64,000 nucleotides of DNA from Sphingobium sp. Leaf26 (GTDB taxonomy: Bacteria; Pseudomonadota; Alphaproteobacteria; Sphingomonadales; Sphingomonadaceae). The notes under the pieces were generated by a model, which saw only the letters and a program-made list of their open reading frames with translations, did not search any database and was not told the origin of the DNA. The translations under genes and the position numbers were made by a program. Of this stretch, positions 1 through 64,000 are shown piece after piece (positions within the stretch are counted from its first letter, which is position 1; each line of letters begins with the position of its first letter). The stretch covers positions 392,185-456,184 of the forward strand of contig NZ_LMKV01000012.1 of NCBI RefSeq assembly GCF_001421665.1, written 5' to 3'.

Positions 1-462
1 GATTTCGCTCGTCGCCACGCTGTCATTCTCGTTGATGACCGGCACCACATCCAGCGCCATCAGCCGCTCCAGCGTGGCCGAAGCGTTCAGGTAGCGCCGC
101 CGGTTTTCCAGATCGTCCAGCGTCACCAGCATCTGCGCGGCGGTGATGCCCTTTTCATCCAGCAGGCTGGCCCAGCATTGCGACAGCGCGATCTGCCCGG
201 TCGCCGCCGCAGCCTGCGCATCTTCCAACGATCCGCGCCCGCCCTTGGGCAGTTTCAAACGCCGCGCGCCAAGGGCGATCGCGCCCGACGATACGATGAT
301 GACCTGCTGCCCCGCCGCCTTGCGCTGCGCGACATCGGCGACCAGCGTACGCAGCCAGTCGACACGCACCTGTCCCGCCGGATCGACCAGCAGGGCCGAC
401 CCGATCTTGATGACCAGACGGCGGACAAGGGCAGGGGGGAAACCGGAGAGGGAAGAGGTCAT
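1..462 (-). CDS. proB: Glutamate 5-kinase, C-terminus cut by window edge
   Basis: First 154 codons of an amino-acid-kinase-family protein. Reading from 462, the N-terminus has the nucleotide-binding [12 protein letters not shown] segment, then [15 protein letters not shown], a GQ-rich helix and [15 protein letters not shown], the glutamate-binding region typical of glutamate 5-kinase. The enzyme phosphorylates L-glutamate in the first step of proline synthesis. The ATG at 462 precedes MTSSLSG. It lies downstream of obgE on the same strand, the order often seen in alphaproteobacteria, but the 146-bp gap carries a palindromic repeat. The remaining part, including any PUA domain, lies outside the window. 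Confidence 0.93.
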
Positions 463-471
463 GCTTCATTT

Positions 472-602
472 CCCCCCTCCCTTTTCAGGGAGGGGCAGGG
501 GGTGGGTGCGCCGCGTCAGTGGCGCTTCAACGTCTCAACCGGAAGCAGCGCTCGCTTCGCTCGCGACCCACCCCCGCCCTCCCTCGAACGGAAGGGGAGA
601 TT
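472..602. repeat. Palindromic intergenic repeat between obgE and proB
   Basis: Contains a perfect 9-bp stem, CCCCTCCCT (474-482) with AGGGAGGGG (487-495), around a 4-nt loop. GGGTGGGTGCG just after it is mirrored by CGCGACCCACCC near 565-575, and a final GGAAGGGGAG closes the element. C/G-rich hairpins of this type recur at intergenic sites in this window (compare 24708-24733). It could act as a weak terminator or mRNA-stability element; no T-tract is present. Confidence 0.6.
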
Positions 603-608
603 AATCAG

Positions 609-1706
609 TCAGATCGGCGACCAGCCGGCTTCGCTTTCCGTGCCGCCTTCATCCGCGTCGTCACGCGCCTCGTCATCCATCATCAGCAGCACCGCGTCCA
701 GCAACGGACCCACGCCCTCGCCAGTCGCGCCGGAAATGATGAACACATCCTCCACGCCCGCTTCCTCGCGGAGCTGGTCGGCAATATCTTCCATCAGTTC
801 CTGCCCCAGCAGGTCGCCCTTGTTCAGCACGACCAACTGCGGCTTTTCGTCCAGCCCCTCGCCATAGGCGGCGAGTTCCTCGGTCACGATATGGAAGGCC
901 TCGACCGGATCGTCGGTCGTGGCGTCGATCATGTGCAGCAGTACGCGGCACCGCTCGATATGCCCCAGGAAGCGATCGCCAATCCCCACGCCCTCGGCCG
1001 CGCCCGCGATCAGGCCCGGAATATCGGCCAGCACGAATTCGCGGTCGCGATGCAGCACCACGCCCAATTGCGGCTTGGTGGTGGTGAAGGCGTAGGCGCC
1101 GACCTTCGCCTTGGTATTCGTCACCTGATTGATCAGCGTGGACTTGCCCGCATTGGGCATGCCCACCAGCCCGACATCGGCCAGCAGCTTCAGCCGCAGC
1201 CACACCCACATTTCCTGCCCCGGCCAGCCCGTGCCATGCTGGCGCGGCGCGCGGTTGGTGCTCGTCTTGTACGACATGTTGCCCCGGCCGCCATCGCCGC
1301 CGCGCAGGAAGGTGACGCGCTGCCCGACCTCGGTGAAGTCGGCCAGAATGTCCTGATCCTCATAATCGGGGATGCCGTCCTCGTCCTCGCTACCCTCGAT
1401 CGGCTTGGGGTCGGACAATATCTGGGTGCCGACCGGCACCTTGACGATCAGATCCTTGCCGCCCGCGCCATAGCGGTTCTTGCCCATGCCCGGCGTGCCG
1501 CGCTGCGCCTTGAAATGCTGGGTGTAGCGGAAGTCGATCAGGGTATTGAGGCCCTGCACCGCTTCGAAGATGATGTCGCCGCCCTTGCCGCCATTGCCGC
1601 CGTCGGGGCCGCCATATTCCTCGTATTTCTCACGACGGAAACTGACCGCGCCGGGGCCACCCCAGCCGGATTTGATGTAGATTTTGGCTTGATCGAGAAA
1701 ATGCAT
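609..1706 (-). CDS. obgE: GTPase ObgE/CgtA
   Basis: Obg-family GTPase of 365 residues, a ribosome-associated GTPase involved in 50S assembly and stress control. The N-terminal Obg fold begins MHFLDQAKIYIKSGWGGPGAV and is rich in glycine (GGPDGGNGGKGGD). The G domain shows the P-loop GMPNAGKST, the switch region TTTKPQLG, DIPGLI and NKGD. I chose the ATG at 1706 because family members start at MHFLDQ; an in-frame ATG at 1724 would add six residues and has no better ribosome site. proB lies downstream. Confidence 0.96.
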   Translation of the reverse strand: MHFLDQAKIYIKSGWGGPGAVSFRREKYEEYGGPDGGNGGKGGDIIFEAVQGLNTLIDFRYTQHFKAQRGTPGMGKNRYGAGGKDLIVKVPVGTQILSDPKPIEGSEDEDGIPDYEDQDILADFTEVGQRVTFLRGGDGGRGNMSYKTSTNRAPRQHGTGWPGQEMWVWLRLKLLADVGLVGMPNAGKSTLINQVTNTKAKVGAYAFTTTKPQLGVVLHRDREFVLADIPGLIAGAAEGVGIGDRFLGHIERCRVLLHMIDATTDDPVEAFHIVTEELAAYGEGLDEKPQLVVLNKGDLLGQELMEDIADQLREEAGVEDVFIISGATGEGVGPLLDAVLLMMDDEARDDADEGGTESEAGWSPI

Positions 1707-1837
1707 GGCGCGCCCATAGAGCATTCTGGAGGCGGCTGGAACAGCCGACGGCTCTCAGAATGCGTAAAACAAGAAACAACGGGACGATGCAGGGATCGTC
1801 CATCCTGCCCGCGCCCATAGCGCCATTGGGGACAAAG

Positions 1838-2455
1838 TTAAACCTTGGCCTTCGAAGCAAAGGCCGCCACCTCCTGCATCAGCGCAAATGTCAGGCTGCG
1901 CGTGGCGATTTCCCGCGCTTTTTCGCGCGGCAGGGCCAATGCGCCGGCCATCGCGCCGCCCAGTTGCGAATCACCCAGCGCGAACAGGACCAGCATCAGC
2001 GTATTTTCCCGGATCAGTTCGGCGAGGTTCGGGGTCAGCGCGCTCGCCGCCAGCTTGTCGACCAGCCGGTGGATCGCCTCCACCACCGGGTCCAGCGCAT
2101 CCTCATTGCCCGACGCCAGCATCCAGCTTGCCAGCGCGCCCGCGCCTTCCCGGTCGAAGGCGTCGAACGTCATGTCCACGATCGTGCGCGGGCTGACCTC
2201 GCCGCGCCGCGCGGCATTGACCGCATCGCCGATCTTGGCCGTGATCGTGTCACCCAGATGCGCGGCCAGCGCCTTCTGCAACCCCGCCGCCGACCCGAAA
2301 TGATGCAGCAGATTGGCATGCGTCCGCCCGACCCTGCCCGCCACGGCCTTCAGCGTCACCGCCTGCGGTCCCGCCTCGATCAGCAGGGTGCGCGCGGCCT
2401 CCACGGCGACAAGGCGGCTTTCATCCGGGCTGAGGCGGGCGCGTTTTATTGACAT
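1838..2455 (-). CDS. TetR-family transcriptional regulator
   Basis: 205 residues. The N-terminal helix-turn-helix covers about residues 12-58 (AARTLLIEAGPQAVTLKAVAGRVGRTHANLLHHFGS), the usual TetR signature; the rest is an all-helical ligand/dimer domain. It is divergent from the ferritin-like hydrolase gene at 2510, and the 54 bp between them hold a palindrome that is the obvious operator. The likely role is repression of the neighbour and of itself. The ligand is unknown. Confidence 0.85.
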   Translation of the reverse strand: MSIKRARLSPDESRLVAVEAARTLLIEAGPQAVTLKAVAGRVGRTHANLLHHFGSAAGLQKALAAHLGDTITAKIGDAVNAARRGEVSPRTIVDMTFDAFDREGAGALASWMLASGNEDALDPVVEAIHRLVDKLAASALTPNLAELIRENTLMLVLFALGDSQLGGAMAGALALPREKAREIATRSLTFALMQEVAAFASKAKV

Positions 2456-2463
2456 GAGTGTCA

Positions 2464-2493
2464 GTTACTCTTATTTACATCAATGTAAGTAAC
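2464..2493. promoter_or_regulatory. Candidate TetR operator in divergent promoter
   Basis: TTACAT-CA-ATGTAA (2475-2488) is a palindrome with perfect 6-bp arms. GTTACT (2464-2469) and AGTAAC (2488-2493) form an outer inverted pair, though not symmetric about the same centre. The site is in the short gap between the divergent TetR and hydrolase genes, where an autoregulated repressor would bind. Assignment is by position and symmetry only. Confidence 0.5.
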
Positions 2494-2509
2494 AACCGGA
2501 GGCATCCTC

Positions 2510-3346
2510 GTGACCCCGACCGATCTCACCATCACGCCCCGCGACCGTCGCTTTGCACGCGATCGCCGGGCCGCGCCACATTGGCTGAACGGCGATCCGA
2601 TCGCCACGGCTTTCTTCAACGCGCTGTCGATCACCTTCCCGCGCGGCGAAGCCTATTTCATCGACAGCGTCCGCGCCTTTCGTGACGGCGTGCCGGACAA
2701 GCTCGCCGGCGAAATCGCGGCCTTCATCAGACAGGAAGTCGTCCACAGCCGCGAACATCTGGCGTTCAACCGGCAGGTGACCGACCATGGCTATGATGTC
2801 GCGCGGCTCGATGCCGACGTGGTGATGGTGCTGGACCTCGCGCGGCAACGCCCGCCCATCGTCAGCCTCGCTGCCACCATGGCGCTGGAGCATTTCACCG
2901 CCATCCTCGCCCATGAACTGCTCAGCGATCCGCGCCATCTGGACGGCGCCGACCCGGAAATCGCGGCGCTGTGGCGCTGGCACGCGATCGAGGAAATCGA
3001 GCATAAGGGCGTCGCCCATGATACATGGGTGCACGCCACCCGTGACTGGAGCCGCTTCAGACGCTGGTGGGTGAAGAACGCCATGATGCTCGTCGTGACG
3101 AAGCATTTCCTCCACCACCGCGCGCGGGGGATGATGGACCTGCTGCGGCAGGACGGTATCACCGGCCGTCGCGCCTGGGGCGGGCTGCTCCATTATGCGC
3201 TGGTCCGTCCGGGCATATTGCGCCGTGTCGCGCGGCCCTGGCTTGGTTATTTCCTGCCCGGCTTCCATCCATGGAAAGTGGACGACCGCGCGCTCATCGC
3301 GCTGGACGAGAGCGCTTATGCAGCGGCCTTGCCCGCGGCTGCTTGA
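2510..3346 (+). CDS. Metal-dependent hydrolase, ferritin-like helical family
   Basis: 278 residues starting at GTG 2510 behind CCGGAGG. It resembles the predicted metal-dependent hydrolase family (PF10118 type). An all-helical protein with acidic/His motifs suited to a di-metal site: FIRQEVVHSREHLAFN, MALEHFTAILAHELL and WRWHAIEEIEHKGVAHD, spaced as in ferritin-like di-iron proteins. The C-terminus PWLGYFLPGFHPW is typical of the family. No signal peptide, so probably cytoplasmic or membrane-associated. Divergent from a TetR regulator. The substrate is unknown; a role in lipid or xenobiotic metabolism is only a guess. Confidence 0.75.
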   Translation: MTPTDLTITPRDRRFARDRRAAPHWLNGDPIATAFFNALSITFPRGEAYFIDSVRAFRDGVPDKLAGEIAAFIRQEVVHSREHLAFNRQVTDHGYDVARLDADVVMVLDLARQRPPIVSLAATMALEHFTAILAHELLSDPRHLDGADPEIAALWRWHAIEEIEHKGVAHDTWVHATRDWSRFRRWWVKNAMMLVVTKHFLHHRARGMMDLLRQDGITGRRAWGGLLHYALVRPGILRRVARPWLGYFLPGFHPWKVDDRALIALDESAYAAALPAAA

Positions 3347-3361
3347 TCCAAAACGCTCACA

Positions 3362-3441
3362 TCCGTTCGCCCTGAGCTTGTGGAAGGGCCGCTTCTTTCT
3401 TTAAGAAAGAACGAGGCTTCGACAGGCTCAGCCCGAACGGA
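3362..3441. repeat. Sphingomonad-type inverted repeat with nested palindrome
   Basis: Outer arms read TCCGTTCGCCCTGAGCTTGT on the left and, reversed, TCCGTTCGGGCTGAGCCTGT on the right, so they pair imperfectly over about 28 bp. Inside is a 19-nt palindrome, TTCTTTCTT-T-AAGAAAGAA, near 3392-3412. The GTTCGGGCTGAGCCTGTCGAAG core is a dispersed repeat common in sphingomonad genomes (from memory). The right end merges into the GGAGG ribosome site of the gene at 3448. Confidence 0.7.
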
Positions 3442-3447
3442 GGATAA

Positions 3448-4008
3448 GTGGGCACTGCACCAACCCTGGAAACCATTCGGCTGATCCTCCGTCCGCACCG
3501 GGTGGAGGATCATGCCGAATGCCGCAGATTATGGGCCGATGCCGGCGTGGTGCGCCATATCGGCGGCATGCCGCTGGACAGCCAGGCGGTCTGGTTCCGC
3601 ATCCTGCGCTATGCCGGCATGTGGTCGCTGCTCGGCTATGGCATGTGGGTGATCGAAGAGCGTGACAGCGGCGCTTTCCTGGGAGAGGCTGGCCTGCTCA
3701 GCGCCGAACGCGGCCTGCCCGAACTGGAGGGCGTACCCGAAGCCGGCTGGGTGCTGGGGCCCAATGCCTGGGGCAGGGGCATCGCCACCGAAGCGATGCA
3801 GGCGATCCTCGACTGGGCCGACGTCCATCTCGACGCGCCCTCGCTCCGCTGCATTATCGATCCGGGCAATGCCGCCTCGATTCATGTCGCCAAGAAGCTG
3901 GGATTTCAGGCGCTGGTCGACACCGACTATGGCGGCAAGCCGACCCGCATATTCGACCGGCCCAAAGCCAGAGACGGTCGCACGATCAAAACAGGGGTAA
4001 TTATGTGA
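3448..4008 (+). CDS. GNAT-family N-acetyltransferase
   Basis: 186 residues, GTG start at 3448 preceded by GGAGG at 3439-3443. RimJ/RimL-like: ETIRLILRPHRVEDHAECRRLW at the N-terminus, then the acetyl-CoA-binding region GWVLGPNAWGRGIATEAMQAILDWA and the C-terminal NAASIHVAKKLGFQ. It transfers an acetyl group from acetyl-CoA to an amine of a small molecule or protein N-terminus; the substrate cannot be read. Its stop overlaps the GTG start of the next gene, so the two are probably translated together. Confidence 0.85.
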   Translation: MGTAPTLETIRLILRPHRVEDHAECRRLWADAGVVRHIGGMPLDSQAVWFRILRYAGMWSLLGYGMWVIEERDSGAFLGEAGLLSAERGLPELEGVPEAGWVLGPNAWGRGIATEAMQAILDWADVHLDAPSLRCIIDPGNAASIHVAKKLGFQALVDTDYGGKPTRIFDRPKARDGRTIKTGVIM

Positions 4009-4562
4009 AGACAGGAACGCTACGGGTGATCGGCCTCGCCGCATGGTTGCTGGCCGGATCGATCGGCATTCAGGTTCACGCGCAAGAGATCGCACCGGCC
4101 GATCGCACCGCGATCGAAAGTCGGATTGCTGCATTCGATGCGGCGATGAAGGCAGGGGAAATAGCCCGGAGCATCGACTTCATCCCGCCGCGCCTGTTGC
4201 GCACCATGGCGGACAAGGTCGGCCTGCCGGAAGCCAAGTTGAAGGATATGGTCGCCGCTCAGGCCGCCGCAGCGGTCGATGGCATGACATTCCTGTCCTT
4301 CGGCATGGACCTTTCGGCGGCAAAGATCGTCGCGACCCCCGATAAAAGCCGAACCTATATGCTGATCCCGACGCAAAGCGTCATCGCCATCCCCGACGCG
4401 GGCAAGATGCAGAGCAAGACCAGCACGCTGGCGCTCAAGGATGAGGGGCAATGGTTTCTCGTCCGCATCGACAATGCGCAGCAGGTCGCGCTGCTGCGGT
4501 CGGCCTACCCGGAATTTTCGGGCGTCGATTTCCCGTCCGGCTCGACCGCCATCATCGATTGA
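4005..4562 (+). CDS. Exported protein of unknown function
   Basis: 185 residues, GTG start at 4005 overlapping the TGA of the acetyltransferase (4006-4008). The N-terminus MKTGTLRVIGLAAWLLAGSIGIQVHAQ is a clear Sec signal peptide with cleavage likely after HAQ. The mature part has a helical stretch (DRTAIESRIAAFDAAMKAGEIARSIDFIPPRLL) followed by a beta-rich segment ending QWFLVRIDNAQQVALLRSAYPEF, resembling periplasmic NTF2-like or DUF4864-type folds. I do not recognise a function. Confidence 0.75.
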   Translation: MKTGTLRVIGLAAWLLAGSIGIQVHAQEIAPADRTAIESRIAAFDAAMKAGEIARSIDFIPPRLLRTMADKVGLPEAKLKDMVAAQAAAAVDGMTFLSFGMDLSAAKIVATPDKSRTYMLIPTQSVIAIPDAGKMQSKTSTLALKDEGQWFLVRIDNAQQVALLRSAYPEFSGVDFPSGSTAIID

Positions 4563-4610
4563 GGCCATCGTCGGCGCGGGTGCAGCGAACCGGACCCGCG
4601 CCCATGGTCG

Positions 4611-5186
4611 TCACGCCGCCATAGGCACGACCGCATCGCGATACAGGTCCATGGCCGGGTCATTATCCTGTCGCATGGCGTCGCCTTCCTCGAACAGCAG
4701 GCAATCGACCATCGCGTCGCGCCCCAGGCTATAGCGCTGCGCCCTTTGCCCGGTGAAACGGAAGCCCAGCTTGCGCAGGACGTTGCCCGACGCCGGATTG
4801 TCGGCAAAGTGGCAGGCGCGGATATCGCGCACGCCATTGGCCCGCGCCATGCTCATCACGGCCCGCGCAGCCTCGGTCGCAAAGCCCAGCCCCCAATAGG
4901 GGCGGGCGATCCAGTAACCCAGTTCCGGTGCGCCATTCTCATCCAGATGGACGCCGCACCCGCCAACCAGACGCGGGGCGCCCTGCGTGCGGGTGAAGGC
5001 CAGCAAGCGCGGCAGTTGCGGATGGTGCGGCAGCGCCAGGAATGCTTCCGCATCATCGACGCCATAGGGGCTGGGTGCGCGGCTCAAATTGCGCAGGACC
5101 GAGCGATCACCGATCGTCCGGGCCAGCATGGGGGCATCTTCCATCCAGCCCGGACGCAGGAGCAGGCGGGGGGTACGGGCAAACAT
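4611..5186 (-). CDS. GNAT-family N-acetyltransferase (RimJ/RimL type)
   Basis: 191 residues, ATG at 5186 after GAGGAGAGACGAG. Family features: FARTPRLLLRPGWMEDAPMLART, then ELGYWIARPYWGLGFATEAARAVMSMA (acetyl-CoA pyrophosphate loop) and NPASGNVLRKLGFRFTG. An acetyltransferase between rpmA and obgE is a common arrangement in alphaproteobacteria, so this may be the conserved member of the rplU-rpmA-obgE neighbourhood, whereas the plus-strand genes 2510-4562 look inserted. Substrate unknown. Confidence 0.88.
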   Translation of the reverse strand: MFARTPRLLLRPGWMEDAPMLARTIGDRSVLRNLSRAPSPYGVDDAEAFLALPHHPQLPRLLAFTRTQGAPRLVGGCGVHLDENGAPELGYWIARPYWGLGFATEAARAVMSMARANGVRDIRACHFADNPASGNVLRKLGFRFTGQRAQRYSLGRDAMVDCLLFEEGDAMRQDNDPAMDLYRDAVVPMAA

Positions 5187-5372
5187 TCTCGTCTCTCCTC
5201 TTGTCTTGCGCCCTTAGTCGCCAATGATGACGACTTCGCGACGGCATGTTCTGGATGAATCCCTGCCCGCAAGACGCGCGAGAAGGCGTGGAGTTCCAGA
5301 GGCTTGAGGGAAATCGGAGGAGGAAGAGCCGCTCTATTCCTTTGTCACGATCCGGCTGGAATCGCGCAACGG

Positions 5373-5409
5373 AAAAAGGGGCGCTCCCATGAAAGGAGCG
5401 CCCCTTTTT
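5373..5409 (-). terminator. Rho-independent terminator after rpmA
   Basis: GGGGCGCTCC (5378-5387) pairs perfectly with GGAGCGCCCC (5395-5404) around a 7-nt loop. The stem is flanked by A5 (5373-5377) and T5 (5405-5409), so it can work in both directions; it stops the rplU-rpmA transcript 85 bp past the rpmA stop. Confidence 0.9.
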
Positions 5410-5493
5410 CCCTCGAAACCGGCAGGTGCCTGTACGACATCTGCCGGGAGGATCGCCCCTTTTGCGGAGGACGACCCGTCATCAAGTCGTCCG

Positions 5494-5763
5494 TTATTCG
5501 GCGGCCTGCGCCATGGCGTCGACCGACACATATTTGCGGCCGAGCTTGCCGGTGTGGAATACCACGCGGCCTTCGTTCAGCGCGAACAGCGTGTGGTCCT
5601 TGCCGATGCCGACATTGCGGCCCGGATAGACGCGCGTACCGCGCTGGCGGATGATGATGTTGCCGCCGATCACTTCCTGACCGCCGAACTTCTTCACGCC
5701 AAGGCGCTTCGACTCAGAATCGCGACCGTTGCGCGACGAACCGCCAGCTTTTTTATGTGCCAT
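5494..5763 (-). CDS. rpmA: 50S ribosomal protein L27
   Basis: 89 residues beginning [20 protein letters not shown], the diagnostic L27 N-terminus that reaches the peptidyl-transferase centre. [30 protein letters not shown] is the conserved core. No Firmicutes-type N-terminal extension. Strong AAGGAGTTTAGG ribosome site. It is 27 bp downstream of rplU and forms its operon, ended by the hairpin at 5373-5409. Confidence 0.98.
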
Positions 5764-5790
5764 GACCTAAACTCCTTACTTAATCTGCGC

Positions 5791-6087
5791 TCAGGCGATC
5801 GACACGATCTTGAGGATCGTGTGCTTCTGGCGGTGGCCGTTCTTGCGGCGATAGTTGTGACGACGACGCTTCTTGAAGACGATGACCTTCTCGCCCTTCG
5901 CCTGCGCGATGATCTCGGCTGCGACGGTCAGCTTGGCAACGTCCTTCAGGTCGCCGCCTTCACCGGCCAGCAGGACGTCGTCCAGCGTGACCTTGTCGCC
6001 GGCTTCGCCAGCCAGCTTCTCAACGACGATCTTGTCTCCGGCGGCGACGCGATACTGCTTGCCGCCTGTGCGCACGATAGCGAACAT
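5791..6087 (-). CDS. rplU: 50S ribosomal protein L21
   Basis: 98 residues: [20 protein letters not shown], then [33 protein letters not shown], the L21 rRNA-binding signature. The ATG at 6087 with GAGAAGAGA upstream fits the family start; in-frame codons further upstream give no L21-like sequence. First gene of the rplU-rpmA operon. Confidence 0.98.
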
Positions 6088-6310
6088 GGCTTGTCTCTTC
6101 TCGTTCAAATCTGCTTTACGCAAATCACCAAAGACATGACGCCTTAGCCGACCCGCGCGGGAATGTGGCCCGTTAGTGGAATGACTCGGGCCTGTCAACC
6201 GATGGCGGTTCGGAACCGGGGTGGTCTTCCCGCTTTTTCGTCCCTATCTTCACGGCTACACAGGCGAAGGCGGCGTTATACGCGCGCCCTTGAAGGAGCA
6301 AGTCTCGCGC

Positions 6311-6712
6311 ATGCGGCAGGGTACAGGGCCATGGTGGAACGGAAAGGGCGCGATGATGCGCCTGCCGATCCTTGCCGCCCTGTGGACGTTGCTGGCGGTG
6401 ACCTTGCTGTCCGCGCTCGCGCCGCTGGGGCCACCGCTCAGCCGCGCAACCGGGTCCGCCTTCAACCCCGCGACTCTGGACGTGGTGCTGAAGGCGCGAA
6501 CCCAGTCGGCGTCCCAGGCGGTTGTGCTTGCGCCGCGCCCGGAAGGCGATGGCGATGGCGGTCCACCGCCCATGCTGCTGGCGCTGGCTCTGGCCATCGT
6601 CCTGCCGGGGCTTGCCCGTCCGGCCGGGCGCGTCCCTCTTCATCGCTATAGCCTCCCGTCCTTCGCCCCCGCGCGCACCCGTCGCGCCCGCGCGCCGCCC
6701 GCCGCTTCCTGA
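6311..6712 (+). CDS. Small membrane or exported protein, unknown
   Basis: 133 residues from ATG 6311, 12 nt after AAGGAGC; an ATG at 6353 (MMRLPIL) is an alternative. One hydrophobic helix near the N-terminus (LPILAALWTLLAVTLLSALAPLG) and a second (PPMLLALALAIVLPGLA) frame a low-complexity linker; the tail is rich in Pro, Arg and Ala. I recognise no family. It could be a two-helix membrane protein. It is followed by a 43-codon ORF with its own strong ribosome site. Confidence 0.45.
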   Translation: MRQGTGPWWNGKGAMMRLPILAALWTLLAVTLLSALAPLGPPLSRATGSAFNPATLDVVLKARTQSASQAVVLAPRPEGDGDGGPPPMLLALALAIVLPGLARPAGRVPLHRYSLPSFAPARTRRARAPPAAS

Positions 6713-6771
6713 CGATTCGCGTCCCTGCCCGGATCACAGCCGGGCATTCGTCGGAAGAAGGAGCATCTCCC

Positions 6772-6903
6772 ATGGCTCGCAGGAAATCCGCGCGGCGCAT
6801 CCGGCGCCGTCGCCCGCCCTGGTGGTTCATGCCCGCCGTCATGTCCGGCCTCGCCATCGCGGCGGCCGGCCTGTCGGCGGTGATGATGACCGTCGTAGAA
6901 TGA
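6772..6903 (+). CDS. 43-residue Arg-rich single-helix membrane protein
   Basis: ATG at 6772 follows GAAGAAGGAGC at ideal spacing. The product starts MARRKSARRIRRRRPPWW and continues with a transmembrane segment (FMPAVMSGLAIAAAGLSAVMM), giving a short protein with a basic cytoplasmic tail by the positive-inside rule. The stop is at 6901-6903. It sits between the unknown membrane ORF at 6311 and the antiporter gene at 7021. Function unknown; the ribosome site and clean topology argue it is real. Confidence 0.5.
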   Translation: MARRKSARRIRRRRPPWWFMPAVMSGLAIAAAGLSAVMMTVVE

Positions 6904-7020
6904 CCCAGCTATCCAGGTTCGTGTGTGCGAAGCGAACGGACTTGGATGGACTCGGCGCACACTGCTAATTTCCCGCCGGACGCATCGCATCGCGTCCGGC
7001 GACAGGATCGAAAGGCTTTC

Positions 7021-8658
7021 ATGCCCCACCACACGCCCCTGATCGGCACCATCGTTGCCGGCCTCGTCGTCGCCTTCATCATGGGCGCTATCGCGCACCG
7101 TCTCAAACTCTCGCCGCTGGTCGGCTATCTGGTCGCCGGCATATTGGTCGGTCCCTTCACGCCGGGCTTCGTCGCGGACGCGGGCCTGGCCAATGAACTG
7201 GCTGAAATCGGCGTCATCCTGCTGATGTTCGGCGTCGGCCTGCATTTTTCGTTGAAAGACCTGTTGTCGGTCAAGAATATCGCCGTCCCCGGCGCGCTGG
7301 TGCAGATCACGGTCGCGACCCTGCTCGGCATGGGCCTTGCCTATTATATGGGTTGGGGCCTGATGGGCGGCATCGTCTTCGGCCTCGCGCTCTCGGTCGC
7401 CAGTACCGTGGTGCTGCTGCGCGCTTTGCAGGGCGCCGACCTGGTCGAAACCCGGCGCGGCCGCATCGCGATCGGCTGGCTGATCGTGGAGGATCTGGTG
7501 ATGGTCCTCGCCCTCGTCCTGCTCCCTGCGCTGGCCGGCGTCCTCAACAATGCCGATGGCAGCGGCGGGGCAGGGGCGCTCATAGCGCCGCTGCTGGGCA
7601 CCTTGCTGAAGGTCGCGGGCTTCGTCGCCGTCATGCTGCTGGTGGGCCGCCGTGTCATCCCCTGGACGCTCCACTGGGTCGTCCATACCGGATCGCGCGA
7701 ACTGTTCCGCCTCGCGGTGCTGGCCATCGCGCTGGGTGTCGCTTTTGGCGCCGCACTGGCCTTCGACGTCTCGTTCGCGCTGGGCGCTTTCTTCGCCGGC
7801 ATGATCCTGGGCGAAACACCACTCAGCCGCCGCGCGACGGAGGAGACGCTGCCCCTGCGTGATGCCTTCGCCGTGCTGTTCTTCGTGTCGGTGGGGATGC
7901 TGTTCAACCCGTCGATCGTGCTGGAGCATCCGCTGCCGCTGCTGGCGACGGTCCTCATCATCGTCATCGGCAAATCGATCGCCGCCTGGGGCATCGTCCG
8001 CGCCTTCGGCCATGCCAATGTCACCGCGCTCACCATCGCCGCCAGCCTCGCGCAGATCGGCGAATTTTCCTTCATCCTCGCCTCGCTCGGCACCGGCCTT
8101 GGCGTCCTTCCGGCCGACGCACGCGACCTGATCCTCGCCGGCGCGCTCGTCTCCATCTTCCTCAATCCCATCCTCTTCTCGCTCATCGTGCGCGACCATA
8201 AAAAGGATGACGATGAGCAAGTGGAAGCCGCCAAGGCACCGGAGAAACCGCGCATCGGTCATGTCATCCTCATCGGCTATGGCCGGGTCGGCAAGATGAT
8301 CGCTGCGCGCCTTAAGGATCGCAACGTCCATTTCGTGATCGTGGAAGGGGACGCGGAACGGGTGGAGGAGGCCGAGGAGGCCGGCCTGTCCGTCGTGAAG
8401 GGTAATGCGCTGGAGGACAAGCATCTGCTCGCCGCCGGCATCTGTGAGGCGCGTCACCTGCTGATCGCCGTGCCCGAAGGCTATGAGGGGGGCGCGATCC
8501 ACGAACATGCCCGCAACCTCAATGACAAGGTTCAGGTCATCGCCCGCGCGCATAGCGATGCAGAGGTCGCCCATCTGGAGCGGCTGGGCGTGCCCCATGT
8601 CGTCATGGGCGAACGCGAACTGGCCGGCCGCATGCTCACGCTGTGCGGGGCGGGTTAA
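7021..8658 (+). CDS. ybaL: YbaL-type K+/H+ antiporter (CPA2, TrkA-N domain)
   Basis: 545 residues. The N-terminal ~390 residues form a Na+/H+-exchanger fold of about a dozen helices: SPLVGYLVAGILVGPFTPGFVAD, AEIGVILLMFGVGLHFSLKDL and the helix pair around LFFVSVGMLFNPS. The C-terminal TrkA-N/RCK domain binds nucleotide through GHVILIGYGRVGKMIAARL. The N-terminus closely matches E. coli YbaL. The likely job is proton-coupled potassium efflux or glutathione-gated homeostasis in the inner membrane. An 8-bp hairpin (CCGGACGC, 6976-6983, with GCGTCCGG, 6992-6999) lies just upstream. Its stop overlaps the convergent photolyase stop by four bases. Confidence 0.92.
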   Translation: MPHHTPLIGTIVAGLVVAFIMGAIAHRLKLSPLVGYLVAGILVGPFTPGFVADAGLANELAEIGVILLMFGVGLHFSLKDLLSVKNIAVPGALVQITVATLLGMGLAYYMGWGLMGGIVFGLALSVASTVVLLRALQGADLVETRRGRIAIGWLIVEDLVMVLALVLLPALAGVLNNADGSGGAGALIAPLLGTLLKVAGFVAVMLLVGRRVIPWTLHWVVHTGSRELFRLAVLAIALGVAFGAALAFDVSFALGAFFAGMILGETPLSRRATEETLPLRDAFAVLFFVSVGMLFNPSIVLEHPLPLLATVLIIVIGKSIAAWGIVRAFGHANVTALTIAASLAQIGEFSFILASLGTGLGVLPADARDLILAGALVSIFLNPILFSLIVRDHKKDDDEQVEAAKAPEKPRIGHVILIGYGRVGKMIAARLKDRNVHFVIVEGDAERVEEAEEAGLSVVKGNALEDKHLLAAGICEARHLLIAVPEGYEGGAIHEHARNLNDKVQVIARAHSDAEVAHLERLGVPHVVMGERELAGRMLTLCGAG

Positions 8659-10193
8659 GCCAGACTGTCGAGAAACCGCGCCGCCTGCTTTCGCGTGGCG
8701 GCGCGGTCTTCCTCCGCCATCCGCTCCCAGTTGCGATAGGGCATGGCGAGGCGCGGATTGCGCGCCAGCTTGTTTTCGTTTCGGATCAGGAAATCCCAGT
8801 ATAGCGCATTGAACGGGCAGGCATTCTCCCCCACGCGCTGCTTCACGTCATACCGGCACGACCCGCAATAATCCGACATGCGGTTGATATAGGCGCCCCC
8901 GGCCGCATAGGGTTTGCTTCCCAGCAATCCGCCATCGGCGAACTGGCTCATGCCCAGCGTATTGGGCAACTCCACCCATTCATAGGCGTCGGCATAGACC
9001 TCCAGATACCAGACATGCACCTGGAATGGGTCGATCCCGGCGATCAGCGCGAAATTGCCGGTAATCATCAGCCGCTGGATATGGTGGGCATAGCCATGGT
9101 CGATGGTCTGGCCGATCGCCTGGGCCATGCAGTGCATGTCCGTGTCGCCGGTCCAGTAGAAAGCCGGCAGGTCGCGGCTCGCGCCCAGCGCGTTGCGCTG
9201 CGCGTAATCCGGCCCCTCATGCCAATAGACGCCGCGCACATATTCGCGCCAGCCGATGATCTGCCGGATGAAGCCCTCGGCGCAGTTCAGCGGCACCTTG
9301 CCTTCACGATACCGCTTCTCCACCGCCCGGCACAGGTCCAGCGGATCGAGCAGTCCTGCATTGATATAGGGCGACAGGATCGAATGCCACAGGAACGGCT
9401 CGTCGGTCAGCATCGCGTCCTGATAGTCGCCAAAGCGCGGCAACGCCTCGTCCAGAAACCGCGTCTGCTGGCGTAGCGCCTCCTCCCGCGTCACCGCGAA
9501 ATGAAACTGGTCGAGGCGGCCGATATGCTCGGCAAAGCGCACCTCCACCATCGTCATGATCGCCTGCGTCACCCTGTCGGGGCGAAAGCGGATCGGCCGG
9601 GGCATCAACAGGTCGCGTTGCGGCGGCGGCTTGCGGTTTTCCGCATCATAATTCCATTCGCCGCCTTCCGGCTTGCCGTCCTGCGTCATCAACAGGCCGG
9701 TCTTGCGGCGCATGGCGCGATAGAAATATTCCATCCGCCACTGCTTGCGGGCTACGGCCCAACTGTCGAATTCGGCATGGGAACAGAGGAACCGATCATC
9801 CTCATGGATCGTCACCGGCATGGCGAACCGCGTTGCCCAGCTTTCCAGCATGGCGCGGACCCGCCATTCGCCCGCTTCGGTCACATGGACGGCGCGCGGG
9901 TCATGCCGCTCGATCGCCCGCGCGACCTCGGCCGTGAAGCTGCCCTGATTGGCGGGATCGTCCAGCCGCACATAATCGACCGTCCATCCCGCCATGCGCA
10001 AGGCGTCCGCATGATGGCGCATGGCCGACAGGATGAAGGCGATCTTGGCCTTGTGATGCTTCACATAGGTCGTCTCGTCCGCCACCTCCATCATCAGGAC
10101 GATGCTGTTCGCCTTGTCGGCGTGGCGCAGGGCAGCGATGTCGGGCGTCAACTGGTCGCCCAGCACCGCAATGAGAAAGGGGCCGTCGGTCAT
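8655..10193 (-). CDS. FeS-type cryptochrome/(6-4) photolyase
   Basis: 512 residues of the photolyase-related (PhrB/FeS-BCP) family. Order: an N-terminal alpha/beta antenna domain (LIAVLGDQLTPDIAALRHADK), then a helical FAD domain with GFIRQIIGWREYVRGVYW and HHIQRLMITGNFALIAGIDP. Near the C-terminus, DYCGSCRYDVKQRVGENACPFN supplies three of the four cysteines of the 4Fe-4S cluster; the earlier Cys in DMHCMAQAIG is the probable fourth. The family repairs (6-4) photoproducts with blue light. The ATG at 10193 lies in the right arm of a perfect 18-bp inverted repeat. It ends overlapping ybaL. Confidence 0.92.
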   Translation of the reverse strand: MTDGPFLIAVLGDQLTPDIAALRHADKANSIVLMMEVADETTYVKHHKAKIAFILSAMRHHADALRMAGWTVDYVRLDDPANQGSFTAEVARAIERHDPRAVHVTEAGEWRVRAMLESWATRFAMPVTIHEDDRFLCSHAEFDSWAVARKQWRMEYFYRAMRRKTGLLMTQDGKPEGGEWNYDAENRKPPPQRDLLMPRPIRFRPDRVTQAIMTMVEVRFAEHIGRLDQFHFAVTREEALRQQTRFLDEALPRFGDYQDAMLTDEPFLWHSILSPYINAGLLDPLDLCRAVEKRYREGKVPLNCAEGFIRQIIGWREYVRGVYWHEGPDYAQRNALGASRDLPAFYWTGDTDMHCMAQAIGQTIDHGYAHHIQRLMITGNFALIAGIDPFQVHVWYLEVYADAYEWVELPNTLGMSQFADGGLLGSKPYAAGGAYINRMSDYCGSCRYDVKQRVGENACPFNALYWDFLIRNENKLARNPRLAMPYRNWERMAEEDRAATRKQAARFLDSLA

Positions 10194-10221
10194 GCTGACA
10201 GCAATGACCGACGGCCCCTTT
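10176..10221 (-). terminator. Perfect 18-bp hairpin between helicase and photolyase, includes photolyase start codon
   Basis: AAAGGGGCCGTCGGTCAT (10176-10193) is the exact reverse complement of 10204-10221, around a 10-nt loop. Read on the minus strand it follows the helicase stop by about 25 bases and could end that transcript, though only a weak T-stretch follows. Its downstream arm is codons 1-6 of the photolyase (M-T-D-G-P-F), so on a read-through mRNA the start codon would be paired. Confidence 0.7.
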
Positions 10222-10245
10222 GGCTCCTACCTGTCCTAAAAGACG

Positions 10246-12036
10246 TCAGCCCCGGCTGCGGGGCGGCCCCTTGCGTGGGCCACCGGCGCCTGCGCCCTTG
10301 AACGGGCGGGCGCTATGCGGTGCGCCGCCGCCACGCGAAGGGGCGCCGGGACCGCCACGGGGCGGGCCGCTGCGGGCAGGGCGGTCGCTGTTGGACGGGC
10401 GCAGTTGCTTGCGATTGCCACGCGCCTCTTCACGCGGTGCGCCGTCGACGGGGTCGAACATGACGTCCGCGCCTTCGTCGCCCGCTTCGCCGGACCGGCG
10501 AACGGCGGCCAGGAACTTGGTCGAAATCGCCTTGGGAATTTCGAACATCGTCTCGGACGCGGTGATGCGGATCGCGCCGATGTCGCCCCGCGACACATGG
10601 CCCCGGCGGCAGATCAGCGGCAGGATCCAGCGCGGATCGGCATTCTGGTTACGGCCGATGTTCATGCGGAACCACTGCGTATCCTCAAAGCCCGGACGCG
10701 GCCCTTCACGACGCGCAGGCGCTTCGCTGCCATCCAGCAGCTCTTCGGGCGCAGGCATGGCCGCACGGGCGCTGCGCACCAGCATCGCGGCGATTTCCTT
10801 GGCGCTCTTGGCTTCCAGCAATTCGCCGCCCAGCGCCCAGTCGGACTCTTCCAGTTCCATCGGCTCCAGCAGGCGGGCGCGCAACCGTTCGGCGTCCTGT
10901 GCGGCGATCTGCTCCTTGCTCGGCGCGGTCGTCCATTCGACCGGGATCTTCGCACCCTTCAGCATCGATTCGACGCGGCGACGGCGCGGATAGGGCACGA
11001 TCAGCACGGCCGTACCCTTCTTGCCCGCGCGGCCGGTGCGACCCGACCGATGCTGCATGGTTTCGGCGTCGCGCGGCAGCTCGACATGCACCACCAGCGT
11101 CAGCGACGGCAGATCGATGCCGCGCGCGGCCACGTCAGTCGCCACGCACACCCGCGCCCGCTTGTCGCGCAGCGCCTGCAACGCATGGTTGCGCTCATTC
11201 TGGCTATGCTCACCCGACAGCGCCACGGCGGCAAAGCCACGCTCGGTCAGGCTGGCATGCAGATGACGCACATTGTCGCGGGTGGCGCAGAACAGCATCG
11301 CCGTTTCCGCCTCATGGAACCGCAGCAGGTTCACCACCGCATTTTCGATGTCGGACGGCGCGACGGTCATCGCCTGATAGCTGATGTCGCCATGACCGCG
11401 CTCGGCGGAGATGGTGGCGATTTGCAGCGCGTCCTTCTGGTAACGGCGGGCCAGCGCCACGATCGGCTTGGGCATGGTCGCCGAAAACAGCAGGGTGCGA
11501 CGGCCATCGGCAGTCGCGTCGAGAATGCCTTCCAGATCTTCGCGGAAGCCCATGTCGAGCATTTCGTCCGCTTCATCCAGCACGGCGGTCTTGAGCGCCG
11601 ACAGGTCGAGCGCGCCGCGTTCCAGATGGTCGCGCAAACGGCCCGGCGTACCGACCACGATATGCGCGCCCTGCGACAGGGCCCGGCGTTCCTTGGCGGC
11701 GTCCATGCCGCCCACGCAAGTCGCGATGCGCGCACGGGCACCGGCGTACAGCCATTCCAGCTCGCGGCTCACCTGCAACGCCAGTTCGCGCGTCGGCGCG
11801 ATCACCAGCGCCAGCGGCCAGGCGGGCGGGGGCAGGCGATCGGCGTCGCCCAGCAATTCGCCGGCCATCGCCAGGCCGAACGCCACGGTCTTGCCCGAAC
11901 CGGTCTGCGCCGACACGATCAGGTCGCGGCCAACCGCTTCTTCCTGCGTCACTTCGGCCTGAACGGGGGTCAGCGCCTCATAGCCCTTGGTCGTCAGCGC
12001 CTGGGCAAGAAGGGGGTGGAGTGTTTCAAATGTCAT
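10246..12036 (-). CDS. DEAD-box ATP-dependent RNA helicase (DeaD/CsdA-like)
   Basis: 596 residues. All helicase motifs are visible: Q motif (GYEALTPVQAEV), AQTGSGKT, PTRELA, GGMD, TPGRL, DEAD, SAT, then VATDVAARGIDL and HRSGRTGRAG. After the core comes a linker, a DbpA-like RNA-binding domain (FRMNIGRNQNADPRWILPLICRRGHVSRGDIGAIRI) and a basic Gly/Arg/Pro tail from about residue 545. This architecture is that of DeaD/CsdA or DbpA helicases, which remodel rRNA during ribosome assembly and cold response. The tail is a likely nonspecific RNA tether. Confidence 0.94.
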   Translation of the reverse strand: MTFETLHPLLAQALTTKGYEALTPVQAEVTQEEAVGRDLIVSAQTGSGKTVAFGLAMAGELLGDADRLPPPAWPLALVIAPTRELALQVSRELEWLYAGARARIATCVGGMDAAKERRALSQGAHIVVGTPGRLRDHLERGALDLSALKTAVLDEADEMLDMGFREDLEGILDATADGRRTLLFSATMPKPIVALARRYQKDALQIATISAERGHGDISYQAMTVAPSDIENAVVNLLRFHEAETAMLFCATRDNVRHLHASLTERGFAAVALSGEHSQNERNHALQALRDKRARVCVATDVAARGIDLPSLTLVVHVELPRDAETMQHRSGRTGRAGKKGTAVLIVPYPRRRRVESMLKGAKIPVEWTTAPSKEQIAAQDAERLRARLLEPMELEESDWALGGELLEAKSAKEIAAMLVRSARAAMPAPEELLDGSEAPARREGPRPGFEDTQWFRMNIGRNQNADPRWILPLICRRGHVSRGDIGAIRITASETMFEIPKAISTKFLAAVRRSGEAGDEGADVMFDPVDGAPREEARGNRKQLRPSNSDRPARSGPPRGGPGAPSRGGGAPHSARPFKGAGAGGPRKGPPRSRG

Positions 12037-12221
12037 TTTCTGTTTTCTCGTCGGTTAAAGCGACCCGCCTTCATCCGACGGAATCAACATAACCTTTCTC
12101 GCTGTCGCCGGTTCGCGATCAGCCGGTGCGTCAGGTCATTTCGCACCCGTTCCAGTTGGTTGCCCAACCGCCATTCTCTCTCTGGAATGGCGAAAGGGAC
12201 GGCGCATGCGCTACGTCCCTT

Positions 12222-12264
12222 AAAAAAGAAAGCCTCCTTCCGCTTTCCGAGGAAGGAGGCTTTC
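12222..12264 (-). terminator. Terminator after rplA
   Basis: GAAAGCCTCCTTCC (12228-12241) pairs perfectly with GGAAGGAGGCTTTC (12251-12264) around a 9-nt loop. On the minus strand the stem is followed by a T-rich stretch (complement of TAAAAAA, 12221-12227). It ends the rplK-rplA transcript about 20 bp past the rplA stop. Confidence 0.88.
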
Positions 12265-12285
12265 CTATTATCTATAGCGCAAAAA

Positions 12286-12984
12286 TCAGGCCGAGGCGAC
12301 TTCCGCCACATCGACCTTCACGCCCGGACCCATCGAGGACGACAGGGCGATCTTGCGAACATATTTGCCCTTCGAACCGGTCGGCTTCGCCTTGACGATC
12401 GCATCGACGAAGGCGTCGAAATTCTTGCGCAGGTCTTCGGCCGAGAAGCTCGACTTGCCCAGACCAGCGTGAATGATGCCGGCCTTTTCGACGCGGAATT
12501 CGATCTGACCACCCTTGGCGGCCTTCACGGCTTCGGCGACGTTCGGCGTCACGGTACCCAGCTTGGGGTTCGGCATCAGGCCCTTGGGGCCAAGCACCTT
12601 ACCCAGGCGACCGACCAGACCCATCATGTCAGGGGTGGCGATGACGCGCTGGAAGTCGATGTTGCCGGCCTGGATCGATTCGAGCAGGTCTTCGGCGCCC
12701 ACGATGTCGGCGCCGGCGTCGAGCGCCTGCTGAGCCTTGTCGTTGCGGGCGAACACGGCGACGCGGACGTCCTTGCCGGTGCCGGCGGGCAGGGTGACGA
12801 CGCCACGGACCATCTGGTCGGCATGACGGGGATCGACGCCCAGGTTGATCGCGATTTCGACGCTTTCGTCGAACTTGGCGGTCGCGTGGGTCTTGATGAG
12901 GCCCAGCGCCTCGTCAACGCCGTGCAGCTTTTCGCGGTCGACTGCGGTGGCCAGGGCCTTCGCCTTCTTGGTGATCTTCGCCAT
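12286..12984 (-). CDS. rplA: 50S ribosomal protein L1
   Basis: 232 residues. L1 signatures: [55 protein letters not shown] and [24 protein letters not shown]1 forms the ribosomal stalk on the E-site side and often autoregulates the rplK-rplA mRNA. Four bases after the rplK stop, so translationally coupled. Confidence 0.98.
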
Positions 12985-12988
12985 TATA

Positions 12989-13420
12989 TCAGCCCTCCAC
13001 CACGTCGAGGCCCATCGCGCGAGCGGAGCCTTCGATGATCTTCGTTGCAGCGTCGATGTCGTTCGCGTTGAGATCGACCATCTTGGCCTGCGCGATTTCG
13101 GCGAGCTGGGCGCGGGTGATCTTGCCGGCGACGACCTTGCCCGGTTCCTTGGAACCCGACTTCAGGTTGATCGCCTTCTTGATCAGGAAGGTCGCGGGCG
13201 GCTGCTTCATCACGAAGGTGAAGCTGCGATCCGCATAGACGGTGATGATCGTGGGCAGCGGGGTGCCCTTGTCCATGCCGGCCGTCTGCGCGTTGAACGC
13301 CTTGCAGAATTCCATGATGTTCACGCCGCGCTGACCCAGGGCAGGGCCGATCGGCGGGGCGGGCTTTGCGTCTCCAGCGGGCACCTGGAGTTTGATATAG
13401 CCCGTAATCTTCTTGGCCAT
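12989..13420 (-). CDS. rplK: 50S ribosomal protein L11
   Basis: 143 residues starting [43 protein letters not shown], the standard L11 N-terminus; [14 protein letters not shown] closes the rRNA-binding domain. An in-frame GTG six bases earlier (13426) is less likely than the ATG at 13420. It is separated from nusG by about 400 bp with a long inverted repeat and a terminator, so rplK-rplA has its own promoter. Confidence 0.98.
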
Positions 13421-13648
13421 TGTCACTCACTCTTTAGCTGGGCAGCGTGCAAGCATGCCGCCCGGTTCAAGTTTAGCGGTCGAACGGTCATCCGAAAACG
13501 ACCTCCCGCATATGGTCCGGCAACCCAGGGGGCGGCACGGAAGCGCGGGCCTATAGCGATGTTCGTACCGAAAGGAAAGGGGGACTGTCGCGTTTGTCTA
13601 TGATGGCGCAGCCGTCTTGCCATCCACGCGACCCTGCCGACACAGTGC

Positions 13649-13718
13649 GTTCACGCGGAGGCGCGGAGACGCAGAGGAATTGCGCTATCCCTCCGCGTCT
13701 CCGCGCCTCCGCGTGAAC
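13649..13718. repeat. 29-bp near-perfect inverted repeat between rplK and nusG
   Basis: Left arm 13649-13677 and right arm 13690-13718 pair at 28 of 29 positions around a 12-nt loop; the core is TTCACGCGGAGGCGCGGAGA. This motif is a dispersed repeat I recall from other sphingomonad intergenic regions. No T-tract follows. In the 400-bp rplK-nusG gap, besides this and the terminator at 13757-13793, I see no gene. Confidence 0.75.
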
Positions 13719-13756
13719 ATTTGCATAAGGCTGCCGAGAAAGAGGATGGGGCAAAC

Positions 13757-13793
13757 AAAAAGGGTCGCCAACCCTGCGGTGGCGACCCTTTTT
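13757..13793 (-). terminator. Terminator after nusG
   Basis: AAAAAGGGTCGCC (13757-13769) pairs perfectly with GGCGACCCTTTTT (13781-13793) around an 11-nt loop. It lies about 37 bp past the nusG stop and should end the secE-nusG transcript; the A/T flanks make it bidirectional. Confidence 0.88.
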
Positions 13794-13829
13794 CAGAACC
13801 CGTCCTGCGACCGGTCGTCCTGCGACCGG

Positions 13830-14366
13830 TTACTTCGACAGTTCGACCTGCTCGAAGTCCAGTTCCACCGGGGTCGCACGACCGAAGATCGACACCGACA
13901 CCTTGACGCGGTTCTTTTCGAAATCCAGTTCCTCGACCACGCCGTTGAAGCTGGCGAAGGGGCCGTCCAGCACCTTGACGCTGTCGCCGATTTCGTAATC
14001 GACGCTGACCTTGTGCTTGGGGGCGGCTTCGGCTTCCTTCTGGGCGCCGAAATAGCGGGCGGCGTCCGCCTCGCTGATCGCCTGCGGCTTGCCCATCGAA
14101 CCCAGGAAGCCCGTCACCTTGGGCGTGTTCTTCACCAGGTGATAGATGTCGTCGTTCATCGCCAGCTTGGCGAGGACATAGCCGGGCATGAACTTGCGCT
14201 CGACCTGGACCTTCTTGCCGCGCTTGACCTCGGTGATGGTTTCTACAGGCACTTCGACCTGCTCGACCAGTTGCGACAGGCCCATGCGCTCGGCTTCGGA
14301 CAGGATCGATTCCTTGACCTTGTTTTCGAAGCCCGAATAGGCGTGGATGATGTACCAGCGCGCCAT
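13830..14366 (-). CDS. nusG: Transcription termination/antitermination factor NusG
   Basis: 178 residues. The NGN domain starts MARWYIIHAYSGFENKVKESI and contains VQVERKFMPGYVLAKLAMND and NTPKVTGFLG. The C-terminal KOW domain begins near residue 125 (YEIGDSVKVLDGPFASFNGVVEELDFEKNRVKV). NusG binds RNA polymerase and couples it to Rho or ribosomes. It is 70 bp downstream of secE and shares its transcript. Confidence 0.98.
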   Translation of the reverse strand: MARWYIIHAYSGFENKVKESILSEAERMGLSQLVEQVEVPVETITEVKRGKKVQVERKFMPGYVLAKLAMNDDIYHLVKNTPKVTGFLGSMGKPQAISEADAARYFGAQKEAEAAPKHKVSVDYEIGDSVKVLDGPFASFNGVVEELDFEKNRVKVSVSIFGRATPVELDFEQVELSK

Positions 14367-14436
14367 GTTACCGTCTAAACTCCTGTTCAGAGCATTATGC
14401 TCAATGTCCCGACGCCCGCAAATCTAAGCTTGAAGC

Positions 14437-14640
14437 TTAACGACCTGCTGCAACGCCCAGCAACCACTGGACGATCGCGCCGAAGAAAGTGTCGATGCCA
14501 AAGAAGAACAGGCCCAGCAGCGTCGTCATGATGACGACCATCACGCCGGTCATCACCGTTTCGCGACCGGTCGGCCATACGATCTTCTTCGCTTCGGTCT
14601 GTACCTGGTTGACGAATTCGCCGGGGGATACCTTCGCCAT
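14437..14640 (-). CDS. secE: Preprotein translocase subunit SecE
   Basis: 67 residues, the usual length of the single-helix SecE. MAKVSPGEFVNQVQTEAKKIVWPTGRETVMT carries the conserved amphipathic segment (KKIVWPTGRE), followed by one membrane helix (GVMVVIMTTLLGLFFFGIDTFFGAIV). SecE clamps SecY in the translocon. The ATG at 14640 fits the family; upstream in-frame sequence does not. Between tRNA-Trp and nusG, as in many bacteria. Confidence 0.97.
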   Translation of the reverse strand: MAKVSPGEFVNQVQTEAKKIVWPTGRETVMTGVMVVIMTTLLGLFFFGIDTFFGAIVQWLLGVAAGR

Positions 14641-14770
14641 CGTCTGCCTTTGCACGTCGTGAAACCAACACCAAATCGCGAAGCAACAGTCCGCCCTCCC
14701 GATCCCGCTCTGTTTCAGCGTCCGGGGGTGCGGCCGCACGCTCCGCGACCAAATTCGCCAGCAAACCTAG

Positions 14771-14802
14771 CCGCGAACCCTTGGTTTTTCAAGGTTTCGC
14801 GG
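14771..14802. other. Hairpin between tRNA-Trp and secE
   Basis: CCGCGAACCCTTG (14771-14783) pairs with CAAGGTTTCGCGG (14790-14802) with one mismatch, loop GTTTTT. It lies 11 bp past the tRNA-Trp 3' end and 130 bp before secE. It could be a processing or attenuation structure if the tRNA and secE are cotranscribed; no T-tract follows. Confidence 0.5.
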
Positions 14803-14812
14803 CCAGTTCGCT

Positions 14813-14888
14813 TGGCAGGAGTGGAGGGACTCGAACCCACGGCATTCGGTTTTGGAGACCGACGCTCTACCAACTGAGCTACACTCCT
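14813..14888 (-). tRNA. trnW: tRNA-Trp (CCA)
   Basis: 76 nt with encoded CCA. The acceptor AGGAGTG (from 14888) pairs with CACTCCT. The D arm contains AGCTCAGTTGGTAGAGC; the anticodon stem TCGGT/ACCGA encloses CTCCAAA, giving anticodon CCA; the T arm has GGGTTCGAGTCCC. Its position just upstream of secE-nusG is the conserved one. Confidence 0.97.
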
Positions 14889-14951
14889 GCACTGGCCGGA
14901 ACCAGCGAAGGAGGGCGCTTTAGCGCGGGCGGTCGGGCAGGGCAAGCGCCA

Positions 14952-15869
14952 TTATGCCGCTTTCTGCATTGGCTCGGCAACTTGCGTGTCGGCGCTGGTC
15001 TGGCGCTCGGCCTCCGCGTTGATCTGCGCGCCCAGCAGGACGATATAGGCGGACACGAACAGCCATAGTTGCAGCACCACCACAGCGCCCAGCGACCCGT
15101 AGGTCTTGTTATAATTGCCGAATGTGGAAACATAGAAGGACACGCCCAGCGTCGCGGCCAGCCAGAACAGGGTCGCCGCCACCGATCCCACCGTCAGCCA
15201 CTGCCATTGCGCATGGCGCCGGTTCGGCCCGAACCGATAGATCATGCCGAAGATCACGCTCGCCAGCAGCCCGGCCAACACCCATGTCGCCGCCTTGATC
15301 GCGAACAGCACGCCCGGCCCCCAATTGGTCAGGAAATCCTGCAACAGCCCGATGATCGTGGCGGTGAACACGCCGGCCACCACCACCAGCACCGCCGAAA
15401 AGGTGATGCCCATCGACGTGCGATAGAAACGCAGGATATTGCGGCCTTCCTTCTGGCCATAGACGATATTGAGCGCCTCCATGATCGCCGACGCCGCGCG
15501 GGTTGCGCCATAGACGGCGATCGCCAGCGCCAGCAGCAGCCCGAACCCGATCGCCGGCTTGCGCGTGCTGACGACACCCAGCAACTGGTCGTTGATCAGC
15601 GAGGCCGCGTCCTGCGGCACGACGGAAATGATCGCCTGCATATGCCGCCCGACCATCGCCGGATCGCCGAACAGCCCATAGGTCAGCACCACGGCCGCCA
15701 GCAAAGGCGCGATCGACAGAAACGCATAATAGGCCACGCCCGCCGCCAGCAGCCCGACATGATTGGCCGACAGCGCGCCATGGACCCGCTTCAAAATCTC
15801 CCACCATCCCCGCGCCGGTATCTTCCACGGCGCATCGACATGCACTTGGCTCGCGACTTTCGCGGTCAT
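14952..15869 (-). CDS. YihY/BrkB-family inner-membrane protein
   Basis: 305 residues from ATG 15869 behind AGGGGA (a GTG sits one codon earlier). Six hydrophobic helices in the BrkB pattern: HVGLLAAGVAYYAFLSIAPLLAAVVLTYGLFGDP, IGFGLLLALAIAVYGATRAASAIMEALNIVY, then ITFSAVLVVVAGVFTATIIG, ATWVLAGLLASVIFGMIYRFGPN, TVGSVAATLFWLAATLGVSFYV and GSLGAVVVLQLWLFVSAYIVLLGAQINAE. Function of the family is unsettled: some members were proposed as transporters or virulence factors, and it is not an RNase despite old naming. Confidence 0.9.
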   Translation of the reverse strand: MTAKVASQVHVDAPWKIPARGWWEILKRVHGALSANHVGLLAAGVAYYAFLSIAPLLAAVVLTYGLFGDPAMVGRHMQAIISVVPQDAASLINDQLLGVVSTRKPAIGFGLLLALAIAVYGATRAASAIMEALNIVYGQKEGRNILRFYRTSMGITFSAVLVVVAGVFTATIIGLLQDFLTNWGPGVLFAIKAATWVLAGLLASVIFGMIYRFGPNRRHAQWQWLTVGSVAATLFWLAATLGVSFYVSTFGNYNKTYGSLGAVVVLQLWLFVSAYIVLLGAQINAEAERQTSADTQVAEPMQKAA

Positions 15870-16014
15870 CACATTCCCCTGCTGTCCACAAAGGCAAGCG
15901 CGCGAGGGGGGAGGGTGGTTCCCTTATGGGCGGGTAGATGGGCGATGGAACGGTGGTGTCGGGTGGGTTGGAGACAGTCGGCTTTGTATTCTGGATCAGG
16001 AAAAGCCGACAAAC

Positions 16015-16470
16015 CTAAACCCGGCCATGCCTGTTGAGTGCTACTACCTCAGGATCATACGGTCCGACCTTCTTACGCTTATTGCGTAGAGATACGACCA
16101 CAATGCCTAGCGCGGCTGGAATCAGGAAAAGTTGAGGATTTTGAAACAAGCCTGCGCCGGGAATGTAACTGTTCCACCAGAGAACGGCACCAGCGAGTAG
16201 CCCACAAACAACTCCGGTTACCATGCGCCAAGGCCTTAGCTTTGCGATGTCAGCTTCAGTCAGTAGCTGTGCCTCGTCACGCAGTGCCATCAAGACGGTC
16301 TCGCCATCCGCATTGAGCGGCAAATCTAAAGCAGCGGCCCGCAAGCGAATGCTGTTCAGTTCCGCACTGCGCAGCGATGTCGACGTGAAGTCATCCCAGT
16401 CCCGCTCACCACTGGACCCGTTTAGGAATGCCCCAATCGTATCAACTACGTATTTCCGCTCATCTTGCAT
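16015..16470 (-). CDS. Small two-helix membrane protein, unknown, lower G+C
   Basis: 151 residues from ATG 16470 (MQDERKYVVDTIGAFLNGSSGERDWDDF). The N-terminal half is soluble and acidic; the C-terminal half has two membrane helices (MVTGVVCGLLAGAVLWWNSYIPG and LFLIPAALGIVVVSL) and a basic end. G+C is visibly lower than in neighbours, and codon use includes TTA- and AGA-like choices, suggesting recent acquisition. The in-frame sequence upstream of 16470 is repeat-derived and unlikely to be coding. I do not recognise the family. Confidence 0.6.
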   Translation of the reverse strand: MQDERKYVVDTIGAFLNGSSGERDWDDFTSTSLRSAELNSIRLRAAALDLPLNADGETVLMALRDEAQLLTEADIAKLRPWRMVTGVVCGLLAGAVLWWNSYIPGAGLFQNPQLFLIPAALGIVVVSLRNKRKKVGPYDPEVVALNRHGRV

Positions 16471-17038
16471 GGTTGTTGAACTGCCCCAATGGCAGCTTGC
16501 AGGCAATCGCGCTTTTCGATGGAACGGCAATAAATGGTCGGGAGTGGCGATTCCCTTACCCCTCTCCCCCTTGAGGCAAAGGGCTGCGCAGACTTGGCAG
16601 CTTGCTGCCTCCTCGTAGCTGGGTGAGGGGGATGCAACCTCACGAAAATAGGCCGGCCTTGCGCCAGTCCCCCTCATCCAACGCCGCCTAACCGCTTCGC
16701 GGCAAGGCTTCATATCCTTCTCCCCCCGGAGAAGAAGGATGACCGCTTTCGATCGCCGCCAGCCACCCCGCATCGCGCTTCCAATGTAGGATTTTCTCTG
16801 GTCTATCCTGCGGGATGAAAGCCTCGCCCTTCAACAGCGCGATCCATCGGCCAGTTGTCATCCGCATCGCTGCGGCGTCGGCGCGCGGGAGTCGCGGCCA
16901 TGTCGCTTTGATGGCGCGCGGTCGAAACCCGAATGTGGCGCCGGTGACGCTTCGCGAGCGCGTCGCGAGCGCCTCGCGGACGCTTAAGGTCCAAAAAAGC
17001 CGCACGACACCATGAACTTCGCCCTGTCGCGTTGCGCA
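16471..17038. other. Gene-poor spacer with degenerate repeats
   Basis: No open frame here has a credible start, ribosome site or family resemblance. 16550-16740 contains C/G-rich strings (CCCTCTCCCCCTTGAGG, GGGTGAGGGGGATG, CTTCTCCCCCCGGAGAAGAAGG) resembling the intergenic hairpins elsewhere in the window. The rest shows nothing I can name. Confidence 0.5.
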
Positions 17039-17452
17039 TCAGCGCCCCGGATAATCCTCGCAGGCGATGCCGTCCCCGTCGCCATCCATATGCACGCCAT
17101 AGCCCGGCTGTCCGCGATGGAGCGGCGTGGCGCCCGCGGCCCTGGCTTCGCGACAGCCTCGATAGGACCAGCTTGCGCGGGACGACGCCACTGCGGCTGG
17201 CGATGTCGCAACCTGCCGCACGCGCGGCGCGGTGGTTGCGCCACCGCCGCTCGGCTGTTGTCCGTCCAGATCGGCAGCGGACATCGGTCGTTCAGGGCCG
17301 ATCGTGTTGCGGGTCGGTCGCCATGGCGTGCTGTCGACCGCCGGCGTGGCGACCGCCGGTTCGCGCGTGACATAGCGCGATGCCATGCCGCCGATACCGC
17401 CGATGGCCACGGCCGCCAACGCCGCCTTGATGGCAAAATTTCCTGCTGTCAT
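17039..17452 (-). CDS. Excalibur calcium-binding domain protein
   Basis: 137 residues. An N-terminal signal anchor (NFAIKAALAAVAIGGIGGMASRYV), a Pro/Thr/Ala-rich linker, and a C-terminal excalibur domain (GCREARAAGATPLHRGQPGYGVHMDGDGDGIACED) carrying the DxDxDGxxCE calcium-loop motif that names the family. It should face the periplasm. In other bacteria the domain is attached to surface nucleases and proteins of unclear role; here it stands alone. Confidence 0.85.
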   Translation of the reverse strand: MTAGNFAIKAALAAVAIGGIGGMASRYVTREPAVATPAVDSTPWRPTRNTIGPERPMSAADLDGQQPSGGGATTAPRVRQVATSPAAVASSRASWSYRGCREARAAGATPLHRGQPGYGVHMDGDGDGIACEDYPGR

Positions 17453-17516
17453 GCTCTGCGGATATGTCGATCACGGTAAAGGATCGGTTGCCGCAAAGAT
17501 GACAAATGCCGTTCGG

Positions 17517-18740
17517 CTACAGGAAAACGCCGCCCTTCATCACCCGCCGTGCACGGCCCTGCACCGGCACCCGGTCGAAGGGCGTGTTGCCCGCCGATGC
17601 CGCCATCTTCGCGCTGTCCACGATCCACGGCGCATCGGGATCGACGAAGATCAGGTCCGCCGCGCTGCCGCTTGCAAAACTGCCGGCGTCGACGCCCAAT
17701 ATCCGCGCCGGATTGGCGCTCAGCAGCGTCATCAGCCGGCCCATGCTGACATGCCCCTCCCGCACCAGATTGAGCGACAGCGCCAGCAAAGTCTCCGCCC
17801 CCGCCATGCCCGGCGAAGCGTCGGCGAAGGGCAGGCGCTTGTCCTCCGGCCCGCGCGGATCGTGGCTGGATGTGATGACGTCCACCGTCCCGTCCGCCAC
17901 AGCCGCCAGACTGGCCTGCCGGTCGCGCTCGTCCCGCAATGGCGGGGACAGCCGCGCGAACGTGCGGAAATCGGTCGCGGCCTGATCGTTCAGGAACAGA
18001 TAGGCCGGGCTGATGCCGCATGTGACCTTCAGCCCCTCCGCCTTGGCCGCGCGGACAAGCGAGAGGCCCGCCCGCGTCGTCACCAGCCGGAAATGGATCG
18101 CCGCGCCGGTTTCGCGCACCAGCATGATGTCGCGCGCGATCGCCAGCGCCTCGGCGCAGGCCGGCGCATGCGGCAGGCCGAGCCGCGTCGCCGTCTCGCC
18201 GCTGGTCGCCACGGCCTTGGCCGTCAGCCCGCCATCCTCGGCATGGGCGATCAGCGTCAGGCCAAGGCCGCTGGCATAGGACAGCACGCGCAGCATCACG
18301 CCTGAATCGGCGATCCATTGCCGCCCGGTGCCGACCGCCCTGGCGCCCGCCATCTGCATCAGGCCCATCTCGGCCATTTCCTGACCCAGCAGGCCGCGCG
18401 TGGCCGCCGCGATCGGATGGACCCAGAAATCGGGCTTGCCTGCCCGCGTCGCCTGCCGGATCAGGCCGACGTCGTCCAGCGGCGCGCGCTGGTCGGGCAT
18501 CAGCGCCGCGCGCGTGATCCCGCCGAAATGAAAGGCCGGCTTGTCGGTGGCGAACACGCCCAGGTCGATCAGGCCCGGCGCCACGACCAGCCCGCCCGCA
18601 TCGACCCGCTGCGCATCGTCCGGCACCGCGACATCGCCCGTCGCGACGATCCGGTCGCCCTCGATCAGCACAGTGCCGGGCGTCAGCGTGTCACCGGCGG
18701 GATCGGCCAGCTTGCCGTTGATGATGGCTATCTTGCTCAA
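17517..18740 (-). CDS. Dihydroorotase-like protein lacking metal ligands (PyrC' type)
   Basis: 407 residues, TTG start at 18740 behind GAGGGAG. Amidohydrolase fold throughout (VVAPGLIDL ... LIAHAEDGG ... GMAGAETLLALSL ... LLSANPARILG). The active site is eroded: where catalytic dihydroorotases have D-x-H-x-H, residues 59-63 read D-L-G-V-F; the His of the HVS-like motif is Leu219; the aspartate of TDHAPH is Ser292. Only the HAED histidine (166) is kept. Non-catalytic dihydroorotases beside pyrB are known in pseudomonads, where they assemble with aspartate carbamoyltransferase; that role is likely here. A true pyrC should lie elsewhere. Confidence 0.88.
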   Translation of the reverse strand: MSKIAIINGKLADPAGDTLTPGTVLIEGDRIVATGDVAVPDDAQRVDAGGLVVAPGLIDLGVFATDKPAFHFGGITRAALMPDQRAPLDDVGLIRQATRAGKPDFWVHPIAAATRGLLGQEMAEMGLMQMAGARAVGTGRQWIADSGVMLRVLSYASGLGLTLIAHAEDGGLTAKAVATSGETATRLGLPHAPACAEALAIARDIMLVRETGAAIHFRLVTTRAGLSLVRAAKAEGLKVTCGISPAYLFLNDQAATDFRTFARLSPPLRDERDRQASLAAVADGTVDVITSSHDPRGPEDKRLPFADASPGMAGAETLLALSLNLVREGHVSMGRLMTLLSANPARILGVDAGSFASGSAADLIFVDPDAPWIVDSAKMAASAGNTPFDRVPVQGRARRVMKGGVFL

Positions 18741-18766
18741 GCGCCGACTCCCTCAAAACTAACTCC

Positions 18767-18853
18767 GTCATCCCCGCGAAGGCGGGGATCCATCTCCCAA
18801 CCTTGCGACTGGGGATCGGGTGGGAGATGGATTGCCGCCTGCGCGGCAATGAC
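18767..18853. repeat. Compound palindromic repeat between pyrB and the PyrC'-like gene
   Basis: ATCCATCTCCCA (18788-18799) and TGGGAGATGGAT (18821-18832) are perfect inverted arms. Each is flanked by its own small hairpin (CCCCGCGAAGGCGGGG, about 18772-18787, and TGCCGCCTGCGCGGCA), and the whole is closed by GTCAT/ATGAC. The CCCGCGAAGGCGGG core is a widespread alphaproteobacterial intergenic repeat. Confidence 0.75.
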
Positions 18854-18877
18854 GAAGAGGGGCGATGCCATCATGCC

Positions 18878-18949
18878 CATCCCGCTTTTCATGTCGGTCG
18901 GGACGGTCAAGACCATCCCGCTTTTCATGTTGGTCGGGACGGTCAAGAC
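18878..18949. repeat. Two tandem 36-bp repeats over the pyrB 3' end
   Basis: Units 18878-18913 and 18914-18949 differ at one base (ATGTCGG versus ATGTTGG). The second unit contains the last bases and stop codon of pyrB (stop 18943-18945), so the array looks like a local duplication of the gene end and its downstream bases. Confidence 0.8.
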
Positions 18950-19938
18950 CATCCCTCCACGCCCCGCGCACTGCGCGTCAGCACATCCAGGCACGCCATG
19001 CGCACCGCCACGCCCATCGCCACCTGTTCGGTGATGGCGGACCGTTCGGGATGATCGGCCACCGAACTGGTAATTTCCACGCCCCGGTTCATCGGCCCCG
19101 GATGCATCACCAGCGCATCGGGCTTGGCGATGGCCAGCCGCTCCGGCGTCAGCCCGTACAGCGCATGATATTCGCGCGGAGAGGGGATGAAGGCCCCGTC
19201 CATCCGCTCATTCTGGAGCCGCAGCATCATGACGACATCGGCGCCATCCAGCCCCTCGTCCATCCGCGTAAAGGGCGTCGCCCCCAGCATCTCGACCTCC
19301 GGCGGCAGCAAGGTCGGCGGCGCCACCGCGCGAACCTGCGCGCCCAGCGCGGCCAGGCACAGCATGTTGGACCGCGCCACCCGGCTGTGCAGCACATCGC
19401 CGCAGATCGCGACCACCAGCCCCTCGAACCCGCCCTTGCGGCGACGGATCGTCAGCGCGTCGAGCAGCGCTTGCGTGGGATGCTGATGCCACCCGTCCCC
19501 CGCGTTCAGCACCGGACAGTCCACCTTGTCAGCGATCAGCCGCACCGCGCCCGAACTGGCATGGCGGATCACGATCACGTCGGCCGCCATGGCGTTCAGC
19601 GTCATCGCCGTGTCGATCAGCGTCTCGCCCTTCTTCACGCTGGACGTGGCCGCTGCCATGTTGACGACATCCGCGCCCAGCCGCTTGCCGGCAATCTCGA
19701 ACGACAGCAACGTGCGGGTGCTGTTCTCGAAAAAGGCGTTGATCTGGGTCATCCCCGCCAGCCGGTCGTCATGCTTGCGCGCCCGGCCCTTGTTCGCCTG
19801 CGCCCAATGTTCGGCCTCATCCAGCAGGAACCGGATTTCCCAGGGCTTCAGGTCCGCGATGGACAGAAGATGCTTGTGCGGAAACAACGCCCGGCCGGTC
19901 AGCTCGGGAGTCGCATCGGGAATGAAGATGTCGGGCAT
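18943..19938 (-). CDS. pyrB: Aspartate carbamoyltransferase catalytic subunit
   Basis: 331 residues. Carbamoyl-phosphate site [22 protein letters not shown], the [12 protein letters not shown] loop, [31 protein letters not shown], and the aspartate-side motif [13 protein letters not shown]. It condenses carbamoyl phosphate with aspartate in pyrimidine synthesis. It is followed, after 200 bp of repeats, by a degenerate dihydroorotase rather than pyrI, the layout of ATCases that need an inactive dihydroorotase subunit. Confidence 0.97.
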
Positions 19939-19990
19939 GAGCCGGTGCTTTAGGGGAGCCAGCCGGGGAGGGCAAGGCGTCCTGACACGC

Positions 19991-21601
19991 TTATCCCCGC
20001 CCGCGCCATTTCCCGAAGATCGCCTTGTCCTTCATCACTTCCCGCGCTGCATTATGGCCCGGCGCACCCGTCACGCCGCCGCCCGGATGCGTGCCCGCGC
20101 CGCACATATACAGCCCCTTCACCGGCCCGCGATAGGCCCCATGGCCCAGCACCGGGCGCGCCGCCCACATCTGGTCCAGCGTCAGATTGCCGTGCATGAT
20201 GTCGCCGCCGACCAGTCCGAACTTGCGCTCCAGGTCGAGCGGCGAATGAATCTGCCGCGCGATCACGCTCTTGGCAAAGCCCGGCGCATGCGCCTCCACC
20301 GTCGCGATGATATGGTCCGCCGCGGCATCCCGCTCATCGTCCCACGAACGCCCGTCGGGTAATTCCGGCGCGAATTGCTGGCAGAACAGGCTTGCGACAT
20401 GGCACCCCTCCGGCGCGAGGCTGTCGTCGATGGTCGACGGAATCAGCATCTCCACGATCGGCGCCTTCGACCAGCCGTCCCGCTTCGCGTCCAGAAACGC
20501 CCGGTCCATATAGTCCAGTGTCGGCGCGATGATGATCCCCGACTGGTGATGTTCGCCCATACCGGGCAGGCAGGTGAAGTCAGGCAGGGCGGACAGCGCC
20601 ACATTCATGCGGAACGTGCCCGACCCCGCCTTGAACGCCTTGATCCGCTTCGCGAAATCGGTCGGCAGGTCGGCGGGGTCCATCATCCGCTCATAGAGCA
20701 GCTTCGGCCCGACATTGGCGATCACCGCGCCGCCCATCACCTCCTCGCCGCTTGCCAGCTTCACGCCCACCGCGCGCGCGCCATCCACCAGCACGGACGC
20801 GACCGGCGCCTCCAGACTGATCTCCACGCCCATGGCGGTCACGATCTGCGCCATGATCTGCGTGATCGTGCCCATGCCGCCGACGCTATGGCCCCAGGCG
20901 CCTTTCTTGCCGTTCACCTCGCCAAACACATGGTGCAGCAGCACATAGGCGCTGCCCGGCGTATCGGGGCTGGCATAATTGCCGACCACCGCGTCGAAAC
21001 CGAACGCCGCCTTTACTGCGTCGCTCTCGAACCAGCTATCCAGGAAGCTGCGGGCCGATTTGGTGAACAGGTCCAGCACGTCGCGCTGCTGTTCCAGCCC
21101 CAGTCCCGCGATCCGCCGCCCCTGCTTCAGCGCCTCCACGATCATGGTCAGCCCGTCGCCGACATTGGGCGGGCTTTTCAGGACCAGATCGCGCAATATA
21201 TCGGCCACCACCTCCAGCGCGTCATAATAGGCCGGCAGGGCCGCCGCGTCATGGGCGCTGAACTTGGCGAACTCGGCCTGCGTCTTCTCCAGCCCGCCGC
21301 CCAGCTTCAGATAGCCGCCATCGGGCTGCGGCAGGAAATTGCTGATCGGCCGCTCGATCACGCGATAGCCATGGTCCGCAAGCTTCATGTCGCGGATGAC
21401 CTTGGGGTTGAGCAGGCTGACCGTATAGCTGGCGGTCGAATTGCGGAAACCGGGATGAAACGCCTCCGTCACCGCCGCGCCGCCGACGATATCGCGCCGC
21501 TCCAATATGCGGACCTTGTACCCGGCCCGCGCCAGATAAAAGGCGCAGACAAGGCCATTATGCCCACCGCCAATGATGACCGCGTCATAGGATTTGCTCA
21601 T
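19991..21601 (-). CDS. FAD-dependent oxidoreductase, phytoene-desaturase-like
   Basis: 536 residues, ATG at 21601 overlapping the TGA of the Rieske gene (ATGA). N-terminal dinucleotide-binding motif [34 protein letters not shown]-terminal FAD-binding [39 protein letters not shown] in the middle. The family covers phytoene desaturase relatives and is a flavin oxidoreductase or isomerase of unknown substrate here; no carotenoid genes are nearby. Translational coupling to a Rieske oxygenase suggests they act on the same compound. The open frame continues upstream of 21601, but that part lies over the Rieske gene. Confidence 0.88.
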
Positions 21602-22782
21602 GCCTTGCTGCTCCATCCCATCCCCGGCGCGCGATGCAGCCGCGCCTGCGGAATCACCGCCCGCACCCGCCCGCAAAAATGCCGCAGCGCCACTTCCTGT
21701 TCGCTCAATGGCCCCACGGTGAAGCTGGCCGATGCCATCCCCGCCTGCACCCGCCCGACCAGCGCCGTATCCTCGGCATTGACCTGCCGGTTGATCCGCC
21801 AGTTCAGATAGCGCGCGGCTTTCATCTCCCTGCGATCGTCGGGCAGCGCATAGCTGATCTCCCGGATCAGCGTCTGCGTCGGCGACACCGGCAGCCATGC
21901 CATGAAATCCACCTGATCGGGATAGATGTCGAAGGCGAAGTTGGGCCACAGCTTATAATAGGTCCACAGCCGCTGCCGCTCCGTCGGCAAGTGCGGCACT
22001 TGAGGCAGGAAATGCTGATAGGCCCGCTCGGACAGGTTGGCCGATGGCCGGTCGATGATCGGCCCCCACATCTTGTCGGCATGGGCGGACGCTTCCACCC
22101 CATAGCCATCACCCATCAGCCGCTTCAGCCCCGGATGCGCGACCGCGATATGCAGCCCGTCCGAATAATTGTCGCCGATATTCTTCCAGTTCACATCGCG
22201 CGGCCGCAACGTCACCCGCCCCAGCGCGCGCAAGTCCCCGAAGCGATAGGGTGAGACCTCCGCCTCATGGGGCGCCATCATCTGCGCCACGGATGGCCCG
22301 CCATCATCGTCCAGCCGCACGAACAGGAACCCCTGCCAACTGTCCACGTCGACGCCCGCCAGCCCATGATCGGCCAGCGCAAGGTTCTCGCCATAGCTGG
22401 CCTTCATCGGCACGCCGGTCAGCCGTCCGTCCGTCTCATAGGTCCAGCCATGATAGGGGCAGACCAGCTTCTTCGCGCAGCCGCTGGCCCCATCGACGAT
22501 CCGCGCGCCGCGATGGCGGCAGACATTGGTGAAGGCGCGCACGGCGCCATCGTCGCCACGCATCACGATCACGCTTTCGCCGACATAATCGAGCGTATGG
22601 AAATCGCCGGGGTTCGGGATATCGCTGTCATGGCAGACGATCTGCCAGGACGGGCGGAAGATGCGCTCCACCTCCGCCCCGAAAAACTCGGCGTCGGCAT
22701 AGGTCCAGGCCGGCAGGCTCCATCCCGCGTCGGGATCATTGCCGGACAATGGCCTCACCTCATCCCCTTCCATCACGTCCAA
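21598..22782 (-). CDS. Rieske non-heme iron oxygenase, alpha-type subunit
   Basis: 394 residues. Rieske 2Fe-2S motif CRHRG ... CPYHGWTYETDGRL (about residues 88-120), then the mononuclear iron site DNYSDGLHIAVAHPGL with both His ligands and the bridging Asp. WQIVCHDSDIPNPGDFHTLDY is typical of the carnitine/choline and aromatic oxygenase N-terminus. No ferredoxin, reductase or beta subunit is adjacent, so electrons must come from elsewhere. An in-frame ATG at 22773 is an alternative start. Confidence 0.9.
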   Translation of the reverse strand: MDVMEGDEVRPLSGNDPDAGWSLPAWTYADAEFFGAEVERIFRPSWQIVCHDSDIPNPGDFHTLDYVGESVIVMRGDDGAVRAFTNVCRHRGARIVDGASGCAKKLVCPYHGWTYETDGRLTGVPMKASYGENLALADHGLAGVDVDSWQGFLFVRLDDDGGPSVAQMMAPHEAEVSPYRFGDLRALGRVTLRPRDVNWKNIGDNYSDGLHIAVAHPGLKRLMGDGYGVEASAHADKMWGPIIDRPSANLSERAYQHFLPQVPHLPTERQRLWTYYKLWPNFAFDIYPDQVDFMAWLPVSPTQTLIREISYALPDDRREMKAARYLNWRINRQVNAEDTALVGRVQAGMASASFTVGPLSEQEVALRHFCGRVRAVIPQARLHRAPGMGWSSKA

Positions 22783-22839
22783 TGCCCCCCGGCCTCGTTA
22801 TGTTTTACGTCTGTATAACAGTGTGTCGCAAAAGTCTAT

Positions 22840-23841
22840 TTACCTGTCCAACTCGCTGTCTCGATTTGCAGCCGGATCGGCCTGCGCCTGCGCGCCATAG
22901 CGCCGCGCCAGCCAGGCGCAGGCCATCAACTGGATCTGGTGGAACAGCATGATCGGCAACAGGATCGGCCCGACGGCTGCTGCCGGGAACAAGACGCCGG
23001 CGATCGGCACGCCCGACGCCAGGCTCTTCTTGGACCCGCAAAATTGCAGCACGATCGCATCTTGCCGCGACAGGCCCAGCATCCGCCCCAGCGCCAGCGT
23101 GAACAACAGGACCACCACCAGCATCGCGATGCACAGCCCCGCCAATACCAGCAGTTCCTCGCTCGATACCTTGGCCCACAGCCCCTCGACCACGGCGGCG
23201 GAGAAGGCGGCATAGACGACCAGCAGGATCGACCCGCGATCGACCCGCCCGATCATCGCCTTATGCCGCGCCACGAAACCGCCGATCCACGGCCGCAGCA
23301 AATGCCCCACGACGAAGGGCAACAGCAGTTGCAGCACGATCCCTTCGGCCGACGACAGCGAAATCAGGCTGCCGCTGCCGCTCTTCTGCATCAGCAGCGC
23401 GACCAGCACAGGCGTCAGGAAAATGCCCAGCAGGTTGGAGAAGGACGCGCTGACCACCGCCGCCGCGACATTGCCCCGCGCGATCGCGGTGAAGGCGATG
23501 GACGACTGCACCGTGGACGGCAGCAACGTCAGGAACAGCAGTCCCGCGCGCATATCCTGCGGCACGAACCCGAATCGCCCTATCAGAAGCCCCAGCAGCG
23601 GAAAGGCGGCAAAGGTCGTCGCCAGCGTCGCCAGATGCAATTTCCACGCCTTCGCCCCGTCCCATATCGCCTCGCGCGACAATTTTGCGCCATGCAGGAA
23701 AAAAAGCAGCACGATGCCGGCATCCGCCACCCAGTCCGCAATCCGTGCGCCATCGCCGCGCGCTGGCAGGATCGACGCTAGGGCAACGGTGGCGATCAGC
23801 AGCATCAGGAACGGGTCGAGGGCTTGGCGCAGGCGGTTCAT
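22840..23841 (-). CDS. Bile acid:sodium symporter-like transporter (SBF-like, YfeH type)
   Basis: 333 residues from ATG 23841 (MNRLRQALDPFLMLLIATVALASILPARGDG). About ten hydrophobic helices, including GIVLLFFLHGAKLSREAIW, LLPSTVQSSIAFTAIARGNVAAAVVSASFSNLLGIFLTP and LQFCGSKKSLASGVPIAGVLFP, which are the conserved crossover segments of the SBF-like family (PF13593 type). Substrate unknown. It lies upstream of the Rieske/FAD pair on the same strand (57-bp gap) and may supply its substrate; that is inference. Confidence 0.88.
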   Translation of the reverse strand: MNRLRQALDPFLMLLIATVALASILPARGDGARIADWVADAGIVLLFFLHGAKLSREAIWDGAKAWKLHLATLATTFAAFPLLGLLIGRFGFVPQDMRAGLLFLTLLPSTVQSSIAFTAIARGNVAAAVVSASFSNLLGIFLTPVLVALLMQKSGSGSLISLSSAEGIVLQLLLPFVVGHLLRPWIGGFVARHKAMIGRVDRGSILLVVYAAFSAAVVEGLWAKVSSEELLVLAGLCIAMLVVVLLFTLALGRMLGLSRQDAIVLQFCGSKKSLASGVPIAGVLFPAAAVGPILLPIMLFHQIQLMACAWLARRYGAQAQADPAANRDSELDR

Positions 23842-23942
23842 GGCTATTCCGGGTCGAGCGATGGATTGCGGCGGGGGATAGACGCGGCGTCCTGCCTGCG
23901 CCAACAATTTCCCCTTGGATGCAGACAAGGAGAGGCTGGCCC

Positions 23943-24701
23943 ATGAACGACCATATCGCGATCACGAAAAACCAGGGCGTCGTGGAAATCATGATCGACC
24001 GCGCCGACAAGAAGAATGCGCTGACCGCGCCCATGTACCGCGCCATGACCGCCGCGCTGGCGGATGCCTCCGCGCGTGCCGAAATCGGCGCGGTGCTGAT
24101 TACAGGGCAGGGCGATGCCTTCTGCGCCGGCAACGACCTTAAGGATTTCATGGCCGGGCCGGAGGGCGGAGCGGCCGCGTTCGATTTCATCCGCGCCATC
24201 GCCGCCTTCGACAAGCCGCTGGTCGCGGCGGTGCAGGGGTTGGCCGTGGGCGTCGGCACGACCATGCTCTTCCATTGCGACCTCATCTACGCCGCGCCGG
24301 ACGCGCGTTTCGTGATGCCCTTCGTCAATCTGGGAATCGTGCCGGAAGCCGGCTCCAGCCTGCTCGCGCCGGCGGTGATGGGGCATGCGAAGGCAGCGGC
24401 GATGCTGTTGCTGGGCGAACCGCTGGATGCCGAAGGCGCCGACCGCGCGGGTCTCGTCACTGCGGTCGTTCCGGCGGACGGCTTGCTCGCACATGCCCGG
24501 ACCAGGGCGGCGGCGCTGATGGCCAAGCCACCCCAGGCCCTGCTCGCCACCCGCCGGCTGATGAAGGGCGATCCCGCCTTGCTCATCGCCCGGATCGAGG
24601 AAGAAGCACGCCTGTTCCGCGAAAGCCTGTCCTCGCCCGAAGCGCAGGAAGCCTTCGCCGCCTTCTTCGAAAAGCGCGCGCCTGTTTTCAACCGGAAATG
24701 A
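23943..24701 (+). CDS. Crotonase-fold enoyl-CoA isomerase/hydratase
   Basis: 252 residues, ATG at 23943 after AAGGAGAGG. Oxyanion-hole motif ITGQGDAFCAGNDLKDF and second motif VGVGTTMLFHCDLIYAAPDARF. The usual first catalytic Glu of hydratases (GGGCE) is Thr here, while the second acid is kept in NLGIVPEAGSS. This one-acid pattern matches delta3-delta2-enoyl-CoA isomerases more than true hydratases. A role in beta-oxidation of unsaturated acyl-CoA is likely. The gene stands alone, divergent from the transporter at 23841. Confidence 0.85.
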   Translation: MNDHIAITKNQGVVEIMIDRADKKNALTAPMYRAMTAALADASARAEIGAVLITGQGDAFCAGNDLKDFMAGPEGGAAAFDFIRAIAAFDKPLVAAVQGLAVGVGTTMLFHCDLIYAAPDARFVMPFVNLGIVPEAGSSLLAPAVMGHAKAAAMLLLGEPLDAEGADRAGLVTAVVPADGLLAHARTRAAALMAKPPQALLATRRLMKGDPALLIARIEEEARLFRESLSSPEAQEAFAAFFEKRAPVFNRK

Positions 24702-24707
24702 GGGTTT

Positions 24708-24733
24708 AACCCCTCCCCTTCAGGGGAAGGGTT
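24708..24733 (+). repeat. Hairpin repeat after the isomerase gene
   Basis: AACCCCTCCCCT (24708-24719) and AGGGGAAGGGTT (24722-24733) form a stem with one mismatch and a 2-nt loop. Same C/G-rich family as 474-495. It may serve as a weak terminator for the upstream gene. Confidence 0.6.
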
Positions 24734-24787
24734 GGGTGGGGCGGGTGATCGTCAAAAACATCTCTGTCCTACACGCCCCGATCTGCG

Positions 24788-25681
24788 TTAGGCCGATGCC
24801 GGTTCTTTGACAGCGTCGGCTCCCGCGCATTTTTTCTTCCGCCCGAATTGCATCTCGCTGACGATCACCGCCGCGACGATCAGCAGGCCGCCCATCAGCG
24901 CCGTGGGTGGCAGCCTCTCGCCTGCGATCCGGCCGATGATTCCCGCCCAGACCGGTTCGCCGGCGTAAATCAGCGTCGCCCGCGTCGGTGACACCGTCCG
25001 CTGCGCCCAGTTCATCACGAACTGGATCAGCGCCGTCATCGCGCCCAGCCCGCAAGCGCTCAGGCCTACGGTCCAACTGAGCGGCGGCACAGGCTCGCCC
25101 ACCGCGCCCATGCAGGCAAAGGCCAGCAGGGATGTCACTGCAAGCTGCACCAACGTCACCCGCGCCACATTCACCTTGCCCGCCCACAGGCTGATGAAGA
25201 TGATTTCCAGCGCGATCGCCACCGTGCTGATCAATGTCAGTGCTTCGCCCTTGCCCAGCGCCAGCCCGTCCTTGGGCGCAGCCACCAGCATCAGCCCGAT
25301 GAAGGCCAGCGCCACGCCGATCCAACTGGCCAGGCGCGGCCGCCGCCGCAAGATGATCCACTGCATGATCGGCACCAGCGGCACATAGGCGGCGGTGATG
25401 AAGGCGGACGTACTGCTGCTGATCGTCTGCAATCCCCATGTCTGGAGCGAATAGCCGACGAAAATTCCCAGACCGATCACCAGTCCGGCCCATAATTCCT
25501 TCGCGGTAAGCCCGCGCATCACCGGTAGCGCCATTGGCAGGGCGATCAGCGCGGCAGTGCCAAAGCGCAGGCCGACGAAGAAGAAGGGGCCGGTTTCCTG
25601 CACGGCATGATGCACGATCAGGAAAGTGCAGCCCCAAAGCACCGTCACGCCGATCAGCGCAAGTTCGGGGCGGCCGATCAT
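24788..25681 (-). CDS. DMT-family permease (EamA)
   Basis: 297 residues from ATG 25681 (MIGRPELALIGVTVLWGCTFLIVHHAV), ten membrane helices in two EamA repeats; the second repeat includes VVPL-like PLSWTVGLSACGLGAMTALIQF and ATLIYAGEPVWAGIIGRIAGERLPP. In-frame ATGs at 25726 and 25735 would extend it, but would put an operator-like palindrome inside the coding region, so I prefer 25681. Divergent from an XRE/cupin regulator, which probably controls it. Likely an exporter of a metabolite or amino acid. Confidence 0.88.
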   Translation of the reverse strand: MIGRPELALIGVTVLWGCTFLIVHHAVQETGPFFFVGLRFGTAALIALPMALPVMRGLTAKELWAGLVIGLGIFVGYSLQTWGLQTISSSTSAFITAAYVPLVPIMQWIILRRRPRLASWIGVALAFIGLMLVAAPKDGLALGKGEALTLISTVAIALEIIFISLWAGKVNVARVTLVQLAVTSLLAFACMGAVGEPVPPLSWTVGLSACGLGAMTALIQFVMNWAQRTVSPTRATLIYAGEPVWAGIIGRIAGERLPPTALMGGLLIVAAVIVSEMQFGRKKKCAGADAVKEPASA

Positions 25682-25715
25682 CAGGTGCGGAGAGTCGGGC
25701 TTGCCGGAGGCGTCA

Positions 25716-25760
25716 TTGTGCAACATAATGCACATCGCCCTATGAGCAATATATTGCACA
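25716..25760. promoter_or_regulatory. Candidate operators between EamA permease and XRE/cupin regulator
   Basis: TTGTGCAA (25716-25723) faces ATGCACAT (25728-25735), sharing the inverted core TGTGCA/TGCACA, and TTGCACA recurs at 25754-25760. A perfect 12-bp palindrome, GCAATATATTGC, occupies 25746-25757. These repeated half-sites in the divergent gap are natural targets for the neighbouring regulator. Confidence 0.45.
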
Positions 25761-25789
25761 GTCAAGACACGCCGACGCTGGATTCGCGC

Positions 25790-26347
25790 ATGCCGGAATC
25801 GCGTCCCGACGTCCTCGCCCATGTCGCCGGCAATGTCCGCGCGCTTCGCGCCGAACGCGGCCTCAGCCAGGATGGACTGGCAACGGCGGCCGATGTCAGC
25901 CGTCGCATGATCTCCGGCATCGAAAGCGGGGAGGCGAATGTCAGTCTTTCGACGCTGGACCGGCTGGCCCACGCGCTCGACGTCAGTTTCTCCCGCCTCG
26001 TCCGGCCGCCCGAAATGCCGGACAACAGCCGCATCGACAGCCTTGCCTGGCGCGGGCAAAGCCCGGACAGCCGGGCCACGCTGCTCGGTACGGTGCCGGC
26101 TGCACGGGAAGCCGAATTATGGACATGGTCGCTGGGGGCAGGGGAGTTCTATCCGGCCGAAGCCGACGCCGCCAACTGGCATGAAATGCTCTATGTGATG
26201 GACGGCGCGCTGACCGTGGAGGTGGAGGGCGCGGACCCCCGGCGCGTGGAAAGGGGCGACTTCCTGATCTTCACCAGTGATCGCCCCTATCTTTTCGCCA
26301 ACCGCGAAACGGAACCGGTCCGCTTCGTCAGAAATGTGGTATTCTAG
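25790..26347 (+). CDS. XRE-family regulator with C-terminal cupin
   Basis: 185 residues from ATG 25790. HTH_3 domain at about 9-63 (VAGNVRALRAERGLSQDGLATAADVSRRMISGIESGEANVSLSTLDRLAHAL), then a cupin barrel (WSLGAGEFYPAEADAANWHEMLYVMDGALTVEVEG ... VERGDFLIFTSDRPYLFAN). This architecture is that of small repressors that sense a ligand in the cupin. ATG 25742 is in frame and would add 16 residues, but lies at the operator-like palindrome. Divergent from the permease, ended by a strong hairpin at 26344. Confidence 0.85.
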   Translation: MPESRPDVLAHVAGNVRALRAERGLSQDGLATAADVSRRMISGIESGEANVSLSTLDRLAHALDVSFSRLVRPPEMPDNSRIDSLAWRGQSPDSRATLLGTVPAAREAELWTWSLGAGEFYPAEADAANWHEMLYVMDGALTVEVEGADPRRVERGDFLIFTSDRPYLFANRETEPVRFVRNVVF

Positions 26348-26393
26348 AGCGCGCTGCGTTAAATCCGACGCAGGTCGCGCGCTCTAGTTTTTT
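26344..26393 (+). terminator. Terminator after the XRE/cupin gene
   Basis: CTAGAGCGCG (26344-26353) pairs perfectly with CGCGCTCTAG (26378-26387), CTGCGT/ACGCAG extends the stem inside, and T6 follows (26388-26393). It overlaps the last codons of the regulator gene. Confidence 0.85.
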
Positions 26394-26450
26394 GTTTTCG
26401 CATCGTTTTAAGCGAAAAACCGGTGCCCACTTTTTCGCACGATGCTCTAG
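26388..26450. repeat. Dispersed alphaproteobacterial repeat unit
   Basis: GCATCGT (26400-26406) pairs with ACGATGC (26439-26445), and AGCGAAAAA with TTTTTCGC forms an inner arm around CCGGTGCCCAC. The string AAAACCGGTGCCCACTTTTT is a repeat core I recall from many Rhizobiales and sphingomonad genomes. It ends in GCTCTAG, echoing the terminator arm before it. Confidence 0.65.
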
Positions 26451-26472
26451 CCGAATGGACTAAGGCTGAACC

Positions 26473-26820
26473 TCAGTCCTTCTTCAGGTCACTGCCGGCT
26501 TTTTCCAGCGATGATCCGACGTCATGCTTGGCGTCCTTGGCCTCACGCTTCGCATCGGCCGCTGCATTCTCGCTCGCCGCACCGATCCGTTCGGCGCCAT
26601 TGTCGATCGCGCGGCCGGCATGGTCCAGCCCGTTGTCGATCTTTGTCCCGGCATGATCCAGCCCGTTGTCGATCTTGGCTCCGGCATTATCGACCGCATT
26701 GGTCACGTCATCACCGATCGCCGACCCGGCATTTTCCAGATTGTCCTGGGCCTTTTCCGAGCAGGCGGACAGGCCGGCGACGGTCAGCACCGCGACCGCA
26801 GCGAGTAGGGATGTGCGCAT
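26473..26820 (-). CDS. Small lipoprotein with helical repeats
   Basis: 115 residues from ATG 26820. Signal peptide MRTSLLAAVAVLTVAGLSAC with a lipobox (LSAC), so lipid-anchored. The body is built of near-identical 11-residue units (AGxKIDNGLDH, three copies at about residues 45-80), then an Ala/Lys/Asp-rich helix ending SSLEKAGSDLKKD. The repeats suggest an extended amphipathic helix like LEA-type or osmoprotective envelope proteins; that is inference. The 11-residue units are also repeated at DNA level. Confidence 0.75.
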   Translation of the reverse strand: MRTSLLAAVAVLTVAGLSACSEKAQDNLENAGSAIGDDVTNAVDNAGAKIDNGLDHAGTKIDNGLDHAGRAIDNGAERIGAASENAAADAKREAKDAKHDVGSSLEKAGSDLKKD

Positions 26821-26892
26821 GGTGGCTCCTCTTGCCATTGAATGATGCGTGTCTAAGCGCAGGAGACGGCAGAAGGTTTCGCAGCCGTGTCG

Positions 26893-27402
26893 TTATCCGC
26901 CGCGCAGACCGAACACCATCGACCGGTCGGCCTCTGGAATAAGCCCTTCCAGCACGCGCCAGAACCCCGTCACCGATCCCTGTCCTGCCTGGGCATAGGC
27001 GGTCGCCATCTTCTCGCGCAGCGCGCGGAACAGTTCGGCCTCCAGCGCCTTGCCGGCTGGACTGAGCCGCAGCAATTTCTGTCTGCGATCGCTCGCCCCG
27101 GTGCGGGTCTCGATATAGCCGCGTTCGACCAGATCGTTCAGCACCCGCCCCAGCGACTGTTTGGTGATGGCCAGCAGCCGCAACAAATCCTTGACCGTCA
27201 GGTCCGGCTGGCGGGAAATGAAATAGAGCGCCCGGTGATGCGCGCGGCCCAGCCCCTGTGCCAACAGCCCTTCGTCGATCGACCGGGTCAGCGCGGAATA
27301 GCCGAAATAGAGCATCTCTATCCCGCGCCGGATCTCGTCCTCGCGCAGGAACAGGGGGGAAGCAGGGCTGATCTGCGTGGCGGAGGCGTTGGAAACCGAC
27401 AT
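26893..27402 (-). CDS. MarR-family transcriptional regulator
   Basis: 169 residues. Winged helix-turn-helix around residues 60-110: LGRAHHRALYFISRQPDLTVKDLLRLLAITKQSLGRVLNDLVERGYIETRTGASDRRQKLLRLSPAGKAL, the full MarR signature including the DxRxxxLxLT wing. No obvious target is adjacent except the lipoprotein gene downstream on the same strand. Ligand unknown. Confidence 0.9.
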   Translation of the reverse strand: MSVSNASATQISPASPLFLREDEIRRGIEMLYFGYSALTRSIDEGLLAQGLGRAHHRALYFISRQPDLTVKDLLRLLAITKQSLGRVLNDLVERGYIETRTGASDRRQKLLRLSPAGKALEAELFRALREKMATAYAQAGQGSVTGFWRVLEGLIPEADRSMVFGLRGG

Positions 27403-27525
27403 GAAGGGTTGTGATCCGGCAAAAGGGGTGCGCGCATATTGGCGTCATCAAACTATCATGACTAGGGCTTTCCTTTCGCAGATGACGCGCTATATGCCGG
27501 TCCGCGCCGACAAGATCGGCGCTGC

Positions 27526-27600
27526 TGGGGCGTCGCCAAGCGGTAAGGCAGCGGCTTTTGATGCCGCCATGCGCAGGTTCGAATCCTGCCGCCCCAGCCA
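27526..27600 (+). tRNA. trnQ: tRNA-Gln (TTG)
   Basis: 75 nt with encoded CCA. Acceptor TGGGGCG/CGCCCCA, D arm CGCCAAGCGGTAAGGC, anticodon stem GCGGC/GCCGC (loop TTTTGAT, anticodon TTG), T arm GCAGGTTCGAATCCTGC. Downstream lies a short IS-like remnant, a common arrangement at tRNA ends. Confidence 0.97.
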
Positions 27601-27699
27601 GTTCTTCATATAGATTTCTCTGCTGATCGAGATGATCGTGCCGCATTCGTTGGGTTTGGTTGCCCGGCGTGGCGATTGTGCCGACTTTCATCGAGAAGC

Positions 27700-27873
27700 G
27701 CTCCCCCCGGCCCGACGCCAGGGTCTGGACCCGATAGCCGGGGGACTTGCCGCCAGATCCCGTTTCACTGGGTGAATGAGGAGGCGATGGGGATGGCGGA
27801 TTTCTTCCGGTTTTCCGATACGCAATGGGCAGCGGAGCGAGCCGCTGCCGCCAACCGACGATCGTCTTGGTGA
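27700..27873 (+). pseudogene. Remnant of an IS5-family transposase start
   Basis: ATG 27793 reads MADFFRFSDTQWA, close to the MADxFxxSDxQWA start of IS5-group transposases of alphaproteobacteria, preceded by CCCGTTTCACTGGGTGAATGAGGAGG as upstream of such genes. After QWAAERA the frame is lost and it stops at 27873; a TDDR string, like the VDDRRV that should follow, appears in another frame. Only the first ~25 residues survive. It lies between tRNA-Gln and the dctD 3' end. Confidence 0.5.
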
Positions 27874-27887
27874 AGCGCGTGGCCGGC

Positions 27888-29213
27888 TCAATTTCGATAT
27901 CGATCGATCTCTATCCCGTGGCGGTTCAATTTGTCGTAGAAGGTTTTGCGCGGAAGTTGCAGTTCGGCCATGGCGGATCGGGCGTCGCCCTGGACGCGCT
28001 CCAGAACCTGGCGGATGATGCCCGCCTCGAACCGTTCGACCTGATGAGCGAGCGAGAGAAGCCGCCCATCGGCAGCGCCATCCGCCTGCATCCCCAACAG
28101 GGTCCGCTTGGCGAAATTGGTGAGTTCGCGCACATTGCCGGGCCAGTCATGGTCGGCCAGATAGGCTTGGATGTCCGGGCCGATCCGGGGGACGTCCCGC
28201 TTCATCTGATCCGCGGCCTGATGCAACAGATAGCCGAACAGCAGCGGAATATCGGCGCGCCGTTCGCGCAGTGGCGGGATTCGCAGGCGCACCATGTCCA
28301 GCCGGTAAAGAAGGTCGGCGCGAAATCGCCCTTCAGCAACGCTGGCCTCGATCCCCGGCTTGGTCGCTGCGATCACGCGCAAGTCCACCGCTTGCGGCTG
28401 CTGCGCACCGACCGGCAGGATTTCCCGCTCCTCCAGCACGCGCAGCAACGCACCCTGCAACCAGGCGGGGCTGCTTTCTATCTCGTCCAGAAACAGCGAT
28501 CCCTTGTTCGCGCTCGCAATCCTGCCTGGCTGGATCGAACGGTTGTGCGACGCCCGGCCGCTTTCCTGTCCGAACAGATCGACCTCCGCAATGGCATCGG
28601 GCAGTGCGGCGCAATTGATCGCCACGAAGGGGCGGCCGCGCCTGCGGCTCCAGCGATGGAGCAGCGTCGCGACCAGTTCCTTGCCGGTGCCCGTCTCCCC
28701 TTCGATCAATATATCGACATCGGCGTCGGCGACCTGGCGTATATTATCGCGCAGCCGGATCATGGCGGGCGTTTCACCGATCAGCGGCTCGCCGCCCGCG
28801 CTCTCGTCCGCCGCCGCTCTAAGGCGACGATTATCGAGTACCAGCCTCCGCATCTCCAGCGCCCGGCGCGCCGACGCGACCAGATGATCGGTGGCAAATG
28901 GCTTGGCGATGAAATCGAACGCCCCGGTTCGCAGCGCCGCGACCGCCATCGACACGTCGCCATGGCCGGTCATGAGTATCACCGGAATTTCATGATCGAT
29001 CGCGGCAACCCGCTTGAACAATTCCATCCCGTCCATGCGCGGCATACGGATGTCGGATATGATGGCGCCGCCAAAGCCTGCGTCCAGCCGCGCCAGCGCC
29101 GACTGGCCATCGGCGAAGGCCTCCACCGTCATGTCCGCAAGCTGGAAGGACTGTAGCAGGGCGTTGCGCAGGTCGTCGTCGTCATCGATCAGGATGATCG
29201 GCATCTCGCTCAT
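27888..29213 (-). CDS. dctD: C4-dicarboxylate response regulator DctD, GAFTGA motif missing
   Basis: 441 residues. Receiver domain 1-120 with phospho-acceptor Asp54 (ISDIRMPRMDG) and Lys104. AAA+ domain from about 143: Walker A GETGTGKE (172-179), Walker B GSLFLDE (238-244), RVIAATK and WPGNVREL. Fis-type HTH at the end (SAMAELQLPRKTFYDKLNRHGI), a DctD hallmark. The sigma-54 contact loop GAFTGA is replaced at 219-224 by GRASHN, so it may not act with sigma-54. Its ATG overlaps the dctB stop (ATGA). Confidence 0.93.
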   Translation of the reverse strand: MSEMPIILIDDDDDLRNALLQSFQLADMTVEAFADGQSALARLDAGFGGAIISDIRMPRMDGMELFKRVAAIDHEIPVILMTGHGDVSMAVAALRTGAFDFIAKPFATDHLVASARRALEMRRLVLDNRRLRAAADESAGGEPLIGETPAMIRLRDNIRQVADADVDILIEGETGTGKELVATLLHRWSRRRGRPFVAINCAALPDAIAEVDLFGQESGRASHNRSIQPGRIASANKGSLFLDEIESSPAWLQGALLRVLEEREILPVGAQQPQAVDLRVIAATKPGIEASVAEGRFRADLLYRLDMVRLRIPPLRERRADIPLLFGYLLHQAADQMKRDVPRIGPDIQAYLADHDWPGNVRELTNFAKRTLLGMQADGAADGRLLSLAHQVERFEAGIIRQVLERVQGDARSAMAELQLPRKTFYDKLNRHGIEIDRYRN

Positions 29214-30967
29214 AGGGCTTCCAATGTCATACGGAACAAGGTGTGTTCGTCAGTCGCCACATGGTCGAGCGTGCCGCCAAACTCGACCATGATGTCGCGC
29301 GCAATATGAAGGCCGAGGCCCAGGCCGCCCGCTTTGGTCGTGGCAAAGGGCATGAACAGTTGGTCGGCTACGGCGGGATCGATCCCCCCTCCACTGTCGC
29401 GGACGTCCAGCGCAATTTTGCCTTGCGATTGCCCCAGGTCGATCCTGACCCAGGGGTCGGGCCTGTCGCGCACCGCCTCCAGAGCATTGGTCAGCAGGTT
29501 CACCAATACCTGTTCCAACCGCACGCGCCCTGCCTTTACGATCAGGTGAGGACCGGGCGTTGGCAGCGACAGCGCCACGCCAGCCCGGCGGAACTGGTCA
29601 CCGACCAGCAGCCGCGCTCCATCCATCGCCTGTGCCAGCGATACAGGGCCGATCGTACCGACGCCGCGTCGCGCATAGCGCCGCAACTGTGCGGTGATGC
29701 TGCCGATCCGGTCCGTCATCGCCACGATTTCGCGCAGGTTGGTGGCGGCCTGTTCGGGCTGCGCGCGCACCAGAAAGGCGGCGGCATTTTCGGCGAAGGT
29801 GCGGATCGTCGCCACCGGCTGGTTGATTTCATGCGCCACCCCGGCGGAAATCGTGCCCAGCGTGCCCAGGCGATTGGCATGGGCCAGTTCCTCACGCGCC
29901 TGCCGATAACGTAGATCGGCCGCCGCCCGCGCGTCCATCTCCCGCGCCAGATCGCCGGTGCGCAGGGCGACTTCCCGTTCCAGAAGCGCGCGCGTGTCGA
30001 GGGACCGGCGTCGCCGCACAATGGCCCATGCCAGCCCGGCGAGCAGCAGCGACAGCAGGATGGCGAACAGAATGGCGGCGATCTCCGCCCGCTGTCGCGC
30101 CGCCTGCAACGCGCCATCCAGCGGTTCGATATGATAGAGTCGCCAGCCGGGGACCGGCGCGGCGAGCGTGGCAGTCATCGCCTGCGATCCATCGCCCATC
30201 CGGGTAAGTCCGTCGGACCCGATCGTCATGCCCAGCGGCGTCAGCGGTGCGCCGCCAAATTGCAACGCCTGCTTGATCTGTGCCTTGCGCGCCGGATCGA
30301 TCGGCCGCAGCGCGCGAAAGCGTAGCGCAGGGTCGCTGCTGATCAACAAGACGCCATTGGCGTCTGCGACGAAACTGAGCGCTGGCCGGTCCCGCCAGGT
30401 CCGTTCGATCGCATCGAACTCCACCTTGATCACGATCACGCCGATCGGACCGTCGCCATCCTCGATCCGACGAGACAGATAGAGGCCCGGACGGCGGCTG
30501 ACAGTGCCAAGCGCGAAATATTCGCCCCCGCCTTTGGCCCAGCCCAGGCGATAATAGGGGCGAAAGCTGTAATCCTGTCCCACGAAACTGCTGGGCAGGC
30601 GGGCGTTGGACGCGGCGATCGTGCGCCCGTGCCGATCGAGCGCGAAGATCGCGCCCGCGCCGGTCTTGGCCTTCAGCACCGCCAGCTTATCGTTCAGCGT
30701 CATGTCCGTGCGCCCCGAACGCAGCGCCACGCGCAGATCGGGATATTCGCTCAGGACCACAGGCAACAGACGGAACTTCTGTAATTCTGAGTCCAGCAGG
30801 CTCAGCACGGCGCGGGTCTGTTGCGTGGTTTCACCCCGTTCCGTCGCGATCGCCTGCGCGCGCAGGGCGACATGGTAGCGATCGGCGAACAGGGCGGAGG
30901 TCGCGACGATCCCCGCAATCGCCAGCAGCCACGAAACCCAGGCCGGGAGGGAAGCGAAACGTCTCAT
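29210..30967 (-). CDS. dctB: C4-dicarboxylate sensor histidine kinase DctB
   Basis: 585 residues from ATG 30967. Helix 1 (LPAWVSWLLAIAGIVATSALFA), a periplasmic double-Cache sensor region (about 35-280; DYSFRPYYRLGWAKGGGEYFALGTVSRRPGLYLSRRI is typical of DctB), helix 2 (IAAILFAILLSLLLAGLAWAIV), a coiled coil, then HisKA with H-box LGTISAGVAHEINQPVATIR and an HATPase (NLLTNALEAV, DSGGGI, GLGLHIA). It phosphorylates DctD in response to succinate-type acids. Divergent from dctA. Confidence 0.95.
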   Translation of the reverse strand: MRRFASLPAWVSWLLAIAGIVATSALFADRYHVALRAQAIATERGETTQQTRAVLSLLDSELQKFRLLPVVLSEYPDLRVALRSGRTDMTLNDKLAVLKAKTGAGAIFALDRHGRTIAASNARLPSSFVGQDYSFRPYYRLGWAKGGGEYFALGTVSRRPGLYLSRRIEDGDGPIGVIVIKVEFDAIERTWRDRPALSFVADANGVLLISSDPALRFRALRPIDPARKAQIKQALQFGGAPLTPLGMTIGSDGLTRMGDGSQAMTATLAAPVPGWRLYHIEPLDGALQAARQRAEIAAILFAILLSLLLAGLAWAIVRRRRSLDTRALLEREVALRTGDLAREMDARAAADLRYRQAREELAHANRLGTLGTISAGVAHEINQPVATIRTFAENAAAFLVRAQPEQAATNLREIVAMTDRIGSITAQLRRYARRGVGTIGPVSLAQAMDGARLLVGDQFRRAGVALSLPTPGPHLIVKAGRVRLEQVLVNLLTNALEAVRDRPDPWVRIDLGQSQGKIALDVRDSGGGIDPAVADQLFMPFATTKAGGLGLGLHIARDIMVEFGGTLDHVATDEHTLFRMTLEAL

Positions 30968-30970
30968 GGA

Positions 30971-31020
30971 TGTGTGGATTATCACACAATCGTCATCGAA
31001 GCGATGCGGTAATCCACATA
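30971..31020. promoter_or_regulatory. Tandem DctD-like binding sites upstream of dctA
   Basis: TGTGTG-GATTAT-CACACA (30971-30988) is a perfect 6-bp inverted repeat with 6-bp spacer. A second 18-bp site at 31003-31020 (GATGCGGTAATCCACATA) matches the same layout less well. Their centres are 32 bp apart, about three helical turns. Both resemble the rhizobial DctD site TGTGCGGAAATCCGCACA as I recall it. No sigma-54 promoter matching GG-N10-GC appears between here and dctA. Confidence 0.6.
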
Positions 31021-31180
31021 TGCGCGGCTGTCAGACGGAAGCTGGACTGCAATAATAATGTTCATTATCAATGCACTGATCGATATTTGCTCCAGCATTT
31101 GGCGCTGGCCACATTTCGCCGCACCATCAGCATGCCGCAAAGACTGAGCCAGCGGCGGCTATGGAGATGGAGCAAGCGCT

Positions 31181-32527
31181 ATGATCAACCAGACCTTCCC
31201 GGCCTCCGTGCCACCGCCCCGGCGCAAGGGATTTGCCTCCCAACTCTATGTGCAGGTGCTGGTCGCGATCATGCTCGGCGCGCTGCTCGGCCATTTCTGG
31301 CCCGTCTATGGCGAAGCTATGAAGCCGCTGGGCGACGGCTTCATCAAGCTGGTCAAGATGATCATCGCCCCGGTCATCTTCCTGACCATCGTCACCGGCA
31401 TTGCGGGCATGAAGGAATTGGGGTCGGTCGGCCGCGTGGCGGGCAAGGCGTTCGCCTATTTCCTGACCTTCTCCACCCTGGCGCTGGTCGTCGGCCTGAT
31501 CGTCGCCAATGTCGTGCAACCGGGTGCGGGCATGAACATCGATCCGGCCACGCTGGATGGCGGCGCGGTCGCCGATTATGCCGCCAAGGCGCATGAATCG
31601 ACGCTGACCGGCTTCCTGCTGGGTGTCATTCCTGCCACATTGGTCAGCGCCTTTACCGACGGCAACATCCTGCAAATCCTGCTGGTTGCGATCCTGTTCG
31701 GCATCGCCATCAGCATGGTCGGCGAACCCGCCGCGCCCGTCATCCGCTTCCTGGAGCGGTTGAGCCTCATCGTTTTCAAACTGGTGTCGATCCTGATGCG
31801 CGCGGCCCCCATCGGCGCGTTCGGGGCGATCGCCTTCACCATCGGCAAATATGGCGTCGGCAGCCTCGCCAATCTGGGCGCGCTGGTCGCGACCTTCTAC
31901 CTCACATCGTTGCTGTTCGTGGTCGTGGTGCTGGGCACCGTGGCGCGGCTCACCGGCTTTTCGATCTTCAAGCTGCTGCGGTACCTGAAGGCCGAACTGC
32001 TGCTGGTGCTGGGCACATCCTCGTCGGAAGCTGCGCTGCCAAACCTCATCGAGAAGATGGAGCGGGCGGGCTGCGAGAAATCGATCGTCGGGCTGGTCGT
32101 CCCTACCGGCTACAGCTTCAACCTGGACGGCACGAACATCTACATGACGCTGGCCGCGCTGTTCATCGCGCAGGCGACGGGTGTGGAATTGACGCTGGGA
32201 CAGGAACTGCTGCTGCTGGGCGTTGCGATGTTGTCGTCCAAGGGCGCGGCAGGCGTGACCGGCGCGGGCTTCATCACGCTGGCCGCGACGCTCTCGATCG
32301 TGCCGACGGTGCCGCTGGCAGGCATGGCGCTGATCCTGGGCGTGGACCGCTTCATGAGCGAATGCCGCAGCCTGACCAACTTCATCGGCAATGCCGTGGC
32401 CACCATCGTCGTTGCACGCTGGGAAGGCGGACTGGACCGCGAGAAGTTGAACGCCGCGCTCGACGGGCGCATCGCCGCGCCGGTCGTGGCTGCCGCGTCG
32501 CCGCAGGCCGCCGTCCACGCCGCCTGA
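31181..32527 (+). CDS. dctA: C4-dicarboxylate transporter DctA
   Basis: 448 residues, ATG at 31181 after GGAGATGGAGC. DAACS-family symporter: [23 protein letters not shown], the serine-rich hairpin [18 protein letters not shown], and substrate motifs [14 protein letters not shown] and [25 protein letters not shown]. The inner-membrane protein imports succinate, fumarate and malate with protons or sodium. Divergent from dctBD, which should control it. A porin gene follows. Confidence 0.96.
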
Positions 32528-32592
32528 GATACGTCCCCGGAGGCGCGCGCCGACCATAGGCGGCCCTCCGCTACCCGATCGGTTTCAAAGCC

Positions 32593-34035
32593 ATGTTCAT
32601 GACTCGCTTGCTATGCGGCGCGTTCACGCTCGCCTGCGCGATGCCTGCCGCCGCCCAGACCGCAGCCCCGCAAACCTATCCCGCCGCTGCGCAAGGCGAT
32701 GGCGCGACAACAAAGGGCTATAATCTCTCCCGCTGGGCGGAGGATTGGACAGCCTATCGCGACAAGGCCAAGCGCGACGATATCCTGGACCGCCTGAAAT
32801 ATCTGCCGCTGGACGATGACGGCGACATCTATCTGACGCTGAGCGGCGAGGCGCGGTTGCGGATGAACCTGACCAGCAATCCGCAACTGATCGAAGGGCC
32901 GGAGCAGCGACAGGACATCCTGCGCCTGGTCGGCGGCGCCGACCTCCATATCGGCGATCATCTGCGCTTCTATGGCGAGATCGCCCATGGGCGATTGTCG
33001 GGTAAAAATGTCGGCACGCCATCGGGATCGCTGCGTAATAATTTCGTCCGCCAGCAATATTTTGCTGAAGCCAAAGGCGGGATCGGCGACGTCGATCTGG
33101 GCATCCGCTATGGTCGGCAGGAATTTACCGATGGTCCCAACCTGCTGATATCCCAGCGCGACAACAACACCATACGCTTCGTCCTGAACGGCGCGCGGGT
33201 CTGGGCGCGCACGCCGACCATGCGCGCGACGTTGTTCGATTTCGAAACGACGGATCTGGGCAATGGCGGGCTGGGCGACGATGTGCCGGACAAGAACCGG
33301 CGGTTCAGCGGCGTGTCGGCGGGTTTCGTGCTGCCGACCCACTGGCTGGGCGGATCGAACCTCTATTTCGACCCCTTCTTCTGGCGGCGGCGCAATCGCG
33401 TGGGGACGTGGGGCGGTGTCGTGTCGCCCGCCGTGCGCTATTATGCCGGGGCGCGGCTGTGGGGCGATGTCGGTCCCGTGGCGCTCGACTGGACGCTGGT
33501 CCACCAATATGGCCAGTTCAACGATCGCCCGATCCGTGCCTGGCAGGCCTTTGCCGCGCAGACGGTCCGGCTCGGCGCGGACAAAAGTGCGCCGCGCGTC
33601 GGCGTCCATGTCGATTATGGCAGCGGCGGAGGCGGCTATGACAAGGGCACGCTACGGAACGCCTACGCGCCGTTCGGCAACAATATCTATTTCAGCTATG
33701 GCCTGTTCCTGACCGCCACCAACCTGATCGCGGTCGCACCGAATGTCTCGTTCCAGCCAGCGAAGGGCGTGCGCGCCAGCCTGGAATATCAGTTCAGTTG
33801 GCGCGACGATCAACGCGATGCCGTCTATCGCGCCAACTACACGCCCTATGTCGGCACGGAGCGGGTTGCGGGCAAAGCGGTGGCGCAACTCGCACGCGCA
33901 CAGATCGTCTATTCCATCTCGCCACGAGTCACCCTGACCATGCGGGCCGAATATCTTCAGGCGCAGGCGGTGTTGAAGGCAGCCGGCTATCGGAATTCGG
34001 CCTTTCTTGCGACTTGGCTGAGTTTTCGATTCTGA
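32593..34035 (+). CDS. Outer-membrane porin, alginate-export family
   Basis: 480 residues. Signal peptide MFMTRLLCGAFTLACAMPAAAQ; an in-frame ATG at 32599 is possible. The mature protein resembles the alginate-export (AlgE-like) barrel family: GEARLRMNLTSNPQLIEG, VDLGIRYGRQEFTDGPNLL and a long beta-strand pattern ending in aromatic F (ATWLSFRF), as outer-membrane barrels do. 65 bp downstream of dctA on the same strand, it probably lets dicarboxylates or similar anions cross the outer membrane; real alginate export is unlikely. Confidence 0.82.
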   Translation: MFMTRLLCGAFTLACAMPAAAQTAAPQTYPAAAQGDGATTKGYNLSRWAEDWTAYRDKAKRDDILDRLKYLPLDDDGDIYLTLSGEARLRMNLTSNPQLIEGPEQRQDILRLVGGADLHIGDHLRFYGEIAHGRLSGKNVGTPSGSLRNNFVRQQYFAEAKGGIGDVDLGIRYGRQEFTDGPNLLISQRDNNTIRFVLNGARVWARTPTMRATLFDFETTDLGNGGLGDDVPDKNRRFSGVSAGFVLPTHWLGGSNLYFDPFFWRRRNRVGTWGGVVSPAVRYYAGARLWGDVGPVALDWTLVHQYGQFNDRPIRAWQAFAAQTVRLGADKSAPRVGVHVDYGSGGGGYDKGTLRNAYAPFGNNIYFSYGLFLTATNLIAVAPNVSFQPAKGVRASLEYQFSWRDDQRDAVYRANYTPYVGTERVAGKAVAQLARAQIVYSISPRVTLTMRAEYLQAQAVLKAAGYRNSAFLATWLSFRF

Positions 34036-34068
34036 TGTCAACTATCCTGTCGTCGTCGGACCCGGCCT

Positions 34069-34376
34069 CGCCACAGCCTTGCCAATCAGACGGAAAACCT
34101 CACCAGAATCGCCTTTGCCGATGTCCGTTATCGGGCGGGATCGGTCGGCCTGCGCGATATACTGGTCGCCCGGACAGCGTTGCGGGATGCGCGGGCGGCG
34201 CAGGCGTCCTCGCGCCAGCCCCTTTCATCGCTGCGGTTGGATGTGTTCAAGGCGCTCGGCGGCGGCTGGGCAGGGCAGCCCGCCGGCTTGATGGCGATGC
34301 AGTCCGGCAGGGGCATGTTCCTGCCGGACGGTCAGCCGGTCTTGCCATATGTTTCGACCAGCGTGACGAAAGAATA
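34069..34376 (+). pseudogene. C-terminal fragment of a NodT/TolC-family outer-membrane factor
   Basis: In the frame of 34081 the translation reads ANQTENLTRIAFADVRYRAGSVGLRDILVARTALRDA, then LSSLRLDVFKALGGGWAGQP. The RYRAG-x-x-x-L-x-D-x-L and ALxKALGGGW strings are characteristic of the last helices of NodT-type efflux channels. No start or upstream part is present, and the frame runs on past the true end into the TetR gene. It is a decayed remnant of about 75 residues between the porin and TetR genes. Confidence 0.65.
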
Positions 34377-35021
34377 GAGGGCGATCTCCTCCAGCTTGGG
34401 CATCAGCGGCTCGAACGGCTTCTCGAAGCCGGCAAAGGGCGTCATGCCCTCGATCGACGCGGAGATGAACAGGGCGATCGCCTTGCGATCCCCGCCCGGC
34501 AGGTCCGGGCGCATTTCGCCGACGATCTCGCTCAGCGGCGCCCGCGCACGGTCATACAGATCCTGCACCCGGCCCAGCACAAAGGCATCATGATTGGACA
34601 GTGCCCATAGTTCCGGGAACAGGTGCGTCGTCTTCTTGCTGCGAATATCCTCCAGGATGAAGCGACAGATATGTTGCAATCGCTCGGCCGGCGTTCCGGG
34701 CAGATGGATGATCTGGTCGAACTCCACCTCATAGCTGCGGATCACCGCTTCCAGCAGTTCGCGGACCAGATCCTCCCGCGTGCGATAATGATAGGTCAGA
34801 TTGCCGAACTTGATGCCGCAATCGACCGCGACTCGGCGCATGCTCATCGCCCGATACCCTTCCTCGATCAGGATATGGAGCGCGGTGTGCAGGATCATCT
34901 CGCGCGTCTCATGCCCTTTGGAATAACCGCCATCGCGGTCCGCCATGATCAGGACCGCGGGTTGGGCCTCCACCTCATCCATCTGATTTTCCATCCTTTC
35001 CCGTTCCAGGAAATGGATCAT
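34332..35021 (-). CDS. TetR-family regulator of the amine operon
   Basis: 229 residues (ATG 35021; later in-frame ATGs at residues 10, 14 and 26). Helix-turn-helix at about 38-85: HETREMILHTALHILIEEGYRAMSMRRVAVDCGIKFGNLTYHYRTREDLVRELL. The C-terminal helices SEIVGEMRPDLPGGDRKAIALFISASIEGMTPF resemble TetR_C domains of fatty-acid or BetI-like members. Divergent from the amine dehydrogenase operon whose -35 box is in a palindrome; it most likely represses that operon. Confidence 0.87.
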   Translation of the reverse strand: MIHFLERERMENQMDEVEAQPAVLIMADRDGGYSKGHETREMILHTALHILIEEGYRAMSMRRVAVDCGIKFGNLTYHYRTREDLVRELLEAVIRSYEVEFDQIIHLPGTPAERLQHICRFILEDIRSKKTTHLFPELWALSNHDAFVLGRVQDLYDRARAPLSEIVGEMRPDLPGGDRKAIALFISASIEGMTPFAGFEKPFEPLMPKLEEIALYSFVTLVETYGKTG

Positions 35022-35058
35022 ATGGGTTCGTAAAAACTATGTCGAGCGACAAATTTAG

Positions 35059-35093
35059 GTCAATTGACAGTTTTGTTGCTTATTCGTCATATT
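35059..35093 (+). promoter_or_regulatory. Sigma-70 promoter with embedded palindrome for the amine operon
   Basis: TTGACA (35064-35069) is a perfect -35; CATATT (35088-35093) at 18-bp spacing is a fair -10. The -35 is inside the perfect 10-bp palindrome GTCAATTGAC (35059-35068), a natural operator for the divergent TetR protein. The start codon of the first operon gene follows at 35133 behind GGGAGAATGAC. Confidence 0.6.
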
Positions 35094-35132
35094 TCCGGGC
35101 AAGCGGACGAGAGCCGCGACAGGGAGAATGAC

Positions 35133-36302
35133 ATGCGCTCCATTATTGCGAGCTTGCTGCTTGGCGCGGCAATGCCCATCCCGGCGTTCGCCGACACGCA
35201 GAAATTTCCGGCCCCTCTGCCGGAAGAAACGCTGCCGAGCGTCCAGCAATTGCCCGACAAATGGCCGAAAAGCTGGGTGTTGATCCATGATCTCAACTTC
35301 GCCTCGATCCTCGACGGGAAGCTGGCGCTGGTCGACACGCATTCTGTCGACCGGCCGCTCAAGGGGCTGGTGCGCGCGGCCCAGTTCGCCAATGAACTGA
35401 TCGCACCGGACCGGGGCGAGATTTACACGGCAGAAACATTCTACAGCCGCCTGACCCGTGGCGCGCGTACCGACGCGATAACCATATGGGATATGAAAAC
35501 GCTCCAGCCCAAGGGGGAGATCATCCTGCCCGACGGCAAGCGGCAACTGTCCGTCACCTATCCCAATGTGTTCCAGTTCACCAATGGCGGCAAATGGGCG
35601 CTGGTCGCCAATTTCACCCCGGCCCAGTCGGTCACGGTGGTCGATCTGGAAGGGCGCAAGGTGCTGAGCGAGATCGACCTCCCCGGCTGCACCCAAATCT
35701 ATCCCAGCGGCCAGCGCGGCTTCAGCAGCCTGTGCGCCGATGGGTCGGTCTTCAGCGTGACGCTGGATGACAGGGGGCAGGCCGCATCCTCCGGCAGCGT
35801 CGCCGGGGTGCAGGATATCGACCGGCAACCGCTGTTCGGCACGCCCGCCATGGTCGGCCGCACCGCCTGGTTCGTCAGCTATCATGGCATGGTGCAGGGC
35901 ATCGACCTATCCGGCCCGGTCGCCAGACCGCTCCCCGCTGCCTTCAGCGTCGGAAAAGCGGACGGCGGCACGCCCCAATGGCGCCCCGGCGGCTGGCAGG
36001 TCATCGCGTCCGACGCGAAAGGGCTGCTCTATGTGCTGATGAGCGCCAACGGCAAGGAAGGCAGCCACAAAGACGGCGGCACCGAAGTCTGGGTCGTCGA
36101 TCCGGTCAGGAAAGCCCGCCTCTCCCGTATCGCGCTCAAGGGGCAGGGGCTGGCCATCGCCGTCACCCGCGAGGATGCGCCGCAACTGATCGTGGCGCGG
36201 GCGGATGGCGTGGTCGATGTGCATGATGCCGCGACCGGTGCCTTCGTGCGCACGCTGGGTGCGACGGTCGCCGCCAACCCCATCGTCATCACGGTGCCCT
36301 GA
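35133..36302 (+). CDS. mauB: Amine dehydrogenase heavy (large) subunit
   Basis: 389 residues from ATG 35133 after AGGGAGAATGAC. Signal peptide MRSIIASLLLGAAMPIPAFA. The mature protein is a seven-bladed beta-propeller of the methylamine/aromatic amine dehydrogenase heavy-chain family: SWVLIHDLNFASILDGKLALVD, DAITIWDMKTLQPKGEIILPDG, GFSSLCADGSVFSVTLDDRG and GTEVWVVDPVRKARLSRIALKG. It pairs with the TTQ light subunit in the periplasm. Its stop overlaps the mauE start (TGATG). Subtype (methylamine, aromatic amine or other) cannot be fixed from sequence alone. Confidence 0.93.
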   Translation: MRSIIASLLLGAAMPIPAFADTQKFPAPLPEETLPSVQQLPDKWPKSWVLIHDLNFASILDGKLALVDTHSVDRPLKGLVRAAQFANELIAPDRGEIYTAETFYSRLTRGARTDAITIWDMKTLQPKGEIILPDGKRQLSVTYPNVFQFTNGGKWALVANFTPAQSVTVVDLEGRKVLSEIDLPGCTQIYPSGQRGFSSLCADGSVFSVTLDDRGQAASSGSVAGVQDIDRQPLFGTPAMVGRTAWFVSYHGMVQGIDLSGPVARPLPAAFSVGKADGGTPQWRPGGWQVIASDAKGLLYVLMSANGKEGSHKDGGTEVWVVDPVRKARLSRIALKGQGLAIAVTREDAPQLIVARADGVVDVHDAATGAFVRTLGATVAANPIVITVP

Positions 36303-36790
36303 TGGCCGCGCTCCCCCTGTTCCTCGCCCTGCTGCTCGGCGGCTCGGCCCTGCACAAGGCGCTCGATCGCCGGCGGCTGGGCGGCGCTGCGGAGCGGCTG
36401 GCCGGAACGCCCCTCTCGACCGGCCCGTTGCTGCTGATCGCGGCGGGTGTTGCGGAAGGGACTGCCGCCCTCTGCCTGCTGCTGGCCCCGTTGCGACTGG
36501 TCGGCGCGCTGGTCGCGCTGCTCCTCTGGGCGCTCTATGCCATGCTGCTGCTGCGTCGTCGCGGCCAGTCGCTCGATTGCGGCTGCGATCTCGTTGCGCG
36601 GGAACGGCCGGTTGGCGCAGGCCAGATCGCCCGCCCGGCCCTGCTCGCCGGTCTTGCCGCGCTGACGGCCCTGCTACCGCCGACGCCCTTCACTCTCGAC
36701 GCGCCTTTCGCCGCCGCCGGCTTTCTGGCGCTCTGGTTGGGCGCGGCCGAAATCCTTGTCATCCCCCGGCCTGTTTGGAGGAACAACTGA
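36302..36790 (+). CDS. mauE: MauE: amine dehydrogenase maturation membrane protein
   Basis: 162 residues, MauE/DoxX-like. Four or five membrane helices (LPLFLALLLGGSALHKALDRRRLGG, LLIAAGVAEGTAALCLLLAPLRLVGALVALLLWALYAMLLL) and the conserved cysteine motif LDCGCD, as in MauE, which with MauD is needed to form the six disulfides of the light subunit. Start ATG 36302 overlaps the mauB TGA; its stop overlaps the mauD ATG. Confidence 0.93.
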   Translation: MAALPLFLALLLGGSALHKALDRRRLGGAAERLAGTPLSTGPLLLIAAGVAEGTAALCLLLAPLRLVGALVALLLWALYAMLLLRRRGQSLDCGCDLVARERPVGAGQIARPALLAGLAALTALLPPTPFTLDAPFAAAGFLALWLGAAEILVIPRPVWRNN

Positions 36791-37377
36791 TGCTGACATC
36801 CCAGATATTGCTGTGGGCGGCGGTGATCGCCCAGGCTCTGCTCATCGCCGCGCTCGCCCGGCAGGTCGGCATATTGCATGAGCGGATCGCTCCCGCCGGC
36901 GCGCTGACCCTGCATCAGGGCGTGAAGATCGGTGAGGTGGCGACGCCCATGGACCTGCTCACCATCGACGACGCAAAATTGCGCGTCGGCGGCAAGCGGG
37001 ACGGGCGCAGCCAGTTGCTCTTCTTCGCCTCGCCCGATTGTTCGATGTGCAAGTCCTTGTTGCCGGTGCTGCGCTCCGCCGCCCGTGCGGAGGCGGACTG
37101 GATCGACGTGGTGATCGCGGGCGACGGCACAAAGCCCGCCTATCGTGCCATGGCATCCGATCATGGGCTGGATGGCCTGCCGATCATCCTGTCCGAAGCC
37201 CTGGGCCGCGCCTTCGGTGTCGCGAAGCTGCCCTATGCCGTGCTGCTGGACGAAAGCGGCAGGATCGCCTCGCTCGGCCTCATCAACAGCCGCGAGCATC
37301 TGGAAAGCCTGTTCGAGGCGAAGGAGCGCGGCGTGGCCTCGCTCCAGGATTATCTCGCCCGCCGGAAGGAGGCCTGA
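36790..37377 (+). CDS. mauD: MauD: thioredoxin-like maturation protein
   Basis: 195 residues. Signal anchor (QILLWAAVIAQALLIAALA), then a thioredoxin fold with the active-site C-x-x-C in FFASPDCSMCKSLLP and LPYAVLLDESGRIASLGLINSREHLESLFEA. MauD is a periplasmic disulfide oxidoreductase or isomerase for the cysteine-rich light subunit. TGATG overlap with mauE; mauA follows three bases later. Confidence 0.93.
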   Translation: MLTSQILLWAAVIAQALLIAALARQVGILHERIAPAGALTLHQGVKIGEVATPMDLLTIDDAKLRVGGKRDGRSQLLFFASPDCSMCKSLLPVLRSAARAEADWIDVVIAGDGTKPAYRAMASDHGLDGLPIILSEALGRAFGVAKLPYAVLLDESGRIASLGLINSREHLESLFEAKERGVASLQDYLARRKEA

Positions 37378-37380
37378 GCC

Positions 37381-37926
37381 ATGGCCGGTTTCGATACATT
37401 CACGGAGCGGATGGCGCGCGGCGTTGCGCGCGGCACCTCCCGCCGGTCGCTGCTGGCGTGGCTGGGCGCGGGCATGACTGGGACGGCCATGCTGCCCGCC
37501 TTGCCGGTGGCGCGCGCCGCCACCCATCCCGATGCCGCCCGGCCGGAAATGAAGTCCGGCACACCACAAGACCCCGGCAATCCGGCCAGTTGCGACTATT
37601 GGCGCTATTGCGCGATCGACGGCTTTCTCTGTTCCTGCTGCGGCGGCACGGTCAATAGCTGCCCGCCGGGTACGGAAATGTCACCCATCACCTGGATCGG
37701 CACTTGCACCAATCCGGCGGATGGCCGCGCCTATATCATCAGCTATAATGACTGTTGCGGCGTGTCCTCCTGCGGCCAGTGCCTGTGCAACCGCAATGAG
37801 GGCGACCGGCCGCAGGTCCGGCCCCAATCGAACAACGACTATAACTGGTGTCTGGGCACGGAAAGCAGCATCTACAACTGCTCGGTCGCCGCGATCGTCG
37901 GCACCGCGCTGGACCAGCCGCAATGA
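37381..37926 (+). CDS. mauA: Amine dehydrogenase light (small) TTQ subunit
   Basis: 181 residues. Twin-arginine signal SRRSLLAWLGAGMTG, cleaved after ARA, so it is exported folded. The mature part contains 14 cysteines in the light-chain pattern (CDYWRYC, FLCSCCGG, DCCGVSSCGQCLC). The two tryptophans that form tryptophan tryptophylquinone in known enzymes are present: Trp105 (SPITWIGTC) and Trp156 (YNWCLG). It carries catalysis, RCH2NH3+ to aldehyde plus ammonia. Its stop overlaps the following cytochrome start (ATGA). Confidence 0.95.
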   Translation: MAGFDTFTERMARGVARGTSRRSLLAWLGAGMTGTAMLPALPVARAATHPDAARPEMKSGTPQDPGNPASCDYWRYCAIDGFLCSCCGGTVNSCPPGTEMSPITWIGTCTNPADGRAYIISYNDCCGVSSCGQCLCNRNEGDRPQVRPQSNNDYNWCLGTESSIYNCSVAAIVGTALDQPQ

Positions 37927-38372
37927 AGGCGATCTTCGCTCTCATCTTGCTGACCGGCGCTGGCGTGGCGCAGGCCGCGCCCGACGGCGCGACCATCTAT
38001 AATCGCTGCGCCGCCTGCCATACCCGCACCGGCGCCGGCGTACCGGGCGCCTATCCACCGCTCGGCGCCGATTTCCGTGCGCTGGCAGCCAGGCCGGGCG
38101 GCCGCCGCTATCTGGCGCTGGCCGTCATCAAGGGGCTGAACGGCCCGATCAGCGTGGAAGGCAAGCCCTATCGCGGCATGATGCCGGCGCAGGGCGGGCT
38201 GGACGATATGGGTGTGGCGGCCGTGCTCAACCATGTCGGTGGCACGATCGCCAGGGCCGGGCCGGCCTTCAAGCCCTTCACCGATCAGGAAATCGCCGGC
38301 TATCGCGCCGGGGCCAAGCCGCTGGGTTCCGCCGATGTCGCGAAACTCCATGAAGGGGCGGGCGGCAAATGA
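37923..38372 (+). CDS. Periplasmic monoheme cytochrome c
   Basis: 149 residues. Signal peptide MKAIFALILLTGAGVAQA; one heme site CAACH near residue 30; later methionines in YRGMMPAQGGLDD are candidate distal ligands. It starts within the mauA stop, so it is part of the operon and is the likely electron acceptor from the amine dehydrogenase, in place of amicyanin or cytochrome c551i. It has a single CxxCH, so it is not the diheme MauG. Confidence 0.9.
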   Translation: MKAIFALILLTGAGVAQAAPDGATIYNRCAACHTRTGAGVPGAYPPLGADFRALAARPGGRRYLALAVIKGLNGPISVEGKPYRGMMPAQGGLDDMGVAAVLNHVGGTIARAGPAFKPFTDQEIAGYRAGAKPLGSADVAKLHEGAGGK

Positions 38373-38842
38373 AACTGGTCCCGCTCGCCTTGGTAGCCCT
38401 TGTCGCATTGTCCGCGACACTGGCAGCCAGGGCCAGCGAGCGGGCGATGCCGGGCGTGATGAACCCACGTCAGGCGCATCAGGACTATATCCTGAAATGC
38501 CAGGGCTGCCATCGGCCGGACGGCAGCGGCGACGATCGGTCCAACCCGCCTATGCGCGGCGTCGTCGCCCGTTTCCTGACCGTGCCGGGCGGGCGGGCCT
38601 TTATCGGCCGGGTACCGGGCGTCGCCACTGTCGATCTGGACGACGAACGCCTCGCCGACCTGGTCAACTGGACGCTGCACAGTTTCGACGCGGAGCATCT
38701 GCCACGCGATTTTCAGCCCTATTCGGCGGCGGAAATCGCGGCCCTGCGGCGCAATCCCATCCGTCTGGACCGCGTCGCCACAAGAGCGCGGCTGGTGGAG
38801 GGCTTTTCTTCACAAGAGGCAAAACAAGCACAACAGGATTGA
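38369..38842 (+). CDS. Second periplasmic monoheme cytochrome c
   Basis: 157 residues. Signal peptide MKLVPLALVALVALSATLAARA; heme site CQGCH in YILKCQGCHRPDGSGD; Met in NPPMRGVVARFL. The C-terminal half (PRDFQPYSAAEIAALRRNPI) is helical and of unclear role. ATG overlaps the previous TGA. Possibly carries electrons onward to the terminal oxidase, or takes part in cofactor maturation. One heme site only. Confidence 0.88.
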   Translation: MKLVPLALVALVALSATLAARASERAMPGVMNPRQAHQDYILKCQGCHRPDGSGDDRSNPPMRGVVARFLTVPGGRAFIGRVPGVATVDLDDERLADLVNWTLHSFDAEHLPRDFQPYSAAEIAALRRNPIRLDRVATRARLVEGFSSQEAKQAQQD

Positions 38843-38854
38843 AGGGGAAGAGAC

Positions 38855-41056
38855 ATGGGGAAAATCTCCACGAAAATGCTGGCGCTGAGTGGCACGATCT
38901 GGACCGGGCTGGCGCTGGCCCAGCCGGTCGCCGCGCAGGAAGCGGCACAGCAGGCATCACAGGACGAAATCGTCGTCACCGCCGCCAAGCGATCCGAAAA
39001 TGTGCAATCCGTTCCCATTTCCGTCTCCGCCATCGGCGGGGACATGCTGGCCAAGTCCCGCATCAGCAACGTCGACAGTCTGGTGACGAAGGTCGCCAAT
39101 CTCCAACTCACCTCGATCGTGGGCGACAACACGCCGATCTTCGCGCTGCGCGGCGTGTCGATGTCCGATTACAGCCTCAACCAGTCCAGCCCGGTCGCGA
39201 CCTATTATGACGAAGTCTATAAGGGCAATTTCGCCTTTCTGGGCGTCGCCATGTATGATCTGGAGCGGGTCGAGGTGCTGCGCGGGCCACAGGGGACGCT
39301 GTATGGCAAGAACACCACCGGCGGCGCGGTCAACATCATCAGCCGCGAAGCCAAGCTGGGAGAGACCAGCGGCTATCTGAACGCGGGCTATGGCAATTAT
39401 AATCGTTATGAGGCGAGCGGTGCGGTCAATGTCCCGCTGGGCGAGAAGGCGGCACTGCGCGTGGCGGGCACCTTCGCCCGCGCGGACGGCTGGTTCAAAA
39501 ATGTCGAGCCGGGCATGCCGGACCTTGCCAGCACCCGCGAATATGCGTTTCGCGGTACGCTGAAGGCGCAGCCGGTCGAGGGCCTGACCTTCGTGCTGCG
39601 CGCCTCCACCAGTTTCCAGAACCCGCAAAATTACGGCATCTACGCCCAGCCGGAAGCCGACCATCGCGCCGGCCTGTCGCGCCGGGAGATCGCATCGGAC
39701 GTCGCCACCCGCCGCCGCGCCCGCACCACGTCGGTGGCGTTGACCACCAATATCGACCTGTCCGACGCGATCGCGCTGACCAGCATCACCTCCTATGACA
39801 AGGGGACGCTCTTCTTCCGGGAAGATACGGACGGCACGGCGACGAAGCTGCTGGAAATCCCCTATTATGACAAGGCGAACCAGTTCGCACAGGATCTGCG
39901 CCTGACCAGCGACACGGGCGGCCCGTTCGACTTCATCCTCGGCGCCTATTTCAACCGGGAAAAGGTCTTCAACCGCACCGCCTTCGAAATCGCGACCGAC
40001 GTGGATGTGAATGAGGATGGCGCGATCGACGCGCAGGATTGCGCCGCTGGCCTGCCGCTGGCCTGCAAGGTCCAGAACCAGTTCAGTCAGGTGAAGAAGA
40101 GCGTCGCCATCTATTCCGACCTCAAATATAAGCTGGGCGGGGCGGTGACGCTGCGCGGTGGCCTGCGCTACACCCACGACACAGGCCGCCAGACCGGCTT
40201 CATCTCGCAGGCGCTGGGCGTGGACGACAGCGTCGTCGCCACCCTGATCCCGCTATCGAACCTGCGCTTCAACAAGAATAATTTTTCCGGCAAGATCGGC
40301 CTCGACTATAAATTGGCCGACGGCAATCTCCTCTATGCCAGCCTCAGCCGCGGCTATCGCGCGCCCAGCTTCAATGCCCAGGCCTTCTTCGATCCGTCCG
40401 AACTGTCGGTGGCGAAGGCGGAGCAGGTGACATCCTATGAAGTCGGCGCGAAGACCCAGTTCTGGGACCGCCGCATCACGCTGAACGTCGCGGGCTTCTA
40501 TTATGATTACAAGAACCAGCAGTTCATCAACGTCGATCCTGCCAGCGCCGCCCAGACGCTGCTCAACATCCCCAAATCGCGCATCTATGGCGGGGAAGCG
40601 GAACTGACCGTCCGCGCCGCCGACACGCTGACCGTCCGTGCGGGCATGGGAATATTGTCGGCCAGGATAAGGCAGGGCACCGTCAGCGGCGTCGACGTAT
40701 CCGACAATCGCCTGTCCAACGCGCCCAGCATGACGCTCAATGGCGGCATCGACTGGACGGTGGCGCAGGGCAGTTTCGGCAGCCTCTCCTTCCACCCCGA
40801 AGTCGCCTATCAGTCGAGCCAGTATTTCGAGGTGGTCAACATCCCCCGCCTGAAGCAGAAGGGCTATGCGCTGCTGAGCGGCCATATCGACTGGGAAAGC
40901 GCGGACGAGCGGTTCAACGCCTCGCTCTGGGCCAGGAATCTGACCAAGCAATTCTACTTCACGTCGCGGGTCGATCTGCTCGCCGGCTTTGGCTTCGACT
41001 ATAATCATATCGGCAATCCGCGCACCTATGGCGTGAGCGTCGGCGCGAAATTTTAA
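38855..41056 (+). CDS. TonB-dependent receptor of the amine operon
   Basis: 733 residues. Signal peptide ending VAAQE, TonB box DEIVVTAAKR, plug domain (VQSVPISVSAI ... IFALRGVSMSDYS ... RVEVLRGPQGTLYGKNTTGGAVNI), then a 22-strand barrel ending GVSVGAKF. Twelve bases after the cytochrome gene and eight before the aldehyde dehydrogenase, so within the operon. It probably takes up the amine or a carrier compound through the outer membrane; TonB receptors are not part of classical mau or aau clusters. Confidence 0.93.
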   Translation: MGKISTKMLALSGTIWTGLALAQPVAAQEAAQQASQDEIVVTAAKRSENVQSVPISVSAIGGDMLAKSRISNVDSLVTKVANLQLTSIVGDNTPIFALRGVSMSDYSLNQSSPVATYYDEVYKGNFAFLGVAMYDLERVEVLRGPQGTLYGKNTTGGAVNIISREAKLGETSGYLNAGYGNYNRYEASGAVNVPLGEKAALRVAGTFARADGWFKNVEPGMPDLASTREYAFRGTLKAQPVEGLTFVLRASTSFQNPQNYGIYAQPEADHRAGLSRREIASDVATRRRARTTSVALTTNIDLSDAIALTSITSYDKGTLFFREDTDGTATKLLEIPYYDKANQFAQDLRLTSDTGGPFDFILGAYFNREKVFNRTAFEIATDVDVNEDGAIDAQDCAAGLPLACKVQNQFSQVKKSVAIYSDLKYKLGGAVTLRGGLRYTHDTGRQTGFISQALGVDDSVVATLIPLSNLRFNKNNFSGKIGLDYKLADGNLLYASLSRGYRAPSFNAQAFFDPSELSVAKAEQVTSYEVGAKTQFWDRRITLNVAGFYYDYKNQQFINVDPASAAQTLLNIPKSRIYGGEAELTVRAADTLTVRAGMGILSARIRQGTVSGVDVSDNRLSNAPSMTLNGGIDWTVAQGSFGSLSFHPEVAYQSSQYFEVVNIPRLKQKGYALLSGHIDWESADERFNASLWARNLTKQFYFTSRVDLLAGFGFDYNHIGNPRTYGVSVGAKF

Positions 41057-41063
41057 GGAGAGG

Positions 41064-42470
41064 ATGATGGCTGACTATAAGCTGCTGATCGGCGGCGAGC
41101 TGGTCGATGGCGACCTTGAAATGGAGGTCGTCAATCCCGCGACCGGCGCGCCCTTCGTCACCGTGGCGCGCGCCTCGCCCGCACAGGGGGATCAGGCGAT
41201 CGCCGCTGCCAGGGCGGGCCAACCGGGCTGGGCGGCGGTGCCCTATGCGGATCGACAGGCCAGGCTGCTGGCATTGGCCGACGCCATCGCCGCCAATGCC
41301 CATGACCTTGCCCGGCTGCTGACGCTGGAACAGGGCAAGCCACTGCCTGAAGCGCAGGGGGAAGTCGCCTGGACCGAGGGGTTCCTGCGCCATTACGCCA
41401 CGCTGGAGTTGCCCGACCGCATCATTCAGGACGATGACGCCGGCTATATCGCGGTGAAGCACCGGCCGCTGGGCGTCGTCGTCGGCATCATCGCCTGGAA
41501 CTTTCCGCTGCTGGTCGCGTGCTGGAAGATCGGACCGGCGGTGCTGGCGGGCAACGCCATCGTGCTGAAACCCGCCCCCACCACGCCGGTCACGGCACTG
41601 GCGCTAGGTGCCCTTTGCCGCGATATCTTCCCGGCGGGCGTCGTCAACATCATCACCGACGCCAACGACCTTGGCCCGCAACTGACCGCCCATCCCGATG
41701 TCGCCAAAATCGGCTTCACCGGATCGACCGCGACCGGCAAGCGCATTGCTGCGGGCAGCGCCGACGGGCTGAAGCGCGTCACGCTGGAACTGGGTGGCAA
41801 TGATCCGGCGATCGTGCTGGACGATGTCGATGTGCGCGAAACGGCCAGGGCGATCTTCGGCAATGCCTTCCTCAATGCCGGGCAGGTCTGCCTGGCGGTG
41901 AAGCGCGCCTATGTCCATGCCGACATTTACGACGCCATGTGCGCCGAACTGGCGGCGCTGGCGCAGGCCGCGATCGTGGGCGACGGACTTGAGCAGGGGA
42001 CGCAGATCGGCCCGATCCAGAACGCCGCCCAATATGAAAAGGTGAAGGGCTTCCTCGACGCGGCGCGGGCGGATGGCACGATCGTCGCGGGCGGACACGC
42101 CATGGAACGCGCCGGCTATTTCATCGCGCCCACCATCGTGCGCGACGTGACCGACGGCATGCGAATAGTGGACGAGGAACAGTTCGGCCCGATCCTGCCG
42201 CTCATCAAATTCGACGATGTGGAGGATGTGATCGCGCGCGCCAATGCGTCCGACTATGGGCTGGGCGGGTCGGTCTGGTCCGCCGATGTCGAGCGCGCTG
42301 CCGCTATCGCCGCGCGGATCGAAAGCGGGCAGGTCTGGGTCAACCAGCATATCGCCATCGGTCCGCACATTCCCATGGCCGGCTTCAAGCAAAGCGGCCT
42401 GGGCGTCGAGCAGGCCGAGGAGGGACTTGCCGAATATACCCAGTTGCAAGTCATCAACATCAAACGATGA
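41064..42470 (+). CDS. NAD(P)-dependent aldehyde dehydrogenase
   Basis: 468 residues behind AAGGAGAGG (an ATG at 41067 is also possible). ALDH motifs: IAWNFPLLVACWKIGPAVLAGNAIVLKP, IGFTGSTATGKRI, catalytic Glu in LELGGNDPAIV and catalytic Cys in NAGQVCLAVKR, EEQFGPILP. Within the operon it should oxidise the aldehyde released by the amine dehydrogenase to the acid, in the cytoplasm. Stop overlaps the next ATG (ATGA). Confidence 0.94.
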   Translation: MMADYKLLIGGELVDGDLEMEVVNPATGAPFVTVARASPAQGDQAIAAARAGQPGWAAVPYADRQARLLALADAIAANAHDLARLLTLEQGKPLPEAQGEVAWTEGFLRHYATLELPDRIIQDDDAGYIAVKHRPLGVVVGIIAWNFPLLVACWKIGPAVLAGNAIVLKPAPTTPVTALALGALCRDIFPAGVVNIITDANDLGPQLTAHPDVAKIGFTGSTATGKRIAAGSADGLKRVTLELGGNDPAIVLDDVDVRETARAIFGNAFLNAGQVCLAVKRAYVHADIYDAMCAELAALAQAAIVGDGLEQGTQIGPIQNAAQYEKVKGFLDAARADGTIVAGGHAMERAGYFIAPTIVRDVTDGMRIVDEEQFGPILPLIKFDDVEDVIARANASDYGLGGSVWSADVERAAAIAARIESGQVWVNQHIAIGPHIPMAGFKQSGLGVEQAEEGLAEYTQLQVINIKR

Positions 42471-44098
42471 GCGCATTGTCGATCGCAAGGAGCGCCACCG
42501 ACGTCCCGCTGCTGGAAACCACCATCGGTCAGGCGCTGTTGCAGATCGTGGCTGACCATGGCGACGGACTGGCGCTGGTGTCGCGGCACCAGGCCATCCG
42601 CTGGACCTGGGCGCAGTTGCTGGCGCAGGTGGACGCCGTCGCCACTGGCCTGCTGGGCCATGGCGTGGGGAAGGGCGACCGGGTCGGCATCTGGGCGCCC
42701 AATTGCGCGGAATGGACGGTGATCCAGTTCGCCACGGCGCGGATCGGGGCCATCCTCGTCAACATCAACCCGGCCTATCGCACCAGCGAGGTCGACTATG
42801 CCCTGAACAAGGTCGGATGCAGCCTGCTGGTCACGGCGCCGCGCTTCAAGAGCAGCGACTATGTCGCCATGCTGCGGGAAATCGGGCCGGACCGGCTGCC
42901 CGCGCTGCGCCATGTGATCGTGCTGGGTGATGAACGGCATGACGGCTGGCTGAACTGGACCGATCTGCTGGTGGAAGCCGATCCCGACCGCCTTACGGCG
43001 ATCGAGGCGACGCTCGACCGCAATGACGCGATCAATATCCAGTTTACCAGCGGCACCACCGGCCAGCCCAAGGGCGCGACGCTGACCCACCGCAACGTGC
43101 TCAACAACGGCTATTTCTCGGCCCGCACGATGCGCCTGACCGCCGCCGACCGGCTCTGCATCCCGGTCCCGCTCTACCATTGTTTCGGCATGGTGCTGGG
43201 CAATATGGCGGCGCTGACCAGCGGCGCGGCGATGGTCTATCCGGGCGAGGCCTATGATCCCCGGCTGGTGCTGGACACGGTGCAGGCGGAAGGCTGCACC
43301 ATGCTGCACGGCGTGCCGACCATGTTCATCACCATATTGAACCAGCCGGACCTCGCCGCCTTCGACATATCGACGCTGCGTACCGGCATCATGGCGGGGT
43401 CGCCCTGTCCCGAAACGGTGATGCGGCAGGTGATGGAGCGGCTGAACCTGCGCCAGATCACCATCGGCTATGGCATGACCGAAACCAGCCCGCTCACCAC
43501 CCAGACCGCGACCGACGATCCGCTGGAGGAGCGGGTGACGACGGTCGGCCGCGTCCATCCCCATGCGGAGGCGAAGGTCGTCGGTCCCGATGGCGCGATC
43601 CTGCCCATCGGCCAGCAGGGCGAATATTGTTCGCGCGGCTATGCGGTGATGCTGGGCTACTGGGACGATCCCGACCGCACGGCGGACGCGATCGACGCCG
43701 ATGGCTGGATGCACTCGGGCGATCTGGCGACGATGGACGCGCGCGGCTATGTCCGCATCACCGGCCGGATCAAGGACATGATCATTCGCGGCGGGGAGAA
43801 TATCTATCCGCGTGAGATCGAGGACTATCTGCTCCGTCATCCGGCCATAGCCGACGCGCAGGTGTTCGGAGTCGCCGACGACAAGTTCGGCGAAGCGGTC
43901 TGCACCTGGATCATCCCCAGGGCGGGCGCGATCCTGTCGGAACAGGATGTGCTGGACCATTGCCGGGGGAGGATCTCCCATTTCAAAATCCCCCGCTATG
44001 TGCGTATCGTCGACCGGTTCGAAATGACGGTGACGGGAAAGGCGCAGAAGTTCGAGATGCGGGCGATCATGGAACGGGAACTGGGCCTTGGGGTCTGA
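42467..44098 (+). CDS. AMP-dependent acyl-CoA synthetase
   Basis: 543 residues. ANL-superfamily motifs: FTSGTTGQPKGATLTHRN (P-loop), YGMTETSPLTT, GWMHSGDLATMDARGYVRITGRIKDMIIRGGENIYPREIE and the C-terminal Lys in TVTGKAQKFEM. Similar to medium-chain fatty-acyl-CoA ligases. It should activate the carboxylic acid made by the preceding aldehyde dehydrogenase, implying a substrate longer than methylamine. Eleven bases overlap with the next gene. Confidence 0.94.
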   Translation: MSALSIARSATDVPLLETTIGQALLQIVADHGDGLALVSRHQAIRWTWAQLLAQVDAVATGLLGHGVGKGDRVGIWAPNCAEWTVIQFATARIGAILVNINPAYRTSEVDYALNKVGCSLLVTAPRFKSSDYVAMLREIGPDRLPALRHVIVLGDERHDGWLNWTDLLVEADPDRLTAIEATLDRNDAINIQFTSGTTGQPKGATLTHRNVLNNGYFSARTMRLTAADRLCIPVPLYHCFGMVLGNMAALTSGAAMVYPGEAYDPRLVLDTVQAEGCTMLHGVPTMFITILNQPDLAAFDISTLRTGIMAGSPCPETVMRQVMERLNLRQITIGYGMTETSPLTTQTATDDPLEERVTTVGRVHPHAEAKVVGPDGAILPIGQQGEYCSRGYAVMLGYWDDPDRTADAIDADGWMHSGDLATMDARGYVRITGRIKDMIIRGGENIYPREIEDYLLRHPAIADAQVFGVADDKFGEAVCTWIIPRAGAILSEQDVLDHCRGRISHFKIPRYVRIVDRFEMTVTGKAQKFEMRAIMERELGLGV

Positions 44099-44885
44099 AG
44101 AGGGCGACGCGCAGGCCTATTTCCTGCGGATGGACGATGGCCGCTTCATGCCCACGGCGCATGTCGGTGGCGCCTGGAATGTCGCGGAACAGCATGTCGC
44201 GCCGGCGATCGGTCTGCTGCTCCATGCGGTAGAGGCGGATCATGCCGCACGCCGCTCCGACTGTTTGCAGGTCGCACGCCTGTCCTACGACATATGGGGC
44301 GTCATTCCGATGGACGCGGTGGAGATCGCGGTCACCGTGCTGCGCCCCGGCCGGACCATCGAACTGGTCGAGGCACGCCTCAGCCATGGCGGCCGCACCG
44401 CCATCGTCGTGCGCGCCTGGCTGACCCAGGCCTATGACAGCAATGCTCTTGCGATGGACAACTTCCCCCCGCTTCCGCCGCCTGAAGCCATGCCTGCCGG
44501 CGATCCGTCCGCCCTGTGGGACGGCGGCTTCATCGCCAGCGTGCAGGTGCGGCGGCTGGGCGAGGGGCAGGGGCGGGCCCGCTGCTGGGTTCGCTCGCCC
44601 TTCGCTTTGCTGGAGGATGAGTCCGTGTCGCCGACCGCACGGATGATGGGGCTGGCCGACATTGCCAACGGGCTTGCCCCGCTGGCCTCGCCAAAGGATG
44701 CTGCCTTCCCCAATCTCGACCTGACGGCCCATCTTTTCCGGCAACCTGTAGGCGACTGGCTGGGCTTCGACGTGTCCGTATCCGGCGGTACGACCGGCCT
44801 CGGCATCACCCACAGCATCCTGCACGACGGCGACGGCGCTTTCGCCACCCTGATGCAGTCGCTGACGATCCGCCCCAGACCCTGA
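44088..44885 (+). CDS. Acyl-CoA thioesterase-like double hotdog protein
   Basis: 265 residues, TTG start at 44088 overlapping the synthetase end; a shorter start at ATG 44130 would cut the first strand. Thioesterase-like family: AYFLRMDDGRFMPTAHVGGAWNVAEQHVAPAIGLLLHAVEAD, RLSYDIWGVIPMDAVEIAVTVLRPGRTIELVEARLSHGGRTA, then a second hotdog (SDRTARMM-like SPTARMMGLADIANGL ... FDVSVSGGTTGLGITHSILHD). It could hydrolyse stalled acyl-CoA or accept an acyl-CoA for another step. Last gene of the operon. Confidence 0.8.
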   Translation: MGSEEGDAQAYFLRMDDGRFMPTAHVGGAWNVAEQHVAPAIGLLLHAVEADHAARRSDCLQVARLSYDIWGVIPMDAVEIAVTVLRPGRTIELVEARLSHGGRTAIVVRAWLTQAYDSNALAMDNFPPLPPPEAMPAGDPSALWDGGFIASVQVRRLGEGQGRARCWVRSPFALLEDESVSPTARMMGLADIANGLAPLASPKDAAFPNLDLTAHLFRQPVGDWLGFDVSVSGGTTGLGITHSILHDGDGAFATLMQSLTIRPRP

Positions 44886-44952
44886 CGATGGTGGCGGACG
44901 GCAAGAGGCGACCCGTTTGACGCCATCGTCCGCCGCCGCTACCGGCAGTGCC

Positions 44953-45705
44953 ATGATCGTCCTTCTATCCCCCGCCAAGACGCTTGATTTTGAAAGCGCG
45001 CTGCCCGCCTTCACCCCGACCGCCCCGCATTTCGCGGAAGAAGCGAGCAGCCTCGCCCGATCGGCCGCAAACCTGACGCAGAAGAAGCTGGCGGAGTTGA
45101 TGCACATCTCGCCACGGCTGGCGAAACTCAATGCCGACCGCTTCCGCGACTTCGCCGACCTGCCCGATCGGCCGGCGCTCTTCGCCTTCGCCGGCGACGT
45201 CTATACCGGCTTTGAAGCGCATACGCTGGACGATGCCGGTATCGCCTTCGCGCAGGATCATGTCCGCATGCTCTCTGGCCTCTATGGCCTGCTGCGGCCG
45301 CTCGATGCGATCCGCCCCTATCGGCTGGAAATGGGTACGCGCTGGGCGCCGCGGCAGAAGCGCCTGACCGACTGGTGGGGGGACCGGATCGCGGCCCTGC
45401 TGCGCGCGCAACTGGCGGAGGAAGGATCAGGCACGATCCTGAACCTCGCCAGCCAGGAATATTATGCGGCGGTCGAGGGCAAGCTGGCCGGCGCCCGGAT
45501 CATCGACGTCGATTTTCGCGAACCGGGACCAAACGGCCCGCGCTTCGTCAGCTTCAATGCCAAGCGGGCGCGCGGCATGATGGCGCGCTGGATGTGCGAG
45601 CATCATGTCACCGATCGTGATGCGATGCGCGGCTTCGACAGCGACGGCTATCGCTTCGATGCGGCGGAAAGCGACGATAATCGCTGGCGCTTTACCCGCA
45701 GCTAA
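44953..45705 (+). CDS. yaaA: YaaA/UPF0246 peroxide-stress protein
   Basis: 250 residues from ATG 44953 (MIVLLSPAKTLDFESALP), the diagnostic N-terminus. LFAFAGDVYTGFEAHTL, RMLSGLYGLLRPLDAIRPYRLEMGT and NLASQEYYAAVE complete the family pattern. E. coli YaaA binds DNA and limits free iron under peroxide stress. It follows the amine operon by 67 bp, may be transcribed with it, and amine oxidation could generate oxidants; that link is inference. The convergent DedA gene overlaps its end by four bases. Confidence 0.94.
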   Translation: MIVLLSPAKTLDFESALPAFTPTAPHFAEEASSLARSAANLTQKKLAELMHISPRLAKLNADRFRDFADLPDRPALFAFAGDVYTGFEAHTLDDAGIAFAQDHVRMLSGLYGLLRPLDAIRPYRLEMGTRWAPRQKRLTDWWGDRIAALLRAQLAEEGSGTILNLASQEYYAAVEGKLAGARIIDVDFREPGPNGPRFVSFNAKRARGMMARWMCEHHVTDRDAMRGFDSDGYRFDAAESDDNRWRFTRS

Positions 45706-46346
45706 ACCGCGCGGGCGCGGGACGGGCGCAACCGGGGCTTGCTCGCGATGCGCAGGGCGATCCAGCCCAGCAGCATCGGCACGACACACAGGCCGATCGC
45801 GATCAGCATCAGATGTTCGGCCTGCAAATCGAACTGCGCCAGCTTGCCGCCGGCAAAATAGCCCGGCAGCAGCAAGGCCGGCGCCCACAGCATGGCGGAC
45901 AGGATATTGGCGGTCTGGAACAGGCGCGGCGGCATCTTCACCACGCCGGCCACGACCGGCACGGTGGAGCGCACCGGCCCCAGGAACCGCCCGATCAGCA
46001 CCGACATGAAGCCATGGCGGCGAAAGAACAACCGCGCCCGCGCAAAGGCCAGTCGCTGCCCCTTCAGCCAGCGATGGCGATAGATGGGGGGGCCGATCCG
46101 CCGACCCAAGGCATAGGACACCCAGTCGCCCAATATGGCGCCGATGATCGCGCAGGCGAACACCGGCGCAGGATGGATGATGCCCGCGCCGATCAGCCCG
46201 CCGACTGCAATCATCGTGGCGATGGCGGGCACGAACAGGCCGATCAGCACCAGCGATTCGAAAAAGGCCAGCAGGCCGATGATCGGGCCGCTCCACCCGG
46301 CATAGCGGGACAGGGTATCGAGGAGGAGGTCGGATGGGTCGGACAT
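45702..46346 (-). CDS. DedA-family membrane protein (VTT domain)
   Basis: 214 residues. Membrane protein with the VTT/SNARE-associated core: SLVLIGLFVPAIATMIAVGGLIGAG, GAILGDWVSYALGRRIGPPIYR, FFRRHGFMSVLIGRFLGPVRSTVPVVAGVVKMPPRLFQTANILSAMLWAPALLLPGYFAG. The F/YxGRFxPxxR motif is the family hallmark. Members act as lipid carrier (undecaprenyl- or phosphatidylethanolamine) flippases or in proton-motive-force homeostasis. Confidence 0.93.
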   Translation of the reverse strand: MSDPSDLLLDTLSRYAGWSGPIIGLLAFFESLVLIGLFVPAIATMIAVGGLIGAGIIHPAPVFACAIIGAILGDWVSYALGRRIGPPIYRHRWLKGQRLAFARARLFFRRHGFMSVLIGRFLGPVRSTVPVVAGVVKMPPRLFQTANILSAMLWAPALLLPGYFAGGKLAQFDLQAEHLMLIAIGLCVVPMLLGWIALRIASKPRLRPSRARAV

Positions 46347-46470
46347 GCGCGATCGTTCGATGAAGGGATGGTCAGCTTAGCCGGGTTGGATGAGCCTTTG
46401 GTTAACGAAAGCCCGTCCCCGACCCGCCATGGCCCCGGTCCGGCGCGTAAATCCGGTAGCCCTCATCCTG

Positions 46471-47388
46471 TCAGACGCGGATCGTCGGCGCCGGCGCTTC
46501 GACCATGCCGCCGGCCGGCACATCCTGACGCAGCCACACATTGCCGCCGACCCGCGCGCCCGCGCCGATCGTCACCCGACCGATGATGCTGGCATTGGCG
46601 TGGATGACGACATCGTCGCCGACGATCGGATGACGCGGCACGTCGTGCCGGCCGTCGACATCGGGATCGCCGCCCAGCGTCACGCCCTGATACAGGCGCA
46701 CCCGGTCGCCGATGATCGCCGTCTCGCCGATCACGACGCCGGTGCCATGGTCGATGAAGAAATGGCTGCCGATCGTCGCGCCGGGGTGGATGTCTATGCC
46801 GGTGCGTTCATGCGCGATCTCGGCGATCACCCGCGCCACCAGCGGCGCGCCCAGTCGATACAGAAGATGGGCGATGCGATGATGGATGACAGCGGTCAGC
46901 GACGGATAGGCCAGCAACACCTCGTCCACACTGCGCGCGGCGGGGTCGGCGGCATAGCCGGCCTCGACATCGGTATCGAGCAGGCGGCGAAGGTCGGGCA
47001 GGCGCGCGGCGAAGATGCCGATGGCCCGTTCGACGTCCAGCGCGATCGCGGTCTGGTCGCTGCCCTGCGCATCATAGCCGCGTTCCAGCCTGATCTGCGC
47101 CGCCAGTTGCGACAGGGTCGATTCCAGCGACGCCGCGACATAATTATTTTCATTCTGCGCGGTCAATTCCGGCGGGCCGACGCGCAGCGGAAACAGCGCG
47201 ATCATCAACTCGTTGGCGATGCGCTTGAGCGACTGGCGCGACGGAAAATAGACGCCCTGTTCCGCGTGGCGCGCATGACCCGCCCGCCAGTCCAGCCGCG
47301 CCTGATGCAGGCCCTCGACCACCAGGTCGATCTGCTGGGGAAACTGGATGCCCTCCTGGGGCAGCAGCGGATCGGAAGAAAAGGTCAT
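46471..47388 (-). CDS. cysE: Serine O-acetyltransferase (EpsC/CysE)
   Basis: 305 residues from ATG 47388 behind AGGA (a TTG nine codons upstream is possible). A long N-terminal helical region (to about 175) precedes the left-handed beta-helix: IAHERTGIDIHPGATIGSHFFIDHGTGVVIGETAIIGDRVRLYQGVTLGG with catalytic His and Asp, then IVGDDVVIHANASIIGRVTIGAGARVGGNVWL. Makes O-acetylserine for cysteine synthesis. Longer than the 270-residue E. coli enzyme, closer to the plant/epsC type. A short palindrome lies in its promoter region. Confidence 0.92.
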   Translation of the reverse strand: MTFSSDPLLPQEGIQFPQQIDLVVEGLHQARLDWRAGHARHAEQGVYFPSRQSLKRIANELMIALFPLRVGPPELTAQNENNYVAASLESTLSQLAAQIRLERGYDAQGSDQTAIALDVERAIGIFAARLPDLRRLLDTDVEAGYAADPAARSVDEVLLAYPSLTAVIHHRIAHLLYRLGAPLVARVIAEIAHERTGIDIHPGATIGSHFFIDHGTGVVIGETAIIGDRVRLYQGVTLGGDPDVDGRHDVPRHPIVGDDVVIHANASIIGRVTIGAGARVGGNVWLRQDVPAGGMVEAPAPTIRV

Positions 47389-47448
47389 GGCATATCCTGA
47401 ATGACGATCGGCCAAAGCCAGCCGAAAAAGCTGACGACGGCCATATAT

Positions 47449-47463
47449 CTACTCATTCAGTAG
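47449..47463. promoter_or_regulatory. Palindrome upstream of the serine acetyltransferase gene
   Basis: CTACT-CATTC-AGTAG is a perfect 5-bp inverted repeat 60-75 bp upstream of ATG 47388, flanked by AT-rich TATAT. It is placed like a promoter operator; the pattern resembles Rrf2-family sites, but that assignment is a guess. 47464-47579 holds no gene. Confidence 0.35.
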
Positions 47464-47579
47464 TGAAATTCAGCTTTATTATCCGTCTGGAAAGCTGGGG
47501 TTTCAAACAGTCCGTAAAGACGCAGGAAATACGCCATCCCCCGCCCGCTCACCGGGCAGGAGACGGGGCATCCGATATC

Positions 47580-50372
47580 TTACAGCGCCGATCCACCCAG
47601 CTTGTAGGTCAGCTGCATGAACATGCTGCGCCCGACGCTGTCGAACCAACTGATGTCATAATAGGGATAGGCAGCGTAGGTCGCGTCCTTCACCGGCTTG
47701 CGATCCAGCAGGTTCGTGACCGACAACGACCCGCGCAGATGGTCGGTAAAATCATATTGCAGCGTCGAATTGAACAGATAGCTCGCCTTGATATAGGCGT
47801 CCTCGTCATAATTGGGCAGCTTGCCCAGACGCCGCCCCTCCAGCGTCCATTTCAGCCCCTCGACCGCCCAGGTGATGCTGGCCGTGCTCTTGTCGCGCGG
47901 GATATAATAGCCGCTGGTCGCCGCCAGCTTGTCGATCGACGCATCGCCCGGATATTGGCGGAATTTATGGTCGAACACATGGGTATGCGCCACCGACAGG
48001 CTTAATTCGCCAAAGCTGGTCGGCACGTTGCCATGCACCGCGATGTCGATGCCGCTGGTCTTTTCGTGCGCGATGTTGATCGGGTTGATCGACACCGAAT
48101 CCAGATAGCCTTCGTTCACGCCGCTGGTGAAGCGATGGACGCGCGTCAGAGCGTCCTGGCAGGTGGGCGAATTGATGTCGACCGCGGCGCCGCCCATGGT
48201 GGTGCCGATCCGGCAGTCCGCCTCGTCGCGCAACAGCGTGTCGATATCCAGATCCTGCACCTGATTGGACAGCGACACGCGGAAATAGTCGACCGACACA
48301 TCGAAATGGCGCGACGGCGACCAGACGATGCCGGCATTCAACGACTTGGCCGTTTCCGGTTTCAGCGCGCGATTGCCGTTGCGCTGGGCGACGATGCCCT
48401 CGTCGGCATAGCTGCAATCGCCCAGATCCTCGTCCGGCTCCTCGGTGCGGCAGCTATAATAGTCGGTTGCCGAAGGGTGGGTATTGCCCGGCCCGGTAAA
48501 GACATAATGCAGGTCGGGCGCGCGGAAGCTGGTGCCGTATGCGGCGCGCAGCAACAGCGTATTCGTCGGCCGCAATTCCGCGCCCGCATTATAGGTGAAC
48601 TTGCCGATACCATTGCCGGCAAAGCGGAAATGGTCGAACCGCGCCGCGCCCGACAATTGCAGGAAGCTGGTCACCGGCACGCGCAATTCGCCGCCCAGCG
48701 CCCAATGGCTGCGCTTGCCCTTGCCGGCGCTGTCCTTCAGCCCATAATAATAGTCGGTCAGCGCCAGCGGATCGGGGTTCAGGTCATAGCCTTGCTTGCC
48801 GATTTCCCCGACCGCCGCGAAGCCGACCGGCCCGGCCGGCAGGCTGAACAATTCGGTGCTGGTCAGTGTGGCGGAGACGTTATCGGTCCAGCTCTTGGGA
48901 TTATAGACGCTGTAGACCGCGATGCTGTCATATTCCGCCTTGGTCAGCGGCGTATAGAGCCGGGTCGGGTCAGCGTTGAAGATCGGATAGCCGCTATCTT
49001 CGTCCACGCCCTGCTGCTCGCCCAGGAACAGGGCATTGGCCTTGGCCGCGATGATCTGCGGGAATTTGACCTTCGCCTTATATTCGCTGTGGTTGTAGGA
49101 CAGTTCATAGGACCATTTGTCGGCGAAGCTACCCTTGATCCCCGGCGTGATGCTGAACGTCTGCTGCCGGTTGCGGGTCATGACATTGCCGAAGCCGCCG
49201 GATTCCTCCGGCGTGAACTGGCGATACCAATCGTCCAACTGCCCGTCGAAACTGTTATAGAAGGTCGTGTCGCTGCTGCCTGAACTATTCTGATAGCCCC
49301 AACTCAGCACATCGGACATCAGCGCCACTTTGCTCACGCCGAACTGCGCATCCACGAACAATTGCGCCGCGTCGGACAATTCATATCCGGCCGAGGCGAA
49401 ACTGTTGAACCCCTCACGCCGCGAAATGACCGTGCCGTAACCGATCGACGTGTTGCTGCCGCAGAAATAGCCGGGGCCATAATCCTCCAGCGCATCGTCA
49501 TAAGCGCCATAGCGCGGGCGCGATGCATAATAGGTGGACCCGCCGTTCAGGTAAGACAGCGCGCCACAGGTCGCCGCAGTCGGATCGACATATACGTCCT
49601 CATCGGGATTATAGCGCAGGAAGGTCCGGCGGGCGAGCGGCACGGCGGTATCGGGATTGTCCGCCGTGCTGTCCTGTATCTTGCGCTGATAGGCCCAGAG
49701 CGGCTTTTGCAGCAGATATTCCGCGCCCGCGACGATATGGAAGCGATCGTTGGACCAGCCCGTCGTCGCGGTGATACGATGCGACGCGCCGCCGCCATGC
49801 TCGGTGCGGCCATGGCGATAGTCGATCGTCGTGCCGTCCACCTTGTCCTTCAGCTTGAAGTTGATGACGCCGGCGATCGCGTCCGACCCGTAAATGGCCG
49901 ACGCGCTGCCGCTCAGCACTTCGACCTGTTCGATCAGGCCCAGCGGGATGTTGGATACGTCGGTGAAGTTGCTGCGGCCGTTGAAGGGCAGCGGGAAATC
50001 GGCGATGCGGCGGCCGTTGACCAGCACCAGCGTATGGTTGGGGCCAAGCCCGCGCAGGTCGACCTGCTGCGCGCCCGGCGTGAAGCTGGCGCCGCTGAAC
50101 GACTGCTGGCTCTGCGTCTCGCCGCCATTCTGCGTCACCGCGCGCAGGATGTCGGGCACGCTGGTATAGCCATTGGCGCGGATCGTGTCGGCGGTGATGG
50201 TCGTGACCGGCGCCGGCCCTTCCTGCGCAGCGCGGGGAATGCGCGATCCGGTGACGATGATCTCGCTCTCGCCGCTCGGCTCCGCCGCCGTCTGCGCCAT
50301 CGCCCCGCCGATCAGCGCCGGCAGGCTGCACCCCAGACCCAGCGCCAGACGTACCGTTCCCGACAACCGCAT
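47580..50372 (-). CDS. TonB-dependent receptor divergent from cyanophycinase fusion
   Basis: 930 residues from ATG 50372 after CAGGGGG. Signal peptide (LALGLGCSLPALIGGAMAQ), TonB box SEIIVTGSRI, plug with VDLRGLGPNHTLVLVNGRRIADFP, QVEVLSGSASAIYGSDAIAGVINFKLK, then a large barrel with long tyrosine- and acid-rich loops, ending MFMQLTYKLGGSAL. This subtype (LRGLG plug) is typical of peptide- or saccharide-like oligomer uptake receptors in sphingomonads and caulobacters. It shares a 169-bp divergent promoter with the cyanophycinase/isoaspartyl peptidase gene, which suggests it imports that substrate or its products. Confidence 0.92.
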   Translation of the reverse strand: MRLSGTVRLALGLGCSLPALIGGAMAQTAAEPSGESEIIVTGSRIPRAAQEGPAPVTTITADTIRANGYTSVPDILRAVTQNGGETQSQQSFSGASFTPGAQQVDLRGLGPNHTLVLVNGRRIADFPLPFNGRSNFTDVSNIPLGLIEQVEVLSGSASAIYGSDAIAGVINFKLKDKVDGTTIDYRHGRTEHGGGASHRITATTGWSNDRFHIVAGAEYLLQKPLWAYQRKIQDSTADNPDTAVPLARRTFLRYNPDEDVYVDPTAATCGALSYLNGGSTYYASRPRYGAYDDALEDYGPGYFCGSNTSIGYGTVISRREGFNSFASAGYELSDAAQLFVDAQFGVSKVALMSDVLSWGYQNSSGSSDTTFYNSFDGQLDDWYRQFTPEESGGFGNVMTRNRQQTFSITPGIKGSFADKWSYELSYNHSEYKAKVKFPQIIAAKANALFLGEQQGVDEDSGYPIFNADPTRLYTPLTKAEYDSIAVYSVYNPKSWTDNVSATLTSTELFSLPAGPVGFAAVGEIGKQGYDLNPDPLALTDYYYGLKDSAGKGKRSHWALGGELRVPVTSFLQLSGAARFDHFRFAGNGIGKFTYNAGAELRPTNTLLLRAAYGTSFRAPDLHYVFTGPGNTHPSATDYYSCRTEEPDEDLGDCSYADEGIVAQRNGNRALKPETAKSLNAGIVWSPSRHFDVSVDYFRVSLSNQVQDLDIDTLLRDEADCRIGTTMGGAAVDINSPTCQDALTRVHRFTSGVNEGYLDSVSINPINIAHEKTSGIDIAVHGNVPTSFGELSLSVAHTHVFDHKFRQYPGDASIDKLAATSGYYIPRDKSTASITWAVEGLKWTLEGRRLGKLPNYDEDAYIKASYLFNSTLQYDFTDHLRGSLSVTNLLDRKPVKDATYAAYPYYDISWFDSVGRSMFMQLTYKLGGSAL

Positions 50373-50415
50373 AATAACCCCCTGTTCGCGGCCCCTGATG
50401 CCGCATGTCCCCATA

Positions 50416-50504
50416 TTTCTACATATTACAACAGAAATGGCTTTCCGTTTCAATCAGACTGATCGTAAAAAGGAACATATTGTTTTGCGCTGTGGACAAT
50501 ATGT
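50416..50504. promoter_or_regulatory. Candidate operators in the cyanophycin divergent promoter
   Basis: ACATATTG (50475-50482) and CAATATGT (50497-50504) are perfect 8-bp inverted arms 14 bp apart. A second palindromic stretch near 50416-50437 (TTTCT-N12-AGAAA) includes another ACATATT. Both lie between the start codons of the TonB receptor and the fused hydrolase. The Lrp/AsnC gene at 52464 encodes a plausible binder. Confidence 0.4.
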
Positions 50505-50541
50505 GACATGAAAATGCGCATATCGAACGAAGGAGATAGAT

Positions 50542-52464
50542 ATGCGGGGCAGGCTGAAGGCCTTGATCGCGCTCGCCGCCCTGGCGACAACCATGGTGAC
50601 AGCGCAGGCGAAGGAGGCGGCCTATCGCCATTACCGGCTGGGCAAACTGACCACGCCCACGCCTGATCCCGTATCGGGCGGGCTGCTCCTGATGGGCGGC
50701 GGTGATCGCAATCACGACGCCATGCAATGGTTCTTCGCCAAGGCGGGCCATGGCCATATCGTCATCCTGCGCGCTTCGCAGGAAGGGCAGATCGGCGAGG
50801 AGTTTTTCCGCGAACTGGGCGGCATCCAGTCCGCCGAAACCTTCGTCTTCACCAACCGCGCCGCCGCCACCGATCGCAAGATCCTTGCCAGCCTGAAACG
50901 GGCCGACGGCATCTTCATCGCCGGCGGCGATCAGGCCCGCTACGTCCGCTTCTGGAAGGGCACGCCGGTCGCTACGTTGCTCGACGCCCATGTCGCGGCG
51001 GGCAAGCCGATCGCCGGCACCAGCGCCGGCCTCGCCATGCTGGGCGAGAAGCTTTACGGCGCGATGGACGATGGCAGCATCACAAGTCCCGAAGCGCTGG
51101 CCGCTCCCTTCGGCCCCGCCAACACGATCGAGGGCGATTTCCTGCACCTCGCGCTGCTCAGGGGCATCGTCACCGACACCCATTTCAAGGAGCGCGATCG
51201 TCTCGGCCGCCTCTTCGCCTTCGTGGCCAAGGCGCAGGCCGGTCGCCCGGCCGACCAGCCCGCCATGCTGGGCCTGGGCGTGGACGAAAGCGCGGCTCTT
51301 GCGGTAGAGCCGGACGGCAGCAGCCGCATCTACGCCACCGATGCAGAAGGCAGCGCCTGGCTGGTCGATGGCAGCAGCCTGCGCGGCCTCGATCCCAGGG
51401 GGCCGCTAAACGTCGCCCGCATCAAGGTGACGGGCATCGGCCCGAATTCGGTCCTGCACCTGCCGCAGGGCACGGTCGATCGCCCCCTGTTCGAGCGCAT
51501 CTACAGCGCGCAGGGCGGCAAGGTGGCGCAACCGCCCCGCTGGTCATTGGCCATCCACGGCGGCGCAGGCGTGATCGAGCGCAGCAGCGTCACGCCCGAA
51601 AAGGAAAAGGCCTACCGCGCCGGACTGGACGCCGCCCTCCGGGCTGGCGGCGCCGTCCTCGACAAGGGCGGCGCGTCGCTCGATGCGGTCGAAGCGGCGG
51701 TGCGCGTGCTGGAGGATAATCCGCTCTTCAACGCCGGGCGCGGCGCGGTCTTCACGGCGGAAGGCCGCCATGAACTCGACGCCGCGATCATGGACGGCGC
51801 GACACTCAGGGCCGGCGCGGTCGCAGGCGTCACCCGCACCCGTCACCCGGTCGACCTGGCCCGCGCGGTGATGGACCAGAGCCGCCATGTCATGCTCGCC
51901 GGTCCGGGGGCCGATCGCTTCTCGGCCGAACAGGGCCTGGAGCAGGTCGATCCCGCTTACTTCAGGACGGAAGAACGCTGGCAGCAATTGCTCGCCTGGC
52001 ACAAGAAGCAGGCGGCGGCGGTCGATCGCACCCATTTGTTCGGCACCGTCGGCGCGGTCGCGCTGGACCAGCAGGGCAATCTGGCTGCGGCGACATCGAC
52101 CGGCGGCATGACCGGCAAGCGCTGGGGCCGGGTCGGCGATTCCCCCATCATCGGCGCCGGCACCTACGCCAAGAACGGCCAATGCGCCGTTTCCGCCACC
52201 GGGTCGGGCGAATATTTCATCCGCGAAAGCGCCGCGCGCCAGTTGTGCGATCGTGTCGCCTGGCATGGCCAGACGATCGCCGACGCAGCGCAATCGACCA
52301 TAGGGGCGGTCGGCGCGATCGGCGGCGACGGCGGCCTGATCGCCATGGGCGTCGATGGCGCCCCCGCCTTTGCCATCAATGATCTGGGCATGTATCGTGG
52401 CCGCATGTCGGCCGGTACGGAACCACAGACCGCGATGTTCGCGGATGAAGCCATGGCGCCGTGA
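50542..52464 (+). CDS. Cyanophycinase fused to isoaspartyl peptidase/asparaginase, exported
   Basis: 640 residues, ATG 50542 behind AAGGAGATAGAT. Signal peptide 1-23 (ending VTAQA). Residues ~40-320: cyanophycinase (S51 peptidase) with GGLLLMGGGD, GIFIAGGDQARYVRFW, nucleophile elbow GTSAG (Ser161), and DTHFKERDRLGRL (His214). Residues ~334-635: Ntn-type isoaspartyl peptidase with WSLAIHGGAGVIE, FNAGRGAVFTAEGRHELDAAIMDG, autocleavage nucleophile Thr502 (HLFGTVGAVA) and TSTGGMTGKRWGRVGDSPIIGAGTYA. The first domain should release beta-Asp-Arg dipeptides from cyanophycin; the second should split them. These are normally separate proteins. Confidence 0.93.
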   Translation: MRGRLKALIALAALATTMVTAQAKEAAYRHYRLGKLTTPTPDPVSGGLLLMGGGDRNHDAMQWFFAKAGHGHIVILRASQEGQIGEEFFRELGGIQSAETFVFTNRAAATDRKILASLKRADGIFIAGGDQARYVRFWKGTPVATLLDAHVAAGKPIAGTSAGLAMLGEKLYGAMDDGSITSPEALAAPFGPANTIEGDFLHLALLRGIVTDTHFKERDRLGRLFAFVAKAQAGRPADQPAMLGLGVDESAALAVEPDGSSRIYATDAEGSAWLVDGSSLRGLDPRGPLNVARIKVTGIGPNSVLHLPQGTVDRPLFERIYSAQGGKVAQPPRWSLAIHGGAGVIERSSVTPEKEKAYRAGLDAALRAGGAVLDKGGASLDAVEAAVRVLEDNPLFNAGRGAVFTAEGRHELDAAIMDGATLRAGAVAGVTRTRHPVDLARAVMDQSRHVMLAGPGADRFSAEQGLEQVDPAYFRTEERWQQLLAWHKKQAAAVDRTHLFGTVGAVALDQQGNLAAATSTGGMTGKRWGRVGDSPIIGAGTYAKNGQCAVSATGSGEYFIRESAARQLCDRVAWHGQTIADAAQSTIGAVGAIGGDGGLIAMGVDGAPAFAINDLGMYRGRMSAGTEPQTAMFADEAMAP

Positions 52465-52910
52465 TGCCCCATGGCAGCCAGCGCCTCGACGAAGTGGACG
52501 ATCGACTGCTGACGCTGCTGCGGCAGGATTCGCGCCAGCCCATCGCCCAGCTCGCCAAGGAACTGGGCGTCTCGCGCGGCCATCTCTATTCCCGCATCGC
52601 CCGGCTGGAGGAAGAAGGCATCGTCGCGGGCTATACCATCCGCCTCGGCGCCGAATTTTCCGCCAGCCGCATGCGCGCACACATGATGATCAAGACGCTG
52701 CCCCGCCATCGCCGCGCCGTCGAAAACGCCCTTATCCGCATCGGCGATGTTCAGGCCGTCCATGCCATCAGCGGCGAATATGACATCATCGCCGTGCTGG
52801 AGGCGGAGGGCGGCGCCGAACTCAACGACATCATCGACGATATCGGCCAACTGGACGGCATCGAAAAGACCACGACCCTGGTGCTGCTGGCGACGAAGCT
52901 GGAGCGGTAG
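52464..52910 (+). CDS. Lrp/AsnC-family regulator
   Basis: 148 residues. ATG 52464 shares its A with the TGA of the fused hydrolase, so translation is coupled; a GTG one codon earlier is in frame. HTH at about 8-55 (LDEVDDRLLTLLRQDSRQPIAQLAKELGVSRGHLYSRIARLEEEGIVAGYTIRL), then the RAM/AsnC ligand domain (VQAVHAISGEYDIIAVLEAEGGAELNDIID). Members sense amino acids; arginine or aspartate from cyanophycin is an attractive effector. Likely controls this locus. Confidence 0.92.
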   Translation: MPHGSQRLDEVDDRLLTLLRQDSRQPIAQLAKELGVSRGHLYSRIARLEEEGIVAGYTIRLGAEFSASRMRAHMMIKTLPRHRRAVENALIRIGDVQAVHAISGEYDIIAVLEAEGGAELNDIIDDIGQLDGIEKTTTLVLLATKLER

Positions 52911-52977
52911 GGCAGGCTGTCGTCGCGCGGTTCGTGCCTGGAGCGAGACGATATGGATTTTTCCCACGGACGTCGCC

Positions 52978-54465
52978 ATGATGCGGCCGATGTTGCGCCC
53001 CTGGACCCTTCTGCTGAAGGAACGTGTCAAAATCGCGCCGGACAGCCCGCGCTACATGCAGATCGCCCATGGCCTGATCCATGAGATAGAGCGTGGGCGC
53101 CTGCTGCCGGGCGAATATCTGCCCAGCAGCCGCGATCTCGCCGACGCGCTGGATGTCAATCGCAAGACCATCGTCACGGCCTATGAGGAACTGATCGCCC
53201 AGGGCTGGCTGGCGAGCGCGGGCACGCGCGGCACGCGGGTATCGACCTCTTTGCCGCGCAGCGAGGCGGCCGATGCCGTCCACCTCGCTGCCGCGCCGGC
53301 CATCGCGGCGGACGAAACCGAATATCCCTTCCTCGCCGCGCCCGACCGGCCGATCGCCATCCCCGTCGGCCATTGGCGCAAGCTGGACGAGGGCGTGTCG
53401 GACTCTCGCCTGCTGCCTGCCGATCTGCTGCCGCGCGCCTATCGCAAGGCGGCCGAGGATGCCGCCCGCACCAACAGCCTGTCCTATCGCGATCCGCGCG
53501 GATCGCCGCATCTGCGGCGCGAGATTGCCGACATGTTGCGGCGCCAGCGTGGCCTGATGGTCAGCGCCGACCATATCTGCATCACCCGCGGCAGTCAGAT
53601 GGGCGTCTTCCTGACCGCGCGCGTCCTGATCCGGCCGGGCGATGCGGTGCTGGTGGAACGGCTCACCTACGAACCCGCCGTCGCCGCCTTCCGCGCCTGT
53701 GGAGCCAGGATCGTCACCGTCGGGCTGGACGAGGATGGCGTAGACGTCACCGATGTCGAGCGCGCCTGTCGCAAACATCGCGTGCGCGCCATCTTCGTCA
53801 CCCCGCACCATCAATTTCCCACCACCGTCTCGATGCGCCCGGATCGGCGGCTGCGCCTGCTGGAACTGGCGCGGCAGTTCGCCTTCGCGATCATCGAGGA
53901 TGATTATGACCATGAATTTCATTTCGGCGCGCAGCCGCTGCTGCCTATGGCCAGCTATGCGCCGGCGCGGGTCATCTATGCCGGCTCCCTGTCGAAGCTG
54001 CTCGTGCCGGCGCTGCGCATCGGTTACATCGCCGCCGCGCCACGGATGATCGACGCGCTCGCCTATCAGATTTCGATGATCGACGGCATGGGCAACAGCA
54101 TTACCGAAGGGGTCGCCGCCCATCTGCTGGAAAGCGGGGAGGTGCGCCGCCACATCCGCAAGACCGCGCAAATCTACGCCGCCCGGCGCGATGCCTTCGC
54201 CCGCAGCCTGGACGCCACGTTGGGCGACCTGATCGACTATCGCATCCCCGATGGCGGCCTCGCCTTCTGGCTGCGCTTCCGCGATCCCGCCGCGCTCGAC
54301 CGGATCGAGGCGCGCGCGCCCGATCTGGGCCTCAGCTTCGCCTCGTCCCACAGCTATGCCACTGACGACAGTGCCGAACGCGGCCTGCGCCTCGGCTTTG
54401 CCAGTCTGGATGAAGCGGAAGCGCGGGCGGTGCTACAGGCGTTGCACGATTGCACGGCGCCATGA
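52978..54465 (+). CDS. MocR-type GntR regulator with aminotransferase domain
   Basis: 495 residues (ATG 52978; ATGs at 52981 and 52990 are also in frame). GntR winged helix at about 25-80 (PRYMQIAHGLIHEIERGRLLPGEYLPSSRDLADALDVNRKTIVTAYEELIAQGWL), then a fold-type I PLP domain: SYRDPRGSPHLRREIADML, VFVTPHHQFPTTVSM-like IFVTPHHQFPTT, EDDYDHEFHF and the PLP lysine in YAGSLSKLLVPALRIGY. A PLP-sensing transcription factor of the PdxR/GabR group. The PaiB-like gene follows in the same direction with an inverted repeat between them. Confidence 0.93.
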   Translation: MMRPMLRPWTLLLKERVKIAPDSPRYMQIAHGLIHEIERGRLLPGEYLPSSRDLADALDVNRKTIVTAYEELIAQGWLASAGTRGTRVSTSLPRSEAADAVHLAAAPAIAADETEYPFLAAPDRPIAIPVGHWRKLDEGVSDSRLLPADLLPRAYRKAAEDAARTNSLSYRDPRGSPHLRREIADMLRRQRGLMVSADHICITRGSQMGVFLTARVLIRPGDAVLVERLTYEPAVAAFRACGARIVTVGLDEDGVDVTDVERACRKHRVRAIFVTPHHQFPTTVSMRPDRRLRLLELARQFAFAIIEDDYDHEFHFGAQPLLPMASYAPARVIYAGSLSKLLVPALRIGYIAAAPRMIDALAYQISMIDGMGNSITEGVAAHLLESGEVRRHIRKTAQIYAARRDAFARSLDATLGDLIDYRIPDGGLAFWLRFRDPAALDRIEARAPDLGLSFASSHSYATDDSAERGLRLGFASLDEAEARAVLQALHDCTAP

Positions 54466-54474
54466 AAAACAGCT

Positions 54475-54518
54475 TGGACCCCTCCACTTTGTAGAATTGG
54501 ATGTTTCTGACGGGTCCA
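54475..54518. promoter_or_regulatory. Candidate MocR operator upstream of the PaiB-like gene
   Basis: TGGACCC (54475-54481) and GGGTCCA (54512-54518) are perfect inverted arms 30 bp apart, between the MocR gene and ATG 54540. MocR-family proteins often bind paired sites of this spacing in front of a neighbouring gene. Confidence 0.45.
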
Positions 54519-54539
54519 TTGCGACTCATTGTCACCAAC

Positions 54540-55154
54540 ATGAAATATCCGCCGCGCACCCCGGACGACGTGATCGCCCTGATCGACCAATATCCGCTCT
54601 GCTGGCTGGTGTCGGCGGGGGCGTCCGGCTTCGGCGCCAGCCCGCTGCCGCTGCTGGCGGAATGTGACGCGGATGGCGCGCTGGTCGCCCTGTTCGGCCA
54701 TATGGCCCTGTCCAATCCCCATGTGGCTTTGCTGCGGCATCAGCCCGAAGCGCTGATACTGGTCAATGGTCCGCAGGGTTATATTTCGCCAGAGTATCAG
54801 GGTAATCCGCAATGGGTGCCGACCTGGAATTATGCCGCTGCAACTGTCCAAGTCGTTGTCTCATTCGTGCCCGAAGAAACCCGCGAATCGATCGAGCGAC
54901 TGACCGATCGCATGGAACAGGGCCGCGCTGCCCCATGGCAGGTCAGCGATGCCGAAGGTCGGCTACCTGCCATGCTGCCGCACATCATCGCCTTCCGCGC
55001 CCATGTCCGCAGCATCGACGGCCGGTTCAAGCTGGGCCGCGACGAATCGCGCACCGGCATCAACCAGATCGTCGGCACCATGGACCGGGGGCCGCTGCGA
55101 GACTGGATGCGGCTCTACAATGAAGATCGTCTGGAAGAGGAGACACAGGCATGA
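54540..55154 (+). CDS. PaiB-like FMN-binding split-barrel protein
   Basis: 204 residues from ATG 54540; an in-frame ATG at 54501 would lie between the operator arms, so it is less likely. FMN-binding negative regulator (PaiB) family: YPLCWLVSAGASGFGASPLPLLAE, FGHMALSNPHVALL, ALILVNGPQGYISPEYQG, VPTWNYAAATVQV and KLGRDESRTGINQIVGTM. Function is poorly known: PaiB in Bacillus affects sporulation and proteases. Its stop overlaps the amidohydrolase start (ATGA). Confidence 0.88.
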   Translation: MKYPPRTPDDVIALIDQYPLCWLVSAGASGFGASPLPLLAECDADGALVALFGHMALSNPHVALLRHQPEALILVNGPQGYISPEYQGNPQWVPTWNYAAATVQVVVSFVPEETRESIERLTDRMEQGRAAPWQVSDAEGRLPAMLPHIIAFRAHVRSIDGRFKLGRDESRTGINQIVGTMDRGPLRDWMRLYNEDRLEEETQA

Positions 55155-56821
55155 GCATCAGCCGTCGCGACCTGCTGGCCGGGGGCGCGGGGGGCGTCGC
55201 GCTGGCGTTGATGTCGGCACGCGGCTGGGCAAAGGGGCCGGCGCTCGACACCGCTTATGTCAACGCGCTGGTCTGGACCGGGCAGGGGACGCCGGCCCTT
55301 TCCGCCATCGGCATCGCCGGCGGACGGATCGCGGCACTGGGCAGCGCAGCGGTCAAGGCGCACATGACCAAGGCCACCCGCGTCGTGGATCTGGGTGGCG
55401 CCTTCGTCATGCCCGGCTTCATCGACTGCCACACCCATTTCCTGATCGGCTCCGACCTTCTCACCCAGCCCAACCTGCGGGAGGCGAAAAGCCCGCAGGA
55501 ATTCGCCCGCATCGTCGGCGAAGCGGCCCGCCAGATAAAGCCTGGCCAATGGGTGCAGGGTGGTAGCTGGGACGCGGAACTATGGGGCGGCGCGCTGCCC
55601 GACCGTAGCTGGATGGACCCGGTGACGCCCGACACCCCGGTCGCGGTGCAGCGGCTCGACCTGCACATGCTGGCGCTCAACGGCGCGGCGCTCAGGGCTG
55701 CGGGCATCGACCGCAACACGCCGGACGTCCCCGGCGGCGTCATCGTCCGCGACAAGGACGGCAACCCCACCGGCATCCTCAAGGACGCGGCTATGGATCT
55801 GGCCAAGCGCGCCATTCCCGCCCCGACCGAAGCGGATCGGGAGGGGGCGGTGCGCAAGGGGATCGCCCATGGCCTGTCGAAGGGCGTGACGCAGGTGCAC
55901 ACCACCGAACTGGACTGGATGACCCATGACGCGCTGCGCCGCCTGCGCGCCAAGGGCGAAACGGACATGCGCTTCTATTCCTTCCTGCCGTTGCAGGACT
56001 GGGCGAAGGTCAAGGCGCTGGTCGATGCCGAAGGGCGCGGCGACGACTGGGTGCGCTGGGGCGGGCTTAAGCTGCAATATGACGGCTCGCTGGGGTCGCG
56101 CACGGCTATGTTCTACCAGGCCTATGACGATGCGCCCGGCAATAGCGGCATGCCGATCCACACGCTGGCTGACGTCCAGCAATGGACCAATGACGCCGAC
56201 GCAGCCGGCCTCCAGATCACCATCCACGCCATCGGTGACAAGGCGAATGACGAGGCACTCGATATCTTCGCCGCCGCCGCTGCCAAAAATGGCGCGCGCG
56301 ACCGCCGCTTCCGCATCGAACATGCCCAACATCTGGCGCCCGCCGCGATCCCGCGCTTCGCCAAACAGCAGGTCATCGCCTCGATGCAGCCCTATCATGC
56401 GATCGACGACGGCCGCTGGGCGATCCAGCGCGTGGGCACGGAGCGGTTGAAGGGCACCTACGCCTTCAAGTCGCTGCTCGACGCCGGGGCGAAGGTCGCG
56501 TTCGGGTCGGACTGGCCCGTCGCCCCGCTCGATCCGCTGACCGGCGTGGCCGCCGCCGTGTTGCGCCAGACGATCGACGGCGCCAATCCGGGCGGCTGGC
56601 TGCCCGACCAGAAGCTGACCATGGCGCAGGCGCTCCACGCCTATACCGCGACCAACGCCTTTGCCGGTTTCCAGGATGATCGTGTCGGCCGGATCGCGCC
56701 GGGGATGCTGGCGGACTTTGTCGTCATGGATGCCAATCTGTTCGCGATCGACCCGGCCAGAACCGGCGCGACGAAGATACTCAAGACCATTGTGAACGGC
56801 ACTGAGCGGTTCAGCGCCTGA
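55151..56821 (+). CDS. Exported amidohydrolase (YtcJ-like, Amidohydro_3)
   Basis: 556 residues. Twin-arginine signal SRRDLLAGGAGGVALALMSARGWA. Metal site FIDCHTHFLI (HxH), later HAIGDKANDEALDIF and RIEHAQHLAP, and the aspartate in FGSDWPVAPLDPLTG. The family cleaves N-acyl, formamide or cyclic amide bonds; substrate unknown here. Start overlaps the PaiB-like stop, and it is followed by a TonB receptor, so it probably handles an imported compound in the periplasm. Confidence 0.93.
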   Translation: MSISRRDLLAGGAGGVALALMSARGWAKGPALDTAYVNALVWTGQGTPALSAIGIAGGRIAALGSAAVKAHMTKATRVVDLGGAFVMPGFIDCHTHFLIGSDLLTQPNLREAKSPQEFARIVGEAARQIKPGQWVQGGSWDAELWGGALPDRSWMDPVTPDTPVAVQRLDLHMLALNGAALRAAGIDRNTPDVPGGVIVRDKDGNPTGILKDAAMDLAKRAIPAPTEADREGAVRKGIAHGLSKGVTQVHTTELDWMTHDALRRLRAKGETDMRFYSFLPLQDWAKVKALVDAEGRGDDWVRWGGLKLQYDGSLGSRTAMFYQAYDDAPGNSGMPIHTLADVQQWTNDADAAGLQITIHAIGDKANDEALDIFAAAAAKNGARDRRFRIEHAQHLAPAAIPRFAKQQVIASMQPYHAIDDGRWAIQRVGTERLKGTYAFKSLLDAGAKVAFGSDWPVAPLDPLTGVAAAVLRQTIDGANPGGWLPDQKLTMAQALHAYTATNAFAGFQDDRVGRIAPGMLADFVVMDANLFAIDPARTGATKILKTIVNGTERFSA

Positions 56822-56887
56822 CGCGATTTCATCATCGGGCGGGGGCGACCGAACACGGCGCTCCGGCCCAGCCATAAGGGGAAAGAC

Positions 56888-59128
56888 ATGAAGACGATTA
56901 TGCCCATAAAGTCGGTCAGCCTCGCCGCATTGGCGGCCGCAACCCTGTTCGCCGCGCCCGCCCTGGCGCAGGTGCCCGCCGAAGATAGTGACGCCATCAT
57001 CGTGACCGCCGGCAAGCGCAACGAAGATATCCGCCAGGTCGCGATGCCGATCAGCGCGGTGACCGGCGAACAGCTCAAGGCGATGAACGCCAACAGCCTG
57101 TCGGACTATATCACCCGCCTGCCCGGCGTGGTCTTCAACGACTATCAGCCCGGCATTTCCGAAGTCGTCATCCGCGGCGTCGCCGCCACCACCTATCATG
57201 AGCAGGGCCAGACCACGGTCGGCTATTATCTCAATGAAGTGCCCATCGTGGAGCCGGGCTTCCCGATCGGCATCCCCGACATCGACACGTTCGACCTGCA
57301 GCGCGTCGAAGTGCTGCGCGGGCCGCAGGGCACATTGTTCGGCTCGTCCACGCTGGGCGGCCTGGTCAACTATGTCGCCAATGTCGCCGACGCCAGCAAG
57401 ATCGACGCCGCCGCCTCCGGCCTGATCGGCACGACGAAGAACGCCAGTGGCGAACTCAACTATGCCGCCAAGGCGATGATCAACATTCCCCTCGTGCAGG
57501 ACCAACTCGCCCTGCGCTTGGTCGCGTTCCAGCGTTCGGACGCGGGCTATCTCGACAATCCGGGCATCGGCGTGAACGGCTCCAACGACTTCCGCAGCCG
57601 CGGCCTGCGCGGGTCGATCGTCGCGCATCTGGGTGAAACGACCAAGGTGACGTTCTTGTCCAACTATCAGGACAGCAAACTGGACGACCAGACCTATCTC
57701 GACCTGCCCAACCCCTATGTCCGCAACCTGCCGCGCGCCGAAACGCAGAAGACCGATTTCTGGATGAGCAGCCTGCGCCTCGACCAGGAAGTGGGCGACA
57801 TCGCCAACCTGACCGTGCTGGGTTCGATCACCAAGAAGAACAACACCACCGTCTTTTCCTATCCCTCTCCCTATGTGACCGGCGTGACGACCGGCGACGG
57901 CGCGGCATATTCGCTGGGCGACGCGGATGCGCTCATCAAGACGGTGGAGGCGCGCCTGGCCTCCGCGGGCGAAGGGCCGTTCAAATGGCTGGTCGGCGTC
58001 AGCTATATGCAGGCGAAGAAAACCAGCTACGACCAGATCATTCAGGCGGGCGCGGCGGACTTCATCGACGCCAATCCCGTCTTGTTCGGCGGCTTTAGCG
58101 GCGCGCAACTGACGCCGGGCGACCGCCTCTATGGCTATTATACCAGCAGCACGAACGAGGATTTCGGCGTGTTCGGCGAATTGTCGTTCAAGCCGATCGA
58201 ACAGTTCGAGATCACCGTGGGCGGCCGCTATTTCGACACCACCGCCAAGGCCGACGTGCTGAACCAAGCCGGCGCATTGGGCGGCTATCCGGGCGGCTAT
58301 ACGCCGACCGACAGCACCGGCAGCGTCAACCAGAAGGAAGACGGCTTCACCCCCAAAGTGACGGTCGCCTTCCGTCCGACCAAGGACGTGATGGCCTATG
58401 CCACCTATTCCGAAGGCTTCCGCGTCGGCGGCATCAACCCCAATGCCGGCCTGCTGCCGACCATCCCCGCCTCCTATGAAAGCGACACGGTCAAGAATTA
58501 CGAAGCCGGTATCAAGGCGCAGACCCCCGACGGCCGCTTCGCCATCGACCTCACTGGCTTCCAGATCGACTGGGACAATATCCAGGCCCGTCTCTTCGGC
58601 CCGGCGCCGTCCTACTTCTCCTATGTCGTCAATGCCGGCGGCGCGCGGATCAAGGGCGTCGAATTTTCCGGCACGGTCAATCTGAACCGCATGGTCCGCT
58701 TCAGCAGCAACGTCACCTATCAGGACGCCAAGATCACGACTTTCCTGCCCTATCCCTTCGATGCGGCAGGGCTGGGCGGCTATCCCAAGGGGACGACGCT
58801 CCCCGGTTCGTCCAAATGGTCGATATCCAACAATCTGACCCTGACCTTCGCGGACGTGTCGGGCGCGCCGACCTTCGACATTGCGCATCGCTATCTGTCG
58901 TCGGCGCCGACCAGCTTCGACGATGTGTCGCGCCGCGGCGACTTCAATGTCTTCGACCTGCGGGCTTCGGTGGGTCTGGGTGAAAAGGTCCGCTTGATGG
59001 CGTTCGCGAACAATCTGTTCGACAAATATGGCGTGCTGAACGCGCCCTTCGCCAACGACGCCTTCACGCCGCAGGGGTCGATCATCCGTCCCCGCACCAT
59101 CGGCCTGCGCGCCGACTGGAGCCTCTAA
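56888..59128 (+). CDS. TonB-dependent receptor between two amidohydrolase genes
   Basis: 746 residues. Signal peptide (SLAALAAATLFAAPALAQ), TonB box DAIIVTAGKR, plug VVIRGVAATTYHEQGQTTVGYYLNEVPIVEPG and RVEVLRGPQGTLFGSSTLGGLVNYVAN, barrel ending GLRADWSL. Preceded by GGGGAAAGAC at ideal spacing and 66 bp after the amidohydrolase. Similar to receptors lacking ferric-siderophore context; probably brings in an organic substrate of the flanking hydrolases. Confidence 0.93.
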   Translation: MKTIMPIKSVSLAALAAATLFAAPALAQVPAEDSDAIIVTAGKRNEDIRQVAMPISAVTGEQLKAMNANSLSDYITRLPGVVFNDYQPGISEVVIRGVAATTYHEQGQTTVGYYLNEVPIVEPGFPIGIPDIDTFDLQRVEVLRGPQGTLFGSSTLGGLVNYVANVADASKIDAAASGLIGTTKNASGELNYAAKAMINIPLVQDQLALRLVAFQRSDAGYLDNPGIGVNGSNDFRSRGLRGSIVAHLGETTKVTFLSNYQDSKLDDQTYLDLPNPYVRNLPRAETQKTDFWMSSLRLDQEVGDIANLTVLGSITKKNNTTVFSYPSPYVTGVTTGDGAAYSLGDADALIKTVEARLASAGEGPFKWLVGVSYMQAKKTSYDQIIQAGAADFIDANPVLFGGFSGAQLTPGDRLYGYYTSSTNEDFGVFGELSFKPIEQFEITVGGRYFDTTAKADVLNQAGALGGYPGGYTPTDSTGSVNQKEDGFTPKVTVAFRPTKDVMAYATYSEGFRVGGINPNAGLLPTIPASYESDTVKNYEAGIKAQTPDGRFAIDLTGFQIDWDNIQARLFGPAPSYFSYVVNAGGARIKGVEFSGTVNLNRMVRFSSNVTYQDAKITTFLPYPFDAAGLGGYPKGTTLPGSSKWSISNNLTLTFADVSGAPTFDIAHRYLSSAPTSFDDVSRRGDFNVFDLRASVGLGEKVRLMAFANNLFDKYGVLNAPFANDAFTPQGSIIRPRTIGLRADWSL

Positions 59129-59205
59129 GCCCTTTGGTGGGGCCGCTTGCCACAGGGCAGGCGGCCCCATTTTCTTTGCATCCCATACCTGCCAGAAAGG
59201 CCGCC

Positions 59206-62200
59206 ATGCGTTTTGCCGCTTCCCTCCTGCTTGGCGCCGCCCTTCTGGTGGCACCCGCTCTCCACGCGCAGGATAAGGACAGCCTCAGCCTCCAGCCGAC
59301 CCGCACGCTCGCCTACGACGCGCATGAAGGCACCTGGATGCAGCCGGACATATCGCCGGACGGCAGGACCATCCTGTTCGACCTTCTGGGCGACATCTAT
59401 GCGCTGGATGCGTCGGGCGGCACGGCGCGCCCGCTGCTCACCGGCATGGCGTTCGAGCGCAATCCCGTCTTTTCGCCGGACGGCAAGCAGTTCGCCTTCA
59501 TCTCCGACCGGTCGGGCGTCACCAACCTGTGGGTCGCCAATGTCGATGGCACCGGCCTCAAGCAACTCTCGCACGACAGCAGCGTCGCCATCTACACCTC
59601 GCCCGCCTGGTCGCCGGACGGCCGCTTCGTCACCGTGTCGCGCACTGTCCATGCCATCCTCGCCTTCGAACTGTTCATGTATGACAAGGATGGCGGCAGC
59701 GGCATCCAGATCACCAAGGCGGGATCGCCCGACAATTGGGACGCGAAGATGAACGCCATGGGCGCCGTCGCCGCGCCCGATGGCCGCATGCTCTACTACG
59801 CCACCAAGCGCGGCCATACCTGGACCGAAAATGACCTGCCCAACTGGTCGATCGCGCGCCGCGACCTCAAGACCGGACAGGATGAAACCGTCATCCAGTC
59901 CGCTGGCGGTGCGATGCGGCCGGCTTTGTCGCATGATGGCCGGTTGCTTGCCTATGCCAGCCGAAAGGGGCAGGCGGACGGGCTGCGCCTGCGCAATCTG
60001 GACACGGGCGAGGACAGATGGATCGCCTTTCCGATCGACCGGGACGGGCAGGATGGCGGCTATTATGCCGATCTGCTGCCACGCTTCACTTTCATGCCCG
60101 GCGACAAGGCGCTGCTGATGAGCGTGGGCGGCAAGTTGCAACGGCTCGACATCGCCAGCGGCCTGGCGACCGACATTCCCTTCACCGCGCCGGTCAAACT
60201 CGGCCTCGGCCCGCTCACCCGCGTCCGCCAGAAGGAGGAAGATGGCCCGGTCCGCGTCCGCGTGGTGCAGGCGCCGCGCCAGTCGCCCGATGGCAAGAGC
60301 GTGACTTTCACCGCGCTGGGCGGCCTCTATGTCCAGAACCTCACTGCCGATGCCAAACCACGCAAGATCGTCGCCGAAGACGCCTTCCAGCCTGCCTGGT
60401 CGCCCGATGGCCGCACCATCACTTACGTTAGCTGGACCGCGAAGGATGGCGGCCAAGTCTGGACCATCCCGGCCACCGGCGGCGAGCCAAAGCGCCTGAC
60501 CCAATTGCCGGCCTATTACACCCAGCCGATCTTCGCCCCGGACGGCAAGAGCGTGGTCGCGCTCAGGGCGAACCACTATGACCGGCTGCGCGCTGTGTCG
60601 GAAATCGACCCGTCACGCCCCACCGACATCATCCGCCTGCCGGCGCAGGGTGGGTCCGCCACCCTCGTCACCCACGCGATGGGCGCGCGCCTGCCGCATT
60701 TTGCGGACGATGGCCGGCTGCTTTTCTACAGCCCCGCCGGCGTCAGCGCCGTGCCGCTATCGGGCGGCGATCCGCAGGTCGAACTGCGCGTGCTTGCCCC
60801 CGGCCTCGGCCAATATTTCCCCGGCCCCGCACCTGTCGAGGAAGTCCGCCTCAGCCCGGACGGCCATCATGCGCTCGTCAAATCCTTCAGCCAGGTCTAT
60901 CTGATCGACGTCCCGCCCGCCAATGGCAGCGAACCGCCGACCATCGACCTGTCCGCGCCGATCGTCGCAAAGGCGAAGCTGACCCGCATCGGCGCGGATT
61001 TCACCGACTGGGCGGACAAGGGCGCGACCGTCACCTGGTCGGTCGGTGCGACCTTCCGCCGCCTTCCCACCGCGCAGGCGCTATCTGGCGGTGGTGAAAC
61101 GACGGCGCAAAGCGTCGCTCTCCCGGTAGAGCTGCCGCGCGATGTGCCCAAAGGCAGCACCGTCCTGCGCGGCGCGACCGTCATGCCGATGGCGGGCGGG
61201 CAGGGCGCGATCGCCCATGCCGATGTCGTCATCACCGACAACCGCATCGTCGCGGTCGGCCTGTCCGGCTCGGTCGCCATTCCCGCCGGCGCGACCATCC
61301 GCGACGTAACCGGCAAATTTATCGTCCCCGGCTTTATCGACACGCACGCCCACTGGTTTGAAATCCGCCGCGCCATCCAGGAGCGCGGCCATTGGGACTT
61401 CGCGGCCAATCTGGCCTATGGCGTGACATCCGGGCTGGACGTCCAGCCCTTCACCACCGACGTCTTCGCCTATCAGGACATGATCGACGCCGGCATGATG
61501 CGCGGACCCCGCGCCTGGTCGACCGGGCCGGGCGTGTTCGTCAACGCCGAAATCCACAGCAAGCAGGACGCGATCGACGTTCTCACCCGCTATCGCGACC
61601 ATTATCGCACGCGGAATATCAAAAGCTACATGATCGGCGATCGTGCCCAGCGACAATATATGATCGAGGCGGCGAAGGATCTGGGCATGATGCCCACGAC
61701 CGAGGGCGCCAGCGACATGGTGCTGAACATAACCCATGCGATCGACGGCTTTTCGGGCAATGAACACAGCATCCCGGTCGCGCCGCTGCATGAGGATATC
61801 GTCCGCCTCTTCGCGCAGAGCCGCACCAGCTACACGCCGACCATCATAGTCGCCTATGGCACCACGCCGATGCTGTTCGACTATATCATCAACAAACGCC
61901 CGCAGGACGATCCGAAATTCACGCATTTCGTGCCATCCGGCATCGTCAGCGAAAAACTGCGCAACCGCCACTGGATGCCGCCCGAAGCGCAAAGCTGGCA
62001 GCAGATCGCGGCCGACGCCGTCGCCATCCAGCGTGCCGGCGGGCTGGTCGGCATCGGCAGCCATGGCGAGATGCAGGGGTTGGGCTATCAATGGGAAATG
62101 CAGGCCCTCGTCGCCGGCGGCGCAACGCCGATGGAAGCCTTGACGGCAGCGACGATCGGATCGGCCGAGGTCATCGGCCATAGCGACGATGTCGGCAGCC

Positions 62201-62391
62201 TGGAGCCGGGCAAGTTCGCCGACCTGCTGATCCTCGACGCCGATCCGCTCGCCGATATCGCCAACGCCATGAAGATCAGTGCTGTCATGAAGAATGGCCG
62301 CCTCTATGATCCGATGACGCTGGACGAGATAGGGCCGCGCCCCGACAAGGCGCCGGAGACGTGGTTCGCCGCCGAGGGCAGGGGAGAGTAG
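59206..62391 (+). CDS. Exported TolB-propeller/amidohydrolase fusion
   Basis: 1061 residues from ATG 59206 (MRFAASLLLGAALLVAPALHAQ, Sec signal). Residues ~40-600 form WD40-like TolB repeats, each with a SPDGR/K-type turn (DISPDGRTILF, VFSPDGKQFAFISDRSG, AWSPDGRFVTVSR, APDGKSVVAL). Residues ~640-1050 are an amidohydrolase: GKFIVPGFIDTHAHW (HxH), late IGSHGEMQGLGYQWEMQALV and GSLEPGKFADLLILDADPL. The propeller may feed or recognise an oligomeric substrate. Similar fusions occur in sphingomonads and xanthomonads as annotated 'amidohydrolase family' proteins; substrate unknown. Confidence 0.92.
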   Translation: MRFAASLLLGAALLVAPALHAQDKDSLSLQPTRTLAYDAHEGTWMQPDISPDGRTILFDLLGDIYALDASGGTARPLLTGMAFERNPVFSPDGKQFAFISDRSGVTNLWVANVDGTGLKQLSHDSSVAIYTSPAWSPDGRFVTVSRTVHAILAFELFMYDKDGGSGIQITKAGSPDNWDAKMNAMGAVAAPDGRMLYYATKRGHTWTENDLPNWSIARRDLKTGQDETVIQSAGGAMRPALSHDGRLLAYASRKGQADGLRLRNLDTGEDRWIAFPIDRDGQDGGYYADLLPRFTFMPGDKALLMSVGGKLQRLDIASGLATDIPFTAPVKLGLGPLTRVRQKEEDGPVRVRVVQAPRQSPDGKSVTFTALGGLYVQNLTADAKPRKIVAEDAFQPAWSPDGRTITYVSWTAKDGGQVWTIPATGGEPKRLTQLPAYYTQPIFAPDGKSVVALRANHYDRLRAVSEIDPSRPTDIIRLPAQGGSATLVTHAMGARLPHFADDGRLLFYSPAGVSAVPLSGGDPQVELRVLAPGLGQYFPGPAPVEEVRLSPDGHHALVKSFSQVYLIDVPPANGSEPPTIDLSAPIVAKAKLTRIGADFTDWADKGATVTWSVGATFRRLPTAQALSGGGETTAQSVALPVELPRDVPKGSTVLRGATVMPMAGGQGAIAHADVVITDNRIVAVGLSGSVAIPAGATIRDVTGKFIVPGFIDTHAHWFEIRRAIQERGHWDFAANLAYGVTSGLDVQPFTTDVFAYQDMIDAGMMRGPRAWSTGPGVFVNAEIHSKQDAIDVLTRYRDHYRTRNIKSYMIGDRAQRQYMIEAAKDLGMMPTTEGASDMVLNITHAIDGFSGNEHSIPVAPLHEDIVRLFAQSRTSYTPTIIVAYGTTPMLFDYIINKRPQDDPKFTHFVPSGIVSEKLRNRHWMPPEAQSWQQIAADAVAIQRAGGLVGIGSHGEMQGLGYQWEMQALVAGGATPMEALTAATIGSAEVIGHSDDVGSLEPGKFADLLILDADPLADIANAMKISAVMKNGRLYDPMTLDEIGPRPDKAPETWFAAEGRGE

Positions 62392-62466
62392 GCCACTGGC
62401 GCAAGGTTGGCGCTTCTCCTCGACTTGGCCTGCGGCTAGAGCCGGGGGTGCAAACAGGAGCAGCGC

Positions 62467-63456
62467 ATGGACCAATCGCCCGTCATCACCATCGCCGACA
62501 TCATCGATGCCGCTAACGTCATCGCGCCTACCGCGATCCGCACGCCCTTGCTGGAAAATGATGCGCTCAACGATCGGGTCGGTCGCCGCGTCCTGCTGAA
62601 GTTCGAAGGGGCGCAGCGGACCGGATCGTTCAAATTTCGCGGCGCCTATAACCGCCTCGCGCGTCTGGACGAGCGCGAGCGGGCGGCGGGCGTCGTCGCC
62701 TGGTCGTCGGGCAATCATGCGCAGGGCGTGGCCGCCGCCGCAAAGCTGCTCGGCATGCCGGCGACCATCGTGATGCCGGCCGATGCGCCCGCGATCAAGC
62801 TGGCCAACACCCGCGCACTCGGCGCGGAGATCGTGACCTACGACCGCCATAGGGAAAGCCGCGAGGAAATCGCCACCGCTTTGTCGCAGGAGCGGGGCGC
62901 GACGCTGGTGCCGTCCTTCGACGATCCCTTCATCATCGCAGGGCAGGGGACGACCGGCCTTGAAATTCTGGATCAGGCGGCGGAAGCGGGCGCGGATATC
63001 GGCCAGATTCTCGTCTGTTGCGGCGGCGGTGGCCTGACCGCCGGCATCGCCACGGCGGTCAAGGCGCGCGCGCCCGGCATCGACCTGTACTCGGTCGAAC
63101 CCGTCGGCTTCGACGATACCGCCCGTTCGCTCGCCAGCGGCCAACGCGAAACGGTGTCGGCCGATGCCCGCAGCATTTGCGACGCGTTGATGGCACCTAG
63201 CCCCGGCGCCATGACCTTCCCGATCAACCGGGCGCTGCTGTCCGGCGGTCTGGTCGTCAGCGACGATCAGGTGCGGGATGCCATGCGCTTCGCCTTCTCT
63301 TCGCTCAAACTGGTGGTGGAGCCGGGCGGGGCGGTCGCACTGGCCGCGATGCTCAGCGGCCTCGCGCCGTCCTGCTATGGCGCCAGCGTCGTGGTGATGT
63401 CGGGCAGCAATGTCGATCCTGCCGCTTATGCCGCCATCATCGGGGATATCGGCTGA
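62467..63456 (+). CDS. Threonine/serine dehydratase-like PLP enzyme
   Basis: 329 residues, ATG 62467 behind ACAGGAGCAGC. Fold-type II PLP enzyme: RTGSFKFRGAYNRL with the PLP lysine, SSGNHAQGVAAAAKLLG, and the phosphate loop CGGGGLTAGIATAV. No regulatory ACT domain, so of the short catabolic/serine racemase or threo-3-hydroxyaspartate dehydratase type. It deaminates Ser, Thr or hydroxyaspartate to keto acid plus ammonia. The LysR start overlaps its stop (TGATG). May feed on amino acids released by the upstream hydrolases. Confidence 0.9.
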   Translation: MDQSPVITIADIIDAANVIAPTAIRTPLLENDALNDRVGRRVLLKFEGAQRTGSFKFRGAYNRLARLDERERAAGVVAWSSGNHAQGVAAAAKLLGMPATIVMPADAPAIKLANTRALGAEIVTYDRHRESREEIATALSQERGATLVPSFDDPFIIAGQGTTGLEILDQAAEAGADIGQILVCCGGGGLTAGIATAVKARAPGIDLYSVEPVGFDDTARSLASGQRETVSADARSICDALMAPSPGAMTFPINRALLSGGLVVSDDQVRDAMRFAFSSLKLVVEPGGAVALAAMLSGLAPSCYGASVVVMSGSNVDPAAYAAIIGDIG

Positions 63457-64000
63457 TGATCGACCCGCGTGCCATTCGCACCTTTCTCGCTGTTTGCCGT
63501 GCCAACAGCATCAGCGGCGGCGCGCGGGCGCTCAATATTTCGCAGCCGTCCGTGTCGAATGCGATCGCGCAGCTGGAACAGTCGCTCGGCGGAGTGTCGC
63601 TGTTCGAGCGCTCGCGCAGTGGTATCCAATTGACCCCTGAAGGCGAAGCGCTGCTGCGCCGGGCGGAGGCGATCGACAGCCTGATGGCCGATGTGCAGAC
63701 GGAGGTTAAACTGGCCAGCGCCGGTGTCACCGGGCCGCTGCGCGTCGGTGGTACGCCCGGCGCGCTGGTCAGCCTGCTACCCGACGCCGTGCGTCGCATG
63801 GAGGCACGGATCGGCCATTTCGCCCTGCATGTGGTGGAACGGCCAGACCATGATCTGGCGGCGATGCTCCATCGCGGCGAGATCGAGCTGGCGTTCGTCA
63901 CGACCGGCATCGAACAGCCGCCTGAAGGCATTGAAGAACGCACCTTCTCCCGTGATCCCTTTGCCCTGATCGTGGGCAAGCAGAATGATCATATGCCTGC
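63456..64000 (+). CDS. LysR-family regulator, C-terminus cut by window edge
   Basis: 181 codons are inside the window. ATG 63456 overlaps the TGA of the dehydratase. The winged helix at about 1-60 (DPRAIRTFLAVCRANSISGGARALNISQPSVSNAIAQLEQSLGGVSLFERSRSGIQLTPEG) is the LysR signature; the effector domain begins GPLRVGGTPGALVSLLP. Same-strand coupling with the dehydratase suggests it regulates amino-acid breakdown, though LysR genes are more often divergent from targets. Confidence 0.92.
   Translation, partial: MIDPRAIRTFLAVCRANSISGGARALNISQPSVSNAIAQLEQSLGGVSLFERSRSGIQLTPEGEALLRRAEAIDSLMADVQTEVKLASAGVTGPLRVGGTPGALVSLLPDAVRRMEARIGHFALHVVERPDHDLAAMLHRGEIELAFVTTGIEQPPEGIEERTFSRDPFALIVGKQNDHMP

Follow-up and report, generated by a model that had tools for sequence, protein, structure and literature searches.

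The window, the whole stretch of 64,000 nucleotides from Sphingobium sp. Leaf26 that was analysed (contig NZ_LMKV01000012.1), contains at 35133-38842 a tightly packed TTQ amine dehydrogenase operon in which genes in the order B-E-D-A are followed by two monoheme cytochromes, here called cyt1 and cyt2. The operon and its surroundings are as follows:

32593..34035, + strand: outer-membrane porin-like protein of the alginate-export family (PF13372, 1.2e-28), perhaps for substrate uptake; linked to the operon by position only
34332..35021, - strand: divergent TetR-family regulator (PF00440, PF13977), from its position the probable operon regulator
35133..36302, + strand: TTQ amine dehydrogenase heavy chain, aauB/mauB-like (PF06433, 1.5e-43), ATG at 35133
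36302..36790, + strand: MauE-like membrane protein (PF07291, 3.2e-11)
36790..37377, + strand: MauD-like thioredoxin-fold protein, presumably for light-chain disulfides (TIGR02661, 176.4 bits, just below the cut-off of 188.6)
37381..37926, + strand: TTQ light chain (PF02975, 4.3e-49)
37923..38372, + strand: cyt1, monoheme c552-like cytochrome with the Met ligand in GMMPAQ (PF00034, above cut-off), likely an electron carrier
38369..38842, + strand: cyt2, monoheme c552-fold cytochrome (CQGCH ... RVPGVA ... NW) without the Met loop; proposed, from co-occurrence, as TTQ maturation factor
38855..41056, + strand: TonB-dependent receptor (PF00593, PF07715), 12 bp after cyt2 and probably co-transcribed
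41064..42470, + strand: aldehyde dehydrogenase (PF00171, 9e-150), by inferred role the likely oxidant of the aldehyde from the amine dehydrogenase
42467..44098, + strand: acyl-CoA ligase (PF00501, 5.3e-96), by inferred role the likely activator of the resulting acid
44088..44885, + strand: acyl-CoA thioesterase-like protein (4HBT_3; PF20789, PF13622)

The light-chain, cyt1 and cyt2 genes overlap at their ends. A preliminary description had read the operon as B-E-D-A without F, with two monoheme cytochromes after the light chain and neither mauF nor mauG. Successive matches to PF06433, PF07291, TIGR02661 and PF02975 confirm the order; each cytochrome carries one CXXCH, and neither mauF nor mauG was found in the operon, whether in the gene list or by Pfam and NCBIfam profile searches. 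MauD is known from work on methylamine dehydrogenase (MADH) for its role in light-chain disulfides. A sodium:dicarboxylate symporter gene lies at 27888-32527, before the porin gene and the operon, together with divergently oriented genes for a sensor kinase and a sigma-54 response regulator (DctA/DctBD-like).

The light chain has 181 aa and 14 Cys. Aligned with the light chains of aromatic amine dehydrogenase (AADH) and MADH it shares 12 Cys and an invariant Trp105, Trp156 and Asp124, and these three residues are also invariant in all 106 cyt2-associated rows of the light-chain family alignment. By alignment the two tryptophans, correctly described earlier as intact, are predicted to form TTQ, with Asp124 as the predicted catalytic base. 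Taken with the PF02975 and PF06433 matches, the Trp pair, the Asp and the Cys set place the two chains, as judged from sequence, among the TTQ amine dehydrogenases of the MADH/AADH superfamily. An additional pair, Cys87/Cys131, is present in 100 of the 106 cyt2-type rows; in the rows of P. aeruginosa, Chimaeribacter, Haematobacter and Paracoccus SMMA_5, Ser/Val stand in its place, and its distribution shows no match to the mauG split.

Similarity to known enzymes is divided. The light chain shares 56% identity with the A. faecalis AADH light chain, over its aligned part, and 44% with that of a P. versutus MADH; its best phmmer match is nevertheless P. versutus MADH (160.3 vs 152.0 bits), in an alignment that is longer and takes in the leader. 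For the heavy chain the nearest solved structures are AADH (150.3 bits; best MADH 138.7). Both chains miss the classical mau equivalog cut-offs (heavy chain 151.5 of 454.45 for TIGR02658, light chain 174.9 of 196.85 for TIGR02659), and the operon, being without mauF and mauG, would not count as a classical methylamine dehydrogenase (mau) operon.

In layout it resembles the aau (aromatic amine dehydrogenase) cluster of Alcaligenes faecalis, which, as reportedly described by Chistoserdov in 2001, contains a monoheme cytochrome gene and neither mauF nor mauG: in both, B-E-D-A stands without mauF/mauG and is followed by one or more monoheme cytochrome genes. Active AADH has reportedly been produced from aauBEDA together with orf-2 in P. 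denitrificans, which itself possesses mauG. On a Pseudomonas plasmid, loci that carry the annotation aauBEDA likewise continue with cyt1- and cyt2-type genes, a layout the same as that of the window. The likeness to the aromatic amine dehydrogenase cluster that had been noted before thus holds for the arrangement of genes; it does not extend to the enzyme. In a light-chain tree (121 rows, 108 columns; the window light chain is row L110) the window enzyme falls outside the annotated AADH clade, in a separate large clade, and a heavy-chain tree (59 rows, 383 columns), from which the window row was left out, agrees through the close relatives L007, L011 and L030. The window operon also has downstream genes of its own (TonB receptor, aldehyde dehydrogenase, CoA ligase). 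The mau clusters of Paracoccus and Methylobacterium encode a homologous heavy chain, MauE, MauD and light chain in the same order as the window, but differ in having mauF upstream and mauJ-mauG downstream, with cyt2 absent; in the window the reverse is seen, cyt2 being present without any of these. The five enzymes with mauF/mauG form one group in both trees (SH-aLRT 99 for the light chain and 100 for the heavy chain), and the enzymes closest to that group are of the cyt2 type, including a second TTQ enzyme of the Leaf26 genome. The root of the light-chain tree rests on a very long Thermomicrobium branch.

That second enzyme is encoded on the same contig as the window (locus L004, G000:C12:764001-783999) by an operon of heavy chain, MauE, MauD and light chain followed by a single cyt2. 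No mauF or mauG was found near it in the 20 kb examined; a cyt1-like gene lies ∼4 kb away on the opposite strand.

In MADH, MauG is the maturing enzyme and oxidises Trp residues, according to PMC6405878 and PMC7876137; the latter also states that the first Trp hydroxyl is already present when MauG acts. The preliminary description had allowed that MauG might be encoded elsewhere. A genome-wide search of Leaf26 (genome 99.99% complete) with PF03150 (CCP_MauG), a profile that recovers all four mauG genes of control operons (P. denitrificans, Methylobacterium, Indioceanicola and the gammaproteobacterium G404), gave one match, on contig C5. This protein is MbnH (TIGR04039, 508.7 bits against a cut-off of 362.85); it adjoins its own partner MbnP (TIGR04052, 278.2, cut-off 140), the two forming a pair of copper-binding protein and diheme modifier (L001 404-1312 and 1033-2505). 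With MbnH beside MbnP as the sole match, the idea of a MauG elsewhere in the genome was rejected. The cut-off of the NCBIfam MauG model, TIGR03791, was dropped as a criterion: the biochemically proven MauG of P. denitrificans (L088 10880-12040), a founding member, is missed by it, scoring 96.8 bits against 443.85. Finding none of 289 alphaproteobacterial genomes over that cut-off therefore says little, and we rely instead on absence by PF03150 and by E-value.

The same description had proposed that one or both cytochromes take over cofactor maturation. The Met ligand of cyt1 (GMMPAQ) is present in 51 of 52 aligned rows, the remaining row having a gap, and cyt1 occurs in 59 of 99 mauG-less loci and is missing from 40. 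It is a normal Met-ligated cytochrome, likely an electron carrier, and since it is both Met-ligated and so often missing, cyt2 alone stays a candidate replacement for MauG.

cyt2 is a protein of 157 aa with a single CXXCH and no PF03150 match, and so falls outside the two-heme CCP_MauG family. Neither Pfam nor NCBIfam has a dedicated family for it: the window cyt2 has no match at E 1e-3, and 39 of 43 members match PF00034 at E <= 0.01. Its AlphaFold model (mean pLDDT 95.3, pTM 0.89) is nearest in fold to Thermus thermophilus cytochrome c552 (1c52; Foldseek E 1.4e-3; VIA-align Z 11.9, rmsd 2.7 over 110 residues, 29% identity), differing from it, as judged against cyt1, in the absence of the Met-ligand loop. 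In the profile alignment of cyt2 with cyt1 (probability 99.4%) the Met stretch of cyt1 lies opposite 18 gap columns, and what remains of the lost loop in 104 distinct cyt2 sequences is a stump of V (102), P (104) and G (103). The V count was taken from the alignment, whose column holds V 102, A 1 and L 1. Counting the residue at the Met position by regular expression gave V 97, A 5 and L 2, and was discarded because such a search may pick up a VPG that stands earlier. Apart from the CXXCH, no Met or His is conserved at 70% or more across the 104 sequences. cyt2 thus has the class I cytochrome c fold and the CXXCH motif, and no conserved distal Met or His ligand. Loss of the Met-bearing loop predicts an open, five-coordinate, peroxidase-like heme; according to PMC10041640, Met80-depleted cytochrome c gains peroxidase activity. 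With MauG, cyt2 would have in common its role, as proposed here, and an open site (in cyt2 a predicted one) at a c-type heme; it differs in having one heme, 157 aa, a c552 fold and no PF03150 match. Four two-heme ORFs (L072, L082, L083, L084) were excluded from the cyt2 alignment. In the Cellvibrionaceae/Pseudoteredinibacter loci a small cytochrome with two CXXCH motifs follows cyt2 (L072 6648-7232; L082 9080-9640; L083 8994-9554; L084 9080-9640).

To our knowledge there is no answer to how TTQ forms in enzymes with mauG-less clusters. The distribution of cyt2 bears on this question. A cyt2 profile built from mauA-linked loci was used to search 289 alphaproteobacterial and 321 gammaproteobacterial genomes whole. 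Among the former, PF02975 is over cut-off in 10, from 7 families and 8 genera, and cyt2 is found in exactly those 10; a weak light-chain match (G204, below cut-off and with four stops) was left out. Among the latter, PF02975 is found in 12 and strong cyt2 (103.9-146.3 bits) in 10, all inside the 12; a match in G622, a genome without a light chain, was weak (42.6 bits across 45 positions) and was left out of the cyt2 count. Fisher values are 1.0e-18 and 2.4e-17, shared ancestry being ignored. The two of these 12 without cyt2 carry mauF: in G404 the operon reads mauF-B-E-D-A-J and includes a mauG-like gene, and G646 has mauF-B-E-D-A on a contig that ends in mauA. Operons of the cyt2 type seem commoner than those of the mauG type (10 vs 0 genomes in the alphaproteobacterial sample, 10 vs 2 in the gammaproteobacterial).

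The loci themselves give the same picture. A light-chain scan of genome contigs returned at least 577 relatives; among the best 80 together with L004, a cyt2 relative is present in 77 of the 81 loci and cyt1 in 51, and none of the 81 has an ORF of more than 250 aa with two CXXCH motifs. A panel of 14 plasmid loci of named organisms, examined from 31 matches, comprises three with mauF/mauG and no cyt2, ten without mauF/mauG and all with cyt2, and that of Thermomicrobium with neither. In Novosphingobium aromaticivorans DSM 12444 the cyt2 gene (122.9 bits) is SARO_RS19985, annotated as a hypothetical protein and placed immediately behind the light-chain gene. Altogether 105 loci (ten regions were chosen by us, and some loci share one genome) divide into 92 with cyt2 and no mauF/mauG, five with mauF and no cyt2 (mauG in view in four), eight with neither and none with both. 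Two plasmids are unusual. That of Thermomicrobium roseum (L094 2950-9309) encodes several light-chain-like Cys-rich proteins with conserved Trp near a 596-aa MauE-domain protein, with no heavy-chain match within 18 kb; that of Sphaerotilus sulfidivorans (L090 8875-10046) has a light chain and both cytochromes, no heavy-chain match in 18 kb, and looks partial or decayed.

Seven proteobacterial loci have no cyt2 nearby. Six of these consist of a heavy-light pair alone, no mauD being visible, and the seventh is cut by the end of its contig. Every one of the six genomes concerned encodes cyt2 at another place. Two genomes with several light chains (three in G454, two in G279) have one cyt2 each. 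These observations suggest that a single cyt2 may act in trans for more than one enzyme. cyt2 also stands beside heavy-light pairs without visible mauD in 4 of 99 loci, and so is not strictly tied to the accessory genes.

We consider there to be an even chance that cyt2 takes the place of MauG as oxidant of the TTQ precursor, with cyt1 carrying electrons. The operon product would then be a periplasmic TTQ-dependent primary-amine dehydrogenase of the aau/mau family, its cofactor matured without MauG. MauD and MauE would help to fold the disulfide-rich light chain; the open heme of cyt2 would react with peroxide (or with O2 and electrons) and draw electrons from the two tryptophans, a step modelled on the high-spin heme of MauG in methylamine dehydrogenase. 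The finished enzyme would pass electrons to cyt1 or another carrier, and its aldehyde product would go to the aldehyde dehydrogenase and then the CoA ligase. We infer the open heme, the peroxide reaction and the maturation role together from several lines of evidence: the co-occurrence of cyt2 and light chain in whole alpha- and gammaproteobacterial genomes; the exclusivity of cyt2 and mauF/mauG, in that no locus of the 105 has both; the finding that the cyt2-less proteobacterial loci all come from genomes with cyt2 elsewhere; the lost Met loop, with no conserved Met or His, set beside the peroxidase activity of the Met80-depleted protein; and a shared core, heavy chain, MauD, light chain and cyt2 being common to all of 21 cyt2-bearing loci that we chose (MauE in up to 19). 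To these is added the absence of PF03150 from 27 of 46 genomes with related loci, although the profile finds the four control mauG genes; the 46 derive from 47 of the 80 loci, L012 being left out, and 14 of the 27 are labelled isolates, not MAGs, completeness not being given.

Other observations weigh against a maturation role. A MauG-superfamily protein occurs in many cyt2 genomes: at E 1e-3 the MauG model has no match in five of the 10 alphaproteobacterial ones (G055, G189, G279, G284, G317) and a match in the other five, none above the TIGR03791 cut-off, while in gammaproteobacteria it matches at E <= 1e-3 in 11 of the 12 light-chain genomes and 9 of the 10 cyt2 genomes (G340 has none), the cyt2 genomes here too being without a match above that cut-off. 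This goes against the simple story, yet is consistent with the many roles of the superfamily. The exclusivity may moreover reflect a single evolutionary event, since the mauF/mauG enzymes form one clade, and cyt2 also occurs near the few mauD-less pairs. Finally, MauG uses two hemes, and the sufficiency of one is putative. The chemistry of MauG is often explained through a heme pair that shares two oxidising equivalents; were a single open heme to do the job, the pair would not be essential. The sequences single out one gene, cyt2, and for some strains the search revealed no diheme relative of MauG.

Some of the same facts could be read otherwise. cyt2 might be solely the electron carrier of the working dehydrogenase, replacing amicyanin, with TTQ made by something else, a reading that we find unlikely though it is the chief rival. 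Amicyanin, an electron carrier, can follow mauA in MADH operons and does so in two of those examined. In the mauG-less operons cyt2 occupies that position; a cytochrome there could be a carrier, the c552 fold suits one, and 31 mauD-bearing loci have cyt2 and no cyt1. Against this, a heme without a Met ligand would be an unusual carrier, the normal cytochrome cyt1 is also present in most of the loci, and amicyanin is found in just two of the five mauF loci, so that carrier identity alone cannot explain the mauF/mauG split. Formation of TTQ by the precursor itself, or with MauD/MauE and oxygen or peroxide, leaving cyt2 some secondary function (removing peroxide, for example, or protecting the precursor), we judge to be quite improbable: the hydroxyl that precedes MauG in MADH (PMC7876137) does make part of the chemistry independent of MauG, but self-formation leaves unexplained both the absence of cyt2 from mauF/mauG operons and its presence in 24 of 24 mauF-less proteobacterial genomes searched whole for it (10 + 10 + 4). 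There is little to recommend a split MauG, with the open heme in cyt2 and a second, electron-storing heme in cyt1; the two genes overlap in the window and often co-occur, but a partner missing from 40 loci is not generally required. Maturation by a MauG-type diheme enzyme elsewhere, here the single MbnH, a MauG relative (159 bits on TIGR03791), is highly improbable, as that protein scores over the MbnH cut-off beside its own partner and PF03150 is without a match in more than half of the genomes with related loci.

Returning to cyt2 as the maturing oxidant, a wider proposal is possible, if somewhat doubtful: that the one-heme, Met-less cyt2 is the ordinary TTQ synthase of the family, acting in trans on several light chains per cell, and that two-heme MauG, together with MauF, replaced it later and solely in the methylamine dehydrogenase clade, whose closest relatives, including the second TTQ enzyme of Leaf26, still use cyt2. 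The direction, cyt2 first and MauG later, is not established, as the tree is rooted by one very long branch. Literature searches, with subscription papers largely outside them, returned nothing that links a cytochrome without the Met ligand to TTQ enzymes or describes how cyt2 and mauF/mauG exclude each other, and nothing useful on maturation in aromatic amine dehydrogenase. The mauG-less layout itself is already known from the aau cluster.

The neighbours of the second TTQ operon of Leaf26 are histidine-degradation genes (an aromatic amino acid lyase/HutH-like gene and urocanase) and an MFS-like gene; the enzyme is perhaps a histamine dehydrogenase.
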